Shown here: in pieces, positions 1-64,000 of the stretch
Numbering within the stretch: position 1 is the stretch's first letter
Layout: every line of letters starts with the position of its first letter
DNA from: Geobacter sp. FeAm09
GTDB taxonomy: Bacteria; Desulfobacterota; Desulfuromonadia; Geobacterales; Pseudopelobacteraceae
Assembly: GCF_008330225.1 (NCBI RefSeq)
Contig: NZ_CP042466.1
Location: forward strand, 2,784,001-2,848,000
Direction: 5' to 3'
DNA: 64,000 nucleotides
Translations under genes and position numbers: made by a program
Notes under the pieces: generated by a model
The model's input: the letters and a program-made list of their open reading frames with translations, nothing else
What the model was told of the DNA's origin: nothing
Database searches by the model: none

Positions 1-46
1 TAAGCTGCAGGTGATCGGGCGCGTCGTCCGCCGCATCGTGCGCTGA
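1..46 (+). CDS. C-terminal end of an unidentified protein, cut by window start
   Basis: The frame entering from the left encodes about 14 residues (KLQVIGRVVRRIVR) and stops at TGA 44-46. The GRVV-plus-arginine tail is reminiscent of the C-terminus of LexA or S24-type repressors, but this is too short to name the protein. It converges on the exporter gene that ends at 78, with only about 30 bp between them. Confidence 0.4.
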   Translation, partial: KLQVIGRVVRRIVR

Positions 47-77
47 CCGGGAGAACCCGGCCCGTGGTGCGGCACCA

Positions 78-716
78 TTACCCTGTAAAAACCCTTTTCC
101 AGATCAGGCTGGCACCGATGCCCCACATGGTGCACCCCACCAGAATATCGAGAACCCGCCAGGCAACCGGCTTGCGAAACAGCGGCGCACAGACCCCGGC
201 GCCATAGCCGATGCCGTAAAACCAGACAAGCGATGCCGTCATGGCCCCCACGGCAAAGAGAACCCGGGCCTGTCCGCTGAATTGCGCCGCCAGGCTGCCC
301 AACAGCAGTACCGTATCCAGATAGACGTGGGGGTTCAGAAGGCTGAGGGCCAAGGTGGTCGCCACCACGGCGGCAAGCCCTCCATCCCCCGTGCTTTTCC
401 CATCGGCCGCCAGCCCCTGCGGCCTGGCCGCCGACCAGAAGGAACGGATGCCGTAGCAGAAGAGGAAAGCGGCCCCTCCCCACAGGGCACAGACGAGCAA
501 GCGCGGCGACGAGGCGACGACCGTGCCGAAACCGCCGGCCCCCAGCGCGATCAGAATCATGTCGCACAGAAAACAGATGGTGCTTACCGTAAAGACGTAC
601 TCACGGCGCAGCCCCTGCCGCAGGACAAAGGCGTTCTGGCTGCCGATGGCGATGATCAGGCTTGCGCCGAGGCTGAAACCGTGCACCAGGGGTTCATAGG
701 ACAAGACAGGGGTCAT
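78..716 (-). CDS. LysE/ArgO-family amino-acid exporter
   Basis: Inner-membrane protein of 212 residues, the usual size for the LysE/RhtB superfamily, which exports basic or neutral amino acids and related metabolites. It has about six hydrophobic segments and the family N-terminal signature G-S-Q-N-A-F-V-L-R-Q-G near residues 26-36, which points to the LysE/ArgO branch. The start is the ATG at 716. The gene is divergent from the GlxA-type regulator beginning at about 849, across about 130 bp that presumably hold both promoters. Exporters of this family are often controlled by a divergently encoded regulator. The substrate cannot be read from the sequence; arginine or lysine is a guess from the family. 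Confidence 0.85.
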   Translation of the reverse strand: MTPVLSYEPLVHGFSLGASLIIAIGSQNAFVLRQGLRREYVFTVSTICFLCDMILIALGAGGFGTVVASSPRLLVCALWGGAAFLFCYGIRSFWSAARPQGLAADGKSTGDGGLAAVVATTLALSLLNPHVYLDTVLLLGSLAAQFSGQARVLFAVGAMTASLVWFYGIGYGAGVCAPLFRKPVAWRVLDILVGCTMWGIGASLIWKRVFTG

Positions 717-848
717 GGGGTCTGCGCTCCTGCCGCAAGAATACCGACTTCGCCACCATTAATCAACGCCGTTGTCCCCCGGCAATCGGGCCGCATGGCA
801 GAAAATGCCTGTTTGTTGTCATTGCGCCCTCTGCCGCTTTGTGAAAAA

Positions 849-1871
849 ATGCGCATCATGAATCGACGCAATCACGACCAGCATAGCAAGACCGGGGCAC
901 GCGAACCGCGCACCATCGTCGTGGTGGCCCATGAGGGGTGCGAGCTCCTGGATGCCACCGGCCCCGCCGCGGTATTCGGGGTGGTGAACAGGACGCTGCG
1001 GGAGCAGGCGGCGCCCACCGGCTACCGGACCATCATTGCGGCAGAGGAGCGGGGGGCCGTCACGACCTCCGCGGGGGTGCAACTGGTGGCCGACGCGGCA
1101 TGGCGCGACATTGCCGGCCCCATCGACACCCTGCTCGTGGTGGGAAGCCCGGACGAGCCCCTCTGCCGCACCATGGCAAACCGGGAGTTGATCCACTGGC
1201 TGAAAGAAATGGGGGGACGGGCCAGGCGGCTGGTATCGGTCTGCACCGGCGCTTTCCTCCTGGCGGAGGCGGGTCTCCTGAACGGGCGGCGGGCCACGAC
1301 CCACTGGATGGACGTGGACCGCATGGTCAGGGAGTACCCGGAAGTAACCGTGGAGCCGGATGCAATCTATGTCAGGGACGGCTCCGTAGCCACCTCCGCG
1401 GGCATTACGGCCGGGATCGACCTGGCGCTCGCCCTGGTGGAGGAGGATTACGGCAGGAAGCTGGCCCTGGCAATCGCCCGCCGGCTCGTCCTCTACCTCA
1501 AACGCCCGGGCGGGCAGAGCCAGTTCAGCAGCCGCCTCCGTTCCCAGATGGTCACGGGCGGGCCCCTGGCACCGCTTCTGGCCTGGCTTGAGGAAAACTC
1601 CCATCAGGATATCACGGTCGATGCCCTGGCAGACCGGGCAGCCATGAGTCCCCGCAATTTCGCCCGGGTGTTCCTCCGGGAAACCGGTACGACGCCGTCG
1701 AAATACCTGGACCGGTTACGGATCGAACGGGCCAAGCATCTCCTGGAGGAGACGAATCATCCCATGGAGACGGTGGCGCGGGAGAGCGGTTTCGCCAGCG
1801 CCGAGCAGTTGCGGCGCACTTTCCAGCGCTGCCTGGGGATCACGCCCCGCGCCTACCGCGAACGTTTCTGA
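849..1871 (+). CDS. GlxA-family AraC-type regulator with DJ-1/PfpI-like domain
   Basis: Predicted transcription factor of about 340 residues. The N-terminal half (about 17-185) is a DJ-1/PfpI, class-I amidotransferase-like fold with its nucleophile-elbow cysteine at about residue 132 (VSVCTGAFLLAEAG). The C-terminal half (about 235-338) holds the paired helix-turn-helices of AraC/XylS proteins, ending in a typical LRRTFQRCLGITPRAYRERF tail. The frame is open well upstream, but similarity begins near the ATGs at 849 and 858. Neither has a good ribosome site, so the start is uncertain. The gene is divergent from the LysE-type exporter and followed after 22 bp by a DUF2917 gene. Known GlxA-type proteins often sense amino-acid-related ligands, which fits control of the exporter, but that is inference. 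Confidence 0.85.
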   Translation: MRIMNRRNHDQHSKTGAREPRTIVVVAHEGCELLDATGPAAVFGVVNRTLREQAAPTGYRTIIAAEERGAVTTSAGVQLVADAAWRDIAGPIDTLLVVGSPDEPLCRTMANRELIHWLKEMGGRARRLVSVCTGAFLLAEAGLLNGRRATTHWMDVDRMVREYPEVTVEPDAIYVRDGSVATSAGITAGIDLALALVEEDYGRKLALAIARRLVLYLKRPGGQSQFSSRLRSQMVTGGPLAPLLAWLEENSHQDITVDALADRAAMSPRNFARVFLRETGTTPSKYLDRLRIERAKHLLEETNHPMETVARESGFASAEQLRRTFQRCLGITPRAYRERF

Positions 1872-1893
1872 CCATTACCCCGAGGAGCCATGT

Positions 1894-2184
1894 ATGGACT
1901 ACCTGCTGAAACGAGGCGAAACCATTGCGGTCACCGCCGGTCCCGAGGGGTGTTCCCTGCGTACGGACCGGGGAAGCGTGTGGCTGACCCGCTACGACGA
2001 CCCGCGCGATTATTTCCTGAAACCGGGCGAGGCCTTTGCCGTACGCGCTCCCGGCGCGGTGGTCATCGAGGCGCTGGAGGATGCGGCGATCTCCCTGGAA
2101 TACCCCGGCGCCGGCCGGCCGGCCCGGGCCACCATCCAGGTCGGCCTCGGCATCCCCTCCTTGATTGCCATGGAACTGCACTGA
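1894..2184 (+). CDS. DUF2917-family small protein
   Basis: A 96-residue soluble protein matching the DUF2917 pattern: an N-terminal beta-rich, cupin-like segment with G-S-V-W-L-T-R at about 29-35 and D-Y-F-L-K-P-G-E at about 39-46. Function is unknown. The ATG at 1894 sits about 8 bp after GAGGAG; an out-of-frame ATG at 1890 lies between. It follows the GlxA-type regulator by 22 bp and is probably cotranscribed. Members are often seen near LysE-type exporters and their regulators, so a role in that system is possible but not demonstrated. Confidence 0.75.
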   Translation: MDYLLKRGETIAVTAGPEGCSLRTDRGSVWLTRYDDPRDYFLKPGEAFAVRAPGAVVIEALEDAAISLEYPGAGRPARATIQVGLGIPSLIAMELH

Positions 2185-2268
2185 GCCCCCCTACCCTCCC
2201 CCTTTGATTGACTTTTTCCCTTGGGCGGTATATTCAGAAAGGTCGCAATCTTGCCCAAGGAGTCCCGT

Positions 2269-4938
2269 GTGTCCGATACCCCCAAACCGAGCCGTCTGTT
2301 CGCCTTCGTCGCCAGGCGTCCGCGCCTGATCCTGGCGCTGGCCCTGTTCTTTTCCGTCGTTGCCGTCGTCTACACCAAACAAAACATGGAGTTTCTCACC
2401 GGCCGCGACGACCTGATGGCCAAAAACGCCCCCTTCCAGATGGATTACCAGGCCTATCGCCGGGAATTCGGCGACCAGGAAGAGATCGTGGCGGTCATCG
2501 AGTCGGACGACGCCGAGAAATCGACCCGCGCCGCCGATGCGCTCTACCAGCGCCTGAACCGGGAGACCGGCCTGTTCCGCGACGTGTTCTACCCGGGCGG
2601 CCTCCCCTTTTTCCGCAAGAACGGCCTGTTGTTCATGCCGCTGGAGGACATCCGGCGGCTGCGCCACACCCTGACCATGGCCGCCCCGGTGCTGAAGGAC
2701 CTGGCCGCCTCCCCCTCGGTGCAGACGCTCTTCACCAGCCTGACCGGCCAGATTGACGGTTACCTCGCCTCCGGCGACCCGGCTGCCCTGGAGAGTCTGA
2801 CCTTCATGCTGGGCACCCTCGACAAGGGGTTCAAGGCCGTTGACGGCAAGGGGAGCGGCATGTCCATGGACGCGTTCCTCAAGGGAGGGGGCGACGGCAC
2901 GCCATCGACCCTGGAAAGCGCCGGCAGGCAGCAGGTCATCACCATGCGGCCGGTCAAGGACGAGGGGAGCTTCGTGGCCTCGGAAAAACCGATCAAGGCG
3001 GCCCGCGCCGCCCTGGCCGAACTGGTGAAGCGCCCCGAATTCAAGGGGGTCACGGCCGGCCTGACCGGCGTGCCGGTGCTCGAGTACGAGGAAATGGCCA
3101 CCAGCCAGCGGGACATCGAGATCGCCACCATCCTCTCCCTCTCCCTCACCGTGGTCCTGCTGCTGTTCGCCTTCCGCGGCCTGTTGAACGTGATCAGCGC
3201 CATGGTCTCCCTCATGGTGGGCATCTGCCTCTCCTTCGGCTTTGCCACCGCCGCCGTGGGGCACCTCAACATCCTCTCCATGGTCTTCGCCATCATGCTC
3301 ATCGGCCTGGGGATCGAGTACGGCATCCAGGTGGTCCTGCGCTATCAGGAGGAGTTGCGGAGCGGCTCGTCCGGCATGGCGGCCATCGAAACCGGCCTTA
3401 CGGCCAACATCCGCTCCATCGTCATGGCCGCCGCCACCGTGGCCCTGGCCTTCGCCACCTTTGCCTTCACCGATTTCAAGGGCATCGCCGAACTGGGCAT
3501 CATCGCCGCCGGCGGGGTCGTGATCTGCGTCATCACCACCTTCACCGTGCTGCCCGCCATGCTCATCCTGCTGGAACGGTTCAGGAAGCCGCTCCCGAGC
3601 GCCCCCGCGCAACAGGCTCCGGCGGAGCTTGCCGAAAAGCCCTTTTTCCGCGCCCTCTTCGCCAACCCGCGGACCGTCGTCGCTGCTACCCTGCTCCTGG
3701 CCCTGGCCTGCATCTATCCGACCCTGACCATGCGCTTCGACTATAACCTGATGAACCTCCAGGCCAAGGGGCTGCAATCGGTGGAATACGCCTACAAGCT
3801 GATGCGCAGCAAGGAAAACTCCGGCTATTTCGCCGTGGTGACCGCCAAGGACCGGGCAGAGGCCAAGGCGTTGACCGAACGCCTGGAGAAGCTCCCCAGT
3901 GTAGACCACGTGGTCAGCCTGACCGCCCTGGTGCCGGACGGCCAGGAGGCCAAGCTGGCGGAACTGGCGGCGCTCCGGCAGGTCCTGGCGGAGGTAAGGC
4001 CGGTGCCCTACGAGGAGAACCTGCGGGTCATGGAACTTCCCCGGGTCTTCGAGGCGTTCCGCGACCGGGTGGGCAAGCTGAAGGCCGCCCTGGATGCCAA
4101 AAAGGCGCCCGAGGCCAAGCCGGTGGGGGCTTTCCTGACGACCCTGGACGGCTTCTTCGCCACCCTGGAGAAGGAAAAGGACAAGAACGCTCTGGGGATG
4201 CTCCGGGAGTTTCAGGGGAGCATGTTCGCCGAGTTGCCGGTCAAGCTGACCATGATGAAGGAGAGCCTCGAGGCGTCCCCGGTCGTCGAGGCGGACGTGC
4301 CGCCCCAGCTGAAGCAGCGCTTTGTGGGGAAAAGCGGCGTGCTGCTGCTCCAGGTGGCCCCCAAGAGGGAGGTCTTCGAGCACGAGCCGCTCCAGGAATT
4401 CGTCACCCAGGTCAAGGGGGTCGTTCCCAGCGCCACCGGCGAGCCGGTCATGGTCTACGAATCCCTGACCACCATGCGTGACGCCTACCTCAGGGCCTTT
4501 GCCTATGCCTTCCTCGGCATCGCCGTGATCCTGCTCATCAACTTCAAGAGCGTCCGGTTCGCCGCCATGGGCGCCCTGCCGCTGGCGGTGGGCCTGTTGT
4601 TCATGGTGGGGGGGATGCGGCTGGGAGGGGTCAGCTTCAATTCGGCCAACATCATCGTGCTGCCGCTGATCCTGGGGGTGGGGATCGACTCGGCCATCTA
4701 CATCATCAACCGCTACCGCCAGGGGAACGAAACCCCGGGCCAGGTGGCCACCCGCAGCGCCGGCATCGGCGTGTTCCTCAACGCCCTGACCATTCTGTTC
4801 AGCTTCGGCGCCCTCATGGTGGCCCACCACCAGGGGGTCTTCAGCATCGGCGCGGTCATGTCCCTGGGCATGACGGCCAGCGTGGCGGTCTTCCTGATCT
4901 TCCTGCCGGCGCTGCTCTCCCTGTGGGGGAGGCGGTAA
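2269..4938 (+). CDS. MMPL/RND-family transporter, HpnN-like
   Basis: Inner-membrane RND-superfamily protein of about 889 residues in the MMPL/hopanoid-transporter (HpnN) style. One transmembrane helix lies at about 15-35, then a periplasmic domain. A five-to-six-helix block at about 283-440 contains the IGLGIEYGIQVV segment, and after a second periplasmic domain a matching block at about 740-885 contains LGVGIDSAIYIINRY. HpnN-type proteins move hopanoids to the outer membrane, while other MMPL proteins move lipids or drugs. No hopanoid gene is seen nearby, so the substrate is open. The GTG at 2269 is preferred because AAGGAG lies 6 bp upstream; a longer reading from 2221 has no ribosome site. 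A strong terminator follows at 4974. Confidence 0.75.
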   Translation: MSDTPKPSRLFAFVARRPRLILALALFFSVVAVVYTKQNMEFLTGRDDLMAKNAPFQMDYQAYRREFGDQEEIVAVIESDDAEKSTRAADALYQRLNRETGLFRDVFYPGGLPFFRKNGLLFMPLEDIRRLRHTLTMAAPVLKDLAASPSVQTLFTSLTGQIDGYLASGDPAALESLTFMLGTLDKGFKAVDGKGSGMSMDAFLKGGGDGTPSTLESAGRQQVITMRPVKDEGSFVASEKPIKAARAALAELVKRPEFKGVTAGLTGVPVLEYEEMATSQRDIEIATILSLSLTVVLLLFAFRGLLNVISAMVSLMVGICLSFGFATAAVGHLNILSMVFAIMLIGLGIEYGIQVVLRYQEELRSGSSGMAAIETGLTANIRSIVMAAATVALAFATFAFTDFKGIAELGIIAAGGVVICVITTFTVLPAMLILLERFRKPLPSAPAQQAPAELAEKPFFRALFANPRTVVAATLLLALACIYPTLTMRFDYNLMNLQAKGLQSVEYAYKLMRSKENSGYFAVVTAKDRAEAKALTERLEKLPSVDHVVSLTALVPDGQEAKLAELAALRQVLAEVRPVPYEENLRVMELPRVFEAFRDRVGKLKAALDAKKAPEAKPVGAFLTTLDGFFATLEKEKDKNALGMLREFQGSMFAELPVKLTMMKESLEASPVVEADVPPQLKQRFVGKSGVLLLQVAPKREVFEHEPLQEFVTQVKGVVPSATGEPVMVYESLTTMRDAYLRAFAYAFLGIAVILLINFKSVRFAAMGALPLAVGLLFMVGGMRLGGVSFNSANIIVLPLILGVGIDSAIYIINRYRQGNETPGQVATRSAGIGVFLNALTILFSFGALMVAHHQGVFSIGAVMSLGMTASVAVFLIFLPALLSLWGRR

Positions 4939-4973
4939 GGCTCGCCGTCCATTCCGGGAATGGTGCGGATGGC

Positions 4974-5009
4974 AAGACCTCCGGGGTGGAACGCCCCGGA
5001 GGTCTTTTT
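4974..5009 (+). terminator. Rho-independent terminator after the MMPL transporter
   Basis: AAGACCTCCGGGG and CCCCGGAGGTCTT form a 13-bp stem with a short loop followed by T residues, 35 bp after the MMPL stop codon. The arms are A-rich and T-rich outside, so it could act in both directions. Confidence 0.85.
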
Positions 5010-5602
5010 GTCTGGTGGTGCGTGATGCCCGCTCCTGTTGCCGGGCCTTCTTCACATGCCCCCTGAATGGGCTGCGGCCGGGATTCGATACGGCGTGCGA
5101 CATGCTTCACCGCAACGTTTCATTGTGGCCATGATGGTCATGGCCATAAATGGAGATGCAAGCGGGATCGTGAGAGGACATGGTATAACGTTCCGTATCG
5201 TGTGCGGTCGGTTCGCCGCAGTAATTTCGAGAGGTTAAAGTTCCAGGCAGAGGGGTTTTCCAACTTGAGGCCTTTTGGGATGAAAACCAGATGAAAACTA
5301 GGGACATCCATGATAAGTTTTGTCACATGGTCAATGCCCTATGGTTCTTTTTCGGTATAAATTGCCGGCAGGACATGGTGGGTTCCTTTCTCGGCAGTGA
5401 GTTGGCCGTGCTGCTCACATGACTGGAAAATCCCATCATGTCCTGCCCTTACCTCTTGCGGTGGATTTACGAATAGAACCCAGTACCCGGGGTTGCAGAG
5501 AAGGGACTCCCCCCAAAGTAAGCTCCGAAAATATCGCAACAGTTGACATCCTGTCCGCACCGTTTAGTATTTGATGCACAATAACTTCCAAGGAAACCGA
5601 AT
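5010..5602. other. Intergenic region without a convincing gene
   Basis: About 590 bp between the MMPL terminator and the CheB-CheR gene. No reading frame here has a ribosome site plus coding-like composition. The stretch is less GC-rich than its neighbours and holds one perfect inverted repeat (5126-5146). The segment before 5603 probably contains the promoter of the chemosensory genes, but no clear -35/-10 or -24/-12 box stands out. Confidence 0.5.
5126..5146. repeat. Perfect 9-3-9 inverted repeat, possible operator
   Basis: TGGCCATGA-TGG-TCATGGCCA is a perfect dyad with a 3-bp centre in a non-coding stretch. No T run follows, so a terminator is unlikely. A protein-binding site is possible; no regulator is known. 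Confidence 0.4.
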
Positions 5603-8249
5603 ATGAAGAATCTCGGAAAGAAGAGCGGCACCCGGAAGACGGCCCCTGTCGAACCCGCTGCGGTACCCGGACAGGAACAGAAAAGCGACGAGGCAAACTT
5701 CCCGATCGTCGCCATCGGCGCGTCGGCCGGGGGTTGGAGGCGCTGACCCAGTTCCTGGAGCCGGTAGCGCCGAACTGCGGCCTTGCCTTCGTCGTCATCC
5801 AGCACCTCGACCCCGACCACGTCGGGATGCTTCCCGAACTGCTCCAGCGGGCCACCAAGCTGGAAGTGGTGCTGGTCAAGGACCGGATGCGGGTCAGGCC
5901 GGGCTGCGTCTACGTCATCCCCCCCAACCGGGAGATGTCGATCCTCCACGGCGTCCTCCACCTGTTCGAAGCGGCCGAGCCCCGGGGGCTGCGCCTCCCG
6001 ATCGACCACTTCTTCCGCTCCCTGGCCGACGACTGCAAGGAACGGAGCATCGGCGTCATCCTCTCCGGCATGGGGTCGGACGGCACCCTCGGTCTCAGGG
6101 CGATCAAGGAGAAGGGGGGCCTCGCCCTGGTGCAGGACCCGGAATCGGCCAAATTCAGCGGTATGCCGAACTCGGCCATCAGCTTTGGCCTGGCGGATAT
6201 CGTGGCCCGCGCGGAGGTCCTCGCCGCGAGAATCACCGAAATCCTCCAGCACGCCCCGCTCGGTGCGGTCCCGAAGGTGAAGCTCGAAGAGAAGGATCTC
6301 TCCGCCCTCGACAAGATCGTCATCCTCCTGCGGTCCGAGACCGGCAACGATTTCTCCCTCTACAAGAAGAGCACCCTCTACCGCCGGATCGAACGGCGCA
6401 TGGGGATTCACCAGATCGACACCATCGCCTCCTATGTCCGCTTCCTCCAGGCGAACCGCCAGGAACTGGACCTCCTCTTCAAGGAATTCCTGATCGGCGT
6501 GACCAGCTTCTTCCGGGACCCGGTCGCCTGGGACCACCTGAAGAGCGACGTCATCCCGGGGCTTCTGACCGAACAGCCGTCCGGGGGGTGTTCAGGGCCT
6601 GGTCGGCGGGGTGCTCCACCGGGGAAGAGGCCTATTCCCTGGCCATCGTGTTCAAGGAGACGCTGGAGGAGCTCAAGCCCCAGTCCCACTACACCCTGCA
6701 GATCTTCGCCACCGACCTCGACCGGGACGCCATCGACAAGGCCCGGCTCGGGATGTTCCTCCCGAACATCGCCGGCGACGTCTCGCCGGAGCGGCTCAAC
6801 CGGTTTTTCACCAAGGAGGATGAGGGGTACCGGATCAACAAGGAGATCCGGGAAATGGTCACCTTCGCCACCCAGAACGTCATCACCGACCCCCCCTTCA
6901 CCAAGCTCGACTTCCTCGTCTGCCGCAACCTCCTGATCTACCTGGACGTGGAGATGCAGAAGAAGCTCCTGCCGCTCTTCCACTACGCCCTCAACCCCGG
7001 CGGCGTGCTGTTCCTCGGCAGCGCCGAGACGCTCGGCGTCAGCTCGGACATGTTCTCCCCCCTAAACGCCAAGATGCGGCTCTTCCGGCGCGACTACAGC
7101 ATCAACCGGCCGAACGTGGTCTCGTTCCCCTCAACCGTGCTTCCCCCCGCCCCGGCGGGCTTCAAGGAACCGCCCGCCGTGAAACCGGACATCAATCTGC
7201 AGATCCTGGCCGACCGGGTCCTGCTGCAGAAGTATTCCCCCCCGCCGTGCTGGCCACGCACGAGGGGGACATCATCTACCTCAGCGCCCGGACCGGGAAA
7301 TACCTGGAGCCGCCGGTCGGGAAGGCGAATCTCAACCTCTTCGCCATGGCCCGGGAAGGGCTTCGCGTCGAGCTGTTCGGCGCCTTCCAGAAGGCCCAGC
7401 ACCAGAGCGATCCGCTGGTCGTCCAGAACATCCGGGTCGGTCCCCACGGCGGCAGCCAGACCATCGACCTGGTCGTTCAGAAGCTGGACGAGCCGGAGCT
7501 GCGGGGGATGGTAATGGTCGTTTTCCGGGATGTCCATACCTGCCCGGACATCCCCCGGAAGCGCTCCGGCAAGGCCAAGGATGCCGTGAGCACCCGGATC
7601 ACCGAACTGGAGTCGGAACTCCAGCAGGCCCAGGAAAGCCTGCGGGTCAACCGGGAGGAACTCCAGACCACCCGGGAGGAGATGCAGACCTCCCAGGAGG
7701 AGCTGAAAGCGTCCAACGAGGAGCTCCAGTCGATCAACGAGGAGCTCCAGTCGACCAACGAGGAGCTGACCACCTCCAAGGAAGAGATGCAGTCGATGAA
7801 CGAGGAACTCCAGACGGTCAACTCCGAACAGCAGGCCAAGGTGGACGAGCTCTCCCACTTGAACGACGACATGCGAAACTTCCTGAACAGCACCGAGGTC
7901 GCCACCATCTTCCTCGACAGCCGGCTGAACATCCGCCGCTTCGCCAACGCCTCCAGCAAGCTGTTCAAACTGATCCCGAGCGACGTGGGGCGCCCCCTTT
8001 CGGACATCGTCAACGAACTCTCCTATCCGGAGTTGACCGCCGACGCCGAAAAGGTGCTCCGGACCCTGGTCTTTTCCGAGAAACAGGTTTCCACCACCGA
8101 CGGCCGCTGGTTCTCGGCCCGGATTCTGCCGTACCGGACCGTGGGTGACGTGATCGACGGGGTCGACCGACATCACCTCCTTCAAGCAGTTGGAAGATGA
8201 GCTGCGGACGCAGATCCGGCACTACGAGGAGGCGCGGAACAATGAATGA
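5603..8249 (+). pseudogene. CheB-CheR-coiled-coil-PAS fusion, broken by four frameshifts in this sequence
   Basis: Reads as a CheB methylesterase fused to a CheR methyltransferase and a PAS sensor. The CheB part (5603 to about 6260) keeps its Ser (GASAGG), His (QHLDP) and Asp (SGMGSDGTLG). The CheR part runs about 6290-7100 with the SAM-site motif SAGCSTGEEAYSL. A glutamate-rich coiled coil of repeated NEELQS units (about 7610-7860) and a PAS domain (about 7870-8190) follow. The frame changes at the G run 5729-5733, the G run 6583-6588, the C run 7237-7243 (each repaired by adding one base) and near 8167, where about 11 bp appear to be missing before TDITSFKQLE. The final stop 8247-8249 overlaps the ATG of the next gene. 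Catalytic residues are intact, so sequencing error is a serious alternative to real decay. Confidence 0.8.
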
Positions 8250-9623
8250 TCCCCCCAGCGGCGGAGCCGGGGCACCCCGGCTCCGCCGCAAGGCCGAAAA
8301 GCTCGTCGACGGTTCCGCCACGGCGGCGCCCCCCCAGGGACGGAGGCGGACACCCTGAAGCTCCTCCACGAGCTGCAGGTCCATCAGGTCGAGCTTGATC
8401 TGCAGAACGAGGATCTGCAGCAGGCCTACGAAGACCTGCGGGCCTCCCGGGACCGGTATGCCCTCCTGTACGACTTCGCCCCGGTCGGCTATTGCACCAT
8501 CGACCGGGACATGGTGATCCGCTCCGTCAACCTGACGGGAGCGGTCCTGCTCGGGATGGAGCGCTCCCGCCTGGTAAAGCGGCACCTCTGCCAGTTCATC
8601 GCCGACGGGCACCGCGTAACCTGCGCCAACTTCCTGGCAAAGACGTTTTCGGACCAAGGGATCGCGTCGTGCGAGCTGGCGCTCAAAACGGGGAAAGGCC
8701 GGCAGCTCATCGTGCAGGCCGAGGCCGCAACCGTCGGTCCGGGTAATGAATGCCTCGTCGCGCTGATCGACATTACCGCACGCAAGGAGGCGGAAGCAGC
8801 ACTCCGCACGTCACGGGAAGAATTGGAGCAGCGGGTCGTCGAGCGGACGGCCCAGTTGGCCTTGTCGGCCGACCGGGAACGGGAGGAGATGGCCGGCCGG
8901 TTGCGGGCGCTGGAAGAGTTGCGGCAGAACGAGCTCCTGATGGTTCAGCAGGGGCGGCTGGCGGCCATGGGGGAGATGCTCGGCAACATCGCCCACCAGT
9001 GGCGCCAGCCGATGAACTACCTCGGGCTCCTGCTCCAGGAGATCGGACTCTCTCTCGAACTTGGCTACATAAACAAGGAGAAGTACAACGAGAACCTGGC
9101 CAAGGCGATGGTGACCCTCCGGCACATGTCGGAGACCATCGACGATTTTCGCTGGTTCAGCGCTCCGGACAAGGAAAAGAGGGTATTCCGGGTCGATGAG
9201 GTTGTCACCAAGGTGCTCCACCTCGTCGGGGACCACTTCAAGGCACAGGGGATCGCCATCGACCGGAGCACCACCGGCGCCCCCGCCATCAACGGCTATC
9301 CCAATGAGTACGGCCAGGTGCTGCTGAACCTGCTGATGAATGCCCGGGATGCCTTCCCCGAATCGGCGGAGGCAGGCAAACGGATACGCATCCAGCTCTG
9401 GGCCGAGGGGGAAAAAGCCGTCCTCACCGTCGCCGACAACGCCGGCGGCATCGACGACCGGATCGTGGACAGGATTTTCGACGCCTATTTCACCACCAAG
9501 GAACTCGGGAAGGGAACCGGCATCGGCCTGTTTTTATCGAAGATGATCATCGAGAAGAACATGGGGGGGCGCATCACCGTACGAAACGTCGCGGAGGGAG
9601 CAGAGTTCAGGGTCGAGGCCTGA
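8242..9623 (+). pseudogene. PAS-containing sensor histidine kinase, one frameshift in this sequence
   Basis: The ATG at 8242 overlaps the stop of the CheB-CheR gene (ATGAATGA), so translation is probably coupled. After about 30 residues the C run 8329-8335 appears one base short; beyond it the correct frame is open to TGA 9621-9623. The product would be about 460 residues: an acidic leader, a PAS domain (about 8440-8790), a coiled linker, a dimerization helix with the H-box M-L-G-N-I-A-H-Q-W-R-Q-P (about 8970-9015) and an HATPase domain with N box, GGID and GTGIGL motifs (to 9600). No membrane helix is seen, so it is probably cytosolic, taking its cue from the CheB-CheR-PAS protein and passing phosphate to the receiver encoded 1 bp downstream. 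Confidence 0.8.
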
Positions 9624-9624
9624 C

Positions 9625-10020
9625 ATGAAAGCCGGAAGCGTCACATTCCCCACACGGATTATCCTGATCGTCGAGGACGACCATGCATCCGGCGTGATTC
9701 TCCGCGACATGGTCGCCAGGAAATTCCCCGGTTTCGCCATCTACGTCGCGGAAGATGGCGAAACCGGGATAGATTTTTGCCGGGAGCACTCCCCCGGCAT
9801 TGTGGTGACCGACATCAACCTGCCGGGAATCGACGGCGCCCTGATGGCCAAGAGAATCAAGCGCCGGAAGCCGGACACGAAGTTCATCGTTCTGTCCGGC
9901 TACAGTGACACGGTGCACTTGCAGGAGTTCAACGCTATCGGCATTCACGACTTCCTTGTCAAGCCGGTCGATCTGAAACAGCTGTTCGCTGCGATTCAGG
10001 CATGCATCGATGCGCCCTGA
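9625..10020 (+). CDS. Single-domain response regulator (receiver only)
   Basis: A 131-residue CheY-like receiver without an output domain. It has the acidic pocket (VEDD, about 16-19), the phospho-acceptor Asp in V-T-D-I-N-L-P-G (about 59), the switch Ser in LSGYSD and the conserved Lys in LVKPVD. It begins 1 bp after the kinase stop, so kinase and receiver form a pair. With no DNA-binding domain it likely acts by protein contact or as a relay. The following 250 bp up to the convergent purT gene hold no gene that I can support. Confidence 0.88.
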   Translation: MKAGSVTFPTRIILIVEDDHASGVILRDMVARKFPGFAIYVAEDGETGIDFCREHSPGIVVTDINLPGIDGALMAKRIKRRKPDTKFIVLSGYSDTVHLQEFNAIGIHDFLVKPVDLKQLFAAIQACIDAP

Positions 10021-10273
10021 GAGCAGTCCTCCGCAGGGTGGGTGTATGCCACCCGAAAGCCTCACTTGCCCGCTCCCCGTCCAATCCGATTCTGGAGGCA
10101 TCGTTTGATTCTTCCCACGCCGCAAAAGCTGAGGGGCCAGCCCCCGACATGAGACATTTTCAGAGCGCACCAAGTCAATTCTTTCGTGGCACGGGCTGCC
10201 CCTTCAAGACACTTTCTCCCGCATGCGTTGATGGGGCGACCCCGAGATCACCTCGTTAGCGCAATAACTGCCA

Positions 10274-11458
10274 TCACGCCAGCGACACCAGCCGCACGCA
10301 GTGGGCGCTGGCCTCGGCCCGGCTTCGGGCCTCGTCGGTGGACGCCCCCTGGACCAGGGCCACCCCCATACGACGGCCGGGACGGGTATCCGGCTTGCCG
10401 AACAGGCGCAGCTTGGCCCCGGGGACGTCCAGGGCCTCCGTCAGCCCCTCGAAACGCACGTTGTCCCGGCTTTCCTCCGCCAGGATCACATGGCTGGCCG
10501 AAGGGGCCAGGTTGAGAATCTCGGGCACCGGCAGCCCGAGGATGGCGCGCACGTGCAGTTCGAACTGGCTTGCGTTCTGGGAGATCATGGTCACCATTCC
10601 GGTGTCGTGGGGCCGGGGGGACACCTCGCTGAACAGGACCGTATCGCCTTTAACGAACAGTTCCACCCCGAAGATGCCGTACCCTCCCAAGGCGCCGGTG
10701 ACCGCCGCCGCCTGGCGCCTCGCCTCGGCGAGGGCCGCCGCGGACATGGCCATGGGCTGCCACGATTCGTGGTAATCCCCCTTGATCTGCACATGGCCGA
10801 TGGGGGGACAGAACGAGGTGCCCCCGGCGTGGCGGACGGTCAGCAGGGTGATCTCATAGTCGAACGGGATGAACTCCTCGATGATGGCGGTATCGGACGC
10901 GCCGCGCGCCCCCTCCATGGCGTAGCGCCAGGCGGCGTCCACCTCCGCGGCGGTCCGCACCACGCTCTGCCCCTTGCCGGACGAACTCATGATCGGCTTC
11001 ACCACGCAGGGAAAGCCGATGGCCGCGGCATTGACGCGCAACTCTTCCGCACTTTGCGCAAAGGCGTAGCGGGCCGTGGGCAGCCCCAACTCTTCGGCGG
11101 CCAAGCGCCGGATGCCCTCCCGGTTCATGGTCAGGTTCGTCGCCCGCGCCGTGGGGATCACCCGCTGCCCCCCCTGTTCCAGTTCCAGCAGAAATTCGGT
11201 ATCGATGGCCTCGATCTCCGGCACGATCAGGTCGGGGCGTTCCTCCGCCACCACCCGCCGCAGCGCCTCCCGGTCCAGCATACTGATGACGTGGCTTCTG
11301 TGGGCCACCTGCATGGCCGGGGCATGGGGATAGCGATCCACGGCGATCACCTCCACACCGAGACGTTGCGCCTCGATGGCGACCTCCTTGCCCAATTCTC
11401 CCGCTCCCAGCAGGAGCAGTCTGGTTGCGCCCGATTTCAGTGGGGTTCCAAGGTTCAT
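10274..11458 (-). CDS. purT: Formate-dependent phosphoribosylglycinamide formyltransferase (GAR transformylase 2)
   Basis: ATP-grasp enzyme that makes formyl-GAR from GAR, formate and ATP in purine synthesis, the folate-independent alternative to PurN. The 394 residues match the usual PurT length. It has the N-terminal dinucleotide-like [17 protein letters not shown] motif, the SSGKGQSVV loop and the [13 protein letters not shown] metal/ATP segment typical of PurK/PurT proteins. The ATG at 11458 is chosen because GGAGG lies 10 bp upstream and similarity begins there. It is a single gene; the next minus-strand gene upstream starts at 13938. Use of formate fits an anaerobe that has formate to hand. 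Confidence 0.95.
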
Positions 11459-11601
11459 GATGCAAAATCCTCCCAGATTCGTGAGTAGCGATTCTTCCCG
11501 CAAGCAGCGGTTTTAGCCGGAAACTATGCCCGACGCCCCGGCGAATGTCAAAGCGTAAATAAACCGCCCACGGGGCGCCAAAGCGGCCCCATCGACAGGC
11601 C

Positions 11602-13938
11602 TTATGCCTCTTGCTTCAGGTGGTCCCCCGCCGTGTCGTCCCTGCCGAAGCAATAGGTATTCTTGCCGCTGCGCTTTGCCCGGTACATGGCGACATCGGC
11701 GCAGATCAGGAGTTTTTCGGCGCTGTCGGCGTCATCGGGAAAGACACCGATACCGATGCTCGCCCCAAGACGTACGGGGGAACCGTCGGGCACCACCAAG
11801 GGCTGGCTCAGGGCGCCGATGATATGCTCGGCGACCTGGCCCGCGTCCTTGCCCTGGGACAGGGTGGCCAGGATAAGGGTGAATTCGTCGCCCCCCATGC
11901 GCGCCACGGTATCAGACCCCCGTACGCAGGAGGTCAGACGATCCGCCACGATCTTGAGAACGTGGTCCCCTGTTTCGTGGCCATGGGCGTCGTTGATCTC
12001 CTTGAAGCCGTCCAGATCCAGGTACAGGAGGGCGAAACGGTGACGGTCGCGGGCCGCCAGGGCGGCGGCCTGGCGGAACCGGTCGAAGAAGAGGGTCCTG
12101 TTGGGCAAGCCGGTCAATTCGTCGTAATGGGCCATCTGCTGCAGGCGTTCAACCAGCAGCTTCTTTTCGGTTATGTCTTCCTTGACCGCCACGTAGTGGG
12201 TTATCACGCCCAACCCGTCGCGGATGGGGGAAATCGATGCGGACTCCCAGAACAGTTCGCCGTTCTTCTTCCGGTTGTGGAACTCCCCGCGCCAGACCTC
12301 GCCCCCCTGGATACGGCGCCACAGATCGACGTAAAACTCCGGGGGATGCTCGCCGGCCTTGAGGATGCGCGGATTGCCGCCGCAGACCTCGTCCGGTCCA
12401 TAGCCGGTCTGGTGGCAGAAGGAGGGGTTCACGTACTCTATGGTCCCCTCGCGATCGGTGATGACGATGGAAACAGGGCTCTGTTCCACGATGGTGGAGA
12501 GCTTGCGGATAGCATTCTCCGCTTCCCGTCTCCCGGAGATGTCGCGAGTAACGCCCACATACCCGATGATCGCGTCATTCTCGTCGCGATAGGGAGTGAC
12601 ATCGACCTCAACCCAGATATGGCCGCCATCCTTGCAGAGCATCTGGACTTCATAACGCAAAACGCCGCTCGCCGTTCCCTGGGCATCCATCTGCATCCGT
12701 TCGGCCTGTTTCCTGGTGACCTCGGCAACCCCTTCGGGCGTCAAAAGCGAAAAAAGCGGCTTGCCGATCAGTTCCTCACGGGTATAGCCGTGAAAATCCG
12801 TATGGCCGTTGACGAACACAAACCTCAACTCGGCGTCCAACTGCCAGATCGCATCGGAGACGTTTTCCGTGACAAAACGGTACTGTTCCTCGCTCTGCCG
12901 CAACGCCTGCACCACCCGCTTCAGGCCGGTGACATCCCGCAGCACCACCAGCCGCCCCCGGTCCACATCGTTGCCTTCGCTGATACGGCTGACGCTGACC
13001 TGCCAAAAACGCCCGTCGCGGCGGTCCTGCCAGAGGGGGCCGTCCCCCTCGTCCCGCGGACCGTCCACGACAGCGCCCAGCCCCGGCAGATGTTCCAGGG
13101 CCGGGGATACCGGAAGGCCGACCCGGTCTTCCATGCCGAAGCGGGCAGCGGCCCGGTTGCAGTCCACAAACCGCCCCTGGTTATCGAATACCAGGACCGG
13201 TTCGCTCATACGGTCGAAAAGGGTTTCCCGCGCCACCGGGGCCAGATCGAAAAGCCGGGTGGAGAGGATTCCCCAGGCGTAGAGCGGACCGGCCAGGGAC
13301 AGGGCGATGGGGACCAGGTCGATGCCCCACGGGTTGAACCCCGCCAGGTAGACCAGGAAGGCGCACCAGGGGAAGAGCGACCCCACCAGCATGACCATAT
13401 CCTGACGGCGGTACATGGTGGAGCGATACCTTGGCTTGACCCCGATCAGGAGGGTTCCGGCCAGCATGGCCAGATTGGTGTACGTGGTACTGACCCAGTA
13501 CCAGGGGCCGGGCGTAAAGGCCAGCAGGGGAAACGGCGCGGCCGTATTGATCCAGGCACCGCGATAGACGAGCCATGAAAAGGCAGGGATCGTCCGCAGC
13601 ACCAGGATCACAAGCGGCACAACGAACAGTCCGGCAGTGACCGGCACGGTAAGCCAGCGGCCCCTGCCGGAATAATGCAGCGTGGCAATGATCCACAAAG
13701 GCGCGATCAGCACGATCCCCAGGTACTGGACGCGGCTCCAGGCCAGCATGGCTTCCAGGGTGTCGCTGGACAGTTCCAGGGCATACCCGAAGGAATAACA
13801 GCCGACTGCCGCCATGAGCGCGGCAAAAGCGGGCGCGCCCGGCAGGTGGTTGCGCCGCCAGGCAAAACAGGCCAGGAAAACATCGCCGATGGCAGAGAGC
13901 AGCAGGAAACCTATGAGAAGAGGACGCAGTACTGTCAT
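11602..13938 (-). CDS. 7TM sensor diguanylate cyclase with three PAS domains
   Basis: Membrane protein of 778 residues predicted to make cyclic di-GMP. Residues about 1-225 are a seven-helix membrane module of the histidine-kinase N-terminal 7TM type. Three PAS domains follow (about 235-345, 350-470 and 475-590), the last two with PAC-like tails (GYVGVTRDISGRREAE, THYVAVKEDITEKKLL). The GGDEF domain (about 605-770) has an intact MGGDEF active loop, and the inhibitory RxxD site (RGSD) lies five residues before it, so product inhibition is expected. There is no EAL domain. The ligand of the membrane module is unknown. Confidence 0.9.
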   Translation of the reverse strand: MTVLRPLLIGFLLLSAIGDVFLACFAWRRNHLPGAPAFAALMAAVGCYSFGYALELSSDTLEAMLAWSRVQYLGIVLIAPLWIIATLHYSGRGRWLTVPVTAGLFVVPLVILVLRTIPAFSWLVYRGAWINTAAPFPLLAFTPGPWYWVSTTYTNLAMLAGTLLIGVKPRYRSTMYRRQDMVMLVGSLFPWCAFLVYLAGFNPWGIDLVPIALSLAGPLYAWGILSTRLFDLAPVARETLFDRMSEPVLVFDNQGRFVDCNRAAARFGMEDRVGLPVSPALEHLPGLGAVVDGPRDEGDGPLWQDRRDGRFWQVSVSRISEGNDVDRGRLVVLRDVTGLKRVVQALRQSEEQYRFVTENVSDAIWQLDAELRFVFVNGHTDFHGYTREELIGKPLFSLLTPEGVAEVTRKQAERMQMDAQGTASGVLRYEVQMLCKDGGHIWVEVDVTPYRDENDAIIGYVGVTRDISGRREAENAIRKLSTIVEQSPVSIVITDREGTIEYVNPSFCHQTGYGPDEVCGGNPRILKAGEHPPEFYVDLWRRIQGGEVWRGEFHNRKKNGELFWESASISPIRDGLGVITHYVAVKEDITEKKLLVERLQQMAHYDELTGLPNRTLFFDRFRQAAALAARDRHRFALLYLDLDGFKEINDAHGHETGDHVLKIVADRLTSCVRGSDTVARMGGDEFTLILATLSQGKDAGQVAEHIIGALSQPLVVPDGSPVRLGASIGIGVFPDDADSAEKLLICADVAMYRAKRSGKNTYCFGRDDTAGDHLKQEA

Positions 13939-14018
13939 GATTTCAATCGATCATTTTGGCTGCTTCTGCACCAATGTGAGGCGCCTCCCGGTATCGGGAA
14001 CGGGAAAACGGCCGTGGG

Positions 14019-14930
14019 TCACGGCGCGCTGACGTTGACCACCTGGCTCCCGTCGTTGCCCGGATTCACCACCTGGAGGCGGAAATCCTTGGCGACCGGC
14101 GAATAGGGAAAACGCTGGTAGACGAGCCTGGTGCAGTCGATGAAGATCACCTTCTCCCGCGCCGCCGAATCCTGACCGCCACTGCCGCCGATGCGCTGGC
14201 CGTCCACGTAGAGGGCCGAGTTCTGTTGGAAGTTCTTCCCCTCGATCAGCAATTCGTAATAATTCACGTACTCGTTGCCCCGGGTCACCAGGCTGATCTC
14301 CGGCTTGGTCTCGATCTCCAGCGCCAGCGGCACCGAGGCGTTCTCGGGGGAATTTTTCACCATGACCTGATGCAGCCCCCCCGCCACCTGGGGCACCCGG
14401 AAGGCGATGGCCTCGGGCGAAACCACCCGGCTCTTGATGGAGGCATTGTCGAAGAAGAGGAACGTCGACTCGCCGAAGTTCCTGCCTACGGCGGTCACGT
14501 CCCGCTCGCCCCCCTGGGCGCAGGAACTGATCCTGTCGGGGGAAAGGGCGAGCAGCACCGGGCGCAGCGGGAGTACGGAGAAGTTGTAGGCCCGCCCCAC
14601 AACACCGTCGCCCCGCTTGAGGTACAGGGCGTACAATCCCGTATCCAGCGGCGGGACGATGAACTCGAGCTGTCTGCCGTCGGTCACCTTGGCCGGGATC
14701 TCCACACTGCCGAGGAACGCCGAGATCTGCTCGCCGAAATTGGCGCCGAAGATGGTCACCCTGCCGCCCGGTTCCGCCTGGGCCGGGATGATGCTGAGGA
14801 TGGCGGGTGACGTGTCCGGGGCGGAGGCCGCAGGCTTCACCACGCGCTGCGGCCGTTCGGCCGCCAATGGCGGCGTATTCCCTGCCAGGCAGAACGTCGC
14901 GACGATCAGGACAGCGGCAATGCTCTTCAT
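14019..14930 (-). CDS. Exported IPT/TIG-domain protein
   Basis: A 303-residue exported protein with a cleavable signal peptide (MKSIAAVLIVATFCLAG..., cleavage near PPLAAE). At least two IPT/TIG immunoglobulin-like repeats follow: PAILSIIPAQAEPGGRVTIF with GANFG and ALSPDRISS with VGRNFG, plus a third related unit near EISLVTRGNEYVNYYELLIE. Such folds serve as surface or periplasmic spacers, and the molecular role is unknown. The ATG at 14930 has AAGGAGG 6 bp upstream. It lies about 100 bp downstream of lptG in the same direction, so it may be the last gene of the lptF-lptG transcript. Confidence 0.75.
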   Translation of the reverse strand: MKSIAAVLIVATFCLAGNTPPLAAERPQRVVKPAASAPDTSPAILSIIPAQAEPGGRVTIFGANFGEQISAFLGSVEIPAKVTDGRQLEFIVPPLDTGLYALYLKRGDGVVGRAYNFSVLPLRPVLLALSPDRISSCAQGGERDVTAVGRNFGESTFLFFDNASIKSRVVSPEAIAFRVPQVAGGLHQVMVKNSPENASVPLALEIETKPEISLVTRGNEYVNYYELLIEGKNFQQNSALYVDGQRIGGSGGQDSAAREKVIFIDCTRLVYQRFPYSPVAKDFRLQVVNPGNDGSQVVNVSAP

Positions 14931-15032
14931 GTTCGGCCTCCTTGTTGCTTTCGGCGACAGGGTGCGTCGCCCGTCAAAGGGAAACCGCCGGGGCGTCTGG
15001 CGCATCCGGCCGGCATGTGTGCTCGATCGGGC

Positions 15033-16112
15033 TCAATTCCTCACGGTCATGGCCAGCCATGCCCCGCCCAGGCTGAAGATGATATTGGCCCCCCAGGCCG
15101 CGACCAGAGGCGGCAGAACCCCGCTGCGCCCGTAGGAGAGCAGCATGGCGTTCACCACAAAATAGGCGAAGCCGATGCCGATGCTGGCCCCGACCCCGAG
15201 GGCGGCGCCGCCCGAACGGCTGTTCCTGAAGGCGAAGGGAATGCCCAGGATGACCATCACAAAGGCGGCGAACGGCCCGGAAAGCTTGGTGTGCATCATG
15301 GTCAGGTAGCGAAAGGCCTGGTAACCGCCGTTTTGCAGGTTGTCGGCATATTCCCTGAGCTTCCGGTAGCTCAGGTTGTCGGCATTGTTGTCCAGGACGC
15401 GCAGATCGTCCAGTTTCAGATTCAGGGCCACATCCATGCTGCCGGTCCGCTGGGCGGCATAGCCGCGCCCCCGGCTGAAATCCTTCGTCACCACGTCCTG
15501 CAGGGTCCAGCGGCCGTCATGGTATTCGGCCGAGTCGGCATCCATACGGCTGGTGGGGTTCATGGAACCGTCCAGCTTCCAGAGGGTTATCCCCCGCAGC
15601 ACCCTGGCCTGGGGATCGAACAGGCGGGCCTGAAGGATCTGGTTGTCGGAACGGAACCAGATATTGTTGCGCCGGAACACCGCATTGACCCCCTGCTTCC
15701 GGATATCGACCCGCTCGATCTTCTCCATGCGCTCGTAGCTGCCGGGCACCACCAGTTCGGCGTTCAAGAGCAGCGCAAAGCTGGCCGCCAGCCCCAGGAA
15801 CAGCATGGGGAACGCGATGCGCAGCAGGCTGATGCCGCAACTGCGCATGGCGATGATCTCGCTGTTGCGGGAGAACATCCCCAGGGTCAGCAGGGTCGCC
15901 ATCAGGATAGCGAACGAGGCGGTCTGTCCCACCATCTCCGGCAGCTTCCAGACGAAAAAACGGAGGATGTCAGCCGCCGAGCCGCCGGCGCGGATGAAGC
16001 GCGGGATCTTGTCCATCATGTCCAGCACCAGGTAGACGGCCACGAAACTGCCCAGGCAGAGGGCCAGAAGGCGCAACCAGGCAACCGCTATGTAACGGGA
16101 GAGGATCGTCAT
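15033..16112 (-). CDS. lptG: LPS export ABC transporter permease LptG
   Basis: YjgP/YjgQ-family inner-membrane permease of 359 residues. In the LptB2FG complex it extracts lipopolysaccharide from the inner membrane and feeds it to the LptC-A-D bridge. Six helices are visible, three N-terminal and three C-terminal, around a periplasmic beta-jellyroll. The ATG at 16112 overlaps the lptF stop by 4 bp (ATGA), which implies translational coupling. Assignment as LptG rather than LptF rests on gene order and the N-terminus (MTILSRYIAVAWLRLLAL). Confidence 0.88.
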   Translation of the reverse strand: MTILSRYIAVAWLRLLALCLGSFVAVYLVLDMMDKIPRFIRAGGSAADILRFFVWKLPEMVGQTASFAILMATLLTLGMFSRNSEIIAMRSCGISLLRIAFPMLFLGLAASFALLLNAELVVPGSYERMEKIERVDIRKQGVNAVFRRNNIWFRSDNQILQARLFDPQARVLRGITLWKLDGSMNPTSRMDADSAEYHDGRWTLQDVVTKDFSRGRGYAAQRTGSMDVALNLKLDDLRVLDNNADNLSYRKLREYADNLQNGGYQAFRYLTMMHTKLSGPFAAFVMVILGIPFAFRNSRSGGAALGVGASIGIGFAYFVVNAMLLSYGRSGVLPPLVAAWGANIIFSLGGAWLAMTVRN

Positions 16113-17266
16113 CGAACGGCGCTCCTCTTCCCGATCAGGGCCAGGAGCGCATCCTGGGCCGCGCTCAGGATGCTGCGTTCCAGGGACGCCATCTTCAGGA
16201 AATACCACCCCGCGGCCAGGAAGATCACGTTGGGGAGCCAGAGTGCCAGTTCAGCCGGCACGGTTCCCCGCTCCGCCAGGGTTCGCAGAAGCGACAGCAG
16301 CACGTAATAGGCCAAAAGAATGGCGATGCTCAGGGAGAACCCGGCGGATTTGCCCGAACGGCGATTCTGGATGCCCAGCGGCACCGCCACCACGGCAAAG
16401 ACCAGGGAGGCGAACGGGAAAGCGAAACGGCTCTGGAGTTCGGCCGCCATCTTGAGGCGGGTCGCCTGGGGCGTGGCCGGATCGGCGATCTGCTGCCGCA
16501 GCTCGCCGATCCCCATATCCGTCTCGTTGCGGCCGATGCCCCCACCTTTGCCGGGACCGGCCACGGTCATGGCGTACTCGCCGAAATGGACCAGCCGGTA
16601 CCCGTCCCCCTTGCCCGCCGCGTGGATGCTGCCGTTGTTGAGCACCAAACAGATATCCTGCTGGTTGGGCGTACAGCCCACATTCCCGGTAGCGGCGAAG
16701 ATGGTCATGGGGCGCGCCTGGTCACGGCCATCGTGGATGATGACCCCCTTGAGGGTGTGGTTCTGCTCGTCGTACTGGTCGGTGTAAAGGATGATGCCCG
16801 GGATCTCGTCCCAGAACACCTTCTCGCGGATGGTCACGGCCACGTTCTGCTTCAGCATCTCGAAACTGATGCGCTTGAAGGCGCTGTTGCCCCAGGGAAC
16901 CCCGACGGTGCTGGCGGCAAGGGTCAACAGCACGGCAACCATCCCGCACAGCACCACTGGTGGCATGATCTGCACCAGGCTGAGCCCGCCGGATTTCATC
17001 ACCGTGATCTCGTTATCGGCCGAGAGGCGGCCAAAGGCCAGCAACACCGCCAGCAGAAAGGCCATGGGGATCGTGAACACCAGGAACGAGGGCATCAGGT
17101 ACAGGATCATCCGGCTGATATCCGCCATGGGGACGCCGCGGGAGATGACCAGATCCGTCAGCTTGATCAGCCTCCCCATCAGCAGGATCAGGGTGAAGAC
17201 CGCAATGCCGAGCAGGAAGAGCGAGGCGATCTCGCGGATTATGTAGAGGCTTAAGATGCGCTTCAT
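16109..17266 (-). CDS. lptF: LPS export ABC transporter permease LptF
   Basis: Partner permease of LptG, about 385 residues, with the same layout of three helices, periplasmic jellyroll and three helices. It begins MKRILSLYIIREIASLFLLG, typical of LptF. The ATG at 17266 is chosen over an in-frame ATG at 17284 because similarity starts there; neither has a strong ribosome site. The lptB ATPase and lptA/C genes are not in this window. The arrangement shows that the host makes LPS. Confidence 0.88.
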   Translation of the reverse strand: MKRILSLYIIREIASLFLLGIAVFTLILLMGRLIKLTDLVISRGVPMADISRMILYLMPSFLVFTIPMAFLLAVLLAFGRLSADNEITVMKSGGLSLVQIMPPVVLCGMVAVLLTLAASTVGVPWGNSAFKRISFEMLKQNVAVTIREKVFWDEIPGIILYTDQYDEQNHTLKGVIIHDGRDQARPMTIFAATGNVGCTPNQQDICLVLNNGSIHAAGKGDGYRLVHFGEYAMTVAGPGKGGGIGRNETDMGIGELRQQIADPATPQATRLKMAAELQSRFAFPFASLVFAVVAVPLGIQNRRSGKSAGFSLSIAILLAYYVLLSLLRTLAERGTVPAELALWLPNVIFLAAGWYFLKMASLERSILSAAQDALLALIGKRSAVR

Positions 17267-17356
17267 GATGGCACGATGATACATGAGCCGCGGGCAGGTG
17301 TAAAGGGAGGCGGGAAGAAAAGAGAGAGCAAAAACGGGGTGAGCGTCCGGCCGGCC

Positions 17357-17878
17357 TCAGACGGCGCCGGCCAGCCCCAGCAGCGCGCCGGCCCCGATCA
17401 GCCAGAGCGGGTTCCGCCGGGTGTTCAGGACGACCAGCACGGTCGCCGCCGTGAGGGCGTATGCCCCCCGGCTTGTATCGGCTCCGCGGGTGATGATGCA
17501 GCCGCTCGCCAGCACCAGGCCGATGGCCAGGGGCGCGATGCCGGCCTGGATGACGAGCTGCCAGCGCGTGCCGTGGATCTTTTCCCAAAAGCGCATGAGA
17601 ACGTAGATCAAAAGGCTCGACGGGCCGCACATGGCTATCGTGGCGGCCAGGGCGCCGGCCAGTCCCGCCACATGCCAGCCGATCAGGGTGACGATGATCG
17701 CGTTGGGCCCCGGCGTGGCCTGGGAGATGGCCACCAGATGCGCAAAGGTGGCGTCGCTCATCCAGTGGTGGGTCACCACCGCCAGGCGGTGCAGCTCGGG
17801 CAGCACCGCCCCGGCCCCGCCAAAGGCGACCAGGGAGAGCATCCCGAACTGGAGTACGATCTCGACGATGATGTTCAT
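17357..17878 (-). CDS. Chromate transporter, second half (short-chain ChrA)
   Basis: A 173-residue membrane protein of the ChrA/CHR family, here as one of two short-chain halves. It shows the family motifs F-G-G-A-G-A-V-L-P-E near the N-terminus and QATPGPNAIIVTLIGW. The ATG at 17878 overlaps the stop of the first half by 4 bp, so the two proteins are coupled and probably form one heterodimeric pump. The family exports chromate, with sulfate as a competitor, but many members in anaerobes are untested. Confidence 0.88.
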   Translation of the reverse strand: MNIIVEIVLQFGMLSLVAFGGAGAVLPELHRLAVVTHHWMSDATFAHLVAISQATPGPNAIIVTLIGWHVAGLAGALAATIAMCGPSSLLIYVLMRFWEKIHGTRWQLVIQAGIAPLAIGLVLASGCIITRGADTSRGAYALTAATVLVVLNTRRNPLWLIGAGALLGLAGAV

Positions 17879-18426
17879 GGCGCCCTGTAGTAGCGGCGTG
17901 CCGCAAGCCACATGCTGAAGGGGGCCAGGCCAGCCATCACCGCCAGCAGTGGCCAGTGGAGGAAGACCACCGCTCCCAGGATCGCGGCGCTGAAAACCAG
18001 CAGGAGCGGCCGTTTCCGGAGGTCGGCAGCCATGCGCACCCCCATGGCCAGGATCAGGCCGGCTGCGACGGCGGCGATGCCGCGCAGCATGGCCTGGATC
18101 GCGGGCAACTCCCCGAACCGGCCGTAGAGCGCCCCAAGCGCGATGATGATGCCGAACGGGGCCAGCAACAGGCCGAGCAGCGAGACGACGGCGCCGCTGG
18201 CCCCCTGAAAGCGGGCCCCGATGCAGACCGAGAGATTGACGATGTTCGGCCCGGGCATGAACTGGCACAGGCCGAACAGGGAGGTGAATTCTTCGGAGGA
18301 GAGCCACCCCCGCTCCTCGACGATGGCGCGCCGGGCCCACGCCATGACGCCGCCGAACCCGGACAGGGCGATCCGGGTGAACCCCCAGAAAAGCTCCCTA
18401 TGGCTGATTTCGCGGCGGTGCTCCAT
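17875..18426 (-). CDS. Chromate transporter, first half (short-chain ChrA)
   Basis: A 183-residue CHR-family membrane protein with the N-terminal signature (F-T-R-I-A-L-S-G-F-G-G) and Q-F-M-P-G-P-N-I-V-N-L-S. It pairs with the adjacent second half (4-bp overlap). The 250 bp upstream, to the tetraheme cytochrome gene at 18677, contain no gene that I can support. Confidence 0.88.
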   Translation of the reverse strand: MEHRREISHRELFWGFTRIALSGFGGVMAWARRAIVEERGWLSSEEFTSLFGLCQFMPGPNIVNLSVCIGARFQGASGAVVSLLGLLLAPFGIIIALGALYGRFGELPAIQAMLRGIAAVAAGLILAMGVRMAADLRKRPLLLVFSAAILGAVVFLHWPLLAVMAGLAPFSMWLAARRYYRAP

Positions 18427-18676
18427 GTGCCCCCCAGGTTACCGGTGCCGTCATCTCCCCACACCTTGTTGAATACCATTCCGCCACGCGCTGTCAATAT
18501 AAATTCATACAGGACGTTCGACGGTGGGGAGCAGGGAGAGGAGGCACGGGGCAGCAGGCCGAAGCGAGGGAGGGGGAGCGCCGCCACCGCAGGCGGTTGC
18601 GCGCCCGGAGCGGTACGCTGTTGAACCGGTTGCCACGAGTTCGATTAGTACCCGCCGTGTGGCGAAGTGAAGTTGA

Positions 18677-19021
18677 TCAAGGGACCTTGGCTTCGAACTT
18701 GTGGCAGTCGTTGCAATACAACCGTGATTCTTTATGAATGCCATGGCACAGCGTACACCTCACCATGCCCTCATGGGAGGCGTGCATGTTCACCGAGCGC
18801 TGGTTCCCCTGATCGAGATACGTTTTGACCGAACCGGGAGCCTCGGTATGGCAGGCGATGCACGCGGCACTTTTGGCGGCTCTTTGCGGAGCGGCCTCTT
18901 CATGGCAATCACTGCATTTGATCCCGTTGTCCAGATGCTTTTTATTTATGGTGACGGCCCCTGAAATACAGGGAACGGATAAGGCAAGCGTTACCAACAC
19001 GAAAAAACGAACGTAGTGCAT
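18677..19021 (-). CDS. Small periplasmic tetraheme c-type cytochrome
   Basis: A 114-residue exported cytochrome with a signal peptide (about 1-22) and four CxxCH heme sites: 36-40 (CSDCH), 54-58 (CIACH), 89-93 (CTLCH) and 103-107 (CNDCH). Length, heme spacing and extra histidines (H80, H83, H96) resemble the tetraheme domain that is fused to the flavin domain in Shewanella flavocytochrome c3 (FccA). Here it is a separate gene 69 bp downstream of a secreted flavoprotein, so it is the likely electron donor to that enzyme. The ATG at 19021 follows AGGGGAG. No terminator was seen after it. Confidence 0.88.
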   Translation of the reverse strand: MHYVRFFVLVTLALSVPCISGAVTINKKHLDNGIKCSDCHEEAAPQRAAKSAACIACHTEAPGSVKTYLDQGNQRSVNMHASHEGMVRCTLCHGIHKESRLYCNDCHKFEAKVP

Positions 19022-19090
19022 GTCTCTCCCCTGAACTGTGGGGAGTTGGGCACAGCGCGCGGTCGTGCCCAACTCCACGGTTTTTAGTGA

Positions 19091-20590
19091 TTATTCAACT
19101 GATTTGATGTACCCGGCCGCATGCTCTGCGGCCATGCGGCCCGTGTTGACGGCAAACCCGATGGTGCTCCCCGCCATCAGCAGGTCGTAGCTGTCGCCGT
19201 ACATGCCGCCGGCGTCATTCCCGACGGCGTAAAGCCCGGGGATAACCGGCCCTTTGGTACTGACCACCTGCATATCCTTGGTGACCTTGGCCCCTCCCAG
19301 GGTTCCGAGGGCCGCGGGGTATGCCTTCACCGCATAGAAAGGTCCCTTCTTCACCGGCTGGAGATACTTGGGGTCCTTGGCGAATTCGCCGTCATGCTTT
19401 TTGTCGGCAAAGGTGTTATAGCGCTCGATGGTCGCTTTCAGGGTCGCCGCATCCGCCCCTATCTTCTTGGCAAGGCCTTCGACGGTGTCGGCCGAAAAGG
19501 CGACGCCCTTCCTGATGCCGCCCTCAAGCTCCTTGTCCAGGTTGGTCAGCTTGGTCTTGACGGGCACCATGACGCCGACCCCCACATCAAGCCCCTCTTC
19601 CATCATGTACCGCTTGGTCTCGGCATCGTACACGGCAAACATGGTGCCGCCGGCGCGTTCCAGGGCATTGCCGGCAAAAGGCCACTGGAAGATAACCATT
19701 TCGTCGCAGAAACGCTCCCCCTTCCTGTCCACCCAGAGGTAGGGCTGGCGGACGGTCGCCACGAGCTGGGAGGTGGTCGGCTCTCCCGGCAGGCCCGGCC
19801 GGTACGACTGCACGACTTCCATCCCTTCCGTGTCCGCCCCGGCGGCGATCATCATCCGGATGCCGTCGCCGGTCTTGCCCACATTGCCCACCGGCACCTG
19901 GTCGGGGAACCGGGTGTACTTCTTCATCATCTCCTTGTTGTTGAGGAACCCGCCCGTACCGACGATAACTGCCTTGGCGCTGATGACGATCTTCTCGCCC
20001 GTGGCGTCCTCGGAAACGACACCGGCAACCCGGCCGTCTTTCATGATCAGTTCCTTACCGGCGGTTTCGCTCAGCACCTTGACGTTCATCTGGGGGAATT
20101 TCGCCTTGAGCGTCTCCAGCATCGATTTGCCGCGTCCCTTGAAGATGTGCCAGGACTGCAGTCCGCCGGGGTAGTTGGCGGTCAGCTCCGTGAATTCGAC
20201 CCCCTGCGCCTGCAGCCACTCGACGGTGGTCGGCGATTTGTCCACAAAGGCCCTGACGAGCTTGGCATTGGCCCGCCAATGGCTGTAGTTCATGATCATC
20301 TTGAAAGCGTCATCCCTGTTGAGGACAATGTTCCTCTCCTGCTGGATCTTGCTGTCCGCGGCAAAAATCCCTTCCGAAAACTTTCCGGTGCCGCCGGTTG
20401 ACGGCTGTTTTTCGAGAACGATGACGCTTTTGGCGCCGGCCTGGGCCACGGCATACGCCGCGGTGATTCCCGAAGCGCCCCCACCCACGACCACAACATC
20501 GGCCTCCAGCCTTTTTTCGGCAAATGCCGCCGGTGCCCACGCGACAAGCGCCGCCAGCAAAGTACATACTACGGCAAACGTTCTGTTCAT
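19091..20590 (-). CDS. Exported flavoprotein of the fumarate/urocanate reductase family, substrate unknown
   Basis: A 499-residue FAD protein with a Sec signal peptide (about 1-24, AFA-E cleavage). It has the Rossmann motif VVGGGASG (about 34-41) with Glu60 for the adenosine ribose, a GTGGF motif and a C-terminal IPGLYAVGNDAGG FAD segment. The fold is that of flavocytochrome c fumarate reductases, but the active site differs. The HPT motif reads YRP, the T-R-D arginine that donates the proton is missing from DEMVIFQWPFAGN, the second His is absent from AALGTLGGAKV, and the C-terminal NRLGG arginine is replaced by GDSYDLL. It is therefore probably not a fumarate reductase. A tetraheme cytochrome gene follows. 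The ATG at 20590 has GGAGGG 5 bp upstream, and transcription probably starts near 20895 from a sigma-54 promoter. Confidence 0.82.
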   Translation of the reverse strand: MNRTFAVVCTLLAALVAWAPAAFAEKRLEADVVVVGGGASGITAAYAVAQAGAKSVIVLEKQPSTGGTGKFSEGIFAADSKIQQERNIVLNRDDAFKMIMNYSHWRANAKLVRAFVDKSPTTVEWLQAQGVEFTELTANYPGGLQSWHIFKGRGKSMLETLKAKFPQMNVKVLSETAGKELIMKDGRVAGVVSEDATGEKIVISAKAVIVGTGGFLNNKEMMKKYTRFPDQVPVGNVGKTGDGIRMMIAAGADTEGMEVVQSYRPGLPGEPTTSQLVATVRQPYLWVDRKGERFCDEMVIFQWPFAGNALERAGGTMFAVYDAETKRYMMEEGLDVGVGVMVPVKTKLTNLDKELEGGIRKGVAFSADTVEGLAKKIGADAATLKATIERYNTFADKKHDGEFAKDPKYLQPVKKGPFYAVKAYPAALGTLGGAKVTKDMQVVSTKGPVIPGLYAVGNDAGGMYGDSYDLLMAGSTIGFAVNTGRMAAEHAAGYIKSVE

Positions 20591-20895
20591 TTTTCCCTCC
20601 ACGACAATTTTTCCATCATTTTCATTGGTTACCCTCCTCCGGGCCAGCCCCTTTCCGTGACCTTCGCGGCAGACTTCCGCGAAGCCGGGACAGGCGGCTT
20701 GGCAGCCCGGCCAAACCGGTGCGGTTCGCACCAGCGCAAAACGGCATCGACGTCATGCCAGCCGTTCTGCCGAATTTCCGGCCTCCTTTCCTTGATGGTG
20801 TCCGTACCAACAGCCTCCGTGCCGAATCCGTTTTTTACCCTGGCCTTACGGGGAACGACAACACCACCCCGCGCCACTCCGGATTCCGGACGGCA
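20591..20895 (-). other. Long untranslated leader of the flavoprotein operon
   Basis: If the -24/-12 promoter at 20907-20921 is used, the mRNA has about 300 nt before the flavoprotein start. No small gene with a ribosome site is evident. A short hairpin GGTGCG-GTT-CGCACC lies in it near 20718-20732. No known riboswitch class is recognised. Confidence 0.35.
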
Positions 20896-20906
20896 ACGGA
20901 GCATGC

Positions 20907-20921
20907 GCAAGGAGCGTGCCG
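20907..20921 (-). promoter_or_regulatory. Sigma-54 (-24/-12) promoter of the flavoprotein-tetraheme operon
   Basis: The minus strand reads GGCACG-CTCC-TTGC, which has the strict GG-N10-GC spacing and matches the TGGCACG-N4-TTGC consensus except at the first base. It lies between the gene and a perfect dyad at 20960-20999, and next to a divergent sigma-54 activator gene. Confidence 0.7.
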
Positions 20922-20959
20922 TCGAATAAAACGATGCAAAAACAGTTTGTTGCATTCAA

Positions 20960-20999
20960 GCGACAATTAAACTGCCAATTACGACAATTTAATTGTCGC
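20960..20999. promoter_or_regulatory. Perfect 12-bp dyad, likely upstream activator site
   Basis: GCGACAATTAAA (20960-20971) and TTTAATTGTCGC (20988-20999) are exact inverted copies separated by 16 bp that hold a further ACGACAA-like half. Another CGACAATT occurs at 21057-21064. The dyad centre lies about 65-70 bp upstream of the -24/-12 promoter, the normal place for a sigma-54 activator. The adjacent Fis-type regulator is the obvious candidate ligand. Confidence 0.65.
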
Positions 21000-21077
21000 A
21001 TTCCGCAATAGTAGCTAAATAGTGCCGCATGTGGTAATTTGAGGCGCGAACAGTGCCGACAATTGGGGGAAACGATT

Positions 21078-22673
21078 ATGGTCAGAGACGAAAACATATT
21101 CTTCCGCAGGGCGACCACCCACATCTGCAGCAGCCTCGACTGCGCGACAGCGCTGCACCGCTGCCTGCTGCACCTGAGGGAATTCATGCCGATCGACATG
21201 ATGATCCTCTGGGTGTTTGACGAGAGCGCGCAGGGGTTGCGGCGAATCGCCGTGGCAACCCCGGAAGAGGGGCTCCACTCCGACATGGTCATGCTTCTTC
21301 CCCCCGCAACCAGGGAAAAGCTCCTGAAGATGGACATCCCCCACATGATCATCGAGCGTTCGGGATTTGCCCCGGTGGTCATGCGGCTGGTCAACCAGCC
21401 CGACAGCGACCCCATGGCGCGCAGCCTGAAACAGTACTTCGAGCCGAACGATTATTCGTCGATGGTGCTGTATCTGGAGATTGAAGGGAAACGGCTGGGA
21501 ACCCTCTTTGTTCGGGCGGAGGGGAAGGACCGCTACACGGAATACCATACCCGGCTGCTTGCCTTGCTGCACGAGCCATTCTCCCTGTCGGTGGCTCATA
21601 CGCTGCTCTTTGAAGAAAACAGAAAGGCCAGGAACCGGGAAAAGGATGGCGAAGGCTATTTTTTGCAAAAGATCGGCATGCCGGGGAACAAGGTAATCGG
21701 CGCGGATTGCGGTTTGAAAGGGGTCATGGAGATGGTGTCCCAGGTCGGGCTTTTGAACAGCCCCGTGCTGCTGCGCGGAGAGACCGGCGTGGGCAAGGAT
21801 ATGATCGCCAACGTCATCCACCACTGTTCACCCTTCCGGTGCGGCCCGTTCATCAAGGTGAATTGCGGGGCAATCCCGGAAACCCTTATCGACAGCGAAC
21901 TGTTCGGCCATGAAAAGGGGTCGTTCACCGGTGCGACCATCCAGAAGCGCGGTTATTTTGAACGGGCGAACCACGGGACCATCTTCCTCGATGAGATCGG
22001 CGAACTCCCGGCCCATGCGCAGGTACGATTGTTGCGCGTCCTGCAGTTCAAGGAGGTACAGCGGGTCGGGGGGGCGGAACCGGTGCCGCTGAACATCAGG
22101 GTGATCGCCGCGACCCACCGGAACCTCGAAGAAATGGTCGAGGCGGGGCTCTTCCGTGAGGACCTCTGGTTCAGGCTCAATGTTTTCCCCATATTCATCC
22201 CGCCGCTGCGCCACAGAAAGGAAGACATCCCGGAACTGGTCCACGACCTGGTGATCAAGAAATCGCGGGAACTGAAACTGCTACGGGTACCGGCCCTTGC
22301 GCCGGGCACCATCGGCCGGCTCACGGCCTATCACTGGCCGGGCAACGTCCGCGAACTGGAAAACATCATCGAGCGGGCCCTGATCCTGTGCAAGGGGGAC
22401 ACCATCACCGCGGACGCCTTCCTCTTCCGCGACGAACGGGCGATCGCCCCGGCACAGCAGGAAACCGACGCCATCCCTCCATTGGACGAGGTGGTCACAG
22501 CCCACATCAAAAGGGCACTGACGAAAGCCAACGGCAGGGTACACGGCCCTGACGGGGCCGCCCGGCTCCTGGGGATGAATGCGAGCACCCTGAGGAACAA
22601 GATGGACAAGCTGGGGATAACATACGGCAGGGCGCTGCGGGCGAAGGGCACGACCGGTTATCAGCCCGCCTGA
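21078..22673 (+). CDS. Sigma-54-dependent activator with GAF domain
   Basis: A 531-residue enhancer-binding protein of the FhlA/NorR type. The N-terminal GAF-like sensor spans about 15-170. The AAA+ domain has Walker A GETGVGKD (about 234-241), the sigma-54 contact loop as GSFTGA (about 280, Ala replaced by Ser), Walker B GTIFLDEIGEL and arginine-finger segment F-R-E-D-L-W-F-R-L. A Fis-type helix-turn-helix lies at about 490-530 (GAARLLGMNASTLRNKMDKLGI). The ATG at 21078 has GGGGGA 7 bp upstream. The gene is divergent from the flavoprotein operon that carries a -24/-12 promoter and dyad, so it very likely controls it. The GAF ligand is unknown; it could be the substrate of the reductase. Confidence 0.9.
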   Translation: MVRDENIFFRRATTHICSSLDCATALHRCLLHLREFMPIDMMILWVFDESAQGLRRIAVATPEEGLHSDMVMLLPPATREKLLKMDIPHMIIERSGFAPVVMRLVNQPDSDPMARSLKQYFEPNDYSSMVLYLEIEGKRLGTLFVRAEGKDRYTEYHTRLLALLHEPFSLSVAHTLLFEENRKARNREKDGEGYFLQKIGMPGNKVIGADCGLKGVMEMVSQVGLLNSPVLLRGETGVGKDMIANVIHHCSPFRCGPFIKVNCGAIPETLIDSELFGHEKGSFTGATIQKRGYFERANHGTIFLDEIGELPAHAQVRLLRVLQFKEVQRVGGAEPVPLNIRVIAATHRNLEEMVEAGLFREDLWFRLNVFPIFIPPLRHRKEDIPELVHDLVIKKSRELKLLRVPALAPGTIGRLTAYHWPGNVRELENIIERALILCKGDTITADAFLFRDERAIAPAQQETDAIPPLDEVVTAHIKRALTKANGRVHGPDGAARLLGMNASTLRNKMDKLGITYGRALRAKGTTGYQPA

Positions 22674-22713
22674 GTTTCATTGCCATCGCTGCCCGCCGGA
22701 AGCCCATGGTTCC

Positions 22714-23907
22714 CTAGTACCGGCATATGACGCGAGGCTCCTTCTCCCCACCGCCGGAGCGGGATGACAGGAGGAAGAGCAGGGCCGCCCCGAGCCCCAG
22801 AACCCCGGCGGCGTAGAACACCGCCGTCAGCCCCAGGGCGCTCTGCAATCCCGCACCCAACAGCGGGCCAGAGACGAAACCCAGGTTCAGCACCGCGTTG
22901 CAGGTGCCCACCGTCGCACCCATGCCGTGGCGGCTCCCCTCCTCCACCAGCAGCGCCGTGCTCGCAGGCTGGGACAACACGCTGAACAGGCCGATACCCA
23001 CCCCCAGCGCCAGGATCTGGCTAAAACCCGCCGCCACCGGGATCAGGAAGTAGAGCAGCGAGACCGCCGTGCCCCCGGCAACCACCAGGGACTTGCGCGG
23101 CGCCCGGTCCGAGAGCATGCCCATGGGGCGGAGCAAGAGGGTCATCACCAGGGTGGAGGAGGCCATGACCAGCCCGGCCCGGGTGCCGCTCAGCCCCAGC
23201 CGGGCCGTGAGCATGATGGGGAGAAAGGCCCCCAACAGCGAGATGCCGCAGGCCCGGCCGAAGACGAAGGCCAAAAGCCCCCGCAGGGAGCTGTGGCGGG
23301 TGGCGCCCAGGAGGTCACCGAGGCGTTCGCTGTGGCTGGCTTGGCGTGGCGGGGGCTTATGGCCGGGGATGCAGATGAGGGCCACGGCCAGGGCGACGAC
23401 GCACAGGAGGGCCAGGGTGGCAAAGATCCCCTGAAAGCCCCACAGGTCCTTGAGCATCCCCCCCACCACCGGCCCCAGACTCAGGGCGCCGTAGAAGGAG
23501 ATGTCGAAGGTGCCCATGACCGTAGCCCGTTTGTGGTCCGGGGTGGCTTCGCCCACCAGGGAGAGCACCACGGGGCGGAACATGGCGCAGCCGATGCCCT
23601 GGAGCAGGCGCAGGAGGGTGATGAGGGGGAGACTGACGGTGAAGAGGTAGCAGAGGGAGACGAAGAGGTAGAGGCCGAGGCTGGCGGCGGCGACCTTCTT
23701 GCGGCCGATGCGGTCGGCCCAGGCGCCCATGAAGGGGCTGAGGACGATCTTGGAGAGGGAGTAGAGAACCAGCGGCAGTCCCAGGAGCGCTCCCCTTGCG
23801 CCCAGGCTGAAGACGTAGAGCGAGAAGAAGGCGTCGGCGATGCCGAAGCCCAAGGTGATGGCGAAGTTGATCAGGAACAGCCCCCGGAACAGGGTGCGGG
23901 TCTCCAT
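22714..23907 (-). CDS. Major facilitator superfamily transporter
   Basis: A 397-residue, 12-helix inner-membrane transporter with motif A as GAWADRIGRKKV between helices 2 and 3. The general features are those of the drug:H+ antiporter-like or small-solute MFS branch, and the substrate is unknown. It begins 10 bp after the hemerythrin gene and is the last of five minus-strand genes (flavoprotein, channel-like protein, heptaheme cytochrome, hemerythrin, MFS), converging on the sigma-54 activator with 40 bp between. Its place suggests uptake or export of the substrate or product of the flavoprotein. Confidence 0.88.
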   Translation of the reverse strand: METRTLFRGLFLINFAITLGFGIADAFFSLYVFSLGARGALLGLPLVLYSLSKIVLSPFMGAWADRIGRKKVAAASLGLYLFVSLCYLFTVSLPLITLLRLLQGIGCAMFRPVVLSLVGEATPDHKRATVMGTFDISFYGALSLGPVVGGMLKDLWGFQGIFATLALLCVVALAVALICIPGHKPPPRQASHSERLGDLLGATRHSSLRGLLAFVFGRACGISLLGAFLPIMLTARLGLSGTRAGLVMASSTLVMTLLLRPMGMLSDRAPRKSLVVAGGTAVSLLYFLIPVAAGFSQILALGVGIGLFSVLSQPASTALLVEEGSRHGMGATVGTCNAVLNLGFVSGPLLGAGLQSALGLTAVFYAAGVLGLGAALLFLLSSRSGGGEKEPRVICRY

Positions 23908-23917
23908 GGTTTCTCCC

Positions 23918-24346
23918 CTACCCAGCCAGGAATTCCTCGAAGGCCCGGTCCTGGCAATGGATGTGTTCCAGCCAGAGGAGGCGGATGTCCGCCAACTCGT
24001 CGGGCAGCACCTCCAGCCCCCTGCCGAAGCGGGGGGCCAGTTCGGCGGTGTTCACCCAGAGGAGCTGGTGATGGAGGCGGTGCCGGGTGGCCTGGGGGAA
24101 GCCCACCAGTTCCATGTAGCGGTTCTCGGAACCGATGTGCTCCATCATGACCTCCAGGAGCCGCTCCAGTTCCCGGGTGAGGTCCGCGCCCGGTTTGCGG
24201 CGCAGCGCTTCGATCATGGCGTCCAGGTGGCCGATGATGCTCCGGTAGCGGCTGTCGCAGGCGAGCTTTCGCTCGGTCAGTTGGTGCGGGTCGATCGACA
24301 TATCGTATCCCGGAGTGGTGCAGTGTCCGTAGGTCTGCAGTTCCAT
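23918..24346 (-). CDS. Bacteriohemerythrin-like protein
   Basis: A 142-residue four-helix protein with the set of di-iron ligands expected for hemerythrin: His in IIGHLD, HxxxE in EHIGSENRYME, HxxxH in RHRLHHQ and HxxxxD in EHIHCQDRAFEEF. Such proteins bind O2 reversibly, or sense or scavenge it. No signal peptide is seen, so it is probably cytosolic. AAGGA precedes the ATG at 24346. It sits between the heptaheme cytochrome (40 bp) and the MFS gene (10 bp), so it may protect the anaerobic electron-transfer system from oxygen. Confidence 0.85.
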   Translation of the reverse strand: MELQTYGHCTTPGYDMSIDPHQLTERKLACDSRYRSIIGHLDAMIEALRRKPGADLTRELERLLEVMMEHIGSENRYMELVGFPQATRHRLHHQLLWVNTAELAPRFGRGLEVLPDELADIRLLWLEHIHCQDRAFEEFLAG

Positions 24347-24386
24347 GTTTCGTGTCCTTTGAGGAAAGAAAGCCCGTGGACCGGGG

Positions 24387-25067
24387 TCACTTCTTGCCCG
24401 GCCAAGCGAAGCCGAACCCGTGGCAGGTCGAGCAGAAGTCCTTGAACGGGTCGTGGGACTGGTGGCAGTTGGTGCATTTCAGGGTCGGGTAGTGGGACTT
24501 GTGCGGATTGCGCGGGAACCTGGTTTTTGCCGTCCTTGCCGTCAAGGTATCGTACGTGCCGTGACAGGCGATGCACTTCTCGCTGTAGCTCTCGTCGTCG
24601 TCTTCGTTATAGGCCCGGTGGCAGGCCTGGCAGGAAACCCCGTTGTTCCGGTGAACATGGGCAAGTTTGTCCGAATCCAGCCAGGTGGCCATCTTCCTGG
24701 CCAGTTCGGGCAGGTCGCCGCGTGCGACCGTTGTCGTACCGGCACAGGAGAGCCGCATGTTCCCGGCGGCGTCGCCGGGGTGGCATCCCAGGCAGGTCTC
24801 GGCCGTTACGGTTCCTTTGGCAAGATGGGCCGCGTGGATTTTGCCGGACAGGCGGGGGGCCTTGCCACCGGCGGCATGGCAGGTGGCGCAGCCGGAAAAA
24901 TCAGCGGCCTTCTGGTGCGTGGCCGGCAGTATTTCGGCGGTTTTGGCGTGACATGCCGCGCACTGGAAGACAGGCGCAGCCGCCTGCGCCTGGGCGATGC
25001 CGCCCCCCCCACAGCAGGTTGTCCCCCAAAGTGCCGCCAGGATGGTCATTACTTGAAAGTTTTTCAT
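24387..25067 (-). CDS. Exported heptaheme c-type cytochrome
   Basis: A 226-residue protein with an N-terminal signal segment (about 1-29) and seven CxxCH sites at about 36, 60, 92, 146, 165, 198 and 212. The last four, with the bracketing histidines (HVHRNNG, NPHKSHYP), look like the flavocytochrome c3 tetraheme domain; the first three form an added N-terminal unit. The C-C-G run near residue 18 could be read as a lipobox, but the surrounding sequence is a poor match. AGGAG precedes the ATG at 25067. It lies in one operon with a secreted flavoprotein, for which it probably supplies electrons. Confidence 0.88.
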   Translation of the reverse strand: MKNFQVMTILAALWGTTCCGGGGIAQAQAAAPVFQCAACHAKTAEILPATHQKAADFSGCATCHAAGGKAPRLSGKIHAAHLAKGTVTAETCLGCHPGDAAGNMRLSCAGTTTVARGDLPELARKMATWLDSDKLAHVHRNNGVSCQACHRAYNEDDDESYSEKCIACHGTYDTLTARTAKTRFPRNPHKSHYPTLKCTNCHQSHDPFKDFCSTCHGFGFAWPGKK

Positions 25068-25202
25068 ACTACGCTCCTGAGAATAAGTTCATCGGTATCT
25101 TACATGGTGCCACGGCCCGGGGGTGACGTTGCAAACGGCACCTTACGGCGCCATGAGTGCGGCATGGCCTGCCCGGGCACGCCATGCCGCATGCGGCGCG
25201 CC

Positions 25203-26147
25203 TTAAAACGCCCAGATCACCTTGACCCAGTACTTGTCGCCTTCCGGCCTGTTCTCCACCAGCATCTCCTTCTGGTATTTGGCCTCGATGCTCATATTCC
25301 TGTAGTCGTACTTGACCGTGGGGCCGACGGCGAAGACCTGCCCCTTGTTGCCGTCGTTGGCGGCAGCGCCGGCGCCATGGTCATCGGACACCTGCCGGTA
25401 GAAATAGCCGGTGGCGCCCATGGTCCAGGGGCCGGCATGGTAGGCGGCCGCGTAGTCGAAGTGGAATTCTTGGCCGGAGGTATACTTGGTGGCCGTATTC
25501 TCGGTATTGAAGTCGTACATGAACTTGCCGGACAGCTCCACACCGTTATCGCTCAGCAGGGTGCCGGTGAAGATCGGCTGGATGGTCCAGTAGTTTCTGC
25601 CGATATTGACAAGCCGGTTTTTGTCGTACTGCCCGGTAGGTGCGGTAATATCGAGCCCGGTGGCGGCGTGCCAGTTTTTGGCGTGCCATGCCAGCACGAA
25701 CGGCGAAAAGGAGATGTCGCCCAGCCCGCTCTTGGTACTGCTCGAACTGCCGGCCGGCGTGCCGAGCGTGCCGCTGGCATTGACCAGAGGAGCGATCACG
25801 TACACGCCGTAGTTGGCGCCCAGCAGTTGATGCGTGGTCATGTAGACGAAACGGGACACGTTGGCGGTGACGTTGACGTGGAAGTCAAGGGGCTGTTTGT
25901 TGCCGTTTTTGTCGTTCAGCCGGTCGGCGGAGTAGTGGGTGAGGTAGTTGAGATAGTAGAGGCCCGGTGGCGGCAAGGCCCCCGCCATGACCCCTTCGGC
26001 ACCGTTCGGGTAGGTGCCGCCGCCCCCCTCGGTTGCGCCGGCGGGCAGGGCCGACAGGGCCGACAGGGCCGACAGGGCCGACAGGGCGGCACAGGCACAC
26101 AGGGCGAACGCCGCGATACTCCGTTTCGGCATGGTAAAGCGCTTCAT
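25203..26147 (-). CDS. Outer-membrane channel-like protein of the MetA/SphA family
   Basis: A 314-residue exported protein predicted as an outer-membrane beta-barrel of the phenol-MetA-degradation/SphA-like family, whose members are thought to admit hydrophobic or aromatic compounds. It has a signal peptide with four ALS repeats (about 22-33) and amphipathic beta-strands to a C-terminal aromatic residue (VKVIWAF), the usual barrel signature. The ATG at 26147 has GGGGGAG 4 bp upstream. It stands 112 bp after one flavoprotein gene and before the heptaheme cytochrome, which hints that the reductase substrate is a rather hydrophobic, perhaps aromatic, acid. That is inference only. Confidence 0.78.
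   Translation of the reverse strand: MKRFTMPKRSIAAFALCACAALSALSALSALSALPAGATEGGGGTYPNGAEGVMAGALPPPGLYYLNYLTHYSADRLNDKNGNKQPLDFHVNVTANVSRFVYMTTHQLLGANYGVYVIAPLVNASGTLGTPAGSSSSTKSGLGDISFSPFVLAWHAKNWHAATGLDITAPTGQYDKNRLVNIGRNYWTIQPIFTGTLLSDNGVELSGKFMYDFNTENTATKYTSGQEFHFDYAAAYHAGPWTMGATGYFYRQVSDDHGAGAAANDGNKGQVFAVGPTVKYDYRNMSIEAKYQKEMLVENRPEGDKYWVKVIWAF
26051..26086. repeat. Four perfect 9-bp tandem repeats in a signal-peptide coding region
   Basis: CCGACAGGG is repeated four times without mismatch, with degenerate copies on both sides. On the minus strand it encodes Ala-Leu-Ser units in the hydrophobic core of the channel-like protein's signal peptide. Copy-number change keeps the frame but alters the core length by three residues per unit. 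Confidence 0.85.
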
Positions 26148-26259
26148 TGAACTCCCCCTTCATCAAAGTGATGTGAAATCGGCAGTGCATCGCCTGCCAT
26201 GCAGGCTGGTGCGCACAAAGGCGGCATGGATCAGCCGATGCCATGCCGCCTCGACCGCA

Positions 26260-27783
26260 CTAGCGTTTGCCGTAGGCGGCGGCCTGCTCGCCGGCAATCT
26301 TGCCGGATTGGGCCGCCCACTGGAACATCATGCCCGACGTCCAGGTGGCGTAGGTATCGCCGTAGAGCCCGCCGACATCGGCGCCGGCGGCATACAGCCC
26401 GGGGATCGCCTTGTCGTTCTTGTCGGTAACCTCCATCTTCAGGTCCGTTTTTACGCCGCCGATGGAGACGAAGTTGTAGGGGAACACCTTGAGGGCGTAC
26501 AATTTGCCGGTCTTCACCGGGACGATGGTATCGGCCTTCCGGTAGAACTTCTCGTCGCGGCCGGTCTCTTTTGCGTGGTTGTACTGATCGACATTTTCTT
26601 TCAAGCGGGCCGGCTCCACACCCATCTTCTGGGCAAGCTCTTCGATGCTGTCGCCGACGACGATGCTGCTGCTCTTCTGGGCCACGGCAGTGGCGATCTC
26701 GGCGCGCAGGTCCGTCAGCTTCGTGCCGATGGGCACGAGCACGCCCAAGCCGTTGTCGATCCCATGCTCTTCCATGTAGCGTACGGTTTCGTCGTCCCAG
26801 ATGCTCCAGACAAAACCGTCGCGCTGGCGCTCGATGGCGTTGCCGGCAAAGGTGAAGGCCCATACGGCGTTTTCGTCCACAACGCGGTCGCCGTATTTGT
26901 TGACCCACAAGAGCGGCTGCCAGGTCATGGCGTACAACGGCCCCAGCGGTTTGATCCCTTCGCCGTGGGTCCCGGGATGCAGCATCAGGCCCCAGCCCTC
27001 GCTGTCCGCACCGGCGGCCAGCGCCATGTTGATGCCGTCGCCGGTCTTGTTGATGGGCACGGTGGGGAACACCTTGTCGGCGTCGAAGCGGGTCCACTTC
27101 CTGACCATTTCCTTGCTGTTGTTGAAGCCGCCGGTGGCGATCACGACCGCCTTGGCGTTGATGGTGTAATGATCGCCCTTGGCATTGACGGCCTTTACGC
27201 CGGCGACGGCGCCACCGTTATAGATCAGTTCCTTGGCCGGGGTTTCGAAGTAGATCTTGACGCCCAACTCCTTGGCCTTGGCCTGCATGGCCTGGACCAG
27301 GGCGGCGCCGTGGTGGGCGGTTCCCCAGTCCTTGATCAGGTGCCAGGTCGGCGCCTCGGTCGGCGACATGGTCACCACTTCAAACCCGACCCCCTGTTTT
27401 TCCAGCCACTCGATGATGCTGGTGGAATTGGCGACGGTCTGCGCCAGCAGGCCGGCATTGTTCCGGTAGTGATGGTAGTCCATGGCGTGCCAGTACGCCT
27501 CTTCCTTGGTAAGCCCGATCGCTTTCCGGCGCTGCTGGTCGGTTTTTACCGCAAACAGCCCCTCGGCAAAGTTGGAGCTGCCGCCGGCAAACGGCATCTT
27601 TTCGAGAACGATTACTTTTGCCCCCGCGTAGGCGGCGCTGACGGCGGCGGACAACCCGGCCGAACCCGCGCCGACCACAACCACATCGGTACTGATGCTC
27701 TTATCCGCGGCATTGCCGATGCCGGAAAACAGCACCACCAGCGAAAAACAGACCAACGACAGCCTTGAACTGCACCTCTTCAT
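26260..27783 (-). CDS. Second exported flavoprotein of the fumarate/urocanate reductase family
   Basis: A 507-residue FAD protein with a signal peptide (about 1-26, GNAA-D). It has the Rossmann motif VVGAGSAG (about 36-43) with Glu61, a TGGF motif and the C-terminal IPGLYAAGADVGG FAD segment. It is clearly related to the flavoprotein at 19091-20590 but not a recent copy. The first catalytic His motif is kept in part (LHPGT). The proton-donor arginine is absent (ENAVWAFTFAGN), the second His is absent (NFVSIGGVK), and the C-terminal substrate arginine is replaced by GLYGDTYATWTSG. It is probably a respiratory reductase of an unsaturated compound other than fumarate. It is first of a five-gene operon. 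The ATG at 27783 has AAGGAGG 7 bp upstream. Confidence 0.82.
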   Translation of the reverse strand: MKRCSSRLSLVCFSLVVLFSGIGNAADKSISTDVVVVGAGSAGLSAAVSAAYAGAKVIVLEKMPFAGGSSNFAEGLFAVKTDQQRRKAIGLTKEEAYWHAMDYHHYRNNAGLLAQTVANSTSIIEWLEKQGVGFEVVTMSPTEAPTWHLIKDWGTAHHGAALVQAMQAKAKELGVKIYFETPAKELIYNGGAVAGVKAVNAKGDHYTINAKAVVIATGGFNNSKEMVRKWTRFDADKVFPTVPINKTGDGINMALAAGADSEGWGLMLHPGTHGEGIKPLGPLYAMTWQPLLWVNKYGDRVVDENAVWAFTFAGNAIERQRDGFVWSIWDDETVRYMEEHGIDNGLGVLVPIGTKLTDLRAEIATAVAQKSSSIVVGDSIEELAQKMGVEPARLKENVDQYNHAKETGRDEKFYRKADTIVPVKTGKLYALKVFPYNFVSIGGVKTDLKMEVTDKNDKAIPGLYAAGADVGGLYGDTYATWTSGMMFQWAAQSGKIAGEQAAAYGKR

Positions 27784-28259
27784 TTCCTTGCCTCCTTGCA
27801 CGTTTGTTGAGTAACTCTGGTACAAACACGTCGACACGCCCTGCATTGAACCGCGACAGATCACCTCCTTCGCTTGAAGCCGCACCGTTAGCGCATGGTC
27901 ACAGTATCTCCCGATTACCGCAACAATGTAATTGGGCATATTATTGTTTTTTAAAGGAAAATATCCCTAGAACCCGTGGGACGTTTTTTCTTAGGGGGAC
28001 GAGGAAATCCAACCGTATTTTGCCGGGGTTTTTTACCTGGAGAGGGCTAGGGAAAACTACCAATGGCACGGCTTCGATACCGTCGCCACGGCCTGTTGAC
28101 AGGCCTGGCTGCACCAGGGGCCGGATGAGCCGGGAACCGGCGTGGGTGGGAGCATGGGCCGGTTATCCCGGCCCAATTGCCCTGAATATGTTGATTAGGG
28201 ATTACAAAAAAATGCGATCGCTCTTATACTAGGGCGTAGTTACGGGTAGTCCATTTCTC
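27784..28259. other. Divergent regulatory region between flavoprotein operon and PAS kinase
   Basis: About 475 bp, AT-richer than the genes, with no gene that I can support. It must hold the minus-strand promoter of the flavoprotein operon (AT-rich part about 27920-27990) and the plus-strand promoter of the kinase. A sigma-54-like TGGCACGGC at 28063 lacks the -12 GC and is not called. Confidence 0.6.
28202..28230 (+). promoter_or_regulatory. Sigma-70-type promoter of the PAS kinase gene
   Basis: TTACAA (28202-28207), a 17-bp spacer containing the palindrome GCGATCGC, and TATACT (28225-28230), about 30 bp before the ATG at 28260. Confidence 0.55.
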
Positions 28260-29801
28260 ATGGTCCAGGGGAGACGAACCGCTGGGTATGGTGACGACAT
28301 GAATTCATCGGAGGCACGGCGTGCGCCCGAAGCGGCGGAAACGCACACCACGGCAGGCGGGCTTGAAGAGGAACTGCTCCGGCTTCGGACGGCGTACGAC
28401 AATCTGAAGAAGAGCGAGGAGCGCTACCGGCTCATGTTTGAGAACGTGCCGCTGGGCTACCTTTCCATGGACCAGAATGCGCGTTTGATAGATGCCAACA
28501 ATGCGCTGCTGGATTTTCTCGGCTATTCCCGGGACGAATTCATCGGCAAGAGGTTTGCCGACCTGCTCGTGGAAGGGGTGGATTACCACCTGAACGTCAC
28601 CTTCCCCGCCTTCAAGAAGAGCGGCATCTCCCAGAACATCGTCTGGAAGGTCCGCAAGAAGGACGGCAGCGTCGCCATCATACAGATGAACGGCAGGGTC
28701 CGGTATGACGAAAACGGCAATTTCATACAGACCCACTGCATGATGCAGGACATCACGGAACAGAAAAAGGCGGAAAAGGCCCTCAGGAAATCGGAACAGG
28801 AAAAGGCGCTCATACTCGGCGCCATGTCGGACCGGGTCATCTATCATGACGCCGACATGAGAATCCTGTGGGCCAACCGGGTGGCGGCCGACTCTTCGGG
28901 CCTGCCCCTGAGCGAGATGGAAGGGAAGTACTGCTATGCGGTATGGCACCAGCGGACGGAGCCGTGCGAGGGGTGCCCGGTTGCGGCCGCCTTTCAGACG
29001 CGCCAGGTATGCACGGGCGAGATGCACGTCAACAACAAGGTGATGCTCATCGGTGGCTACCCGGTTCTGGACGATAACGGCACGTTCCTGGGCGTGGTGC
29101 AGGTTTCCAAGGATACGACGGAGCGCAGGCTCCTGGAAAAGCAGATTCTGGACATGAGCAGCAGGGAGCAGCAGCGGATCGGCCACGATCTCCACGACGG
29201 CCTGGGACAGCACCTGACCGGAATTTCGTTCCTCGCCTCCGCCCTGCACTGCCAGCTCTCCGGCGCATCGCCGGAGGAATCGGACGACGCGAAACAGATC
29301 GCGGAACACGCCAATGCGGCGTTGAGCCTGATGCGCAGCCTGGTCAAGGGGCTCTGCCCGGTGAACAAGGATGCCAAGGGGCTGATGCTGTCATTGGACT
29401 CGTTGGCGGCGAACGTGGAAAACATGTATGGCATCGCCTGCCGTTTCCGTTGCGACGAGCCGGTTTTGATCCACAACAACCTGATCGCCACGCACCTCTA
29501 CTACATCACGAACGAAGCGGTCAACAACGCCGTCAAGCATAGCAAAGGCAGTTGCATCGCCATATCCCTTTCGTGCGATGGGGATATGATCAGGCTTGCG
29601 GTGGCCGACAACGGCCAGGGCGGTTTTCTCGAAACCTATAATGGACAAAAGGGTATCGGCCTGCGCACGATGGAGTATCGCTGCAAAATGATCGGCGCCG
29701 CGCTGAGACTGCAGAGTACCGCTTCAGAAGGGACGACGGTGACATGCTCTCTGCCGGTCAGCGAGACCATGGCGGCGTTTGCGGGTGAATACGGTGAGTG
29801 A
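28260..29801 (+). CDS. NarL-family sensor kinase with two PAS domains
   Basis: Cytosolic-looking kinase of 513 residues (500 if the ATG at 28299 is used; neither start has a strong ribosome site). PAS 1 spans about 55-175 and PAS 2 about 185-290. PAS 2 carries a cysteine group (K-Y-C-Y-A-V-W-H, then E-P-C-E-G-C-P-V and Q-V-C-T-G) that could bind a metal or sense redox state. The HisKA_3-type dimerization domain holds Q-R-I-G-H-D-L-H-D-G-L-G-Q-H, with the phospho-His near residue 305, and the HATPase_c domain ends near 505. There is no membrane helix. The stop overlaps the start region of the response regulator, so the pair is coupled. Divergent placement from the flavoprotein operon suggests that the pair controls it. 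Confidence 0.88.
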   Translation: MVQGRRTAGYGDDMNSSEARRAPEAAETHTTAGGLEEELLRLRTAYDNLKKSEERYRLMFENVPLGYLSMDQNARLIDANNALLDFLGYSRDEFIGKRFADLLVEGVDYHLNVTFPAFKKSGISQNIVWKVRKKDGSVAIIQMNGRVRYDENGNFIQTHCMMQDITEQKKAEKALRKSEQEKALILGAMSDRVIYHDADMRILWANRVAADSSGLPLSEMEGKYCYAVWHQRTEPCEGCPVAAAFQTRQVCTGEMHVNNKVMLIGGYPVLDDNGTFLGVVQVSKDTTERRLLEKQILDMSSREQQRIGHDLHDGLGQHLTGISFLASALHCQLSGASPEESDDAKQIAEHANAALSLMRSLVKGLCPVNKDAKGLMLSLDSLAANVENMYGIACRFRCDEPVLIHNNLIATHLYYITNEAVNNAVKHSKGSCIAISLSCDGDMIRLAVADNGQGGFLETYNGQKGIGLRTMEYRCKMIGAALRLQSTASEGTTVTCSLPVSETMAAFAGEYGE

Positions 29802-30459
29802 TGCCAAAAACAAATCCAGGATTATGGTGGTCGATGACCATGCCGTCGTGCGCGAGGGGCTATCGAAGCTGATCAACCATGAAAACGACATGGTGGTCTG
29901 TTGCGACGCCGAGGACGGCCCTTCCGCGCTCAAGGCGATTGCCGCGCACAAACCGGACCTGGCCATTGTGGATATTTCCCTCGCGGCGTCCAGTGGTCTC
30001 GATGTGACCAAGAATATCAAGATTCACTACCCGGAGATTCCCGTGCTGGTTCTCTCCATGCACGAGGAGGCGCTTTTCGCCGAACGGGCGCTGCGGGTGG
30101 GGGCCTCCGGGTACGTCATGAAGGTCGAGCCGCCCGCGACACTGATACACGCCATCAGGCGCGTCCTGAGCGGCAAGACGTTTCTCAGCGAAAGGATGAC
30201 CGAGTACTTCCTGAGCCAGGTGGTACACCCCTCCACCACGAAAAAGGAATCCCCCATCCACGGCCTGACGGACCGGGAGTTCGAAGTATTCCTGATGATC
30301 GGCAAGGGGTTGGCCACGCGGCAGATCGCCGAACGCATCAATCTGAGCGTCAAGACCATCGACGCCTATCGGGAGAACCTTAAGAAGAAGCTGAATCTGA
30401 AAAACGCCGCGGAATTGCTGCAGTATGCCATAGAATGGTCACGCAACGACGATGTGTGA
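29794..30459 (+). CDS. NarL/FixJ-type response regulator
   Basis: About 221 residues. An N-terminal receiver has the acidic pair in VVDDHAVVREGL, phospho-Asp in L-A-I-V-D-I-S-L and the Lys in YVMKVEPP. A C-terminal LuxR-type helix-turn-helix follows (LTDREFEVFLMIGKGLATRQ and N-L-S-V-K-T-I-D-A-Y). The GTG at 29794 is preferred; it overlaps the kinase stop by 8 bp, and a TTG at 29779 is an alternative. Its 3' end overlaps the convergent cysteine-cluster gene by 21 bp. Probable target: the divergent flavoprotein operon. Confidence 0.88.
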   Translation: MSDAKNKSRIMVVDDHAVVREGLSKLINHENDMVVCCDAEDGPSALKAIAAHKPDLAIVDISLAASSGLDVTKNIKIHYPEIPVLVLSMHEEALFAERALRVGASGYVMKVEPPATLIHAIRRVLSGKTFLSERMTEYFLSQVVHPSTTKKESPIHGLTDREFEVFLMIGKGLATRQIAERINLSVKTIDAYRENLKKKLNLKNAAELLQYAIEWSRNDDV

Positions 30460-30738
30460 CCGGGGGACCGGCCGCGTGGCCTGCTCCATCCCCGACAGCA
30501 ACTCCAACGCCTCCCCTGCGTCATGACCGCACATATCCGGGCTCGGTTGCAGGCTGGCGCAGACGCGGGGACGCTCGGGACGGCCAAAGATGCGGCAGCG
30601 GTTGTCGGTCGTCAGTTGCACGCACCGCACCCCCGCCGGCTTGCCGGCGGCCATGCCCGGGATCGGCGAGGAAATCGAGGGGGCTATGCAGCAGGCGGCG
30701 CATCCGGCGCGGCATGCCATGGCGGCCTTGTTTTTCAT
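30439..30738 (-). CDS. YkgJ-family cysteine-cluster protein
   Basis: A 99-residue protein with the N-terminal C-R-A-G-C-A-A-C-C cluster and later cysteines (V-R-C, R-C-R-I-F, R-V-C and D-M-C), the pattern of the YkgJ/UPF0153 zinc- or iron-chelating family. The biochemical role is unknown. Its end overlaps the convergent response regulator gene by 21 bp. The ribosome site is weak. Confidence 0.75.
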   Translation of the reverse strand: MKNKAAMACRAGCAACCIAPSISSPIPGMAAGKPAGVRCVQLTTDNRCRIFGRPERPRVCASLQPSPDMCGHDAGEALELLSGMEQATRPVPRSHIVVA

Positions 30739-30755
30739 GGTATCGCCCGCAGGAG

Positions 30756-30788
30756 AAAAAAAGCCCGTCGGAATCCCCGGCGGGCTTT
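30756..30788 (-). terminator. Terminator after desulfoferrodoxin
   Basis: The minus strand reads AAAGCCCGCCGG, a short loop, CCGACGGGC and seven Ts. It lies 30 bp after the desulfoferrodoxin stop and upstream of the YkgJ-type gene. Confidence 0.8.
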
Positions 30789-30817
30789 GCTTGTTCCTCG
30801 TTTGTTGCCGATGCCCA

Positions 30818-31198
30818 TCAGGCCCGGGCAGACCAGAGACCGTGCAGATTGCACAACTCGCGGGCCGTCAGGCTGGTGGCGGTGATGTTGAACGTGGCGG
30901 TCGGCACATCCCCCGGCTGAAGGGCCTGGCGGTAGACCTTGCCGTCGGCAACCAGTTCAATCCACTCGATGTAGTGCTTCTCTTCCATGGGATGGAGTAC
31001 GCTGCCCACCGTGACCTTGACGATGCCGTCGCCGATTTCGATGACCGGCACATGTTTTTCCTTGGCAGCATCGACGGTGTTTTCCGTCAACTGCTTCATC
31101 GGCTCGCCGCAGCAGTGCAGCGGAGCGCCGCCGGCGTGGACGATCTCGACGATATTGCCGCAATGTTCGCATTTGTAGATTTCAAGAAGCTTCGGCAT
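30818..31198 (-). CDS. dfx: Desulfoferrodoxin (superoxide reductase, two-iron type)
   Basis: A 126-residue enzyme that reduces superoxide to hydrogen peroxide without making oxygen, typical of anaerobes. The N-terminal desulforedoxin-type FeS4 centre has Cys10, Cys13, Cys29 and Cys30. The catalytic iron has His49, His69, His75, Cys116 and His119, with Glu47-Lys48 just before, exactly the numbering of Desulfovibrio-type desulfoferrodoxins. It is cytosolic and has its own terminator. Confidence 0.95.
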
Positions 31199-31421
31199 GA
31201 TGATCTTCCTCCTGTGTAGTGTTGTTTAGACCTGTTTCCAGGCAGCTGGTTACTAATCTTCGCCCGGCAATGCAAAATGGGCCTTGGGATGATGCAGCAT
31301 TTCCGTAGTCCGCTCAGTCCTGCTCTATGCTACCGATTTCTGCTTTGGGATTCACCCGCTCCAAATACGACAATTTTTATCCTTTATACCTTATTTTTGC
31401 AGTTTTGCAAGTCCGAAAATG

Positions 31422-31451
31422 AAAAAAGGGGGATGCGCTGTCGCATCCCCC
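31422..31451 (-). terminator. Terminator after citrate synthase
   Basis: On the minus strand GGGGGATGCG-ACAG-CGCATCCCCC forms a 10-bp stem followed by TTTTTTC, about 25 bp after the citrate synthase stop. Confidence 0.9.
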
Positions 31452-31475
31452 TGTCGCATCTCATGAAAAACCGGA

Positions 31476-32801
31476 TCAGGACAGCTGGCGCCCGCCGTCG
31501 GCGGCCCACTTCTCCAGCATGGCCGTGGTAACGGACTTGGGACGCTCGATGGCGTAGCCCAGGCCGCGGTCCCACGTGATGTTGGCCATGCAGCCCAGGG
31601 CACGGCCGACACCGAACAGAACGGTGTAGAAGTCCCACTCCTTGACGCCGTAGTACCACTGGATGACGCCGGACTGGGCATCGACGTTCGGCCAGGGGTT
31701 CTTGGTCTTGCCGTGTTCGGTGAGGACGCCCGGTGCCGTTTCGAAAATCATGGCGACCAGTTTGAACAGCGAGTCGTCCTTGAGGCCCGGGGTGTTGAGG
31801 CAGAACTCACGCTGGGCGGTATAGCGCGGATCGGTTTTGCGCAGAACGGCGTGACCGTATCCCGGAACGACCTGGCCGGCATTGAGGGTGTCCCAGAGGG
31901 CCTTGGTGACGTTCTCTTTGGTCGGCTCGGCGCCGTTGAGCTTCTTCTGGAACTCCATGATCCAGCCCAGGACCTCCTGGTTGGCCAGGCCGTGCAGCGG
32001 GCCTGCCAGGCCGTTCAGGCCGGCGGCATAGGCATAGTAGGGGTCGGACAGGGCCGAATGCACCAGGTGGGTGGTGTGGGCCGAGACGTTCCCGGACTCA
32101 TGGTCGGAGTGCAGGATGAAGTACATGCGCGCCACATCCTTGTATTGCTCGCTCTGCCCGATCATGTGGGCAAAGTTGGCGCCCATGTCGAGGGTCGGAT
32201 CGATGGCGATCTGCTTGTCGCCCTTGTACTTGAGGTTGTAGATGAAGGCGGCGATGATGGGAATGCGCGCCACGATGTCGCTGGCATCTTCATAGACCGA
32301 TTCCCAGGCGACCATCTTGTTGAATTTGCCGGAGTTGTAGAAAGCGGCAAACTTGGAGTCCTTCTGCAGGGCCATGATGCCGACCGAGAGCATGACCATG
32401 GGGTGGCTGTCCCTTGGCAGGGCGCGAATGGCGGTGAATACGTACTCGGGTACCGCCTGGCGCGTCTTCCACTCGGCCGCCACTTCGGCGACCTGGGCGT
32501 CGGTCGGCACGTCGCCGGTCAGCAGGAAGTACCAGAAGGACTCGACGGTCGGGTAGGCCGAACCGGCGGCCTTGGGCAGCGCCGCAAAGGTCTCGGGGAT
32601 GGTCTTGCCGCGGAAGCGGATGCCCTCCTGGGGATCGAGATAGGAGATGTCGGTGACGAGGCTGCGGATATCGCGGGCGCCGCCGATGCACTGTTCGATG
32701 GTCACCTGATCGATGATCACCTTGCCGAACTCCTTGGTAAGCCTGGTGGTGCGGGGGCGGTGCTCCTCAATCTTCTGTTTGAGCGTCTCTTTCAATGACA
32801 T
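31476..32801 (-). CDS. gltA: Citrate synthase, eukaryote-like type
   Basis: A 441-residue enzyme condensing acetyl-CoA and oxaloacetate to citrate, the entry of the TCA cycle. It has the catalytic histidines in HSDHESGNVSAHTTHLV and GLAGPLHGLANQEVL and the Asp in VDAQSGVIQWYYG. These segments follow the mitochondrial pattern, not the usual bacterial type I or II, as is known for Geobacter. AAAGGAGAG precedes the ATG at 32801. It is a single gene with a strong terminator. The AT-rich upstream region has inverted repeats that may bind a regulator, since Geobacter represses this gene when acetate is not the donor. Confidence 0.95.
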   Translation of the reverse strand: MSLKETLKQKIEEHRPRTTRLTKEFGKVIIDQVTIEQCIGGARDIRSLVTDISYLDPQEGIRFRGKTIPETFAALPKAAGSAYPTVESFWYFLLTGDVPTDAQVAEVAAEWKTRQAVPEYVFTAIRALPRDSHPMVMLSVGIMALQKDSKFAAFYNSGKFNKMVAWESVYEDASDIVARIPIIAAFIYNLKYKGDKQIAIDPTLDMGANFAHMIGQSEQYKDVARMYFILHSDHESGNVSAHTTHLVHSALSDPYYAYAAGLNGLAGPLHGLANQEVLGWIMEFQKKLNGAEPTKENVTKALWDTLNAGQVVPGYGHAVLRKTDPRYTAQREFCLNTPGLKDDSLFKLVAMIFETAPGVLTEHGKTKNPWPNVDAQSGVIQWYYGVKEWDFYTVLFGVGRALGCMANITWDRGLGYAIERPKSVTTAMLEKWAADGGRQLS

Positions 32802-32928
32802 GTCGGTACTCTCCTTTCGTTGTGAGGGTTAAGCTGAAATCAACAGTGAGCCGGACTTTTCGACACCATCAAAGCCAACCGGAACGGTCGTCTACCCAAT
32901 ACAATAATATTTTTTTAGGATACTGTAT

Positions 32929-32943
32929 ACACTTAAGAAGTGT
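32929..32943. promoter_or_regulatory. Inverted repeat in the citrate synthase promoter region
   Basis: ACACTT-AAG-AAGTGT is a perfect dyad, directly next to a second small dyad ATAC-TG-TAT (about 32919-32929). It lies about 130 bp upstream of the citrate synthase start and 50 bp from the end of the M24 gene. An operator is plausible; the regulator is not identified. Confidence 0.35.
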
Positions 32944-32994
32944 CGTAGTTATACCAAAGCCTTGACAAATTGCAACAAAAATTTTGCTGGGGCG

Positions 32995-34191
32995 CTATGG
33001 CGACAGAATCACCAGATCCTCGCTCGAATAGGTCAATTGCTTGAGGCCGTCGTCGCTGATATAGAAGGTGTTTTCGATGCCGATCGCCCCCTCTCCCGGA
33101 AAGACCACCTTGGGTTCAAAGGCGAAGGCCATCCCCGCCTGGAATGTCATGTCATTGAACCCCCTGGCGATAAAGGGGTATTCATCGATCTCGACCCCCA
33201 GTCCATGGCCGATGAAGGAAACCTGCGAGCCTTTGGCCCCCATGAAGCTGTCGGCATACCCCTGCTCCACCGCCAGGGCCAGACACCGGTCGTACACCTC
33301 GCCCCAGGGGGCGCCCGTAACGACGGTCCGCTTCATCAGCTCCTGCACCTTGAGCATGTCGTCATACCCCCTGCGCAGGCGGTCGGAGAGGCCGCCCAGG
33401 GCGAAGACCCGGGTCTGGTCCACCAGATAGCCGTCAAAACTCCCGGCGAAATCCACAATGATCGGTTCGTTGCGGCCGATCGGCTTGTAGCTCGCCCCCT
33501 GGCCGAAGCAGGGGCTGGGCCCCACTCCGCCGAAGGGGGTGTCGGTATAGGCCGGAACCGCGCTATCCGTACCGGAAAAGGTGTGGCCGAAGAGCATTTC
33601 CCCATTGAAGACCCGCATCCTGATCACCCCCAGGTGACCGTTGAGGCGGGCCGTATGCTCAAGCTCCGCCGCCAGCTCCAAGTCGCTCATCCCCTCGCGG
33701 AGCACCTCCCGCACCCGGCGCGTCACCTTGTCCACCTGGTCGGCCGCATCCTTCATCACGTGGATCTCGTAGTGGCTTTTGATCATGCGCACCAGTCGGA
33801 TCAGCGGCGTGGCATCGCTGAACTGCGCATGGGGAAAGACCTTGCGGTAGCGTTCGAAAAGAGCGACCGGCAGCACGTCGAACTCCATGCCGATCCTCTT
33901 CGGCTCGGGGTAGCCGTAGCCGGCGGCCAACCCGGGGATGTCCCGGGGAGAACTAAAGGGCATCACCTCTTTCAGGCCCGACTCCATCCGCGCCCGGGCG
34001 GCGTCCCGGCGCACCAGGTACAGCGGCTGTCCATGGACCGGAACGTACAGGCAGCCGCTCTGGACGGTACCGGTGAAATAGAAGAGATCGGCATTCTGGG
34101 CGATGATGACGGCATCCAATCCTTCGGCTGCCATATGGTTTTGCAGCATTTTGCAGCGGTATTCCAACTCGGTGGCGGGGGTCAGACGCAT
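32995..34191 (-). CDS. M24-family aminopeptidase (Xaa-Pro peptidase-like)
   Basis: A 398-residue pita-bread metallopeptidase. The N-terminal creatinase-like domain spans about 1-150. The C-terminal catalytic domain has the five metal ligands: two Asp in I-I-V-D-F-A-G and Y-L-V-D-Q-T-R, His in FIGHGLGVEIDE, and Glu in FAFEPK and I-G-I-E-N-T-F. It probably removes N-terminal residues before proline, but creatinase-like activities are also found in this family. The ATG at 34191 has GGAGG 4 bp upstream. Confidence 0.88.
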   Translation of the reverse strand: MRLTPATELEYRCKMLQNHMAAEGLDAVIIAQNADLFYFTGTVQSGCLYVPVHGQPLYLVRRDAARARMESGLKEVMPFSSPRDIPGLAAGYGYPEPKRIGMEFDVLPVALFERYRKVFPHAQFSDATPLIRLVRMIKSHYEIHVMKDAADQVDKVTRRVREVLREGMSDLELAAELEHTARLNGHLGVIRMRVFNGEMLFGHTFSGTDSAVPAYTDTPFGGVGPSPCFGQGASYKPIGRNEPIIVDFAGSFDGYLVDQTRVFALGGLSDRLRRGYDDMLKVQELMKRTVVTGAPWGEVYDRCLALAVEQGYADSFMGAKGSQVSFIGHGLGVEIDEYPFIARGFNDMTFQAGMAFAFEPKVVFPGEGAIGIENTFYISDDGLKQLTYSSEDLVILSP

Positions 34192-34427
34192 GAATCCTCC
34201 AGAAACGGCGCAGGTCGCCGGCATGGTCCCAACAGCCATTCAGCCTGCGGGGACGTGCTCCGTCCGCAGGGACGACAGTGGCGTTGCGGCGGACAGAGGA
34301 ATTTTACACATGAACGGGAAATATGCAAGCGGGAGAGGCCGTGCAAGCTGGCGGCAGCCGTTCCCGGGCGCATGCTCAAACGGCACCACGCCGCGTTCGT
34401 CCCGATATTTCGATATGACGAAATTAA

Positions 34428-34444
34428 TTTTGTGTAACACAAAA
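34428..34444. promoter_or_regulatory. Perfect 7-3-7 inverted repeat upstream of ompW, possible operator
   Basis: TTTTGTG-TAA-CACAAAA lies about 10 bp before a TTGACT box. Its place fits a repressor or activator site for the OmpW gene. No family-specific match is claimed. Confidence 0.4.
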
Positions 34445-34541
34445 ACAATTTTCTTGACTTGCATCATTTTTTGCACAAAGATCCATCGAAAAAAGACAAA
34501 GCGAATCGTATATATCTTTTTATTGGTTCTCGATATCGGGC

Positions 34542-34559
34542 TTGGGGCGTAAGCCCCAA
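34542..34559 (+). promoter_or_regulatory. 5' UTR hairpin with GTAA tetraloop before ompW
   Basis: TTGGGGC-GTAA-GCCCCAA is a perfect 7-bp stem closed by a GNRA-type tetraloop, ending 12 bp before the GGGGAGG ribosome site. It may protect the mRNA end or tune translation. Confidence 0.5.
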
Positions 34560-34588
34560 ATAACCACATTATGGGGAGGATCAGGCTG

Positions 34589-35200
34589 ATGAGAAGAAGG
34601 CTACTTGGAGTGGCAGGAATTGCGGCAGCGGTGATGATGCTGGGAATGACAACCATGGCCGGGGCGGCGGATGACTACCAGAAGTTTGGCGTGCGGGTCA
34701 GGGCGATCTACGTCAAGCCGGATGAAAGTACAACTTTTAAGGCGGCAAGCGTAAAAGTAAGCGATGACATCATTCCCGAACTCGACCTGGAATACTTCTT
34801 CCTGAAAAACCTATCCACCGAGTTGATTGCCGGCGTAACCCGCCATGACATCAAACTCAACAATTCCTTCGCAGGTTCCACTTGGCTGCTCCCCCCCACC
34901 CTGACGGTGAAGTATCACCCGCTGGCAGGCAATACGATCAGCCCCTATGTCGGCTTTGGTGTTAACGTCATCTTCCCCTTCAATTCCAAAATCAGCGGCG
35001 TTGACCCCTCCTTCAGAATCGACAACAGCGTAGGGTGGGCCGCCCAGGCCGGCGTGGATTTCAAAATCAAGGACAGCCTCTACTTCAACATCGACTACAA
35101 GTATCTCAATGCCGACACCAAAATGACGGTCGGCAGCACGAAATACGACCTGGACCTCAACCCGCACCTCTTCGGCATCGGTGTCGGCTACCGTTTCTAA
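34589..35200 (+). CDS. OmpW-family outer-membrane protein
   Basis: A 203-residue exported protein with a signal peptide (about 1-27, AGA-ADDYQ) that is predicted to form the eight-stranded OmpW barrel. It ends in I-G-V-G-Y-R-F, the C-terminal Phe signal for the Bam machinery, and has the PPTLTVKYHPLAG and SPYVGFGVN segments usual for OmpW. The family passes small hydrophobic molecules and responds to stress. The ATG at 34589 is 10 bp after GGGGAGG; an ATG at 34571 would overlap that site. A strong terminator follows, so the gene stands alone. Confidence 0.9.
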   Translation: MRRRLLGVAGIAAAVMMLGMTTMAGAADDYQKFGVRVRAIYVKPDESTTFKAASVKVSDDIIPELDLEYFFLKNLSTELIAGVTRHDIKLNNSFAGSTWLLPPTLTVKYHPLAGNTISPYVGFGVNVIFPFNSKISGVDPSFRIDNSVGWAAQAGVDFKIKDSLYFNIDYKYLNADTKMTVGSTKYDLDLNPHLFGIGVGYRF

Positions 35201-35225
35201 GCGGACCTGATACGTACTGAACCAT

Positions 35226-35262
35226 GAAAAAAGGCGGGGGCATTATGTCCCCCGCCTTTTTT
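35226..35262 (+). terminator. Terminator after OmpW
   Basis: A run of A, then GGCGGGGG and CCCCCGCC around an 8-nt loop, then TTTTTT. It is bidirectional in form and also lies at the end of the small minus-strand gene at 35319. Confidence 0.88.
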
Positions 35263-35318
35263 CATTCCCACTCCAGTACCGCGCGCAGCGCACAAAAGCC
35301 GCTTCACGATCCGCCCGC

Positions 35319-35480
35319 TTACCGTTGGCTTTCCGGATTCATCGCCTCGGACTCGGCCCGCCGCTGGCGTTCCAGCTTTCGCCGACGCTTGCCCCCCAGA
35401 AACAGCTCCTCGATCACAATGGCGATAAAACAGATTACGAACAACAGAAAAACGACGCCGATAAGTTTTTGCAATATCAT
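35319..35480 (-). CDS. Small single-helix membrane protein
   Basis: A 53-residue candidate from the ATG at 35480: one hydrophobic helix (about 4-25) followed by a strongly basic tail (K-R-R-R-K-L-E-R-Q-R-R). It lies 74 bp downstream of the acyl-CoA synthetase in the same direction. No family is recognised and the ribosome site is weak, so it is tentative. Confidence 0.4.
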   Translation of the reverse strand: MILQKLIGVVFLLFVICFIAIVIEELFLGGKRRRKLERQRRAESEAMNPESQR

Positions 35481-35553
35481 GTCAGACCACCTCGCCATCC
35501 CGAAATCCTGCTGGTGAGCGGACAGCCCGTTCAGCCTGCCCTCGTTTCCAGCG

Positions 35554-37212
35554 TTACGCCGTCTCGCCGGCATCCTCCAATTGCAATTCCTTGATGGCCA
35601 TCTCCCGGAGCTTGAACTTCTGGATCTTGCCCGAAGCGGTCATGGGATAACCGTCCACGAACTTGACATACTTGGGAATCTTGTAGTTGGCGATCCGCCC
35701 CTTGCAGAACTCCCGGACCTCCGCCTCGGTCATCTCCATCCCCTTCTTGAGGATGATGGCCGCCATGACCTGCTCACCGTACTTGCGGTCCGGCACGCCG
35801 TAGACCTGAACATCGGAGACCTTGGGATGGGTATAGAGGAACTCCTCGATCTCGCGGGGGTAGATGTTCTCCCCTCCCCTGATGATCATCTGCTTGATCC
35901 GGCCGGTTATCTTGCAGTAGCCGTTCTCGTCCATGATGGCCAGGTCACCGGTATGCAGCCAGCCGTCGGCGTCGATCACCTTGGCGGTTTCCTCCGGCAT
36001 CTTGTAGTAGCCCTTCATGACCATATACCCCCGGCCGCACAACTCGCCCTGCTTGCCGGGGGGCAGGGTGGCGCCGGTTTCGATGTCCACGATCTTGACC
36101 TCGGCGCCCGGCAGAGCCCGGCCCACCGTGGCCACCCGCAACTCCACCGGGTCGTCGGTGCGGGTCTGGGTAATGCCGGGGGAGGATTCGGTCTGGCCAT
36201 AGACGCTGGTGATCTCGGTCAGGTTCATATCCTTCACCGCCCGTTTCATCACTTCGATGGGGCAGACCGAACCGGCCATGATGCCGGTGCGCAGGGTGCT
36301 GAGATCGAACTTCGGGAATTCCGGATGTTCCATTTCGGCAATGAACATGGTCGGCACGCCGTGGAGCGCCGTGCACTTCTCCTGTTCCACGGTCTGCAAC
36401 ACCCTGAGCGGGTCGAAGATCTCCACCGGCACCATGGTCGAGCCGTGGGTGACGCAGGCCATGACGCCCAGCACGCAGCCGAAGCAGTGGAAGAACGGCA
36501 CCGTGATGCAGAGGCGGTCCTTTTCGGTGAACTTCATGCATTCACCGATGTTGAAACCGTTGTTGACAAGATTGAAGTGGGTCAGCATGACCCCCTTGGG
36601 AAAACCGGTCGTGCCGGAGGTGTACTGCATGTTGATCACGTCATGGCAATCGAGGGTCGCCTCCACGGCATTCAGCTCCGCGTCGGACACCCGCTGTCCG
36701 GCCGCCACCATCGCCTCGAAATTGAACATGCCGGCCGGGGTCTCATCGCCGATGAAGACCACATTCTTGAGGTAGGACAGCTTGGGGCACGACAGCTTGC
36801 CCGGCTCCGCGGCCGGGAGTTCCGGCGCCACGTCGTACACGGTCTGCACATAGTCCGTATCCTTGAAGGATTTGACCATAAAAAGCGTGGTGGAGTCGGA
36901 CTGGTTGAGGATATAGTCGAGTTCGGCCGATTTGTAGGCGGTGTTGACCGTTACCAGCACGGCGCCGACCTTGGCCGTGGCGAACTGGAGGATCACCCAC
37001 TCGGGGACGTTGTAGGCCCAGATGGCCACGTTGTCCCCCTTCTTGACCCCCAGGGCGAGGAGCCCTTTGGCCACCTGCCGGCAGACCTCGTTAAACTCCC
37101 TGTAGTTGTACCGCAGGCCGCGCTGCGGATGGACCAGGGCGTCGTTTTCCGGAAAACGCCGCGCCATGTCATCCAGAAGCCCGCCTACCGTCAAAGTGAT
37201 TTGCTGTGACAT
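35554..37212 (-). CDS. AMP-forming acyl-CoA synthetase
   Basis: A 552-residue ANL-superfamily enzyme that activates a carboxylic acid with ATP and CoA. It has the P-loop-like [12 protein letters not shown], the A5 motif [11 protein letters not shown], the W-L-H-T-G-D-L motif and the C-terminal catalytic Lys in T-A-S-G-K-I-Q-K. Length and motifs fit medium/long-chain fatty-acyl-CoA synthetases of the FadD3/AcsF2 sort; the acid is not fixed by sequence. The ATG at 37212 has GGAGG about 5 bp upstream. Confidence 0.9.
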
Positions 37213-37315
37213 CGCCGCCTCCACATCAAAATAAAATTTGCTCGCGCAAAAACCATATGCAATTTAACATATTGATTTTAAAGAACTGTTTAAATAGCAC
37301 AGGGAAACAGGCGCG

Positions 37316-39484
37316 TCAAGATGCAAAAGAGCGGGAAGCAGTGGGATTATCGGGCTGGAGGGTAAAGTAGAACGCGGCACCTTTTCTGGGTTCGCCTTCG
37401 GCCCAGATCCTGCCGCCGTGGCGATTGACGATGCGCTGCACCGTGGCCAGGCCGATGCCGTTTCCCGCAAACTGAGCCGGGTCGTGCAAGCGGGTGAACA
37501 CCCGGAAGAGCCGGTCCACATCCTTCATGTCGAAACCGGCGCCCGTGTCGCTGATGAAGAAGACCGGGACAGGGCCGTTGTGCAAAGCCCCGAACTCGAT
37601 CCGTGGAGCGGCGCTGTGGGCGGTGTACTTCCAGGCATTGCCGAACAGGTTGGTCAGCAGTATCTTCAGAAGCCGCAGGTCGCCGACGACGGTCAGGCCG
37701 GGGGCGATGACCACTTCGGGCCTCCGCTCCGGCTCCGCGGCCCTGAAGTCGATCGACAGACTTTCCACAATAGCGCTGAGATCCACCTGCTGCGGCTGGA
37801 ATTCGCTGCGTGCCAGCTGGGCCAGCCTGAGCATGGCGTCGATCATCTCGTTCAGCCAGCAACAGGATTCGTAGATTCGGGTTGCGTAGGAGCGGGTCTG
37901 GGGGTCGAGGGCGGCCTCGTCCTCCAGTATCAGCTGACTGTACCCGGAAATGCGCGTGAGCGGGCCGCGCAAGTCATGGGATACCGAATAGTTGAAGGCC
38001 TCCAGTTCGCTGTTGGCCGCTTCCAGGCCGTTGGCCTGGCGGGCAAGCTCGGTGTTCAACTGGCGGATCTGCTCCATGTACATATGATCGGTCTCTTCCG
38101 CCAGTTTGCGGGACGTGATGTCCCGATCGAAGCCCAGGATATAGTTTTTGCCGTTGAGCCTGACCGGACCGGCATGCACCTCCAGGGGGAAGCGCGCCCC
38201 ATCCCTTCTGAAATGCCACACCTCGAAGGTGATCCACTGGCCGCTGAAGATGCGTTCCATCCAGTCGCCCGCGGCTGCACTGGATTCCGGGACCGTAAGG
38301 TCGCGGATATTCATGGTGCACAGCTCTTCCACCGTACAACCGTGCTGGATGGCCGAGGCCTTGTTGGCGGCCATGATCCTGCCGGCCTCGTCCCCCTCCG
38401 TACCGAGCAGCAGGATGCTGTCCGGCGCCCGTTCGAACAGGATGCGATACTGTTCTTCCCGCTCCCGCAGGGTGGCTTCGGCCCGCTCCAGCGATTCCAG
38501 CATGCCGTTGATGGTCAGGGCCAGGTCGTCAAGCTCGTCGTTATGTTCCGTGACCTTCAGACGCGAGGAGATGTCGCTGTCATGGCTGATCTGCCGCACG
38601 GTGGCGCTGAGCCGTCCCAAACGTTTGAGGACCGTCCCCCGGACAAAAAACAGCATCACGCAGCAGAAGACAAAGCCGGCGATGCACAGGGCGGCCAGGA
38701 TATAGGTAATGCTGGCCCTCCCCTGCTGGTACAGCAGGCGCCGCTCGGTGAGTTTGGCGATAAACAGCGGCTGCCCGTCGATATCGTTGAACAAGGCGTA
38801 GCCCGCTATGCGCGACTCGTCAAGCGGAACCGCATGAAAGGGCGCCCCATCGCCGAGGACGGCAAGTGCCTCCCGGAAATCGGCCGACAGTGCTTCGTCC
38901 CGGACCTGCCGGACTTCGAGGGCGAACTCGTTGATGTCGGACAAGCGGGCGATTTCTTCCCGGTCCATGTTCCTGCCCACAAGCAGGACGCCTCCACCGC
39001 TGCACGGCAGGGCAACGACCTGATGCAGGCGCGTACCGTTACGGATGGAACCGCTCAGATGCCGGTCCTTACTCTTGATGGCAAAAAGCGCGGCCTTGCC
39101 GAGACAGCGTGCCAACGCATCATCGAAATCGGTCGGACGGCGGAAGTGATAATCCGCCGACTTGGCCGAAAGCAGTTCCCCGGCGGCGCTGAACACGGCG
39201 ACAAAATCCACGTGATGGTTGACAAGCGAGTCGGTATCCAACGCGCCGATCTCACGAGGCCCACGCCCCTGAACCAGGGTGACGTAATCCCGGGCGCACG
39301 ACTCCATGTCGGCCAGCCCCTCCCGCAGTTCATACTTCATCTTGGCGATGTTTTCGCCCAGCAGTTTGTTTTCAAGCTTGGCAAAGCTGTTGAGCAGGAT
39401 GAAGTCGGAGGTGATGGCCAGAATAAAGACCAGCCCGATAAAGGTGCTGACGATGACGAGAATTGTCTTGCGGGAGATATCCAT
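37316..39484 (-). CDS. Membrane sensor histidine kinase with CHASE4-like, HAMP and PAS domains
   Basis: About 722 residues. A first membrane helix (about 6-30) is followed by a periplasmic CHASE4-like sensor (to about 275), a second helix (about 282-305), HAMP (about 305-360), PAS (about 370-495), a HisKA domain with the H-box F-N-Y-S-V-S-H-D-L-R-G-P-L-T and HATPase_c (about 600-710, with D-T-G-A-G-F and G-N-G-I-G-L). No response regulator is next to it. The ATG at 39484 is chosen because the membrane helix and similarity start there. Divergent from the glutamate synthase operon. The signal is unknown. Confidence 0.88.
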   Translation of the reverse strand: MDISRKTILVIVSTFIGLVFILAITSDFILLNSFAKLENKLLGENIAKMKYELREGLADMESCARDYVTLVQGRGPREIGALDTDSLVNHHVDFVAVFSAAGELLSAKSADYHFRRPTDFDDALARCLGKAALFAIKSKDRHLSGSIRNGTRLHQVVALPCSGGGVLLVGRNMDREEIARLSDINEFALEVRQVRDEALSADFREALAVLGDGAPFHAVPLDESRIAGYALFNDIDGQPLFIAKLTERRLLYQQGRASITYILAALCIAGFVFCCVMLFFVRGTVLKRLGRLSATVRQISHDSDISSRLKVTEHNDELDDLALTINGMLESLERAEATLREREEQYRILFERAPDSILLLGTEGDEAGRIMAANKASAIQHGCTVEELCTMNIRDLTVPESSAAAGDWMERIFSGQWITFEVWHFRRDGARFPLEVHAGPVRLNGKNYILGFDRDITSRKLAEETDHMYMEQIRQLNTELARQANGLEAANSELEAFNYSVSHDLRGPLTRISGYSQLILEDEAALDPQTRSYATRIYESCCWLNEMIDAMLRLAQLARSEFQPQQVDLSAIVESLSIDFRAAEPERRPEVVIAPGLTVVGDLRLLKILLTNLFGNAWKYTAHSAAPRIEFGALHNGPVPVFFISDTGAGFDMKDVDRLFRVFTRLHDPAQFAGNGIGLATVQRIVNRHGGRIWAEGEPRKGAAFYFTLQPDNPTASRSFAS

Positions 39485-39679
39485 TGCAATCCGTAGCGCG
39501 CTGGCGCCAACCGTACACACATGTGTAGTAAAACAACTCAAAAATAGCGAAAACGGAACACACCCTACCGAACGGCCCGGAAGCACGATACCGCCGCCAC
39601 GGGAGAATGTCGGCAAATCTCTTACTATTTCAAGGGGTAATAATACCCATGGTCCCCCCTCGGCCGCAACTGTTTTTTC

Positions 39680-39694
39680 GGGCACAATGGTTGC
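39680..39694 (+). promoter_or_regulatory. Sigma-54 (-24/-12) promoter of the glutamate synthase operon
   Basis: GGGCACAATGGTTGC has the exact GG-N10-GC spacing and matches the consensus closely. The expected start at about 39706 gives a leader of about 95 nt before the GTG at 39802. Sigma-54 control is natural for nitrogen assimilation. Confidence 0.75.
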
Positions 39695-39801
39695 TTAAGT
39701 AAATGGTCCGCTATCAGCCCACAAGCTCTCGGCATGCCGATGACAGCGGCCGCGCGCCCCGTTCGGCGCAGGAACCCGGTCCGTACCGGAGGAGGTAGAA
39801 A

Positions 39802-41330
39802 GTGCTTTATAAATCCGTCAACGAATCATTCAACGAGTTCATCATCGAACGTAGCGACCCAAAGTGTATCCGCTGCAAGGTATGCGTCCGCCAGTGCGCT
39901 TACGAGGTCCACAGCTACGTGGAAGCGGATGACCGCCTGGCTGAAGACAATACGCTCTGTATCGGCTGCCGCCGCTGTTCGGCGCTCTGCCCCACCGGCG
40001 CCATCACCATCCGCTCCAACCAGGAAACCTTCAAAAAGAACGAGTCCTGGTCCGCAGCCCATATCCGCAACGTCTATGCCCAGGCCGATACCGGCGGCAT
40101 CCTGCTGACTGCCATGGGCAACCCGGCCAAGTACCCCATCTACTGGGACCACCTGCTCCTGGATGCCTCCCAGGTCACCAATCCTTCCATCGACCCGCTG
40201 CGCGAACCGATGGAGCTGCGCACCTACCTGGGCAAAAAACCGGACCATATCGAAGTCGTCCACAACGAAAAGACCGGGAAGCCGGAGCTGACGACCAAGT
40301 TATCGCCCCAGCTCACCCTGGAATATCCCTTCATCTTCTCGGCCATGAGCTACGGCGCCCTGAATCTGAACGCCCATCGCGCCATGGCCGCCGCTGCCCA
40401 GGAACTGGGCACGATTTACAATACCGGCGAGGGGGGCTGCACAAGGACCTCTTCAAATACGGCAAAAACGTCATCGTCCAGGTGGCCTCGGGCCGTTTCG
40501 GCGTCAGCGAGCAGTACCTCAACGCCGGGGTCGGCATCGAGATCAAGATCGGCCAGGGCGCCAAACCTGGTATCGGCGGCCACCTGCCGGGCGAAAAGGT
40601 GGATGACCAGATCTCCGAGACCCGCATGATCCCCATGGGCTCCGACGCCATCTCGCCGGCGCCGCACCACGACATCTACTCCATCGAAGACCTGCGCCAG
40701 TTGATCTACGCCTTGAAAGAGGCCACCAACTACACAAAACCGGTGTCGGTCAAAATCGCCGCCGTGCACCACATCGCCGCCATCGCCTCGGGCGTGGCCC
40801 GGGCCGGCGCCGACATCATCACCATCGACGGCTTCCGCGGCGGCACGGGAGCTGCTCCCCAGGTGATCCGCGACAACGTGGGCATCCCCATGGAACTGGC
40901 CCTGGCTGCGGTGGATTCCCGACTGCGCGACGAGGGTATCCGCAACCAGGTATCCATCGTGGTCGGCGGCGGCGTACGCAACTCGGGCGACGCCATCAAG
41001 GCCATCGCCCTGGGCGCCGATGCCATCAACATGGGGACCTCGACCCTGCTGGCCCTGGGCTGCACCCTGTGCCAGCGCTGCTACACCGGCAAGTGCCCCT
41101 GGGGCATCACCACCAATAACCCCTACCTGGGCAAGCGCCTCAACCCCGAGATCGGCGCCGAAAAACTGGTGAACCTGGTCCACGCCTGGGGGCACGAGAT
41201 GAAGGAGATCCTGGGCGGCATGGGTCTGAACGCCCTGGAATCACTGCGCGGCAACCGTTACAAACTGCGGGCCGTCGGATTGACGGAGAAAGACATGTAC
41301 TTGCTCGGCGTCATGCCGGCTGGAGAATAG
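39802..41330 (+). pseudogene. Glutamate synthase FMN domain subunit with ferredoxin-like N-terminus, one frameshift in this sequence
   Basis: The central, FMN-binding part of a split (archaeal-type) glutamate synthase, about 509 residues when repaired. The N-terminus has two [4Fe-4S] motifs (CIRCKVCVRQC and CIGCRRCSALCP). The FMN barrel runs from about residue 130 to the end, with GEGGLHKDLFKYG at the break, GGTGAAP, and the C-T-L-C-Q-R-C-Y-T-G-K-C-P cysteine group. The frame breaks at the G run 40431-40436, which appears one base short. The GTG at 39802 follows GGAGGAGG. The rest of the operon is intact and this subunit is indispensable to the complex, so a sequence error is more likely than a true pseudogene. 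Confidence 0.88.
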
Positions 41331-41333
41331 ACC

Positions 41334-41783
41334 ATGAAACGAATCTACACCATCGAAGATGCCTGCATTGGCTGCCACCTGTGCGAGGTGGGCTGCATCA
41401 CCGAGCATTCGCTCTCGAAAGACCCGGTCAAGGCCTTTCTGCATGAGTCCGAGCGCCCCATCTCCCGCTGCACGGTGGAGGAATTGCACGGCGGCATCAT
41501 CTCCCTGTCCACCACCTGCCGGCACTGCGACGAACCGGACTGCCTGCGGGCATGCATCTCGGGCGCCATCCAGAAGAATGCCGAAGGGGTCGTGCGCATC
41601 GACACCGAACAGTGCGTGGGCTGCTGGTCCTGCGTGATGGCCTGTCCCTATGGCGCCATCCAGCGCAACCTCAAAAAGAAAAAGGCCAACAAATGCGACC
41701 TCTGTCCGGACAGGAAGTCGCCGGCCTGCGTTGACGCCTGCCCCAACCGGGCATTGGTGTACAGGGAGGGGAGCCAGAAATGA
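41334..41783 (+). CDS. Polyferredoxin subunit of glutamate synthase
   Basis: A 149-residue iron-sulfur protein with cysteine sets for about four [4Fe-4S] clusters (CIGCHLCEVGC, CRHCDEPDCLRAC, CVGCWSCVMACP and CDLCPDRKSPACVDACP), like the electron-transfer subunits HycB/DmsB. It starts 3 bp after the FMN subunit and overlaps the next gene by 4 bp. It probably passes electrons from the FAD subunit to the FMN domain. Confidence 0.9.
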   Translation: MKRIYTIEDACIGCHLCEVGCITEHSLSKDPVKAFLHESERPISRCTVEELHGGIISLSTTCRHCDEPDCLRACISGAIQKNAEGVVRIDTEQCVGCWSCVMACPYGAIQRNLKKKKANKCDLCPDRKSPACVDACPNRALVYREGSQK

Positions 41784-43090
41784 ACTATGTAATCGTCGGC
41801 AATTCCGTAGCTGCCGTGGGCGCCATCCGCGCCATCCGCGAACGGGACCAGCAGGGCACCATCACGGTCATATCGCGGGAAAAGCATAACGTCTATGGCC
41901 GGCCGCTGATCTCCTACCTGCTGGGCGGCTTGATCAGCGAAAAACGCATGGCCTATCTGCCGGATGACTTTTACGCCCAAAACCGTATCAACCTGCTGCT
42001 GGCGTCGGAAGTCGTGGGGGTGGATACCACGGCCAGGAGGGTCAAACTGGCCGACGGCGACGCCATTGCCTATGACAAACTCCTCCTGGCCACCGGCGGC
42101 GACCCGTTCGTCCCGCCCATTGAGGGGATGGCCGACAAGGACCGCGTCTTTACCTTCACCACCTGGGAAGACGCCGCCAAGCTGAAGGGGATCGCCCCGG
42201 ACATCAATCGCGCCGTGGTCATCGGCGGCGGTCTGATCGGCCTCAAGGCGGCCGAAGGGTTGAACCTGCTGGACAAATCGGTGACCGTCGTCGAACTGGC
42301 CGACCGGGTGCTTTCCTCCGCCTTCGACCGTCCCGCCGGCAAGATCGTGGCCCGCAAGATGAAGGCCAACGGCATCGACGTCATCACCGAGGACACGGTC
42401 GTCCGCATTGAAGGGGACGGAGCGGAGATCAGCGGCGTGACCCTCAAGTCGGGCGACTTCATCCCCTGCGATACCGTTGTCGTGGCCATCGGCGTCCGTC
42501 CGGCGGCTACCTTCCTCAAGGGAAGCGACATCGAGGTCAACCGCGGCATCGTGGTGGACGCAACGATGCAGACCTCCAACAAGGACGTCTATGCCGCCGG
42601 CGACGTGGCCGAGGCGACCGATTTTTTCAGCGGCCAGAAAAACCCCATGCCGATCTGGCCCGACGCCTACATTCAGGGCGACATCGCCGGCGCCGCCATG
42701 GCCGGCGGGACCAAGGAATATGTGGGAGGCCTGGCCATGAACTCCATCGAGTTCTTCAAGGTTTCCACCATCTCCATGGGGGTCACCAATCCCAAGGACC
42801 CGGCCGAATACGAAATCCACACCTATCAGGACATTCAGAATTACCAGTACCGCAAGGTCGTGCTGCAGGGCAACCGCCTGGTGGGCGCGGTGCTGGTGGG
42901 GAACGTTGACCGGGCCGGCATTTTCTCGGGCCTGATCCGGGAAAAAATCGACATGACCCCCTTCAGGGAAAGCCTGCTCACGCCCGATTTCGGGTTCCTC
43001 CAGCTCTCCAAGGAAATCAGGAACAGACTTTTCGCGCCCCAGGGGAAAGTGGCCGATAACGGCCGTGCCGCGCAGGCTGCAGGACATTAA
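41780..43090 (+). CDS. NAD(P)H/FAD oxidoreductase subunit of glutamate synthase
   Basis: A 436-residue pyridine-nucleotide-disulfide-type flavoprotein. FAD motif VGNSVAAVGAIRAI lies at the N-terminus, the NAD(P) motif VIGGGLIGLKAAE at about 149-161 and a second FAD motif D-V-Y-A-A-G-D-V-A near 268. It lacks a redox disulfide, so it resembles nitrite-reductase-type or ferredoxin-reductase-like oxidoreductases. It likely takes electrons from NAD(P)H for the synthase. It overlaps the ferredoxin gene by 4 bp. Confidence 0.88.
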   Translation: MNYVIVGNSVAAVGAIRAIRERDQQGTITVISREKHNVYGRPLISYLLGGLISEKRMAYLPDDFYAQNRINLLLASEVVGVDTTARRVKLADGDAIAYDKLLLATGGDPFVPPIEGMADKDRVFTFTTWEDAAKLKGIAPDINRAVVIGGGLIGLKAAEGLNLLDKSVTVVELADRVLSSAFDRPAGKIVARKMKANGIDVITEDTVVRIEGDGAEISGVTLKSGDFIPCDTVVVAIGVRPAATFLKGSDIEVNRGIVVDATMQTSNKDVYAAGDVAEATDFFSGQKNPMPIWPDAYIQGDIAGAAMAGGTKEYVGGLAMNSIEFFKVSTISMGVTNPKDPAEYEIHTYQDIQNYQYRKVVLQGNRLVGAVLVGNVDRAGIFSGLIREKIDMTPFRESLLTPDFGFLQLSKEIRNRLFAPQGKVADNGRAAQAAGH

Positions 43091-43167
43091 ACCTATGTTG
43101 GGGCATTCCTGACGAATGCCCGTCAAGCGGGTGAATGCAAACATCAGCCCCGCATTGAGGACGATCT

Positions 43168-44280
43168 ATGAAACCACAACCTACCCACATTTTCCAGAAG
43201 GACATCTCCAACTGCGGCCTGACCGGCTTCATCTCCAAAAAGGGGCAACGGGTCGAGGGCTCGGTGATCATCAAATCCATCGCCCTCATGCATGACCGGG
43301 GCAACGGGTTGGGAGGCGGTTTCGGCGCCTACGGCATCTACCCGGAGTTCAAGGAGTTCTACGCGTTCCACCTCATGTACGAGAACGCCATGGCTCTGCA
43401 ACTGGCAGAGGAATACCTGGATGCGAACTTCCACATCGAGTTGCAGGAGGACATTCCGACCCGCCGCACCAAGGCGATCGCCAACCCGCCGGTGTTCAAG
43501 CGCTATTTCGTCACACCGCTGGAGTCCGATGAATACCGGGAAGCGGTGGAATACCAGGGCATGACCGACTCGGACATCATCGTCCGCCACGTCATGGCCA
43601 TCAACCACGAGATCGAGGGAGCCTTTGTGGTCTCCTCCGGCAAGAACATGGGCGCCTTCAAAGGGGTCGGCTTCCCCGAAGAGATCGCCGAGTTCTTCCG
43701 TCTTGAGGAATACAGCGGCCACATCTGGACCGCCCACAACCGGTTTCCCACCAATACCCCCGGCTGGTGGGGCGGCGCCCACCCCTTCACCCTTTTGGAC
43801 TGGTCCATCGTCCACAATGGCGAGATCTCGTCCTACGGCATCAACAAGCGCTATCTGGAGATGTACGGCTACCTGTGCACCATGCTGACCGATACCGAGG
43901 TGGTGGCGTACATGCTCGACCTTTTGATCCGCAAGCACGGGCTGTCGCCCGCACTGGCCTGCACCGCCCTGGCGCCCCCCTTCTGGTCGCTGATCGACCA
44001 ACTCCCCCAGAACGAACGGGAGCTGTACACCGCCATCCGCCAGGTCTACGGCAGCGCCCTCCTGAACGGCCCCTTCGCCATCCTGTTCGCCAGCAACAAA
44101 GGGCTGATCGGGCTCAACGACCGGGTCAAGCTGCGGCCGCTCGTCTGCGCCGAAAAGGACGACTTCGTCTACATGGCCTCGGAAGAGTCGGCCATCCGCG
44201 AGATCTGCCCCGCTCCTGCCCGCATCTGGACGCCGCGGGGGGGGGAGCCGGTCATCGCCATGGTGGAGGGAAACGTTTAG
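43168..44280 (+). CDS. Glutamate synthase class-II glutamine amidotransferase subunit
   Basis: A 370-residue Ntn-type glutaminase domain, the ammonia-releasing part of the split synthase. The nucleophile Cys is not at position 2 but at residue 16 (DISNCGLTGF), so about 15 residues must be removed to free it, as in amidotransferases with propeptides. The later motifs HNRFPTNTP, GGAHPF, V-H-N-G-E-I and T-D-T-E fit. The ATG at 43168 has GAGG 8 bp upstream and no later Met precedes the Cys. Confidence 0.9.
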   Translation: MKPQPTHIFQKDISNCGLTGFISKKGQRVEGSVIIKSIALMHDRGNGLGGGFGAYGIYPEFKEFYAFHLMYENAMALQLAEEYLDANFHIELQEDIPTRRTKAIANPPVFKRYFVTPLESDEYREAVEYQGMTDSDIIVRHVMAINHEIEGAFVVSSGKNMGAFKGVGFPEEIAEFFRLEEYSGHIWTAHNRFPTNTPGWWGGAHPFTLLDWSIVHNGEISSYGINKRYLEMYGYLCTMLTDTEVVAYMLDLLIRKHGLSPALACTALAPPFWSLIDQLPQNERELYTAIRQVYGSALLNGPFAILFASNKGLIGLNDRVKLRPLVCAEKDDFVYMASEESAIREICPAPARIWTPRGGEPVIAMVEGNV

Positions 44281-44282
44281 CG

Positions 44283-44438
44283 GTTGTTGAAAAACAGCCA
44301 TCAGGCCTTCGTCCTCGAATGCCCTTTTGTGCGGCGTAGCGCCCGGCCTTCGCAGCCAAGGCTGCTTCGGCGGAGTAGGCCTGCTACGCCTCCGCAGGGC
44401 CTTCTGCGGGTGCGACGATCTGACTGTTTTTGAACAAC
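44283..44438. mobile_element. MITE-like element with 15-bp terminal inverted repeats
   Basis: A 156-bp non-coding insert between two glutamate synthase genes. The ends GTTGTTGAAAAACAG and CTGTTTTTGAACAAC are inverted copies with one mismatch. Inside, GGCGTAGC (near 44334) and GCTACGCC (near 44387) are a second inverted pair, so the whole element can fold. There is no open frame and no clear target duplication. It could be a MITE or a REP/BIME-type repeat; other genome copies would decide. Confidence 0.6.
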
Positions 44439-44495
44439 CTGAGTTTTCAACGACCTGTCAGTCAACCATTACATCCGAAGTTTGTGGAGTTTGAC

Positions 44496-45242
44496 ATGAA
44501 AATAGATGCACAGGGAACCTACTACCGCGACCTCAACACCGCCATCCGCGAGGCGGTGCTGGCCGGTGCGGACCAGATCGAGCTGGACAACGTCAATGGC
44601 CAGTATTTCATCGGCGACGGCATCAACAAGCCGGTGACCATCACCATCAACGGCGTCCCGGGCAACGACCTGGCCGCATTCATGAATGGTGCGACCATCA
44701 TCGTGAACGAGAACGGCCAGGACAATATCGGCAACACCATGAATGCCGGCAAGGTCATCGTCCACGGCCACGCCGGCGACGTCCTGGGCTACGGCATGCG
44801 CGGCGGCCGAATCCACATCAGGAAGGACGTGGGGTACCGGGTCGGCATCCACATGAAGTCCTACCAGGAGAACAAGCCGGTCCTGATCGCCGGCGGCAAG
44901 GCGGGCGACTTCTTCGGCGAATACATGGCCGGCGGGGTATTGATCCTCCTGGGCATGTTTACCGACGACCCGGCCAAGGACAAGCATGGCTACCTGTTCG
45001 GCACCGGCATGCACGGCGGCGTGATCTACGTGCGGGGCAACGTGGACGAGTCCCGCTTGGCCAAGGAGGTCGGTGTTTTCGAACTGGATGACAGCGATCG
45101 TGCGGAGCTGGAGGGATACGTCACGGAATTCTGCCGGGATTTCAAGCTCGATGCACAAGAGGTGCTCAAGGAGCGATTCGTCAAGGTGCTGCCCCGCAGT
45201 AAACGCCCCTACGGCAACATGTACTGCCCGATGCCCAAGTAG
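44496..45242 (+). CDS. Glutamate synthase GXGXG-domain subunit
   Basis: A 248-residue right-handed beta-helix subunit (GltB domain 3), structural partner of the FMN and glutaminase subunits. It shows the repeated G-x-x-G-x-G pattern (GNTMNAGKVIVHGHAGDVLG, then GMRGGRIHIRKDVG and AGGKAGDFFGEYMAGGV). The ATG at 44496 follows GTGGAG by 6 bp. It is the last gene of the operon, separated from the glutaminase gene by the MITE-like element, and is followed by a strong terminator. Confidence 0.9.
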   Translation: MKIDAQGTYYRDLNTAIREAVLAGADQIELDNVNGQYFIGDGINKPVTITINGVPGNDLAAFMNGATIIVNENGQDNIGNTMNAGKVIVHGHAGDVLGYGMRGGRIHIRKDVGYRVGIHMKSYQENKPVLIAGGKAGDFFGEYMAGGVLILLGMFTDDPAKDKHGYLFGTGMHGGVIYVRGNVDESRLAKEVGVFELDDSDRAELEGYVTEFCRDFKLDAQEVLKERFVKVLPRSKRPYGNMYCPMPK

Positions 45243-45267
45243 TTCGCGTCACGCCTCGATTTACCCA

Positions 45268-45305
45268 TAAAAAAACCCCGCCGGGCCAGCCCGGCGGGGT
45301 TTTTC
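45268..45305 (+). terminator. Terminator of the glutamate synthase operon
   Basis: A run of A, then CCCCGCCGGG-CCAG-CCCGGCGGGG and TTTTT: a 10-bp GC stem with a 4-nt loop, 25 bp after the last stop. Confidence 0.92.
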
Positions 45306-45471
45306 TGTACAATTTGCCGCATTTCCGGGTGAAAAGCCATCAAACCACACCGCTGCCTGCTCCCGGTTGCCCGGCGGCATGCTTCGGGTTATCCCGTCAC
45401 CCTTCGCCACAATACCACGCCATTTAACCAGAGAATATCTCCCAAAACGTCATATGCCGCACACGAACTCC

Positions 45472-45500
45472 TTGACATTTCGCCAATAAATCAATATGTT
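45472..45500 (+). promoter_or_regulatory. Sigma-70-type promoter of the gene at 45575
   Basis: TTGACA (45472-45477), a 17-bp spacer and TATGTT (45495-45500), followed by an AT-rich leader and the ribosome site AAAGGA. Confidence 0.65.
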
Positions 45501-45574
45501 TACAAACAAATAAAATAAAATCACCTATTGAACCAACACATAATATGCCGTCAAAAGACGCAAAAGGAACAACG

Positions 45575-45991
45575 ATGCCGGTCTCGCACACAATCGACAC
45601 CGCCCGATGCCGCGTTCAGACAACGTGCACGGGAACCATCACGGTCGATGACATCCTCGGACACTACGAAACCGAAATTCGGGAAGGATTCCTGAACTAT
45701 CATGAACTGATCGACACGGGCGGCGTGACCCCTCCCTACCTTTCCGGCACGGATATATGGCGCACGGCCATGACGGTGAAGAATGCCCTGAAGGGGCAAA
45801 AGGTCGGGCCGCGGGCGATCATTGCCCCGAGCGACGTCCTGTACGGCATGGTGCGCATATTCACGACAATCCTCTCGGATGACGTTCCCATCAGAATCTT
45901 CCGCGACCCTGCAGCGGCTGCAACATGGCTGGAAACATGGTCCGAAACCTTCGCCAACACGGCCTGGGAGTGCATGGAAGCTACCGACTGA
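45575..45991 (+). CDS. Hypothetical protein, possibly SpoIIAA/STAS-like
   Basis: A 138-residue soluble protein. The pattern of strands and helices (ITVDDILGHYETEIREG, Y-H-E-L-I-D-T-G-G, then A-I-I-A-P-S-D-V-L-Y-G-M and a final helix with A-A-T-W-L) is like the SpoIIAA-like/STAS fold seen in many short bacterial proteins, but I cannot place it in a named family with certainty. The ATG at 45575 follows AAAGGA by 7 bp; an upstream in-frame ATG at 45545 lacks a site. It is monocistronic and converges on bioD. Confidence 0.6.
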   Translation: MPVSHTIDTARCRVQTTCTGTITVDDILGHYETEIREGFLNYHELIDTGGVTPPYLSGTDIWRTAMTVKNALKGQKVGPRAIIAPSDVLYGMVRIFTTILSDDVPIRIFRDPAAAATWLETWSETFANTAWECMEATD

Positions 45992-46010
45992 CCCCCGCCG
46001 CATCATAGCC

Positions 46011-46727
46011 TCAGACTCCCAACTCCCTCAGGACAATGGCCGTTTCCGGCTGTCGGTCCAACCAAGCGGCCAGACGCTCCACTGCCGTCGCCTGATCGGA
46101 GGCGGCCTCATGGGGCCAAACGCCCAGCACCGGCGCGCCGCACAGGGAGCCGATGTAATGGGGTGCGCTTTGTTCGGCCAGGTCCGGCTCTTTGGGGAAA
46201 TTATTGATGATGACCCCGGTCAGGGGAAGCCCCATCTGCCGGGCGGCAAAACAGGTCAGGACGGTATGGTTGACGGTCCCCAGATTGGGACGCGCCACCA
46301 CCAAAAGCGGCAGGTCCAGTTCCCGCGCCAGGTCCGCCATGAGGAATCCGCCGACCAGCGGCACCATCAGTCCTCCGGCCCCCTCCACGATCACGAAGTC
46401 GTAGGTCGCCGTCAGACGATCGAAGGATTCCCGGATTCGGGCAAACTCGATCCTGACGCCGTCGATCTTCGCCGCTTCGGCCGGGGCCAGCGGTTCCCGG
46501 AGCAGGTAGGGGGTGACGTCGCCGTTGCAGGGGGTGCCGGCGGCATGGCACGCCAGAAGCGCGTCATCGGAAACCAGCCCCCCCTCCCCCTCGCGGCAGC
46601 CGCTGGTCACCGGCTTCATGACGCCGACGCGGATGCCCCGCATCCGGAGAAGCCGCGCCAGTACGGCGGTCACAATCGTCTTGCCCACGCCGGTATCGGT
46701 GCCGGTTACAAATACCCCTTTCCCCAT
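46011..46727 (-). CDS. bioD: Dethiobiotin synthetase
   Basis: A 238-residue ATP-dependent carboxylase that closes the ureido ring of dethiobiotin from diaminopelargonic acid and CO2, the step before BioB. P-loop GTDTGVGKT lies at 8-16, the diaminopelargonate-contact segment K-P-V-T-S-G at about 38-43 and V-E-G-A-G-G-L near 114. It lies 108 bp downstream of bioB in the same direction. A hairpin AGCGAAGC/GCTTCGCT (46814-46836) touches the bioB stop and might modulate read-through. Confidence 0.95.
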   Translation of the reverse strand: MGKGVFVTGTDTGVGKTIVTAVLARLLRMRGIRVGVMKPVTSGCREGEGGLVSDDALLACHAAGTPCNGDVTPYLLREPLAPAEAAKIDGVRIEFARIRESFDRLTATYDFVIVEGAGGLMVPLVGGFLMADLARELDLPLLVVARPNLGTVNHTVLTCFAARQMGLPLTGVIINNFPKEPDLAEQSAPHYIGSLCGAPVLGVWPHEAASDQATAVERLAAWLDRQPETAIVLRELGV

Positions 46728-46835
46728 TTCCCCCCCTATCTCAAGAAAATCTGCTCCATGCCGGGATGATCGCTGCCCCGAAAAGCAGGCTCCATCCTCC
46801 CCCCGAAGGTATCAGCGAAGCAAAAGGAGCTTCGC

Positions 46836-47828
46836 TCAGGAACATCCGCAGGGAGCGACGGTCAACCCGAGATCGGCCACCATTTGACGGTCGAGCGCAG
46901 GATTCCTGCCGGCCCTGGTCAGATAATTGCCGGTCATCATCCCGCTGGCGCCGGCCATGAAGATCCAGGACTGCAATTCGCGCAGGTTTTTCTCACGGCC
47001 GCCACAGACCGTTATCTGCCGGTCAGGCAGGAGAAAGCGGTACACCGCGATGGTCCTGAGGCACTCCAGGGGCGTCAGAAAATCTGCGTGCTCAAGGCGA
47101 GTCCCCTCCACCGGGTCGAGAAAATTGACCGGGATGGAATCGACCCCCAGTTCGCGCAGTGTCAGAGCCATCTCGACACGCTGGGCAAAGGTCTCGCCCA
47201 AGCCGAAGATGCCGCCGCAGCAGACCTTCAGACCGGCGCGTTTGGCCGCCCGGACCGTTTCCACGTCCTGCTCGTAATCATGGGTGCTGCAGATGTTCGG
47301 GAAAAAACTGCGTGCGGTTTCCAGGTTGTGATGATAGGTCACCATGCCGGCGTCCCTGAGCAGGCAAGCCGTTTCATAATCGATGATCCCCAGGGAGCAG
47401 GACGGCGCGATGCCCGCCTCCTGGCGGATGCGTCCCAGGGTGCGGCAGATCCGGTCCAACTCATCCCTGCTCCCGATCCCCGTGCCGCTGGTGATGATGC
47501 CGTAGCAGGAGGCGCCGTGCTGTTCGGCGTTTTTGGCGCAGGTGACCATCTGCTCCTCGTCCACGAGCGGATACGCCGCCGCCTGGGTCGAATGATGGGC
47601 GGACTGGGCGCAAAACGCGCAATCCTCGGGGCAGGTCCCTGATTTGGCGTTGATGATGGAACAGAGCGTCACCGCACTGCCGATAAAATGTTCCCGGATG
47701 CGCCCCGCCTCGGCCAGCAACCGGTAGAACTCCGCCCCCTCAACTTCCCCGAGGCGCAGGGCGTCGTCACGCTCCAGGGTGTGGCCCGCTATCACCGAAT
47801 CAGCCAGCTTCTGCATCGTATCTTTCAT
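46836..47828 (-). CDS. bioB: Biotin synthase
   Basis: A 330-residue radical-SAM enzyme that inserts sulfur into dethiobiotin. The SAM-cluster motif is Cys66-x3-Cys70-x2-Cys73 (CPEDCAFC), and the sulfur-donor [2Fe-2S] region with further cysteines follows, ending in A-P-C-G-C-S. GGAGGAGG precedes the ATG at 47828. A probable BirA operator overlaps the promoter upstream. bioA/bioF are not in this window. Confidence 0.96.
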   Translation of the reverse strand: MKDTMQKLADSVIAGHTLERDDALRLGEVEGAEFYRLLAEAGRIREHFIGSAVTLCSIINAKSGTCPEDCAFCAQSAHHSTQAAAYPLVDEEQMVTCAKNAEQHGASCYGIITSGTGIGSRDELDRICRTLGRIRQEAGIAPSCSLGIIDYETACLLRDAGMVTYHHNLETARSFFPNICSTHDYEQDVETVRAAKRAGLKVCCGGIFGLGETFAQRVEMALTLRELGVDSIPVNFLDPVEGTRLEHADFLTPLECLRTIAVYRFLLPDRQITVCGGREKNLRELQSWIFMAGASGMMTGNYLTRAGRNPALDRQMVADLGLTVAPCGCS

Positions 47829-47846
47829 GATTCCCTCCTCCGGCTT

Positions 47847-47875
47847 GCAATATCACGACTTACCGGTATTGTCAA
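47847..47875 (-). promoter_or_regulatory. Promoter of bioB
   Basis: On the minus strand TTGACA (47875-47870), 17 bp, then TATTGC (47852-47847). The -35 box lies inside the BirA-like half-site. Confidence 0.5.
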
Positions 47876-47900
47876 CCCGCCAGCCATTACAAGTTTACCA
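47869..47900. promoter_or_regulatory. Probable BirA (biotin repressor) operator
   Basis: TTGTCAACC (47869-47877), 14 bp, AGTTTACCA (47892-47900). Against the bacterial BirA consensus TTGTAAACC-N14/15-GGTTTACAA the left half matches 8 of 9 and the right half 7 of 9. Its place over the bioB -35 box fits repression by biotin. Confidence 0.55.
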
Positions 47901-48225
47901 CCATCAATCAACCAGCAATATATATTGCACCTGCCACATTGTTTTCATAGATGGGATTTTCCTTCTGGGGGCATAGTTCTGCCACATTTGCCCCATGATC
48001 CTGCAACTATTGTTGCATGGAGGCCGCAGGGGCACTTCCCGACTGCCCCAAAATACTCATTAATTTTAGATGGATGTGCAACCACACCAATTCGGTATAC
48101 ATAGTGCATCATATGGCGACTAACACGTTTTTTTATTGTCCATAGCCCCCTGTTTGGGCACATCGGACTGCAAAACATGGCACACGGATGCACCTGCCTT
48201 TCGTGAAATGAACGGGGGATTATCT
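47901..48225. other. Intergenic region upstream of the FKBP-multicopper oxidase operon
   Basis: About 325 bp without a gene. It contains the dyad TGCAAC-TATT-GTTGCA (48002-48017) and a GGGGCA/TGCCCC pair (about 48028-48048). A GGTATACAT segment near 48099 could be a -10 region. No known riboswitch is recognised. Confidence 0.5.
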
Positions 48226-48891
48226 ATGAAAAAACTCGCCGTAACGATCTCGGCACTCCTTATTGCTTGCTCGGCATTTGCCGGGGACCCGCCAAAAACA
48301 GAGGAACAAAAAACCCTGTATGCCCTTGGCCTGCTGGTGTCACGCTCGCTGGCGACCTTCAACCTCACCCCGGCGGAACTCGAGTTTGTCAAACGGGGCC
48401 TTACCGACGCCGCAAGCGGTACAAGCCCGCAGGTCGATCTTGGCGTCTACGGCGGCAAGGTCCAGGAATTGGCCCGGGCGCGCCGCAAGCTTCAGGGTGA
48501 ACGCCTGGCGGCCGCAAACAAGGATTTTCTCACTAAGGCAGCCACGGAAAAAGGCGCCGTCACAAGTGATTCGGGGCTGGTGTACCTTTCGCTGAAAGAG
48601 GGCACTGGAACCGTTCCGGGCCCTGCCGATGCGGTCAAGGTCAATTATCGCGGCACCTTGCCCGACGGCCGGGAGTTCGACAGCTCGTACAAACGGGGCA
48701 AGCCCGCCGAGCTCCGCCTGGACGGCGTCATCAGATGCTGAACCGAAGGGTTGCAAAAGATGAAGGCCGGCGGCAAGGCAAGACTCGTGTGCCCTTCCAG
48801 TATCGCTTACGGCGACGCCGGTGCGGGTGACCTGGTCCTGCCGGGCGCTACGCTGGTATTCGAGGTGGAGCTGCTTGAGGTGAAGAAGTAG
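48226..48891 (+). pseudogene. Exported FKBP-type peptidyl-prolyl isomerase, interrupted by an in-frame TGA
   Basis: Would be a 221-residue Mip/FkpA-like folding enzyme. It has a signal peptide (about 1-19, SAFA-G), an N-terminal FKBP_N helical dimerization region (about 20-110) and an FKBP catalytic domain (about 120-221) with V-N-Y-R-G-T-L-P-D-G-R-E-F-D-S-S and I-A-Y-G-D-A-G. Codon 172 is TGA (48739-48741), exactly where the family has the conserved active-site Trp in V-I-x-x-W-T-E-G; the same frame then runs cleanly to TAG at 48889. One G-to-A change (TGG to TGA) explains it: a real nonsense mutation or a base error. It is the first gene of the operon leading to the multicopper oxidase. Confidence 0.82.
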
Positions 48892-48906
48892 CGGGCGGAC
48901 GCGACC

Positions 48907-49293
48907 ATGACGCGAACACGACAACTGACAGTGGCCATGGCCTTTGCCGTGGTGGGATGTGTGGACGCCCATGCTGCGGATAATTGCGGGATCACGGAGT
49001 ATCTGGACCGCATCGAGGCGAGCTGCCAGGGAAGCCCTGCCGCCCCCCAGGAATCTCCGGAGACGTCCATGGTTCCCGTTGCCGCTCCAAAGGCCGAAGA
49101 GTTTCCGAAAGAGCCGGCCACGGACATCGGCCGCACTGCGGCGGTGCCGGCCCATGGCGAGCTCACGGAATCAGCTCCCCATAATCCCCCGCCACAAGTG
49201 GCAGACAGCCATCAGCAGCGCCGCATGGCGGCAGGCATCATGGAGAACGCCAGAGCGGCGCGCCTCCAGAAGATTATGAGCAACAGGCAGTGA
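48907..49293 (+). CDS. Exported hypothetical protein
   Basis: A 128-residue protein with a signal peptide (about 1-24, DAHA-AD), an early cysteine pair (N-C-G and S-C-Q-G), a long Pro/Ala/Glu-rich, probably unfolded middle and a basic helical tail (QQRRMAAGIMENARAARLQK). No family is recognised. It lies 15 bp after the FKBP gene and 33 bp before the FKBP_N gene, so it is part of the same operon; a small periplasmic partner is likely. Confidence 0.55.
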   Translation: MTRTRQLTVAMAFAVVGCVDAHAADNCGITEYLDRIEASCQGSPAAPQESPETSMVPVAAPKAEEFPKEPATDIGRTAAVPAHGELTESAPHNPPPQVADSHQQRRMAAGIMENARAARLQKIMSNRQ

Positions 49294-49326
49294 TCAAATT
49301 TATTGCGAACGGAAAGTGAGGCTTCC

Positions 49327-49661
49327 ATGCGCTGTGCATCGTTCTTGTTTCCATGCCTGGTGTCCCTGGCGGGAATATGCCTCATTGTCCCCCGGCCCAT
49401 GGGGAAGACCGGCACCAGCTCAACTCTCCAGGCGACAAAATTCAGTACGCCATAGGGGTCGAGGTTGCCAGAAACTTCAAAAACCAGGGGCTTGACCTGG
49501 ACCTGGAAATGGTTGCGAAAGGTATGCGGGATGGATTGTCCGGGGGGGAACTCCTTGTTTCGGAAAAGGAGCTTCGAAGCATCCTGATCTCCGTCCAGAG
49601 CGATATACGGCGCAGGCAGTCGTTGGTGAAACAGGGAGCGGCCGGTGACAGGAAGCCGTAA
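49327..49661 (+). pseudogene. Exported FKBP_N-domain-only protein, one frameshift in this sequence
   Basis: The ATG at 49327 (GAGG 5 bp upstream) opens a signal peptide (MRCASFLFPCLVSLAGICLIV). At the C run 49389-49393 one base appears to be missing; adding it gives ...PPAHGEDRHQ and then the frame to 49661. The mature part (about 80 residues, D-K-I-Q-Y-A-I-G-V-E-V-A-R-N and M-R-D-G-L-S-G-G-E) is the FKBP_N helical domain of Mip-like isomerases, but no catalytic domain follows. It may be a dimerization partner or chaperone. Confidence 0.65.
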
Positions 49662-49744
49662 GGGAACAAGCGATAACCATCTTTGAGAATATGCAAACGC
49701 AGATACGGAGCGACAGACCTTTCACCATGTAAAGAGAGGGCATC

Positions 49745-52700
49745 ATGAAAAGAGAACTGTTCTGGCGGTTGATGCGACTGGTGCTGGTAATTGCCGTTTT
49801 CCTCTGGAGCCCGCCATGGGTCCAGGCAGGCCCGGGAGGTGGCACCTACTATGCCAACAGCCCTGCCGGGGGTGTTTCGGGTACGGGCCTTCGGAAATTT
49901 GTGGACAAGCTCCCGGGCTTGGGGCTCCCCAACTGCACCATGAGCAGCCCGCCGGGGGTGGGAACCTGCAACGAAAACAACCTGGGGAGCTACATCCCGA
50001 TCGCCAACAAGGTCACCAGCCCCACATTCCCGGCAACAACGGCAACGGACGGCGTGACCGCCATACCCGCTTCCGACTATTATGAGGTCGGGCTCGTGGA
50101 GTATTCCCAGAAGATGCACTCCGACCTGCCGAAAAAGACCAGGCTGCGCGGATACCGGGATCTCAACGCCAGCTTCGCCAACATGTCCACCCAGTACCTG
50201 GGACCCCTGATCATCGCCCAGCGGGATGTGCCGGTCCGCGTCAGGTTCAGAAACCAGCTCCCCACGGGTAATGCCGGCAAGCTCTTCATTCCGGTGGATA
50301 CGAGCCTGATGGGTGCCGGACGGGGCCCGGCGGTTACCACGTCCGCAATCCCCAGCACGATCGGCGCCACAGTCCCGGCATTCACCAATTACAGCGGCTC
50401 CTACACCCAGAACCGCGCCACGATCCACCTCCATGGCGGCAACTCACCCTGGATCAGCGACGGCACCCCCCACCAGTGGACGGTGCCGGTCAACGAGATA
50501 TCCACCCCCTACCAGAAGGGGGTATCCGCCCGGGACGTGCCCGACATGGTGCCGACGAATCCGGGTGAATTGACCTTCTACTGGACCAACCAGCAGAGCG
50601 GCCGTCTGATGTTCTACCACGACCACACCCTCGGGATCACCCGCCTGAACGTCTATGCCGGCGAAGCAGCAGGCTACCTGATAACCGACCCGGTGGAAGA
50701 GGGGCTGATCAACAACGGGACCCTGCCGAACATCTGCCCCGGTGGCGGGACGGCGGTCTGCGAATACCGTTACGGGATCCCCCTGATCATCCAGGACAAG
50801 ACCTTTGTTCCCAAGAATATCGACACCCAGGACGCCCTCTGGACAAAGAGCTCCAAGGGGGTTGCCAACAATTGGGGCGTCTACGGCGACCTCTGGTTCC
50901 CCCACGTCTATGAACGGAACCAGGACCCCACCAGCCCGGCCGGGGCCAATCCTTTCGGACGCTGGGACTACGGCCCCTGGTTCTGGCCGCCGGTATCGAT
51001 CGCGGCGGACAAGGCGACCCTGCCCGAGCCTTCCACGACACCGGAAGCGTTCATGGACACCATGCTGGTCAACGGTACCGCCTATCCCTATCTGACGGTG
51101 GAGCCGAAACCGTACCGGTTCCGCATCCTGAACGCCTCCAACGACCGCATGCTCAACCTGAGCCTCTTCGTTGCAGACCCCAACGATCCCCTGGGTACGG
51201 AAGTGAAGATGGTGGCGGCCGCCCCCAACCCGACCTTCCCGGCCGGACCGTTCCCGGATGTGGCTATCTGGCCGACCGACGGCAGGGCCGGCGGCGTGCC
51301 CGACCCGACCACCATGGGACCGAACATCATCCAGATCGGCAACGAGAGCGGCATCCTGCCCAACCCGGTCGTTCACCCCAACCAGCCGGTCAGCTACAAC
51401 TATAACCGTCGCGACATCGTGGTGCTGAACGTCCAGGAAAAGAACCTCTTCCTGGGCTCTGCGGTGCGGGCCGACGTGATCATCGACTTTTCCGACCCGA
51501 AATACATCGGCAAGGACATCATCCTGTACAACGACGCCCCGGCGCCGGTCCCGGCCTTCGATACGCGTATCGACTACTACACCGGCAATCCGGACCAGAC
51601 CACCAGCGGCGGCGCCCCCTCGACCCTGCGCGGGTACGGTCCCAATACCCGCACCGTTATGCAGTTCCGGGTAGCGGGTACGCCGCAGCCCAATCCCAAT
51701 CTGCTGGCCAACCTCAAAGCGGCCCTGCCGGCAGCTTTCAAGGCCAGCCAGCCGGCGCCCCTGATCCCCGAGCCGACCTACCCCGTGGCGGCGTGGGGCG
51801 TTACCGCTCCGACCGAGCAATACGCCAAGATCCAGGATTATGCCATTACCCTGAACCCGCTGAACCGCGACTACACCGCGAGCACCATACCGGTTACCAT
51901 TCCCTTCCAGCCCAAGGCCATCCAGGAGTTGTGGGACCCCTACGGGCGCATGAACGCCACCCTGGGGATTGAACTCCCCTTCACCACCCAGCTCAACCAG
52001 ACCACCATCCCCATGGGGTACGCCGAACCGACCACGGAGCGGATCGTGGACGGACATCCCCAGATCTGGAAGATAACCCATAACGGCGTCGATACCCATC
52101 CGGTGCACTTTCACATGTTCGACGTGCAGGTCTTGAACCGGGTCGGCTGGGACGGCGCCATCCGGCCGCCCGACGACAACGAACTGGGGTGGAACGAAAC
52201 CGTCCGCATGAACCCGCTGGAGGACATCATCGTCGCCCTGCGGCCCAAGGCGCAGGCGCTTCCCTTTACCCTCACCACCAGCACGCGCCTCATCGACCCG
52301 ACCCTGGCGCTCAACGCCCCCATAAGCGCCACCGACATCGGCAACCTCGGCCAGGGGGGGACACCGGTAGCGGGCCTTGCGGTCACCGTTCCCAACATAC
52401 CGACCGACTACGGCTACGAATACGTGTGGCACTGCCACATCCTCGGCCATGAAGAAAACGACTTCATGCGGCCGGTGGTATTCAGCATTTCCACGGCGCC
52501 GCCTCCCGATCCGAGCCTGCTGAACGCCTACATCGGCGGAGGGTCGGTGCCGGGCAAAACCAACTATGTCACCACCTACACCAACTCGAACATCAACCAG
52601 ATCGTGCTCCAGTGGACGGACAACGCGCCCGTTTCCACCCCCAGCCGTTTCCAGGTGCTGCGCGCTTCCGGCGCCGGCCCCTATACCTATCCGGCAAGCT

Positions 52701-54502
52701 ATACCCCCCTGGCGGAGATCTCCTACCTGCCGGGCTATCCGCCGATCTTCACCGACGCCAACGTGGATCCGGGGACAGCCTACGGTTACGCCGTCGTCTC
52801 CCTGAACGATTTCGGAGCACCAAACACGAAATCGAACCCCGCCGTGAGCGCGCAGGTCACCACGGCCTCCTGGACCGCCGCCACCGGCGTGACCGTCACC
52901 GACAGCAAGCCGGTGGGGCATGTGGTCGGCACCAATGTGTCGTTTACCGCCGCCGGCACGGGCGCAACATCGAGTGATCCCGCCCTTGCCGTGGTCTACC
53001 AGTATCGTTTCCTGCTCAACGGCGTCGAGGTGCAGGCCTTCAGCACCAACAACATGTGGACCCTGCCGGATACCGCGGCCGTCGGCACCTATACCATCAC
53101 GGTAGAAGCGCGCACCAGCGCGGGGCAAACCCCGGTGGCGACCACGACCGTCACCCATGTGGTCAACAATCCCCCCAGCCCGCCGGTGACGGTTGCCAGC
53201 CCGGTCCCCGCCGTCTATTCGGCGGCACCGGTGGTGGTGTCCCTGACGGCAACGACCAACGCGCCGCCGGCGACCATCTACTACACCCTGGACGGCAGCA
53301 CGCCCACCACGGCGATGCCTCCCTACACCGGCCCGATCACGCTGAACCAGACCACCACCATCAACTACTTCGCCGTTGACGTCAACGGCACGGCCGAAGC
53401 GGTTCACACCGACACCTGGTACATCCATGTGCCGGACCTGGTGGCCACCATGCAGATCAACAACGGCGCCGCCCAGACCAAGTCCCTGGCTGTCACCCTG
53501 AATCTGAACGCCTATGACCCGGTAGGCGTCGCCACCATGGAATTCTCCAACGACGGCACCAACTGGAGCGGCGAGGAACCCTACGCGACCTCCAAGACCT
53601 GGACCCTGCTCACCGGCAGCGACGGGCCGCGCACGGTGTATGCGCGTTTCCGCGACAAGTCGTTGCCCACCGGCGTCCAGTATCCGCCGATCACCGCCGC
53701 CATCACCCTGGATACGACCCCTCCGGCCACCACGCCGAGCCCGATTCCCGGTTCGTACACCAACGGCAGTTCGCTTGCGGTCACCCTGACGGCCAACGAG
53801 ACCGCCACCATCTATTACACCGCCGACGGCACCACGCCGACCACGGGCTCGCTGACCTATCAAACACCGATCCAGGTCAACACCGCCGCCGGCTCATCCA
53901 CGACCATCAAATACTTTGCCGTCGACAGCGCCGGCAACCAGGAAGCGGTCAAGACCGCCGTCTGGAGCATGGCGACGATCGATCTGGTCGCCAGCGCCCA
54001 GATCAACAACGGAGCAAGTTGGACACCGACCCCCGATGTCACCCTGACGCTGAAGGCTTTCGATCCAACCGGCATCGCCAGTTACGAGCTCTCCAACGAC
54101 GGGTCAACCTGGTCGGGCCCCTTCGCCTCGCCGGATACGTCCGCGGGAGTCACCGTAACCATAACGCCAAGCTGGACCCTGACCAGCGGCGAGGGGTTGA
54201 AGACCGTGTATGTGAGATTCACCGACACCAACCTGGGCGGCGGCACGACCTATCCCCCCATCACGGCCTCGATCCTCCTGGGTAATAAGGATGGCCTGCT
54301 GCCGGGCACCAGCGGCTACCTGGCCAGCGCCCTGAAAGCGCTCCACATCGCCACCGGCTTCGCGTCGCCCACCCCGATGGACCTTGTTCATGCCGACGTT
54401 GCTCCCTACAATAACGGAACGGCAAAACCGGACGGCAAAATCGACTTGGGCGATGTGACCATGATCCTGCTCCGTTCGCTGGGGCTCATCGCAACGTTCT
54501 GA
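49745..54502 (+). CDS. Giant exported multicopper oxidase with Ig-like, chitobiase-C-like and dockerin-like C-terminal domains
   Basis: A 1585-residue exported protein (signal peptide about 1-28). The first 910 residues are an unusually long multicopper oxidase with all four copper motifs: His228-Leu-His230-Gly, His292-Asp-His294, His785-Pro-Val-His788-Phe-His790, and His896-Cys897-His898...His902...Met908, so type 1 and trinuclear sites are complete. Then come a fibronectin III-like unit (about 935-1040), Ig-like repeats and two chitobiase C-terminal-like units (with I-Y-Y-T-L-D-G-S-T-P-T-T and I-Y-Y-T-A-D-G-T-T-P-T-T). A dockerin-like end lies at about 1518-1585 (GKIDLGDVTMILLRSLGL). The oxidase part recalls the OmpB/OmpC multicopper proteins of Geobacter involved in metal-oxide reduction. 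The substrate, metal ion or organic, is unknown. Follows the FKBP genes by 83 bp. Confidence 0.9.
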   Translation: MKRELFWRLMRLVLVIAVFLWSPPWVQAGPGGGTYYANSPAGGVSGTGLRKFVDKLPGLGLPNCTMSSPPGVGTCNENNLGSYIPIANKVTSPTFPATTATDGVTAIPASDYYEVGLVEYSQKMHSDLPKKTRLRGYRDLNASFANMSTQYLGPLIIAQRDVPVRVRFRNQLPTGNAGKLFIPVDTSLMGAGRGPAVTTSAIPSTIGATVPAFTNYSGSYTQNRATIHLHGGNSPWISDGTPHQWTVPVNEISTPYQKGVSARDVPDMVPTNPGELTFYWTNQQSGRLMFYHDHTLGITRLNVYAGEAAGYLITDPVEEGLINNGTLPNICPGGGTAVCEYRYGIPLIIQDKTFVPKNIDTQDALWTKSSKGVANNWGVYGDLWFPHVYERNQDPTSPAGANPFGRWDYGPWFWPPVSIAADKATLPEPSTTPEAFMDTMLVNGTAYPYLTVEPKPYRFRILNASNDRMLNLSLFVADPNDPLGTEVKMVAAAPNPTFPAGPFPDVAIWPTDGRAGGVPDPTTMGPNIIQIGNESGILPNPVVHPNQPVSYNYNRRDIVVLNVQEKNLFLGSAVRADVIIDFSDPKYIGKDIILYNDAPAPVPAFDTRIDYYTGNPDQTTSGGAPSTLRGYGPNTRTVMQFRVAGTPQPNPNLLANLKAALPAAFKASQPAPLIPEPTYPVAAWGVTAPTEQYAKIQDYAITLNPLNRDYTASTIPVTIPFQPKAIQELWDPYGRMNATLGIELPFTTQLNQTTIPMGYAEPTTERIVDGHPQIWKITHNGVDTHPVHFHMFDVQVLNRVGWDGAIRPPDDNELGWNETVRMNPLEDIIVALRPKAQALPFTLTTSTRLIDPTLALNAPISATDIGNLGQGGTPVAGLAVTVPNIPTDYGYEYVWHCHILGHEENDFMRPVVFSISTAPPPDPSLLNAYIGGGSVPGKTNYVTTYTNSNINQIVLQWTDNAPVSTPSRFQVLRASGAGPYTYPASYTPLAEISYLPGYPPIFTDANVDPGTAYGYAVVSLNDFGAPNTKSNPAVSAQVTTASWTAATGVTVTDSKPVGHVVGTNVSFTAAGTGATSSDPALAVVYQYRFLLNGVEVQAFSTNNMWTLPDTAAVGTYTITVEARTSAGQTPVATTTVTHVVNNPPSPPVTVASPVPAVYSAAPVVVSLTATTNAPPATIYYTLDGSTPTTAMPPYTGPITLNQTTTINYFAVDVNGTAEAVHTDTWYIHVPDLVATMQINNGAAQTKSLAVTLNLNAYDPVGVATMEFSNDGTNWSGEEPYATSKTWTLLTGSDGPRTVYARFRDKSLPTGVQYPPITAAITLDTTPPATTPSPIPGSYTNGSSLAVTLTANETATIYYTADGTTPTTGSLTYQTPIQVNTAAGSSTTIKYFAVDSAGNQEAVKTAVWSMATIDLVASAQINNGASWTPTPDVTLTLKAFDPTGIASYELSNDGSTWSGPFASPDTSAGVTVTITPSWTLTSGEGLKTVYVRFTDTNLGGGTTYPPITASILLGNKDGLLPGTSGYLASALKALHIATGFASPTPMDLVHADVAPYNNGTAKPDGKIDLGDVTMILLRSLGLIATF

Positions 54503-54578
54503 CACCATTACCGAGCCCCCTCCCCGCCTTTGCGGCGGGAGGGGGCCATATTTCTTCACCCCCGGAGGAACGATCCCT

Positions 54579-55163
54579 ATGAAAAAACATAGTATTCCTG
54601 CAATCATCTGCGCAATGTCCCTCCTGACGCTGGCGGCCTGCGGCGGTGGCGGCGGTGGCGGAGGAGGGGCGGCGACACAGGCGGTCACGACGCTGTACCT
54701 GTTCGGCCAGATGTCCTCAACCACCAACAGCAAGATAGACAGCATCCAGACATCCTTCGTTGTGCCGGCAGGCGTGCTGGTCAACTACACATCGGCCCCC
54801 GGAGCCCCTGCCGGCAACTATCCCGTCCGTTCCGGCTTCGCCGTGCCGTCAGGCCCGGTCAAGGTTGCGGCAAGCGATATCAGCGGCACATACCATACCG
54901 GCACCCGATTGTTGACCATCAGCTTGCAGAACGTTTCCAACCCGAAGGTTGCCTTGCAGAGTTATACCACCGCAAAAAATGGAGCTACCATCAAGGGCGC
55001 CGAGGTTGCCAAAGTAACCTTGAAACTGGCAACAGCGGGGAGCGCCCCCACCTACCCGTCGCAAGACCTTCTCGCCACGGTCTGGCAATACCGGGAGTTG
55101 CCGTCGATTTACCTTGGCTTGTTGAGCGGTTGCCGTATAAATTACGACACGAAGTTTCAATAA
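54579..55163 (+). CDS. Exported lipoprotein, cohesin-like beta-domain
   Basis: A 194-residue predicted lipoprotein with lipobox L-A-A-C at about 18-21, followed by nine glycines. The body (about 35-160) is a beta-rich domain that resembles short cohesin-like or reeler-type repeats (I-S-L-Q-N-V-S-N-P-K, K-V-T-L-K-L). The last 30 residues look unlike the rest, so the tail may be altered or truncated. It lies 76 bp after the oxidase gene. It may anchor or cap the oxidase complex at the membrane. Confidence 0.6.
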   Translation: MKKHSIPAIICAMSLLTLAACGGGGGGGGGAATQAVTTLYLFGQMSSTTNSKIDSIQTSFVVPAGVLVNYTSAPGAPAGNYPVRSGFAVPSGPVKVAASDISGTYHTGTRLLTISLQNVSNPKVALQSYTTAKNGATIKGAEVAKVTLKLATAGSAPTYPSQDLLATVWQYRELPSIYLGLLSGCRINYDTKFQ

Positions 55164-55371
55164 CCTCACGCCATCGCACGTGTATCCATTCAAAAGGCTG
55201 GCGACGGAGAACCTGCCCGTTGCCAGCCTTGTCCTTTTGCCGGGGCTATGCATGCAGCAACCTTTTCCAGCCAGCTTTCGGCGTCTTGACCGCGTAAATA
55301 GTGTTGCCATCAATTACGCCCTCAGCTATGCTCATACCTACTAAATTCCATCCGACAGAAAGAGGCAAACC

Positions 55372-56655
55372 ATGACTCGACATATCGGACATATCTTTAT
55401 GGCGGCCTTCCTGCTCCTGGCAAGCGCCTCGCTTTGCCTTGGGTCTGTGACGGTCACCTCCACGGGTAGCGGCACCTACACCGTCCAAGGGAGCAACATG
55501 GATGGTATCGCCGCTTTCGACCTGGTCCTGAAGTACGACAGCCCGGCCTTGGCATCGCCGACGGTAAGCCAGGGCAGCCTCATATCCGGCGCAATGCTGG
55601 CAGCCAACACCAACGTGGCCGGGACTATCAGGATAGCGGTCGTCAGCAGCAAGTCATTTTCGGGCAGTGGGCCGCTTGTCACCATTAAATTTGCGACCCA
55701 TACGGGGGGCACCGTTTCAGTAGCCTCCTTCAGCCCGATCAACAGCAACGGGGCCGCTGTAAGCAGCGGCGACAGTGGCAGCAGTAGCAGCGACAACAGC
55801 AGCAGTAGCAGTGACAACAGCAGCAGCAATGGCAGTAGTAGCAGTAGTAGCAGTAGTAGTAGCAGTAGTAGTGGCAGTAGTGGCAGTAGCAGTAGTAGTG
55901 GCAGTAGTGGTAGTCCCACCTATCTCGGCACGGTCACCATGCCGTCGGACAGCCAGATGAAGAGTGAAACGAAGACAGCCGCCACTGAAACGCCCGCCCC
56001 GGCCAACGCCCCGGAGGCGACCGCCAAGCCGGGCGAGACGCCTCCCGCGGGCGAAGCCCCCGCCGCCGGAGAAACGCCGGTCGCGACCAAGGCTCCGGCA
56101 GCGGCCAAGAAAAACGAATCGATCAGCGTCGCTTCCAACACGGCGGTCCTCGAACGGTTCCGGGCCTACCAGGGCGACAAGACTCCGGCCATCATGATCG
56201 CGCTCTTCAAACAGCAGATCTCCCCACTCTTCCGCCAGGAGCCCTTTGTCGTCCTGAGCGACGGCGCGACCACCGTGACCATAGTCGCCGACCTTTCCGC
56301 AGAGACGGGAAGTTCGCCCAATTTCGCCCTGACCGGCGCAAAAATGGTTTCCCTGAAGAAAGACGACGCATCATCCACCTGGTTCATCGAGGCCCTTCCC
56401 GCGAAAGGCGCCCTGAGCGCAAGCCTGATGGTGCTCAATGAAAGCAAGGTCACCGAATACCCGCTGACCATCGCTCCGGCCATCAAAAAAGCGGCAGCCA
56501 CGGAGAAAGAATTTGCCGCATTCCTCAAGGATGCCGCCAAGACCCCGGCACAGCACGACCTGAACGGAGACGGGAGCTACGACGGGATCGACGATTACAT
56601 CTACACCGCGAACTATCTTGTCCGGCAGCAGAAGGCCAGGACGAGCGCAAAATAG
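55372..56655 (+). CDS. Exported cohesin-domain protein with Ser-rich linker and dockerin/EF-hand-like C-terminus
   Basis: A 427-residue exported protein with a signal peptide (about 1-24). A cohesin-like domain (about 25-130) shows the start V-T-S-T-G-S-G-T-Y, A-F-D-L-V-L-K-Y-D and G-P-L-V-T-I-K-F. A Ser/Gly/Asp tract spans about 135-183, a Pro/Ala/Glu linker about 195-245 and an unknown alpha/beta domain about 250-385. A calcium-loop motif DLNGDGSYDGIDDYIYTANY lies at about 396-415. Cohesins bind dockerins, and the oxidase upstream ends in a dockerin-like motif, so the two may bind each other; the protein could also bind its own kind. AAAGAGG precedes the ATG at 55372. Confidence 0.72.
   Translation: MTRHIGHIFMAAFLLLASASLCLGSVTVTSTGSGTYTVQGSNMDGIAAFDLVLKYDSPALASPTVSQGSLISGAMLAANTNVAGTIRIAVVSSKSFSGSGPLVTIKFATHTGGTVSVASFSPINSNGAAVSSGDSGSSSSDNSSSSSDNSSSNGSSSSSSSSSSSSSGSSGSSSSSGSSGSPTYLGTVTMPSDSQMKSETKTAATETPAPANAPEATAKPGETPPAGEAPAAGETPVATKAPAAAKKNESISVASNTAVLERFRAYQGDKTPAIMIALFKQQISPLFRQEPFVVLSDGATTVTIVADLSAETGSSPNFALTGAKMVSLKKDDASSTWFIEALPAKGALSASLMVLNESKVTEYPLTIAPAIKKAAATEKEFAAFLKDAAKTPAQHDLNGDGSYDGIDDYIYTANYLVRQQKARTSAK
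55770..55914. repeat. AGC/AGT trinucleotide repeat coding for a Ser/Gly tract
   Basis: Imperfect runs of AGC, AGT, GGC and GAC triplets encode about 48 residues, mostly Ser. Such tracts change length easily by slippage without loss of frame. Confidence 0.85.
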
Positions 56656-56682
56656 GCATCACCACCCCAGGCCGAAAACAGG

Positions 56683-56715
56683 AAAGCCGCCCGGAATCGC
56701 CGGGCGGCTTTTTTT
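56683..56715 (+). terminator. Terminator of the multicopper oxidase/cohesin operon
   Basis: AAAGCCGCCCGG-AATCG-CCGGGCGGC and a long T run, 28 bp after the cohesin gene stop. Confidence 0.9.
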
Positions 56716-56776
56716 ATGCTTCCCGTAAGGGGGGCACCTTCTCCTGCCATGGCCTCTTCATCGCCCCCCCCTTACT

Positions 56777-57193
56777 TTAGTTCGTGAATTTGTTCTTTTT
56801 GGCCGCATCGGCCTTCTGGGTCTCTATGCGCTTCACCACCTCTTCCACCACCTGGTCCGGCGAGAAGCTGGGCGTGGACGGGAGTTGCCCCTTCACCACT
56901 TTTTCGGGCTGAACGTTCACCCGTTCCTGCGTCTCCGCCCGGCGAGGCTGATGCACCGGCGGCGCGTCCTGATACTGCGCCATGGCGGCCGTCAGGCTGC
57001 GCAGCAGACGAATCCCCATGATCACGGAAATCCCCAGCGCCACGATATCCTCACGCCAGTACGCCAGGCTGAGGTTGGTCGTCATGGAACCGGCCAGCAA
57101 TCCCGCTGACGCAATCAGCAGGCAAAAAGCGTTGCCGATCACGGTTATTTCGATGTCCTGAGGCTCTTTTCGCCCGACCGCATGGCTCGCCAT
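56777..57193 (-). CDS. Small membrane protein of unknown function
   Basis: A 138-residue protein with two hydrophobic helices (about 17-36 and 50-64) and a charged tail ending K-K-N-K-F-T-N, with coiled-coil-like V-V-E-E-V-V-K-R-I. GGGAGG precedes the ATG at 57193. It lies 23 bp downstream of the RND permease and is probably in the same transcript. No family is recognised. Confidence 0.6.
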   Translation of the reverse strand: MASHAVGRKEPQDIEITVIGNAFCLLIASAGLLAGSMTTNLSLAYWREDIVALGISVIMGIRLLRSLTAAMAQYQDAPPVHQPRRAETQERVNVQPEKVVKGQLPSTPSFSPDQVVEEVVKRIETQKADAAKKNKFTN

Positions 57194-57216
57194 GGTAGAC
57201 CTCCCGTTCCCGTCCT

Positions 57217-60200
57217 CTACGTTTCCTGATCGGCACCGGGTGCTGAAAGCTTTAGCCTGATACGCTGCATGACCCACGCCTGCATACGGTCCATATAATA
57301 ATATACCACCGGAGTGATGTACAGCGTCATCAGTTGCGACACCAGCAGGCCGCCCACAACCGCCAGCCCCAGCGGCCGGCGGGCATCGGCACCGGCACCG
57401 ATTCCCAGCGCTATGGGCAGGGTCCCCATGAGCGCCGCCATGGTGGTCATCATGATCGGCCGGAAACGGACCAGGCACCCCTCATAGATGGCGTCGATCG
57501 GCGCCTTGTTCTCTTTCCGCTGGGCCTCCAGGGCAAAGTCGATCATCATGATGGCGTTCTTTTTGACGATGCCGATCAGCATGATGATCCCCACGAAGGC
57601 GTACAGGTTGAGTTCCTTGCCGAAAATCATGAGGGTCAAGAGCGCCCCCATGCCGGCCGAGGGGAGGCCGGACAGGATCGTCAGGGGGTGGATGTAACTC
57701 TCGTACAGGATGCCGAGTACGATGTAGATGACCACGATGGCCAGGATCAGCAGCAGGGCCAGCCCCTTGGTGGACTGCTGGAAGGCCTGGGCCGTCCCCT
57801 GGAAGGCGGTGGTGATCTTGACCGGCAGGGATGCGGCCGCCGTTTTTTCCACCGCCGCCGTGGCGTCCCCCAGCGGTACGCCCGGCTTGATGTTGAAGGA
57901 GATGGTCACGGCGTTGATCTGCCCCAGGTGGTTGACGGAGAGCGGCCCCAGGGAGGGGGTCAGCCGGCCGAGCATGCTGAGCGGCACCAACTGGCCGGTG
58001 CCGGAGCGCACATAGAGCAGCGAGAGGGCCGCCGGGTCCATCTGGTACCGGGGCTCCACCTCCAGGATCACCTGGTACTGGTTGGTGGGGGCGTAGATGG
58101 TGGATACCTGGCGGCTGCCGTAGGCGTAGTAGAGGGCGTCCTCCACCTGCTGCGCGCTGATCCCCAGGGCCGAAGCCCGGTCCCGGTCGATGTCCAACTG
58201 GATCTGGGGGTTGTTGATCTGCAGATCCGAGGTCACGTCCTGCAGCAGGGGGAGTTCGCGCAGTTTATGTTCCAGTTCTGCGGCGCTTTTGTAAAGCTCG
58301 CCGGTGTCCGGGGAGAGCAGGGCAAACTGGTACTGGGCCTTGGCCAGGGTGGCGTCCAGCCGTATGGGCGGCGGGTTCTGCATGAAGCACATGATGCCCG
58401 GCACCTTGGCCAGCTTGGGCCGCAGTTCCTGGATCACCTGGTCGGCGTTCAGCTTCCTCTGGCCGGGCGGCTTGAGGCGGATGAACATGAAACCGCTGTT
58501 GGAGCCGACCCGGTTGCCGGTCGCCCCGGCCGAGGACATGAACCCCGCCACATTGGGGTCCTGGTTGACGATGGCGGCCACCTGCTGCTGGTGCGCGGCC
58601 ATTTCCTGAAACGAGACCCCCTGGGCCGCTTCGGTGATGGCAAAGATGGCGCCGGTATCCTCACTGGAGAACAGGCCGGTCGGCATACTTTTGAACATCG
58701 CGACCGTCACGGCGGTCATCACGATGGTCACCACCATGACCGCACGGCGCCAGGCGAGGGCCTGGCGCAAGGTTCGCTCGTAAAGGTGCAGCATACCGTT
58801 GAAAAAACGCTCCATGGCGTTATACAGACGGCCATGCCGCTGGTCGTGGGCCGGCTTGAGAAACCGGCTGCACAGCATGGGGGTAAGGGAGAGCGAGACC
58901 AGGCCGGAGATGAGGATGGCCATGCTGATGGTCACGGCGAATTCGTGCAGGATGCGCCCCAGCATCCCCGGCATGAAGAGCACCGGGATGAAGACCGCCA
59001 CCATGGAGATGGTCATGGAGATGATGGTGAAACCGATCTCCCGGGAACCGCTGGAGGCCGCCTCCATGGGTTTTTCCCCCTGTTCCATGTGCCGGACGAT
59101 ATTCTCCAGCATGACGATGGCGTCGTCCACGACAAAGCCGACCGACAGGGTCAGGGCCATCAGGGAGATGTTGTTGATGGAGAAATTGAGGGCGAGCATG
59201 GCGGCAAAGGTCCCCACGATGGAGAGCGGCAAGGCCAGGCTGGGGATGATGGTGGCCGAAAGATTGCGCAGGAACAGGAAGATGACCATGATGACCAGGC
59301 CGATGGTCAGGATGAGGGTGAACTTGACGTCCTGCACCGACTCCCGGATCGTTTCGGAACGGTCATAGAGGACGTCCATGTTGACGGAACCCGGTATCTG
59401 GGTCCGAAAGCCGGGCAACAGCTTCCGGATGCTGTCCACCACCTCGATGGTGTTGGTGCCGGGCTGGCGCAGCACGGCCAGGACGATGGCGCGGGTCGCG
59501 GTGCCGTCCGTGTTGTACCAGGCGGCGATCTTGTCGTTCTCGATGCTGTCCACCGACGCGCCCACATCCTGTACCCGTACCGGAGAGCCGTTGCGGTAGG
59601 CCACGATGACCGGCTTGTAGTCCTCGGCCGTGTAAAGCTGGCCGGACGCCTGGATGGTGAGCGCCTTGTGCTGCCCCTGGAGGATGCCGGTGGGTATGTT
59701 CACATTGGCGTTGGAAAGCGCCGTGGCAATTTCGTCGATGCCGATCTTGCGGGACGCCAGCCCCTTGGGATCGACCCTGACCCGCACGGCATACTTCTGG
59801 GAGCCGTAGACCAGGACCTGGGCCACGCCGCTCACCATGGAGATGCGCTGGGCCAGGAGGGTATCGGCGTACTCGTGCACCTGGGACAGCGGCAGGGAGG
59901 GGGAACTGAGGGCCAGGTAGATGATCGGCTGGTCGGCCGGATTGACCTTCCGGAAGGAGGGGGGCGTCGGCATGGTCGGCGGCAATTGGCGGGCCGCCGC
60001 GGCGATGGACGATTGCACGTCCTGGGCCGCGGCGTCGATGCTCCGCTCCAGTGCGAACTTGAGGGTGATAATGGAGATACCCTGGCCGTTGGTGGAGGAC
60101 ATGGAATCCATGCCGGCAATGGTGGAAAACTGCCGTTCCAGGGGCGTGGCCACGGCCGAGGCCATGGTGTCCGGGTTGGCGCCGGGGAGCTCCGCCCTGA

Positions 60201-60339
60201 CCTGGATGGTCGGATAGTCCACATTGGGCAGGTCGTTGACCGGCAGTTTCAGGTAGGCGGCAATCCCGAACATCAGGACCGCCAGCATCACCAGGCTGGT
60301 CATGATGGGACGTTTGATGAAAAGCCCGGAGATACTCAT
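57217..60339 (-). CDS. RND-family efflux transporter permease (HAE1, AcrB/MdtB-like)
   Basis: A 1040-residue inner-membrane pump of the hydrophobe/amphiphile efflux family. It has 12 helices, two large periplasmic loops, the N-terminal FIKRPIMTSLVML start and the proton-relay residues in helix 4 (LSVGFVVDDAIVMLENI, two Asp). It is driven by proton flow and works with the MFP below and an outer-membrane channel not encoded here. It overlaps the MFP gene by 4 bp. Exact substrates are unknown; the branch looks close to MdtB/MdtC. Confidence 0.93.
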   Translation of the reverse strand: MSISGLFIKRPIMTSLVMLAVLMFGIAAYLKLPVNDLPNVDYPTIQVRAELPGANPDTMASAVATPLERQFSTIAGMDSMSSTNGQGISIITLKFALERSIDAAAQDVQSSIAAAARQLPPTMPTPPSFRKVNPADQPIIYLALSSPSLPLSQVHEYADTLLAQRISMVSGVAQVLVYGSQKYAVRVRVDPKGLASRKIGIDEIATALSNANVNIPTGILQGQHKALTIQASGQLYTAEDYKPVIVAYRNGSPVRVQDVGASVDSIENDKIAAWYNTDGTATRAIVLAVLRQPGTNTIEVVDSIRKLLPGFRTQIPGSVNMDVLYDRSETIRESVQDVKFTLILTIGLVIMVIFLFLRNLSATIIPSLALPLSIVGTFAAMLALNFSINNISLMALTLSVGFVVDDAIVMLENIVRHMEQGEKPMEAASSGSREIGFTIISMTISMVAVFIPVLFMPGMLGRILHEFAVTISMAILISGLVSLSLTPMLCSRFLKPAHDQRHGRLYNAMERFFNGMLHLYERTLRQALAWRRAVMVVTIVMTAVTVAMFKSMPTGLFSSEDTGAIFAITEAAQGVSFQEMAAHQQQVAAIVNQDPNVAGFMSSAGATGNRVGSNSGFMFIRLKPPGQRKLNADQVIQELRPKLAKVPGIMCFMQNPPPIRLDATLAKAQYQFALLSPDTGELYKSAAELEHKLRELPLLQDVTSDLQINNPQIQLDIDRDRASALGISAQQVEDALYYAYGSRQVSTIYAPTNQYQVILEVEPRYQMDPAALSLLYVRSGTGQLVPLSMLGRLTPSLGPLSVNHLGQINAVTISFNIKPGVPLGDATAAVEKTAAASLPVKITTAFQGTAQAFQQSTKGLALLLILAIVVIYIVLGILYESYIHPLTILSGLPSAGMGALLTLMIFGKELNLYAFVGIIMLIGIVKKNAIMMIDFALEAQRKENKAPIDAIYEGCLVRFRPIMMTTMAALMGTLPIALGIGAGADARRPLGLAVVGGLLVSQLMTLYITPVVYYYMDRMQAWVMQRIRLKLSAPGADQET

Positions 60340-61520
60340 GCGCCCGGGACCGCCCCTTTCGCAGTTGCGGGAGCCGGAGCGGCGGCGCCGTTGGGTGCCG
60401 CCTTGGCCGGGCCCGCGCTGCCTGGCTGCTTGACCTCCACCCGGGCGCCCGGGATGACCCGCACCTGGCCGTCGATCACCACCTGTTCCCCAGGCTGTAT
60501 CCCCTTCTCGATGACCGTCCCCCCCTGGTAGACAGGACCGACGCCGACCGGCCTGAGCTCGGCCATCATGCCCGGTTTGACCACAAACACGTACTGCCCC
60601 TGCTGACCGGTCTGCACCGCCTGGGACGGCACCACAACGGCATTCTTCCTGACCGACAGGGTTATGGAGACCGTGACGAACTGGCCGGGCCAGAGCAGCT
60701 TCCGGCTGTTCTCGAAGGTAGCCTTCAGCTTGATCGTGCCGGTGGCGGCATCGACGCCGTTGTCCAGGAAGGTTACCGTACCCTTTTCAACCACCCCCGG
60801 CTGGTTGGGCACCTCGGCCTCCACCACCACCCTGCCGCCGGCCATGTGCCGCTTGATCTCGGCCAGATCTTTTTCGGGAAGGGAAAAGGTGGCAAAGATG
60901 GGGGTCAGCTTGTTGATGGTCACCAGCGATGAGTCGTTGGCCTTGACCACATTGCCCTGATTGACGGTCAATACCCCCAGCCTGCCGCTGATGGGCGCGG
61001 TGATGGTGCAGTAGGAGAGCTGGGCGCGTGCGTTCTCCACCTCGGCACGGTCGGCCGCCACGCTGGCCTCGGCCGACTCTGCCGTGGTTCGATACCCCTC
61101 GGCCTGTTCCTGGGTAACGATCCCCTCCTTGACCAACTGGTGATAACGGCCGTAGTTTTCCCTGGCGTTCTTCATGATGACCAGATCGCGGGCCAGGGCC
61201 GCCTCGGCCTTTTTCAGCGCCGCCCGGTAGGGACGGGAGTCGAGTTGGCACAGAAGGTCACCCTTCCGCACGTCCTGCCCCTCCTTGAAGGCGACCTTGG
61301 TAAGCTCTCCGCTGAGCTGGGTCTTGATGGTGACGCTTTCGGAGGCCTCCATGGTGCCGATGGCCCGGAGGAGCACCGGCACGTCCCGCTGGGTGGCGGT
61401 GGCCACCACCACCGGCGCCGGGGGGCGGGGGGCTTGTTCAGGCTTCTTTTTGCCCGAACAGCCAGGAAGCAGCAGCGATAAGCCGGCAATCAGTACGGCG
61501 GCATTGGTGCGAAGCGGCAT
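60336..61520 (-). CDS. RND efflux membrane fusion lipoprotein (AcrA/MdtA-like)
   Basis: A 394-residue periplasmic adaptor with a lipobox (L-L-P-G-C, Cys about 18), two lipoyl-like halves (GDLLCQLDSRPY, Y-C-T-I-T-A-P-I-S-G-R-L-G) flanking an alpha-hairpin, and a beta-barrel region. The C-terminus is Ala/Pro-rich. The ATG at 61520 has GAGG 8 bp upstream; an in-frame ATG at 61538 is weaker. It is coupled to the permease by a 4-bp overlap. Confidence 0.92.
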   Translation of the reverse strand: MPLRTNAAVLIAGLSLLLPGCSGKKKPEQAPRPPAPVVVATATQRDVPVLLRAIGTMEASESVTIKTQLSGELTKVAFKEGQDVRKGDLLCQLDSRPYRAALKKAEAALARDLVIMKNARENYGRYHQLVKEGIVTQEQAEGYRTTAESAEASVAADRAEVENARAQLSYCTITAPISGRLGVLTVNQGNVVKANDSSLVTINKLTPIFATFSLPEKDLAEIKRHMAGGRVVVEAEVPNQPGVVEKGTVTFLDNGVDAATGTIKLKATFENSRKLLWPGQFVTVSITLSVRKNAVVVPSQAVQTGQQGQYVFVVKPGMMAELRPVGVGPVYQGGTVIEKGIQPGEQVVIDGQVRVIPGARVEVKQPGSAGPAKAAPNGAAAPAPATAKGAVPGA

Positions 61521-61608
61521 GAAGCGGACCTCAAACATGAGATAATCTGAATTTACCAAATAGTGCAAAAATATAGCACACAACACCGTTGAAACACATT
61601 ACTTTAAT

Positions 61609-61649
61609 CGCCAACGCCCCTCCATCCGGCGGATGAAGGGGCGTTGGCG
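61609..61649. repeat. Long near-perfect hairpin between the MFP and ferritin-like genes
   Basis: CGCCAACGCCCCTCCATCC and its inverted partner GGATGAAGGGGCGTTGGCG form a 19-bp stem with one mismatch and a 3-nt loop. No T run follows on the minus strand, so it is not a standard terminator. It may be a REP-like unit or an mRNA end structure. Confidence 0.6.
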
Positions 61650-61680
61650 TACCATGCCGCACTGTGCAAAAAAAGACGGG

Positions 61681-62172
61681 TTACTCCCTCACGTAGGTGT
61701 CCATATCGGTTTCATGCACCATGCCCATGACACGCGCATATTCGGATTCGATCATCAGGTAGTGATTGTGGGTTTCCCTGGCGTTCAGTTCGTACACCGC
61801 CCGGACACCGGCGTCGTCAAATTTTGCCGCGGTTTCCAGCAGGGTTTGTTCCAGGTTTTGTTCCCGCTCCATAGCCAGTTCCAAGGCCTTTTGCTCGGTA
61901 AACTCCTCGTCGATGAGCCGGGAGATCGACGCCATCCAGCTTGAGGCATTGTCGGGAGGGGCATCGAGAAACAGGTCCAGGGACGGGATGTCGTTGCCAT
62001 CATATATCCGGTAGAATTGCCCGGCATGCTCCCGCTCTTCCTTTGCCAGCACTTCGAAGGTGCGGCGGGCCGCCGGGTCCTTCATCTGTCCGGCCCCCAC
62101 CTGGTAGAAATTCATGGCGTTCTTTTCGGTCTGAATTGAACGTTTGACAGCCTCCTGAACGTTGATACTCAT
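61681..62172 (-). CDS. Ferritin-like/rubrerythrin-family diiron protein without rubredoxin domain
   Basis: A 163-residue four-helix protein with the diiron ligand pattern Q-T-E-K-N-A (Glu in helix 1), E-E-R-E-H-A in helix 2, and E-R-E-Q-N and E-T-H-N-H in the second half. It lacks the C-terminal rubredoxin of classical rubrerythrin. It probably handles peroxide or iron in the cytosol. GGAG lies 10 bp before the ATG at 62172. Confidence 0.82.
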   Translation of the reverse strand: MSINVQEAVKRSIQTEKNAMNFYQVGAGQMKDPAARRTFEVLAKEEREHAGQFYRIYDGNDIPSLDLFLDAPPDNASSWMASISRLIDEEFTEQKALELAMEREQNLEQTLLETAAKFDDAGVRAVYELNARETHNHYLMIESEYARVMGMVHETDMDTYVRE

Positions 62173-62290
62173 GAGACATGATCTCCTTTCCCTGGATTCT
62201 GATACGGCCGGCACCTGCCGTGCGGATAGACATAAACACTACCTATGAAGCCTTATTTGTCAAGCGATTGCCGAAAAAAATCCAAAGCGG

Positions 62291-62318
62291 TTGACAGCCG
62301 CAACGAGCGGCGTGTAAA
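62291..62318 (+). promoter_or_regulatory. Possible sigma-70 promoter of ettA
   Basis: TTGACA (62291-62296), a 16-bp spacer that contains the dyad GCCGC-AACGA-GCGGC, and TGTAAA (62313-62318), about 38 bp before the GTG start. Confidence 0.4.
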
Positions 62319-62355
62319 AGGATGTGACATTTTTGGTTCCCAAAGGAGGCGGCGC

Positions 62356-64000
<1,645 letters not shown>

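Follow-up and report, generated by a model that had tools for sequence, protein, structure and literature searches.

What do two exported flavoproteins, each accompanied by its own multiheme cytochrome, do side by side in one bacterium, and do their genes form one unit? The question is raised by a 64,000-nucleotide stretch of Geobacter sp. FeAm09 DNA (the window), for which a sequence-only reading had proposed a self-contained module for FccA/UrdA-type respiration of unsaturated acids.

Results

Gene content

The genes listed by that reading are present: Pfam matches and CXXCH counts agree with two exported FAD proteins, a 4-heme and a 7-heme cytochrome, an outer-membrane barrel and an MFS transporter, and the domains found in the PAS kinase and the NarL-type regulator bear out both assignments (Table 1). 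The general picture was upheld: each exported FAD enzyme has a multiheme cytochrome of its own, and the locus adds a channel in the outer membrane, a transporter and two regulators that are separate from each other. The genes fall into two blocks, flvA-cytA4 and flvB-barrel-cytB7, so that each contains a flavoprotein and a separate multiheme c partner. Both flavoproteins carry Sec-type signal peptides (FlvA MNRTF...AFA, FlvB MKRCS...GNA) in which no Tat motif was seen, as judged by reading without a signal predictor; the starts of cytA4, flvA and flvB were shifted inward, also by reading.

Table 1. Features of the locus (window positions 18677-30459)
Feature	Position	Strand	Description
cytA4	18677-19021	-	exported tetraheme cytochrome c, 4 CXXCH; PF14537 E 1.3e-15
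flvA	19091-20590	-	Sec-exported FAD_binding_2 flavoprotein; PF00890 7.4e-63
sigma-54 (-24/-12)-like site	20906-20921	-	upstream of flvA; CGGCACGCTCCTTGCG; 10/12 consensus positions
near-palindrome	20982-20998	.	between flvA and sigma-54 activator gene; CGACAATTAAATTGTCG
sigma-54-dependent activator	21039-22673	+	PF00158 1.4e-64, HTH_8; divergent from flvA
MFS transporter, DHA1-type	22714-23907	-	PF07690 1.1e-51
hhe, hemerythrin-like	23918-24346	-	NF033749 47.4 bits vs cut-off 84
cytB7	24387-25067	-	exported heptaheme cytochrome c, 7 CXXCH; PF14537 6.6e-20
outer-membrane barrel, MetA-pathway type	25203-26147	-	PF13557 3.2e-74
flvB	26260-27783	-	Sec-exported FAD_binding_2 flavoprotein; PF00890 1.2e-56
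PAS sensor histidine kinase	28260-29801	+	PAS_4, PAS_9, HisKA_3, HATPase_c; divergent from flvB
NarL/FixJ-type response regulator	29779-30459	+	Response_reg, GerE

Two assignments stood in part. The predicted sigma-54 GAF activator has its sigma-54 part, but no Pfam GAF domain at E≤0.01 and no XylR_N, and its first 219 residues are without a Pfam domain. The predicted hemerythrin is hemerythrin-like, but it has no Pfam match, scores below the NCBIfam cut-off (Table 1), and in its ligand string, YHEHHHD, Tyr replaces the first ligand His of the bacteriohemerythrin set of five His and two carboxylates. A defence link of hhe and the barrel was not found at E≤0.001. CytB7 residues 133-224 gave a match to the flavocytochrome c3 heme domain. 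The barrel is 88.5% identical in nucleotides (25203-26044) to that of another place in this genome (L041), the L041 barrel being 91% identical to the one in the window.

Two cassettes rather than one unit

In a search of 141 genomes of the order at E≤1e-100, the FlvB type occurs in three, and the FlvA type in this genome (G000) and 17 others. The FlvB cassette is present and FlvA absent in G123 (L013), FlvA-type cassettes without FlvB occur in other genomes, and the only other genome with both types, G090, has them on separate contigs, both ending in hhe, so that the two might still adjoin there. The locus is thus two adjacent, separately regulated cassettes and not a single unit; the self-contained module finds no support in these 141 genomes. 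In favour of pairing, the genome of the window contains at L041 two divergent reductases upstream of one barrel, each with its own tetraheme cytochrome (4-CXXCH ORF) and XylR_N regulator, and a 4-CXXCH ORF also lies beside the L043 reductase. A flavoprotein with a separate multiheme partner is already a known kind of arrangement (Mrd/Mcc), and the available part of one survey reports flavoproteins with separate cytochrome partners in 147 gene clusters of 108 genomes (PMC8238504).

The regulators are related to others in the order. A 54% identical kinase precedes flvB in L013 (G123), where the NarL/FixJ-type regulator also has a 62% identical partner. XylR_N, the domain of XylR/DmpR-type aromatic activators, was found in 8 of the 10 sigma-54 regulators tested, being absent from that of the window and present in eight of the nine others. 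Three XylR_N regulators are divergent from FlvA-type cassettes (L046, L048, L097); at L047, the XylR_N gene diverges from the gene of an Arg-type Tat flavoprotein rather than from the FlvA-type gene. We count the XylR_N regulators beside relatives' cassettes as an aromatic signal for the substrate. The strict sigma-54 promoter pattern had no match in the window, and a looser scan gave the one site upstream of flvA, while seven of the 15 other upstream stretches scanned have such sites too. The near-palindrome is a possible binding site of the activator.

Active site and family

FccA and UrdA hold the substrate carboxylate by Arg, His and Arg, as described in the available part of PMC7921117. 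In our alignment, the positions of FccA R402, H504 and R544 are occupied by F, L and Y in FlvA and by W, F and Y in FlvB. The fold (FAD_binding_2) agrees with FccA/UrdA-type respiration of unsaturated acids, but the replaced carboxylate-binding residues weaken this analogy. Across 81 aligned flavoproteins (two L104 pieces left out), all three residues are kept in 32, while 45, FlvA and FlvB included, have Tyr at R544 and neither R402 nor H504; of the remaining ones, three read T/R/S and one has a gap at this point. Two paralogs in this genome (L056, L077) keep Arg, His and Arg, as do the flavocytochromes. The structure model of FlvB resembles UrdA (6t86, TMt 0.85).

The best NCBIfam match of both proteins is a reductase family, NF053717 (VprA), at 390.7 bits for FlvA and 354 bits for FlvB, both below the curated cut-off of 600; scores on TIGR01813, the model used as a test for FccA/UrdA carboxylate-type reductases (218.4 and 213.9 bits), are likewise below its cut-off of 285.45. 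FlvA and FlvB contain a W-H motif (SWH and TWH, respectively). A plasmid protein of L. plantarum, with 783.8 bits on NF053717, also has Tyr at R544 and the W-H motif, these comparison columns for VprA likeness being our own choice. With the replaced residues in both proteins, a neutral or phenolic alkene appears the more likely type of substrate than an acid.

Several observations concern the distribution of these residues. Tyr at R544 is found in the Tat proteins L055, L078, L079, L130, L131, L139, L140, L144 and L145 and in signal-less flavoproteins too, and is not specific to VprA. The W of the W-H motif is missing from a VprA-like protein of Agrobacterium (L161, 568 bits) and from L044, and the H is also present in flavocytochromes. 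At G000 1229198, the idea of a broken gene, or of one with selenocysteine, was discarded, as both TGA precede the called start.

The MFS transporter accompanies Sec-exported flavoproteins

An MFS gene lies nearby for 38 of 56 Sec flavoproteins and for none of 13 Tat, 13 signal-less and one unclear protein, in a tally where "Sec" covers whatever is left once Tat, four-heme and 13 signal-less proteins (listed by hand) have been assigned (without a signal predictor), L104 is counted twice for one broken gene, two L041 genes are credited by hand with the L076 MFS 9 and 13 kb off (exceeding the 12 kb limit once), and loci were taken for holding a FlvA, FlvB, MFS or TIGR01813 match, L101-L104 and L132 having entered via the MFS (the flavoproteins of L101, L102 and L103 also matched directly). 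Conversely, 42 of the 43 MFS copies of the order are within 10 kb of a flavoprotein (coordinates compared by hand). At the level of genomes, the MFS occurs in 24 of 28 with a Sec flavoprotein versus 0 of 113 others (Fisher 2.7e-23), the genomes being related and the counts, uncorrected for kinship, not independent; these numbers were entered by hand, with the Sec class of G032, G040 and G041 taken from their clade and none assumed for the 100 genomes in which TIGR01813 had no match at 1e-40.

The Sec flavoproteins without a nearby MFS comprise the 12 four-heme members of the main FccA clade, without exception, together with L127, L128, L133 and L047_9240, as well as L045 and L050, which are at contig ends. 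G056 has a Sec flavocytochrome but no MFS match at E≤1e-60. L056, a Sec member inside an otherwise Tat clade, has the MFS.

RibBA was identified in five of six neighbour proteins tested and is also near one Tat flavoprotein (L130). As a further sign of a flavin link, an FMN riboswitch was sought with Rfam gathering scores in 12 sources out of more than 100 loci, and none was detected; the six matches were to tRNAs (four), a c-di-GMP-I riboswitch and an antisense RNA.

Near-identical tails beside divergent reductases

Eight Sec flavoproteins of this kind are encoded in the genome, at six MFS-bearing places. The matching tracts of the window MFS are 96.6-98.3% identical in nucleotides to four other places and 86% to a fifth; over the whole gene, identity is 94-99% to the other copies and 84% to one (a broken copy left out). 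The tract 22749-24380 is shared with L042 at 98.3%. The other reductases of this genome, on the other hand, are only 31-58% identical to FlvA or FlvB. The same pattern is seen in G117, where two places are 99.9% identical over 2838 nt: its cassettes A and P are alike by 40% in flv and by 100% in both hhe and MFS, whereas cassette A compared with cassette A of G115 gives 96% for flv and 86% for the MFS. G115 is a counter-case, its two MFS copies being 82% alike.

L046 and L096, from two species, have different cassettes between common flanks on both sides and the same tRNA-Ala. No second copy of at least 12 nt of the tRNA-Ala 3' end, as in an integrase-type direct repeat, was found in L046 or L096, and the search for plasmid carriage gave no match for the MFS and two distant ones for FlvB. 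The near-identical tails plausibly let cassettes swap chromosomal places by recombination.

Discussion

Proposed function and alternatives

We consider it about evenly balanced that the locus comprises two adjacent, separately regulated cassettes of periplasmic reductases for neutral or phenolic, probably aromatic, C=C compounds. FlvA and FlvB would be exported by Sec and, once in the periplasm, would fold and receive their FAD. CytA4 would deliver electrons to FlvA and CytB7 to FlvB, the cytochromes presumably being reduced by the quinol pool, and the substrate, entering via the barrel, would be hydrogenated at its C=C bond.

The fold, for which FccA, IfcA and UrdA are the closest solved structures, would agree with FccA/UrdA-type respiration of unsaturated carboxylic acids (one or two substrates), as would separate heme partners as in Mrd/Mcc, and the XylR_N regulator beside the Arg-type flavoprotein of L047 makes an aromatic acid thinkable; we nevertheless judge this reading decidedly unlikely because the carboxylate-binding Arg, His and Arg, kept in the flavocytochromes, L056 and L077, are replaced in both FlvA and FlvB. 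The enzymes might also run in reverse, as periplasmic dehydrogenases of a neutral substrate whose electrons would go via the cytochromes to an extracellular electron transfer chain. The order lives by extracellular electron transfer, and the relatives include 3-ketosteroid dehydrogenases (KstD, TMt up to 0.76) and cyclohexanone dehydrogenase, but the best curated family is a reductase and the active-site residues are common with a protein above its cut-off, making this direction unlikely. That the two reductases are one co-evolved functional unit, catalysing two steps of one pathway, seems highly improbable: whereas L041 again combines a divergent pair of reductases, a 4-CXXCH ORF beside each member, with one barrel, the identity of the partners differs between the window and L041, each cassette type is found without the other, and the regulators are separate.

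The role of the transporter can be weighed in a similar way. Sec-exported FAD enzymes require FAD outside the inner membrane, and we propose as most likely that the MFS exports FAD to charge the apo-flavoproteins in the periplasm; one transporter sequence could then serve reductases with quite different pockets. A multidrug-type pump clearing a toxic substrate or product (e.g. phenols), with the Sec link reflecting clade membership, is a real contender somewhat short of even. The MFS relatives are exporters. By family and fold it comes closest to drug/H+ antiporters such as NorA and to VMAT, its structure model lying nearest to NorA/VMAT, and its nearest solved relatives export drugs and amines rather than FAD. 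On the other hand, near-same MFS copies stand beside the Arg-type L056 and Tyr-type reductases in one genome, the same family accompanies fused flavocytochromes in other genomes (L101, L102, L103), and MFS-bearing flavoproteins occupy three places in the tree, none of them Tat, next to two further Sec groups without the MFS.

Relation to known systems

Among the closest systems is the Mrd/Mcc methacrylate redox system of Geobacter sulfurreducens AM-1, in which, as here, a periplasmic flavoprotein and a separate 4-7-heme cytochrome share one operon, a GTP cyclohydrolase gene following 505 nt downstream of mcc. In contrast to FlvA and FlvB, which are Sec-type by reading, Mrd has a Tat signal, and the barrel, hhe and MFS of the window are not mentioned in the available part of that report (PMC4427408). 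FccA (flavocytochrome c3) and UrdA have the FAD_binding_2 fold and respiratory role in common with FlvA/FlvB, according to the accessible part of PMC7921117, but differ in their carboxylate-binding residues, and the heme domain that supplies FccA has its counterpart here in a separate protein. The vinylphenol reductase VprA of L. plantarum (PMC10295242, seen in part) shares Tyr at R544, T/S-W-H and the lack of Arg402 and His504, but the L. plantarum VprA-type protein lacks, by reading, a signal peptide, and its 6.35 kb stretch contains a LysR regulator and no cytochrome gene. The FAD exporters named in the available part of PMC5655446 are MATE proteins; Bfe of Shewanella oneidensis, an exporter of this type, has the role that we propose for the MFS, a putative FAD exporter from a different transporter family.

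As a broader and rather doubtful extension, a set of exchangeable terminal-reductase cassettes across the genome may share a homogenised service tail (hhe, MFS, sometimes RibBA) in which the MFS is a non-MATE FAD exporter for Sec apo-flavoproteins; tail and tRNA-flanked place would let the cell swap substrate classes, with FlvA and FlvB respiring phenolic alkenes. Such tails, next to reductases that have diverged, would account for reductase exchange between chromosomal places in Geobacterales, and the Sec-linked MFS is a concrete further candidate for an FAD exporter besides the MATE proteins. If FlvA and FlvB are indeed heme-coupled VprA-like enzymes, neutral aromatic alkenes, e.g. from lignin, would join the respiratory electron acceptors.

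Two cassettes at one locus

Two gene blocks occupy positions 18677-30459 of the window: flvA-cytA4 faces a sigma-54 activator, and flvB-barrel-cytB7-hhe-MFS faces a PAS kinase and a NarL-type regulator, with 40 bases between the tail-to-tail ends of the MFS transporter and sigma-54 genes. The sequence-only reading had listed these genes, and all are present, except that Pfam detects no GAF domain in the sigma-54 activator and that the hemerythrin (hhe) is a divergent form whose first ligand position is occupied by Tyr. Among 39 aligned hemerythrin-like rows from the window, L042, L046 and others, which overlap between loci, 31 have this Tyr (DSRYR), seven His and one Gln; in some rows the second ligand is changed as well.

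Both flavoproteins had also been proposed to belong to one self-contained module. In 141 genomes of the order (E<=1e-100), FlvB matched in three (G123, G090 and the window's genome G000, a single contig of 4099068 bases) and FlvA in 19, comprising G000, 17 genomes with an FlvA-type protein (48-51% identity) and G123, the last solely via its FlvB-type protein. A Desulfuromonadales MAG (G123, locus L013) holds kinase, regulator, FlvB, barrel, heptaheme cytochrome and MFS together without FlvA, and six genomes (G117, G114, G115, G138, G046 and G028) have an FlvA-type cassette without FlvB; this distribution does not support the module claim. In G090, the two types lie on separate contigs, each ending in hhe. 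We read the window's pair as two cassettes, not one unit. Separate flavoprotein-cytochrome gene clusters are already known, as the consulted parts of PMC8238504 and PMC4427408 describe.

A cassette family with shared tails

In G000, matches to the vinylphenol reductase (VprA) model occupy eight places (E<=1e-60), and further paralogs are Tat-type. Six MFS-holding places (Table) carry eight Sec flavoproteins, each adjoined by a multiheme cytochrome ORF (8/8). Their outer-membrane channels vary between PF13557, OprD, Alginate_exp-like and an exported protein without Pfam match, taken as a putative porin from its length and signal. L041 resembles the window in having two divergent reductases with their own cytochromes and one barrel; the reductase partner differs. 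Its reductase pair and hhe-MFS tail are separated by HGD-D, BadF/BcrA-type ATPase, CdhC-like and CbiA/ParA-type genes. Elsewhere in G000, a Tat flavoprotein with tetraheme cytochrome occurs in duplicate (L078/L079; 100% protein identity, rounded).

Coordinates of cassette features
Feature	Place	Position
MFS-holding place, two flavoproteins	window	G000 2784001-2848000
MFS-holding place, two flavoproteins	L041 with L076
MFS-holding places	L042, L043, L044, L056
Hemerythrin-like protein (hhe)	window	23918-24346
Matching tracts with MFS alone	window	22787 to 23908 or 23917
L042 matching tract, MFS and hhe	window	22749-24380
Broken MFS copy	L043	4761-5963 (G000 2868823-2869961)
Genes between reductase pair and tail	L041; L076	15803-19215; 3279-4900
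Tat flavoprotein and tetraheme cytochrome	L078/L079	G000 414 kb and 772 kb
Tandem-hairpin copies	G000	1020564, 2490007, 2496479, 2711954, 2739101, 2870278, 4063639
Tandem-hairpin copies	L076; L096	4967; 7404
Start of common right flank	L046	17786
Proteins with 19 and 5 CXXCH	L095 (G117)	14980-18511
Partial riboflavin synthase repeats	L048 (G046)	2324-3576

Over aligned tracts, the window's MFS DNA is 96.6-98.3% identical to L042, L043, L044 and L056 and 86% to L076; over the whole gene, the four intact other copies show 99, 95, 94 and 84%. In L043, the MFS copy is broken across two frames; the neighbouring flavoprotein is intact. The reductases adjoining these copies share 31-58% identity with FlvA or FlvB (best local match). 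A terminator-like tandem-hairpin repeat lies mostly directly upstream of hhe or MFS. With its U-rich tail it precedes one of these genes at six of seven places in G000 (<=3 mismatches; reversed control 0), the three copies that were folded clearly outperform shuffled sequences (z -8.8, -6.0 and -4.6), and the window retains just its 3′ part.

Two other genomes hold different cassettes at the same place. L046 (G117) and L096 (G115) match over 5.7 kb of left flank, ending 4 nt past tRNA-Ala(cgc), and over a common right flank, and enclose cassette A and cassette P, respectively; cassette P recurs in G117 (L095), where proteins rich in CXXCH adjoin its MFS, and cassette A in G115 (L097). G000 L056 has the same right flank with a third cassette inside; its left side matches L096 over 284 nt only, and the fetched stretch holds no tRNA. 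Within G117, 2838 nt are common to two places at 99.9%, and cassettes A and P have flavoproteins of 40% identity with identical MFS and hhe. Between G117 and G115, the cassette A flavoproteins are 96% and the MFS 86% identical. The MFS/hhe tails underwent concerted evolution after the species split, and cassettes may have been exchanged through these near-identical tails. Homogenisation is not universal, because the two MFS copies of G115 are only 82% alike. A literature search in which cassette exchange and gene conversion were not queried by name returned no description of such exchange.

Active site and substrate class

Arg402, His504 and Arg544 of FccA, whose role we take from the consulted part of PMC7921117, are jointly retained in 32 of 81 aligned flavoproteins (FccA numbering verified on an alignment), among them L056 and L077, both paralogs in G000, and flavocytochromes, for example L103 and L114. 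Tyr at 544 without Arg402 or His504 occurs in 45, T/R/S in three, and one is gapped. The residues at 402/504/544 are F, L, Y in FlvA and W, F, Y in FlvB; an L. plantarum plasmid protein scoring 783.8 bits, above the VprA cut-off, has D, F, Y and shares a T-W-H motif with FlvB (S-W-H in FlvA). Against a strict VprA signature, some proteins with a Tat signal or none also carry the Tyr, flavocytochromes also have the H of W-H, and the W is missing from L044 and from a VprA-like protein of Agrobacterium. The FlvB structure model (pLDDT 83.8) first matches FccA entries when ranked by E-value (TMt about 0.6), and UrdA 6t86 (0.85) then ketosteroid dehydrogenases (0.70-0.76) when ranked by TM-score.

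VprA reduces vinylphenols, according to the part of PMC10295242 consulted. XylR_N (“activator of aromatic catabolism”) is present in eight of ten sigma-54 regulators tested; the window's regulator and that of L077 do not have it. Judged by position, seven of the carriers diverge from flavoproteins of the Tyr type (L041 twice, L043, L046, L048, L097 and L055), and L047's diverges from a Tat protein of the Arg type. Taken together, active-site residues, VprA likeness and XylR_N regulators suggest a neutral or phenolic aromatic alkene as the likeliest substrate class of FlvA and FlvB.

The MFS transporter and the export route

MFS is found in 24 of 141 genomes (E<=1e-60), all within the 41 with TIGR01813 flavoproteins (E<=1e-40), and 42 of 43 copies lie <=10 kb from a flavoprotein (coordinates compared by hand); the exception, from G029, has no flavoprotein listed on its contig. 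In the phylum sample, 3 of 395 genomes have it; in G268, from another family, 111 nt separate an MFS of 37-38% identity from a Sec flavoprotein that shares 53% identity with FlvA. A literature search covering mainly open-access papers returned no description of this MFS, nor of VprA-like enzymes coupled to heme.

A Sec-exported flavoprotein acquires its FAD outside, and a Tat-exported one can already fold inside. Reading 83 flavoprotein places, with Sec as the default class after Tat and signal-less proteins, we found MFS near heme-free Sec (30/36) and four-heme Sec proteins (8/20), and near no Tat (0/13), signal-less (0/13) or unclear (0/1) ones; the counts for RibBA are 17/36, 0/20, 1/13, 0/13 and 0/1, its identity being confirmed for five of six neighbours tested. 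MFS-bearing flavoproteins occupy three places on the tree, one being L056, a Sec protein within an otherwise Tat clade. In G046, ribD, ribE, ribBA and ribH lie a few genes downstream of MFS, and RibBA is at similar distance in ten related genomes, which may reflect one single event. In L048, the full riboflavin synthase gene is preceded by two short tandem repeats of part of its start, and L104 (G125) has a flavoprotein in two pieces adjoining RibBA, an hhe-like gene and MFS.

Against FAD export, MFS is not near any of 12 main-clade FccA-like Sec flavocytochromes, nor at L127, L128, L133 and L047_9240, and G056 has none at E<=1e-60. The transporter resembles NorA/VMAT. On this balance, we regard the MFS as a candidate FAD exporter, a role that we consider possible and somewhat short of probable.
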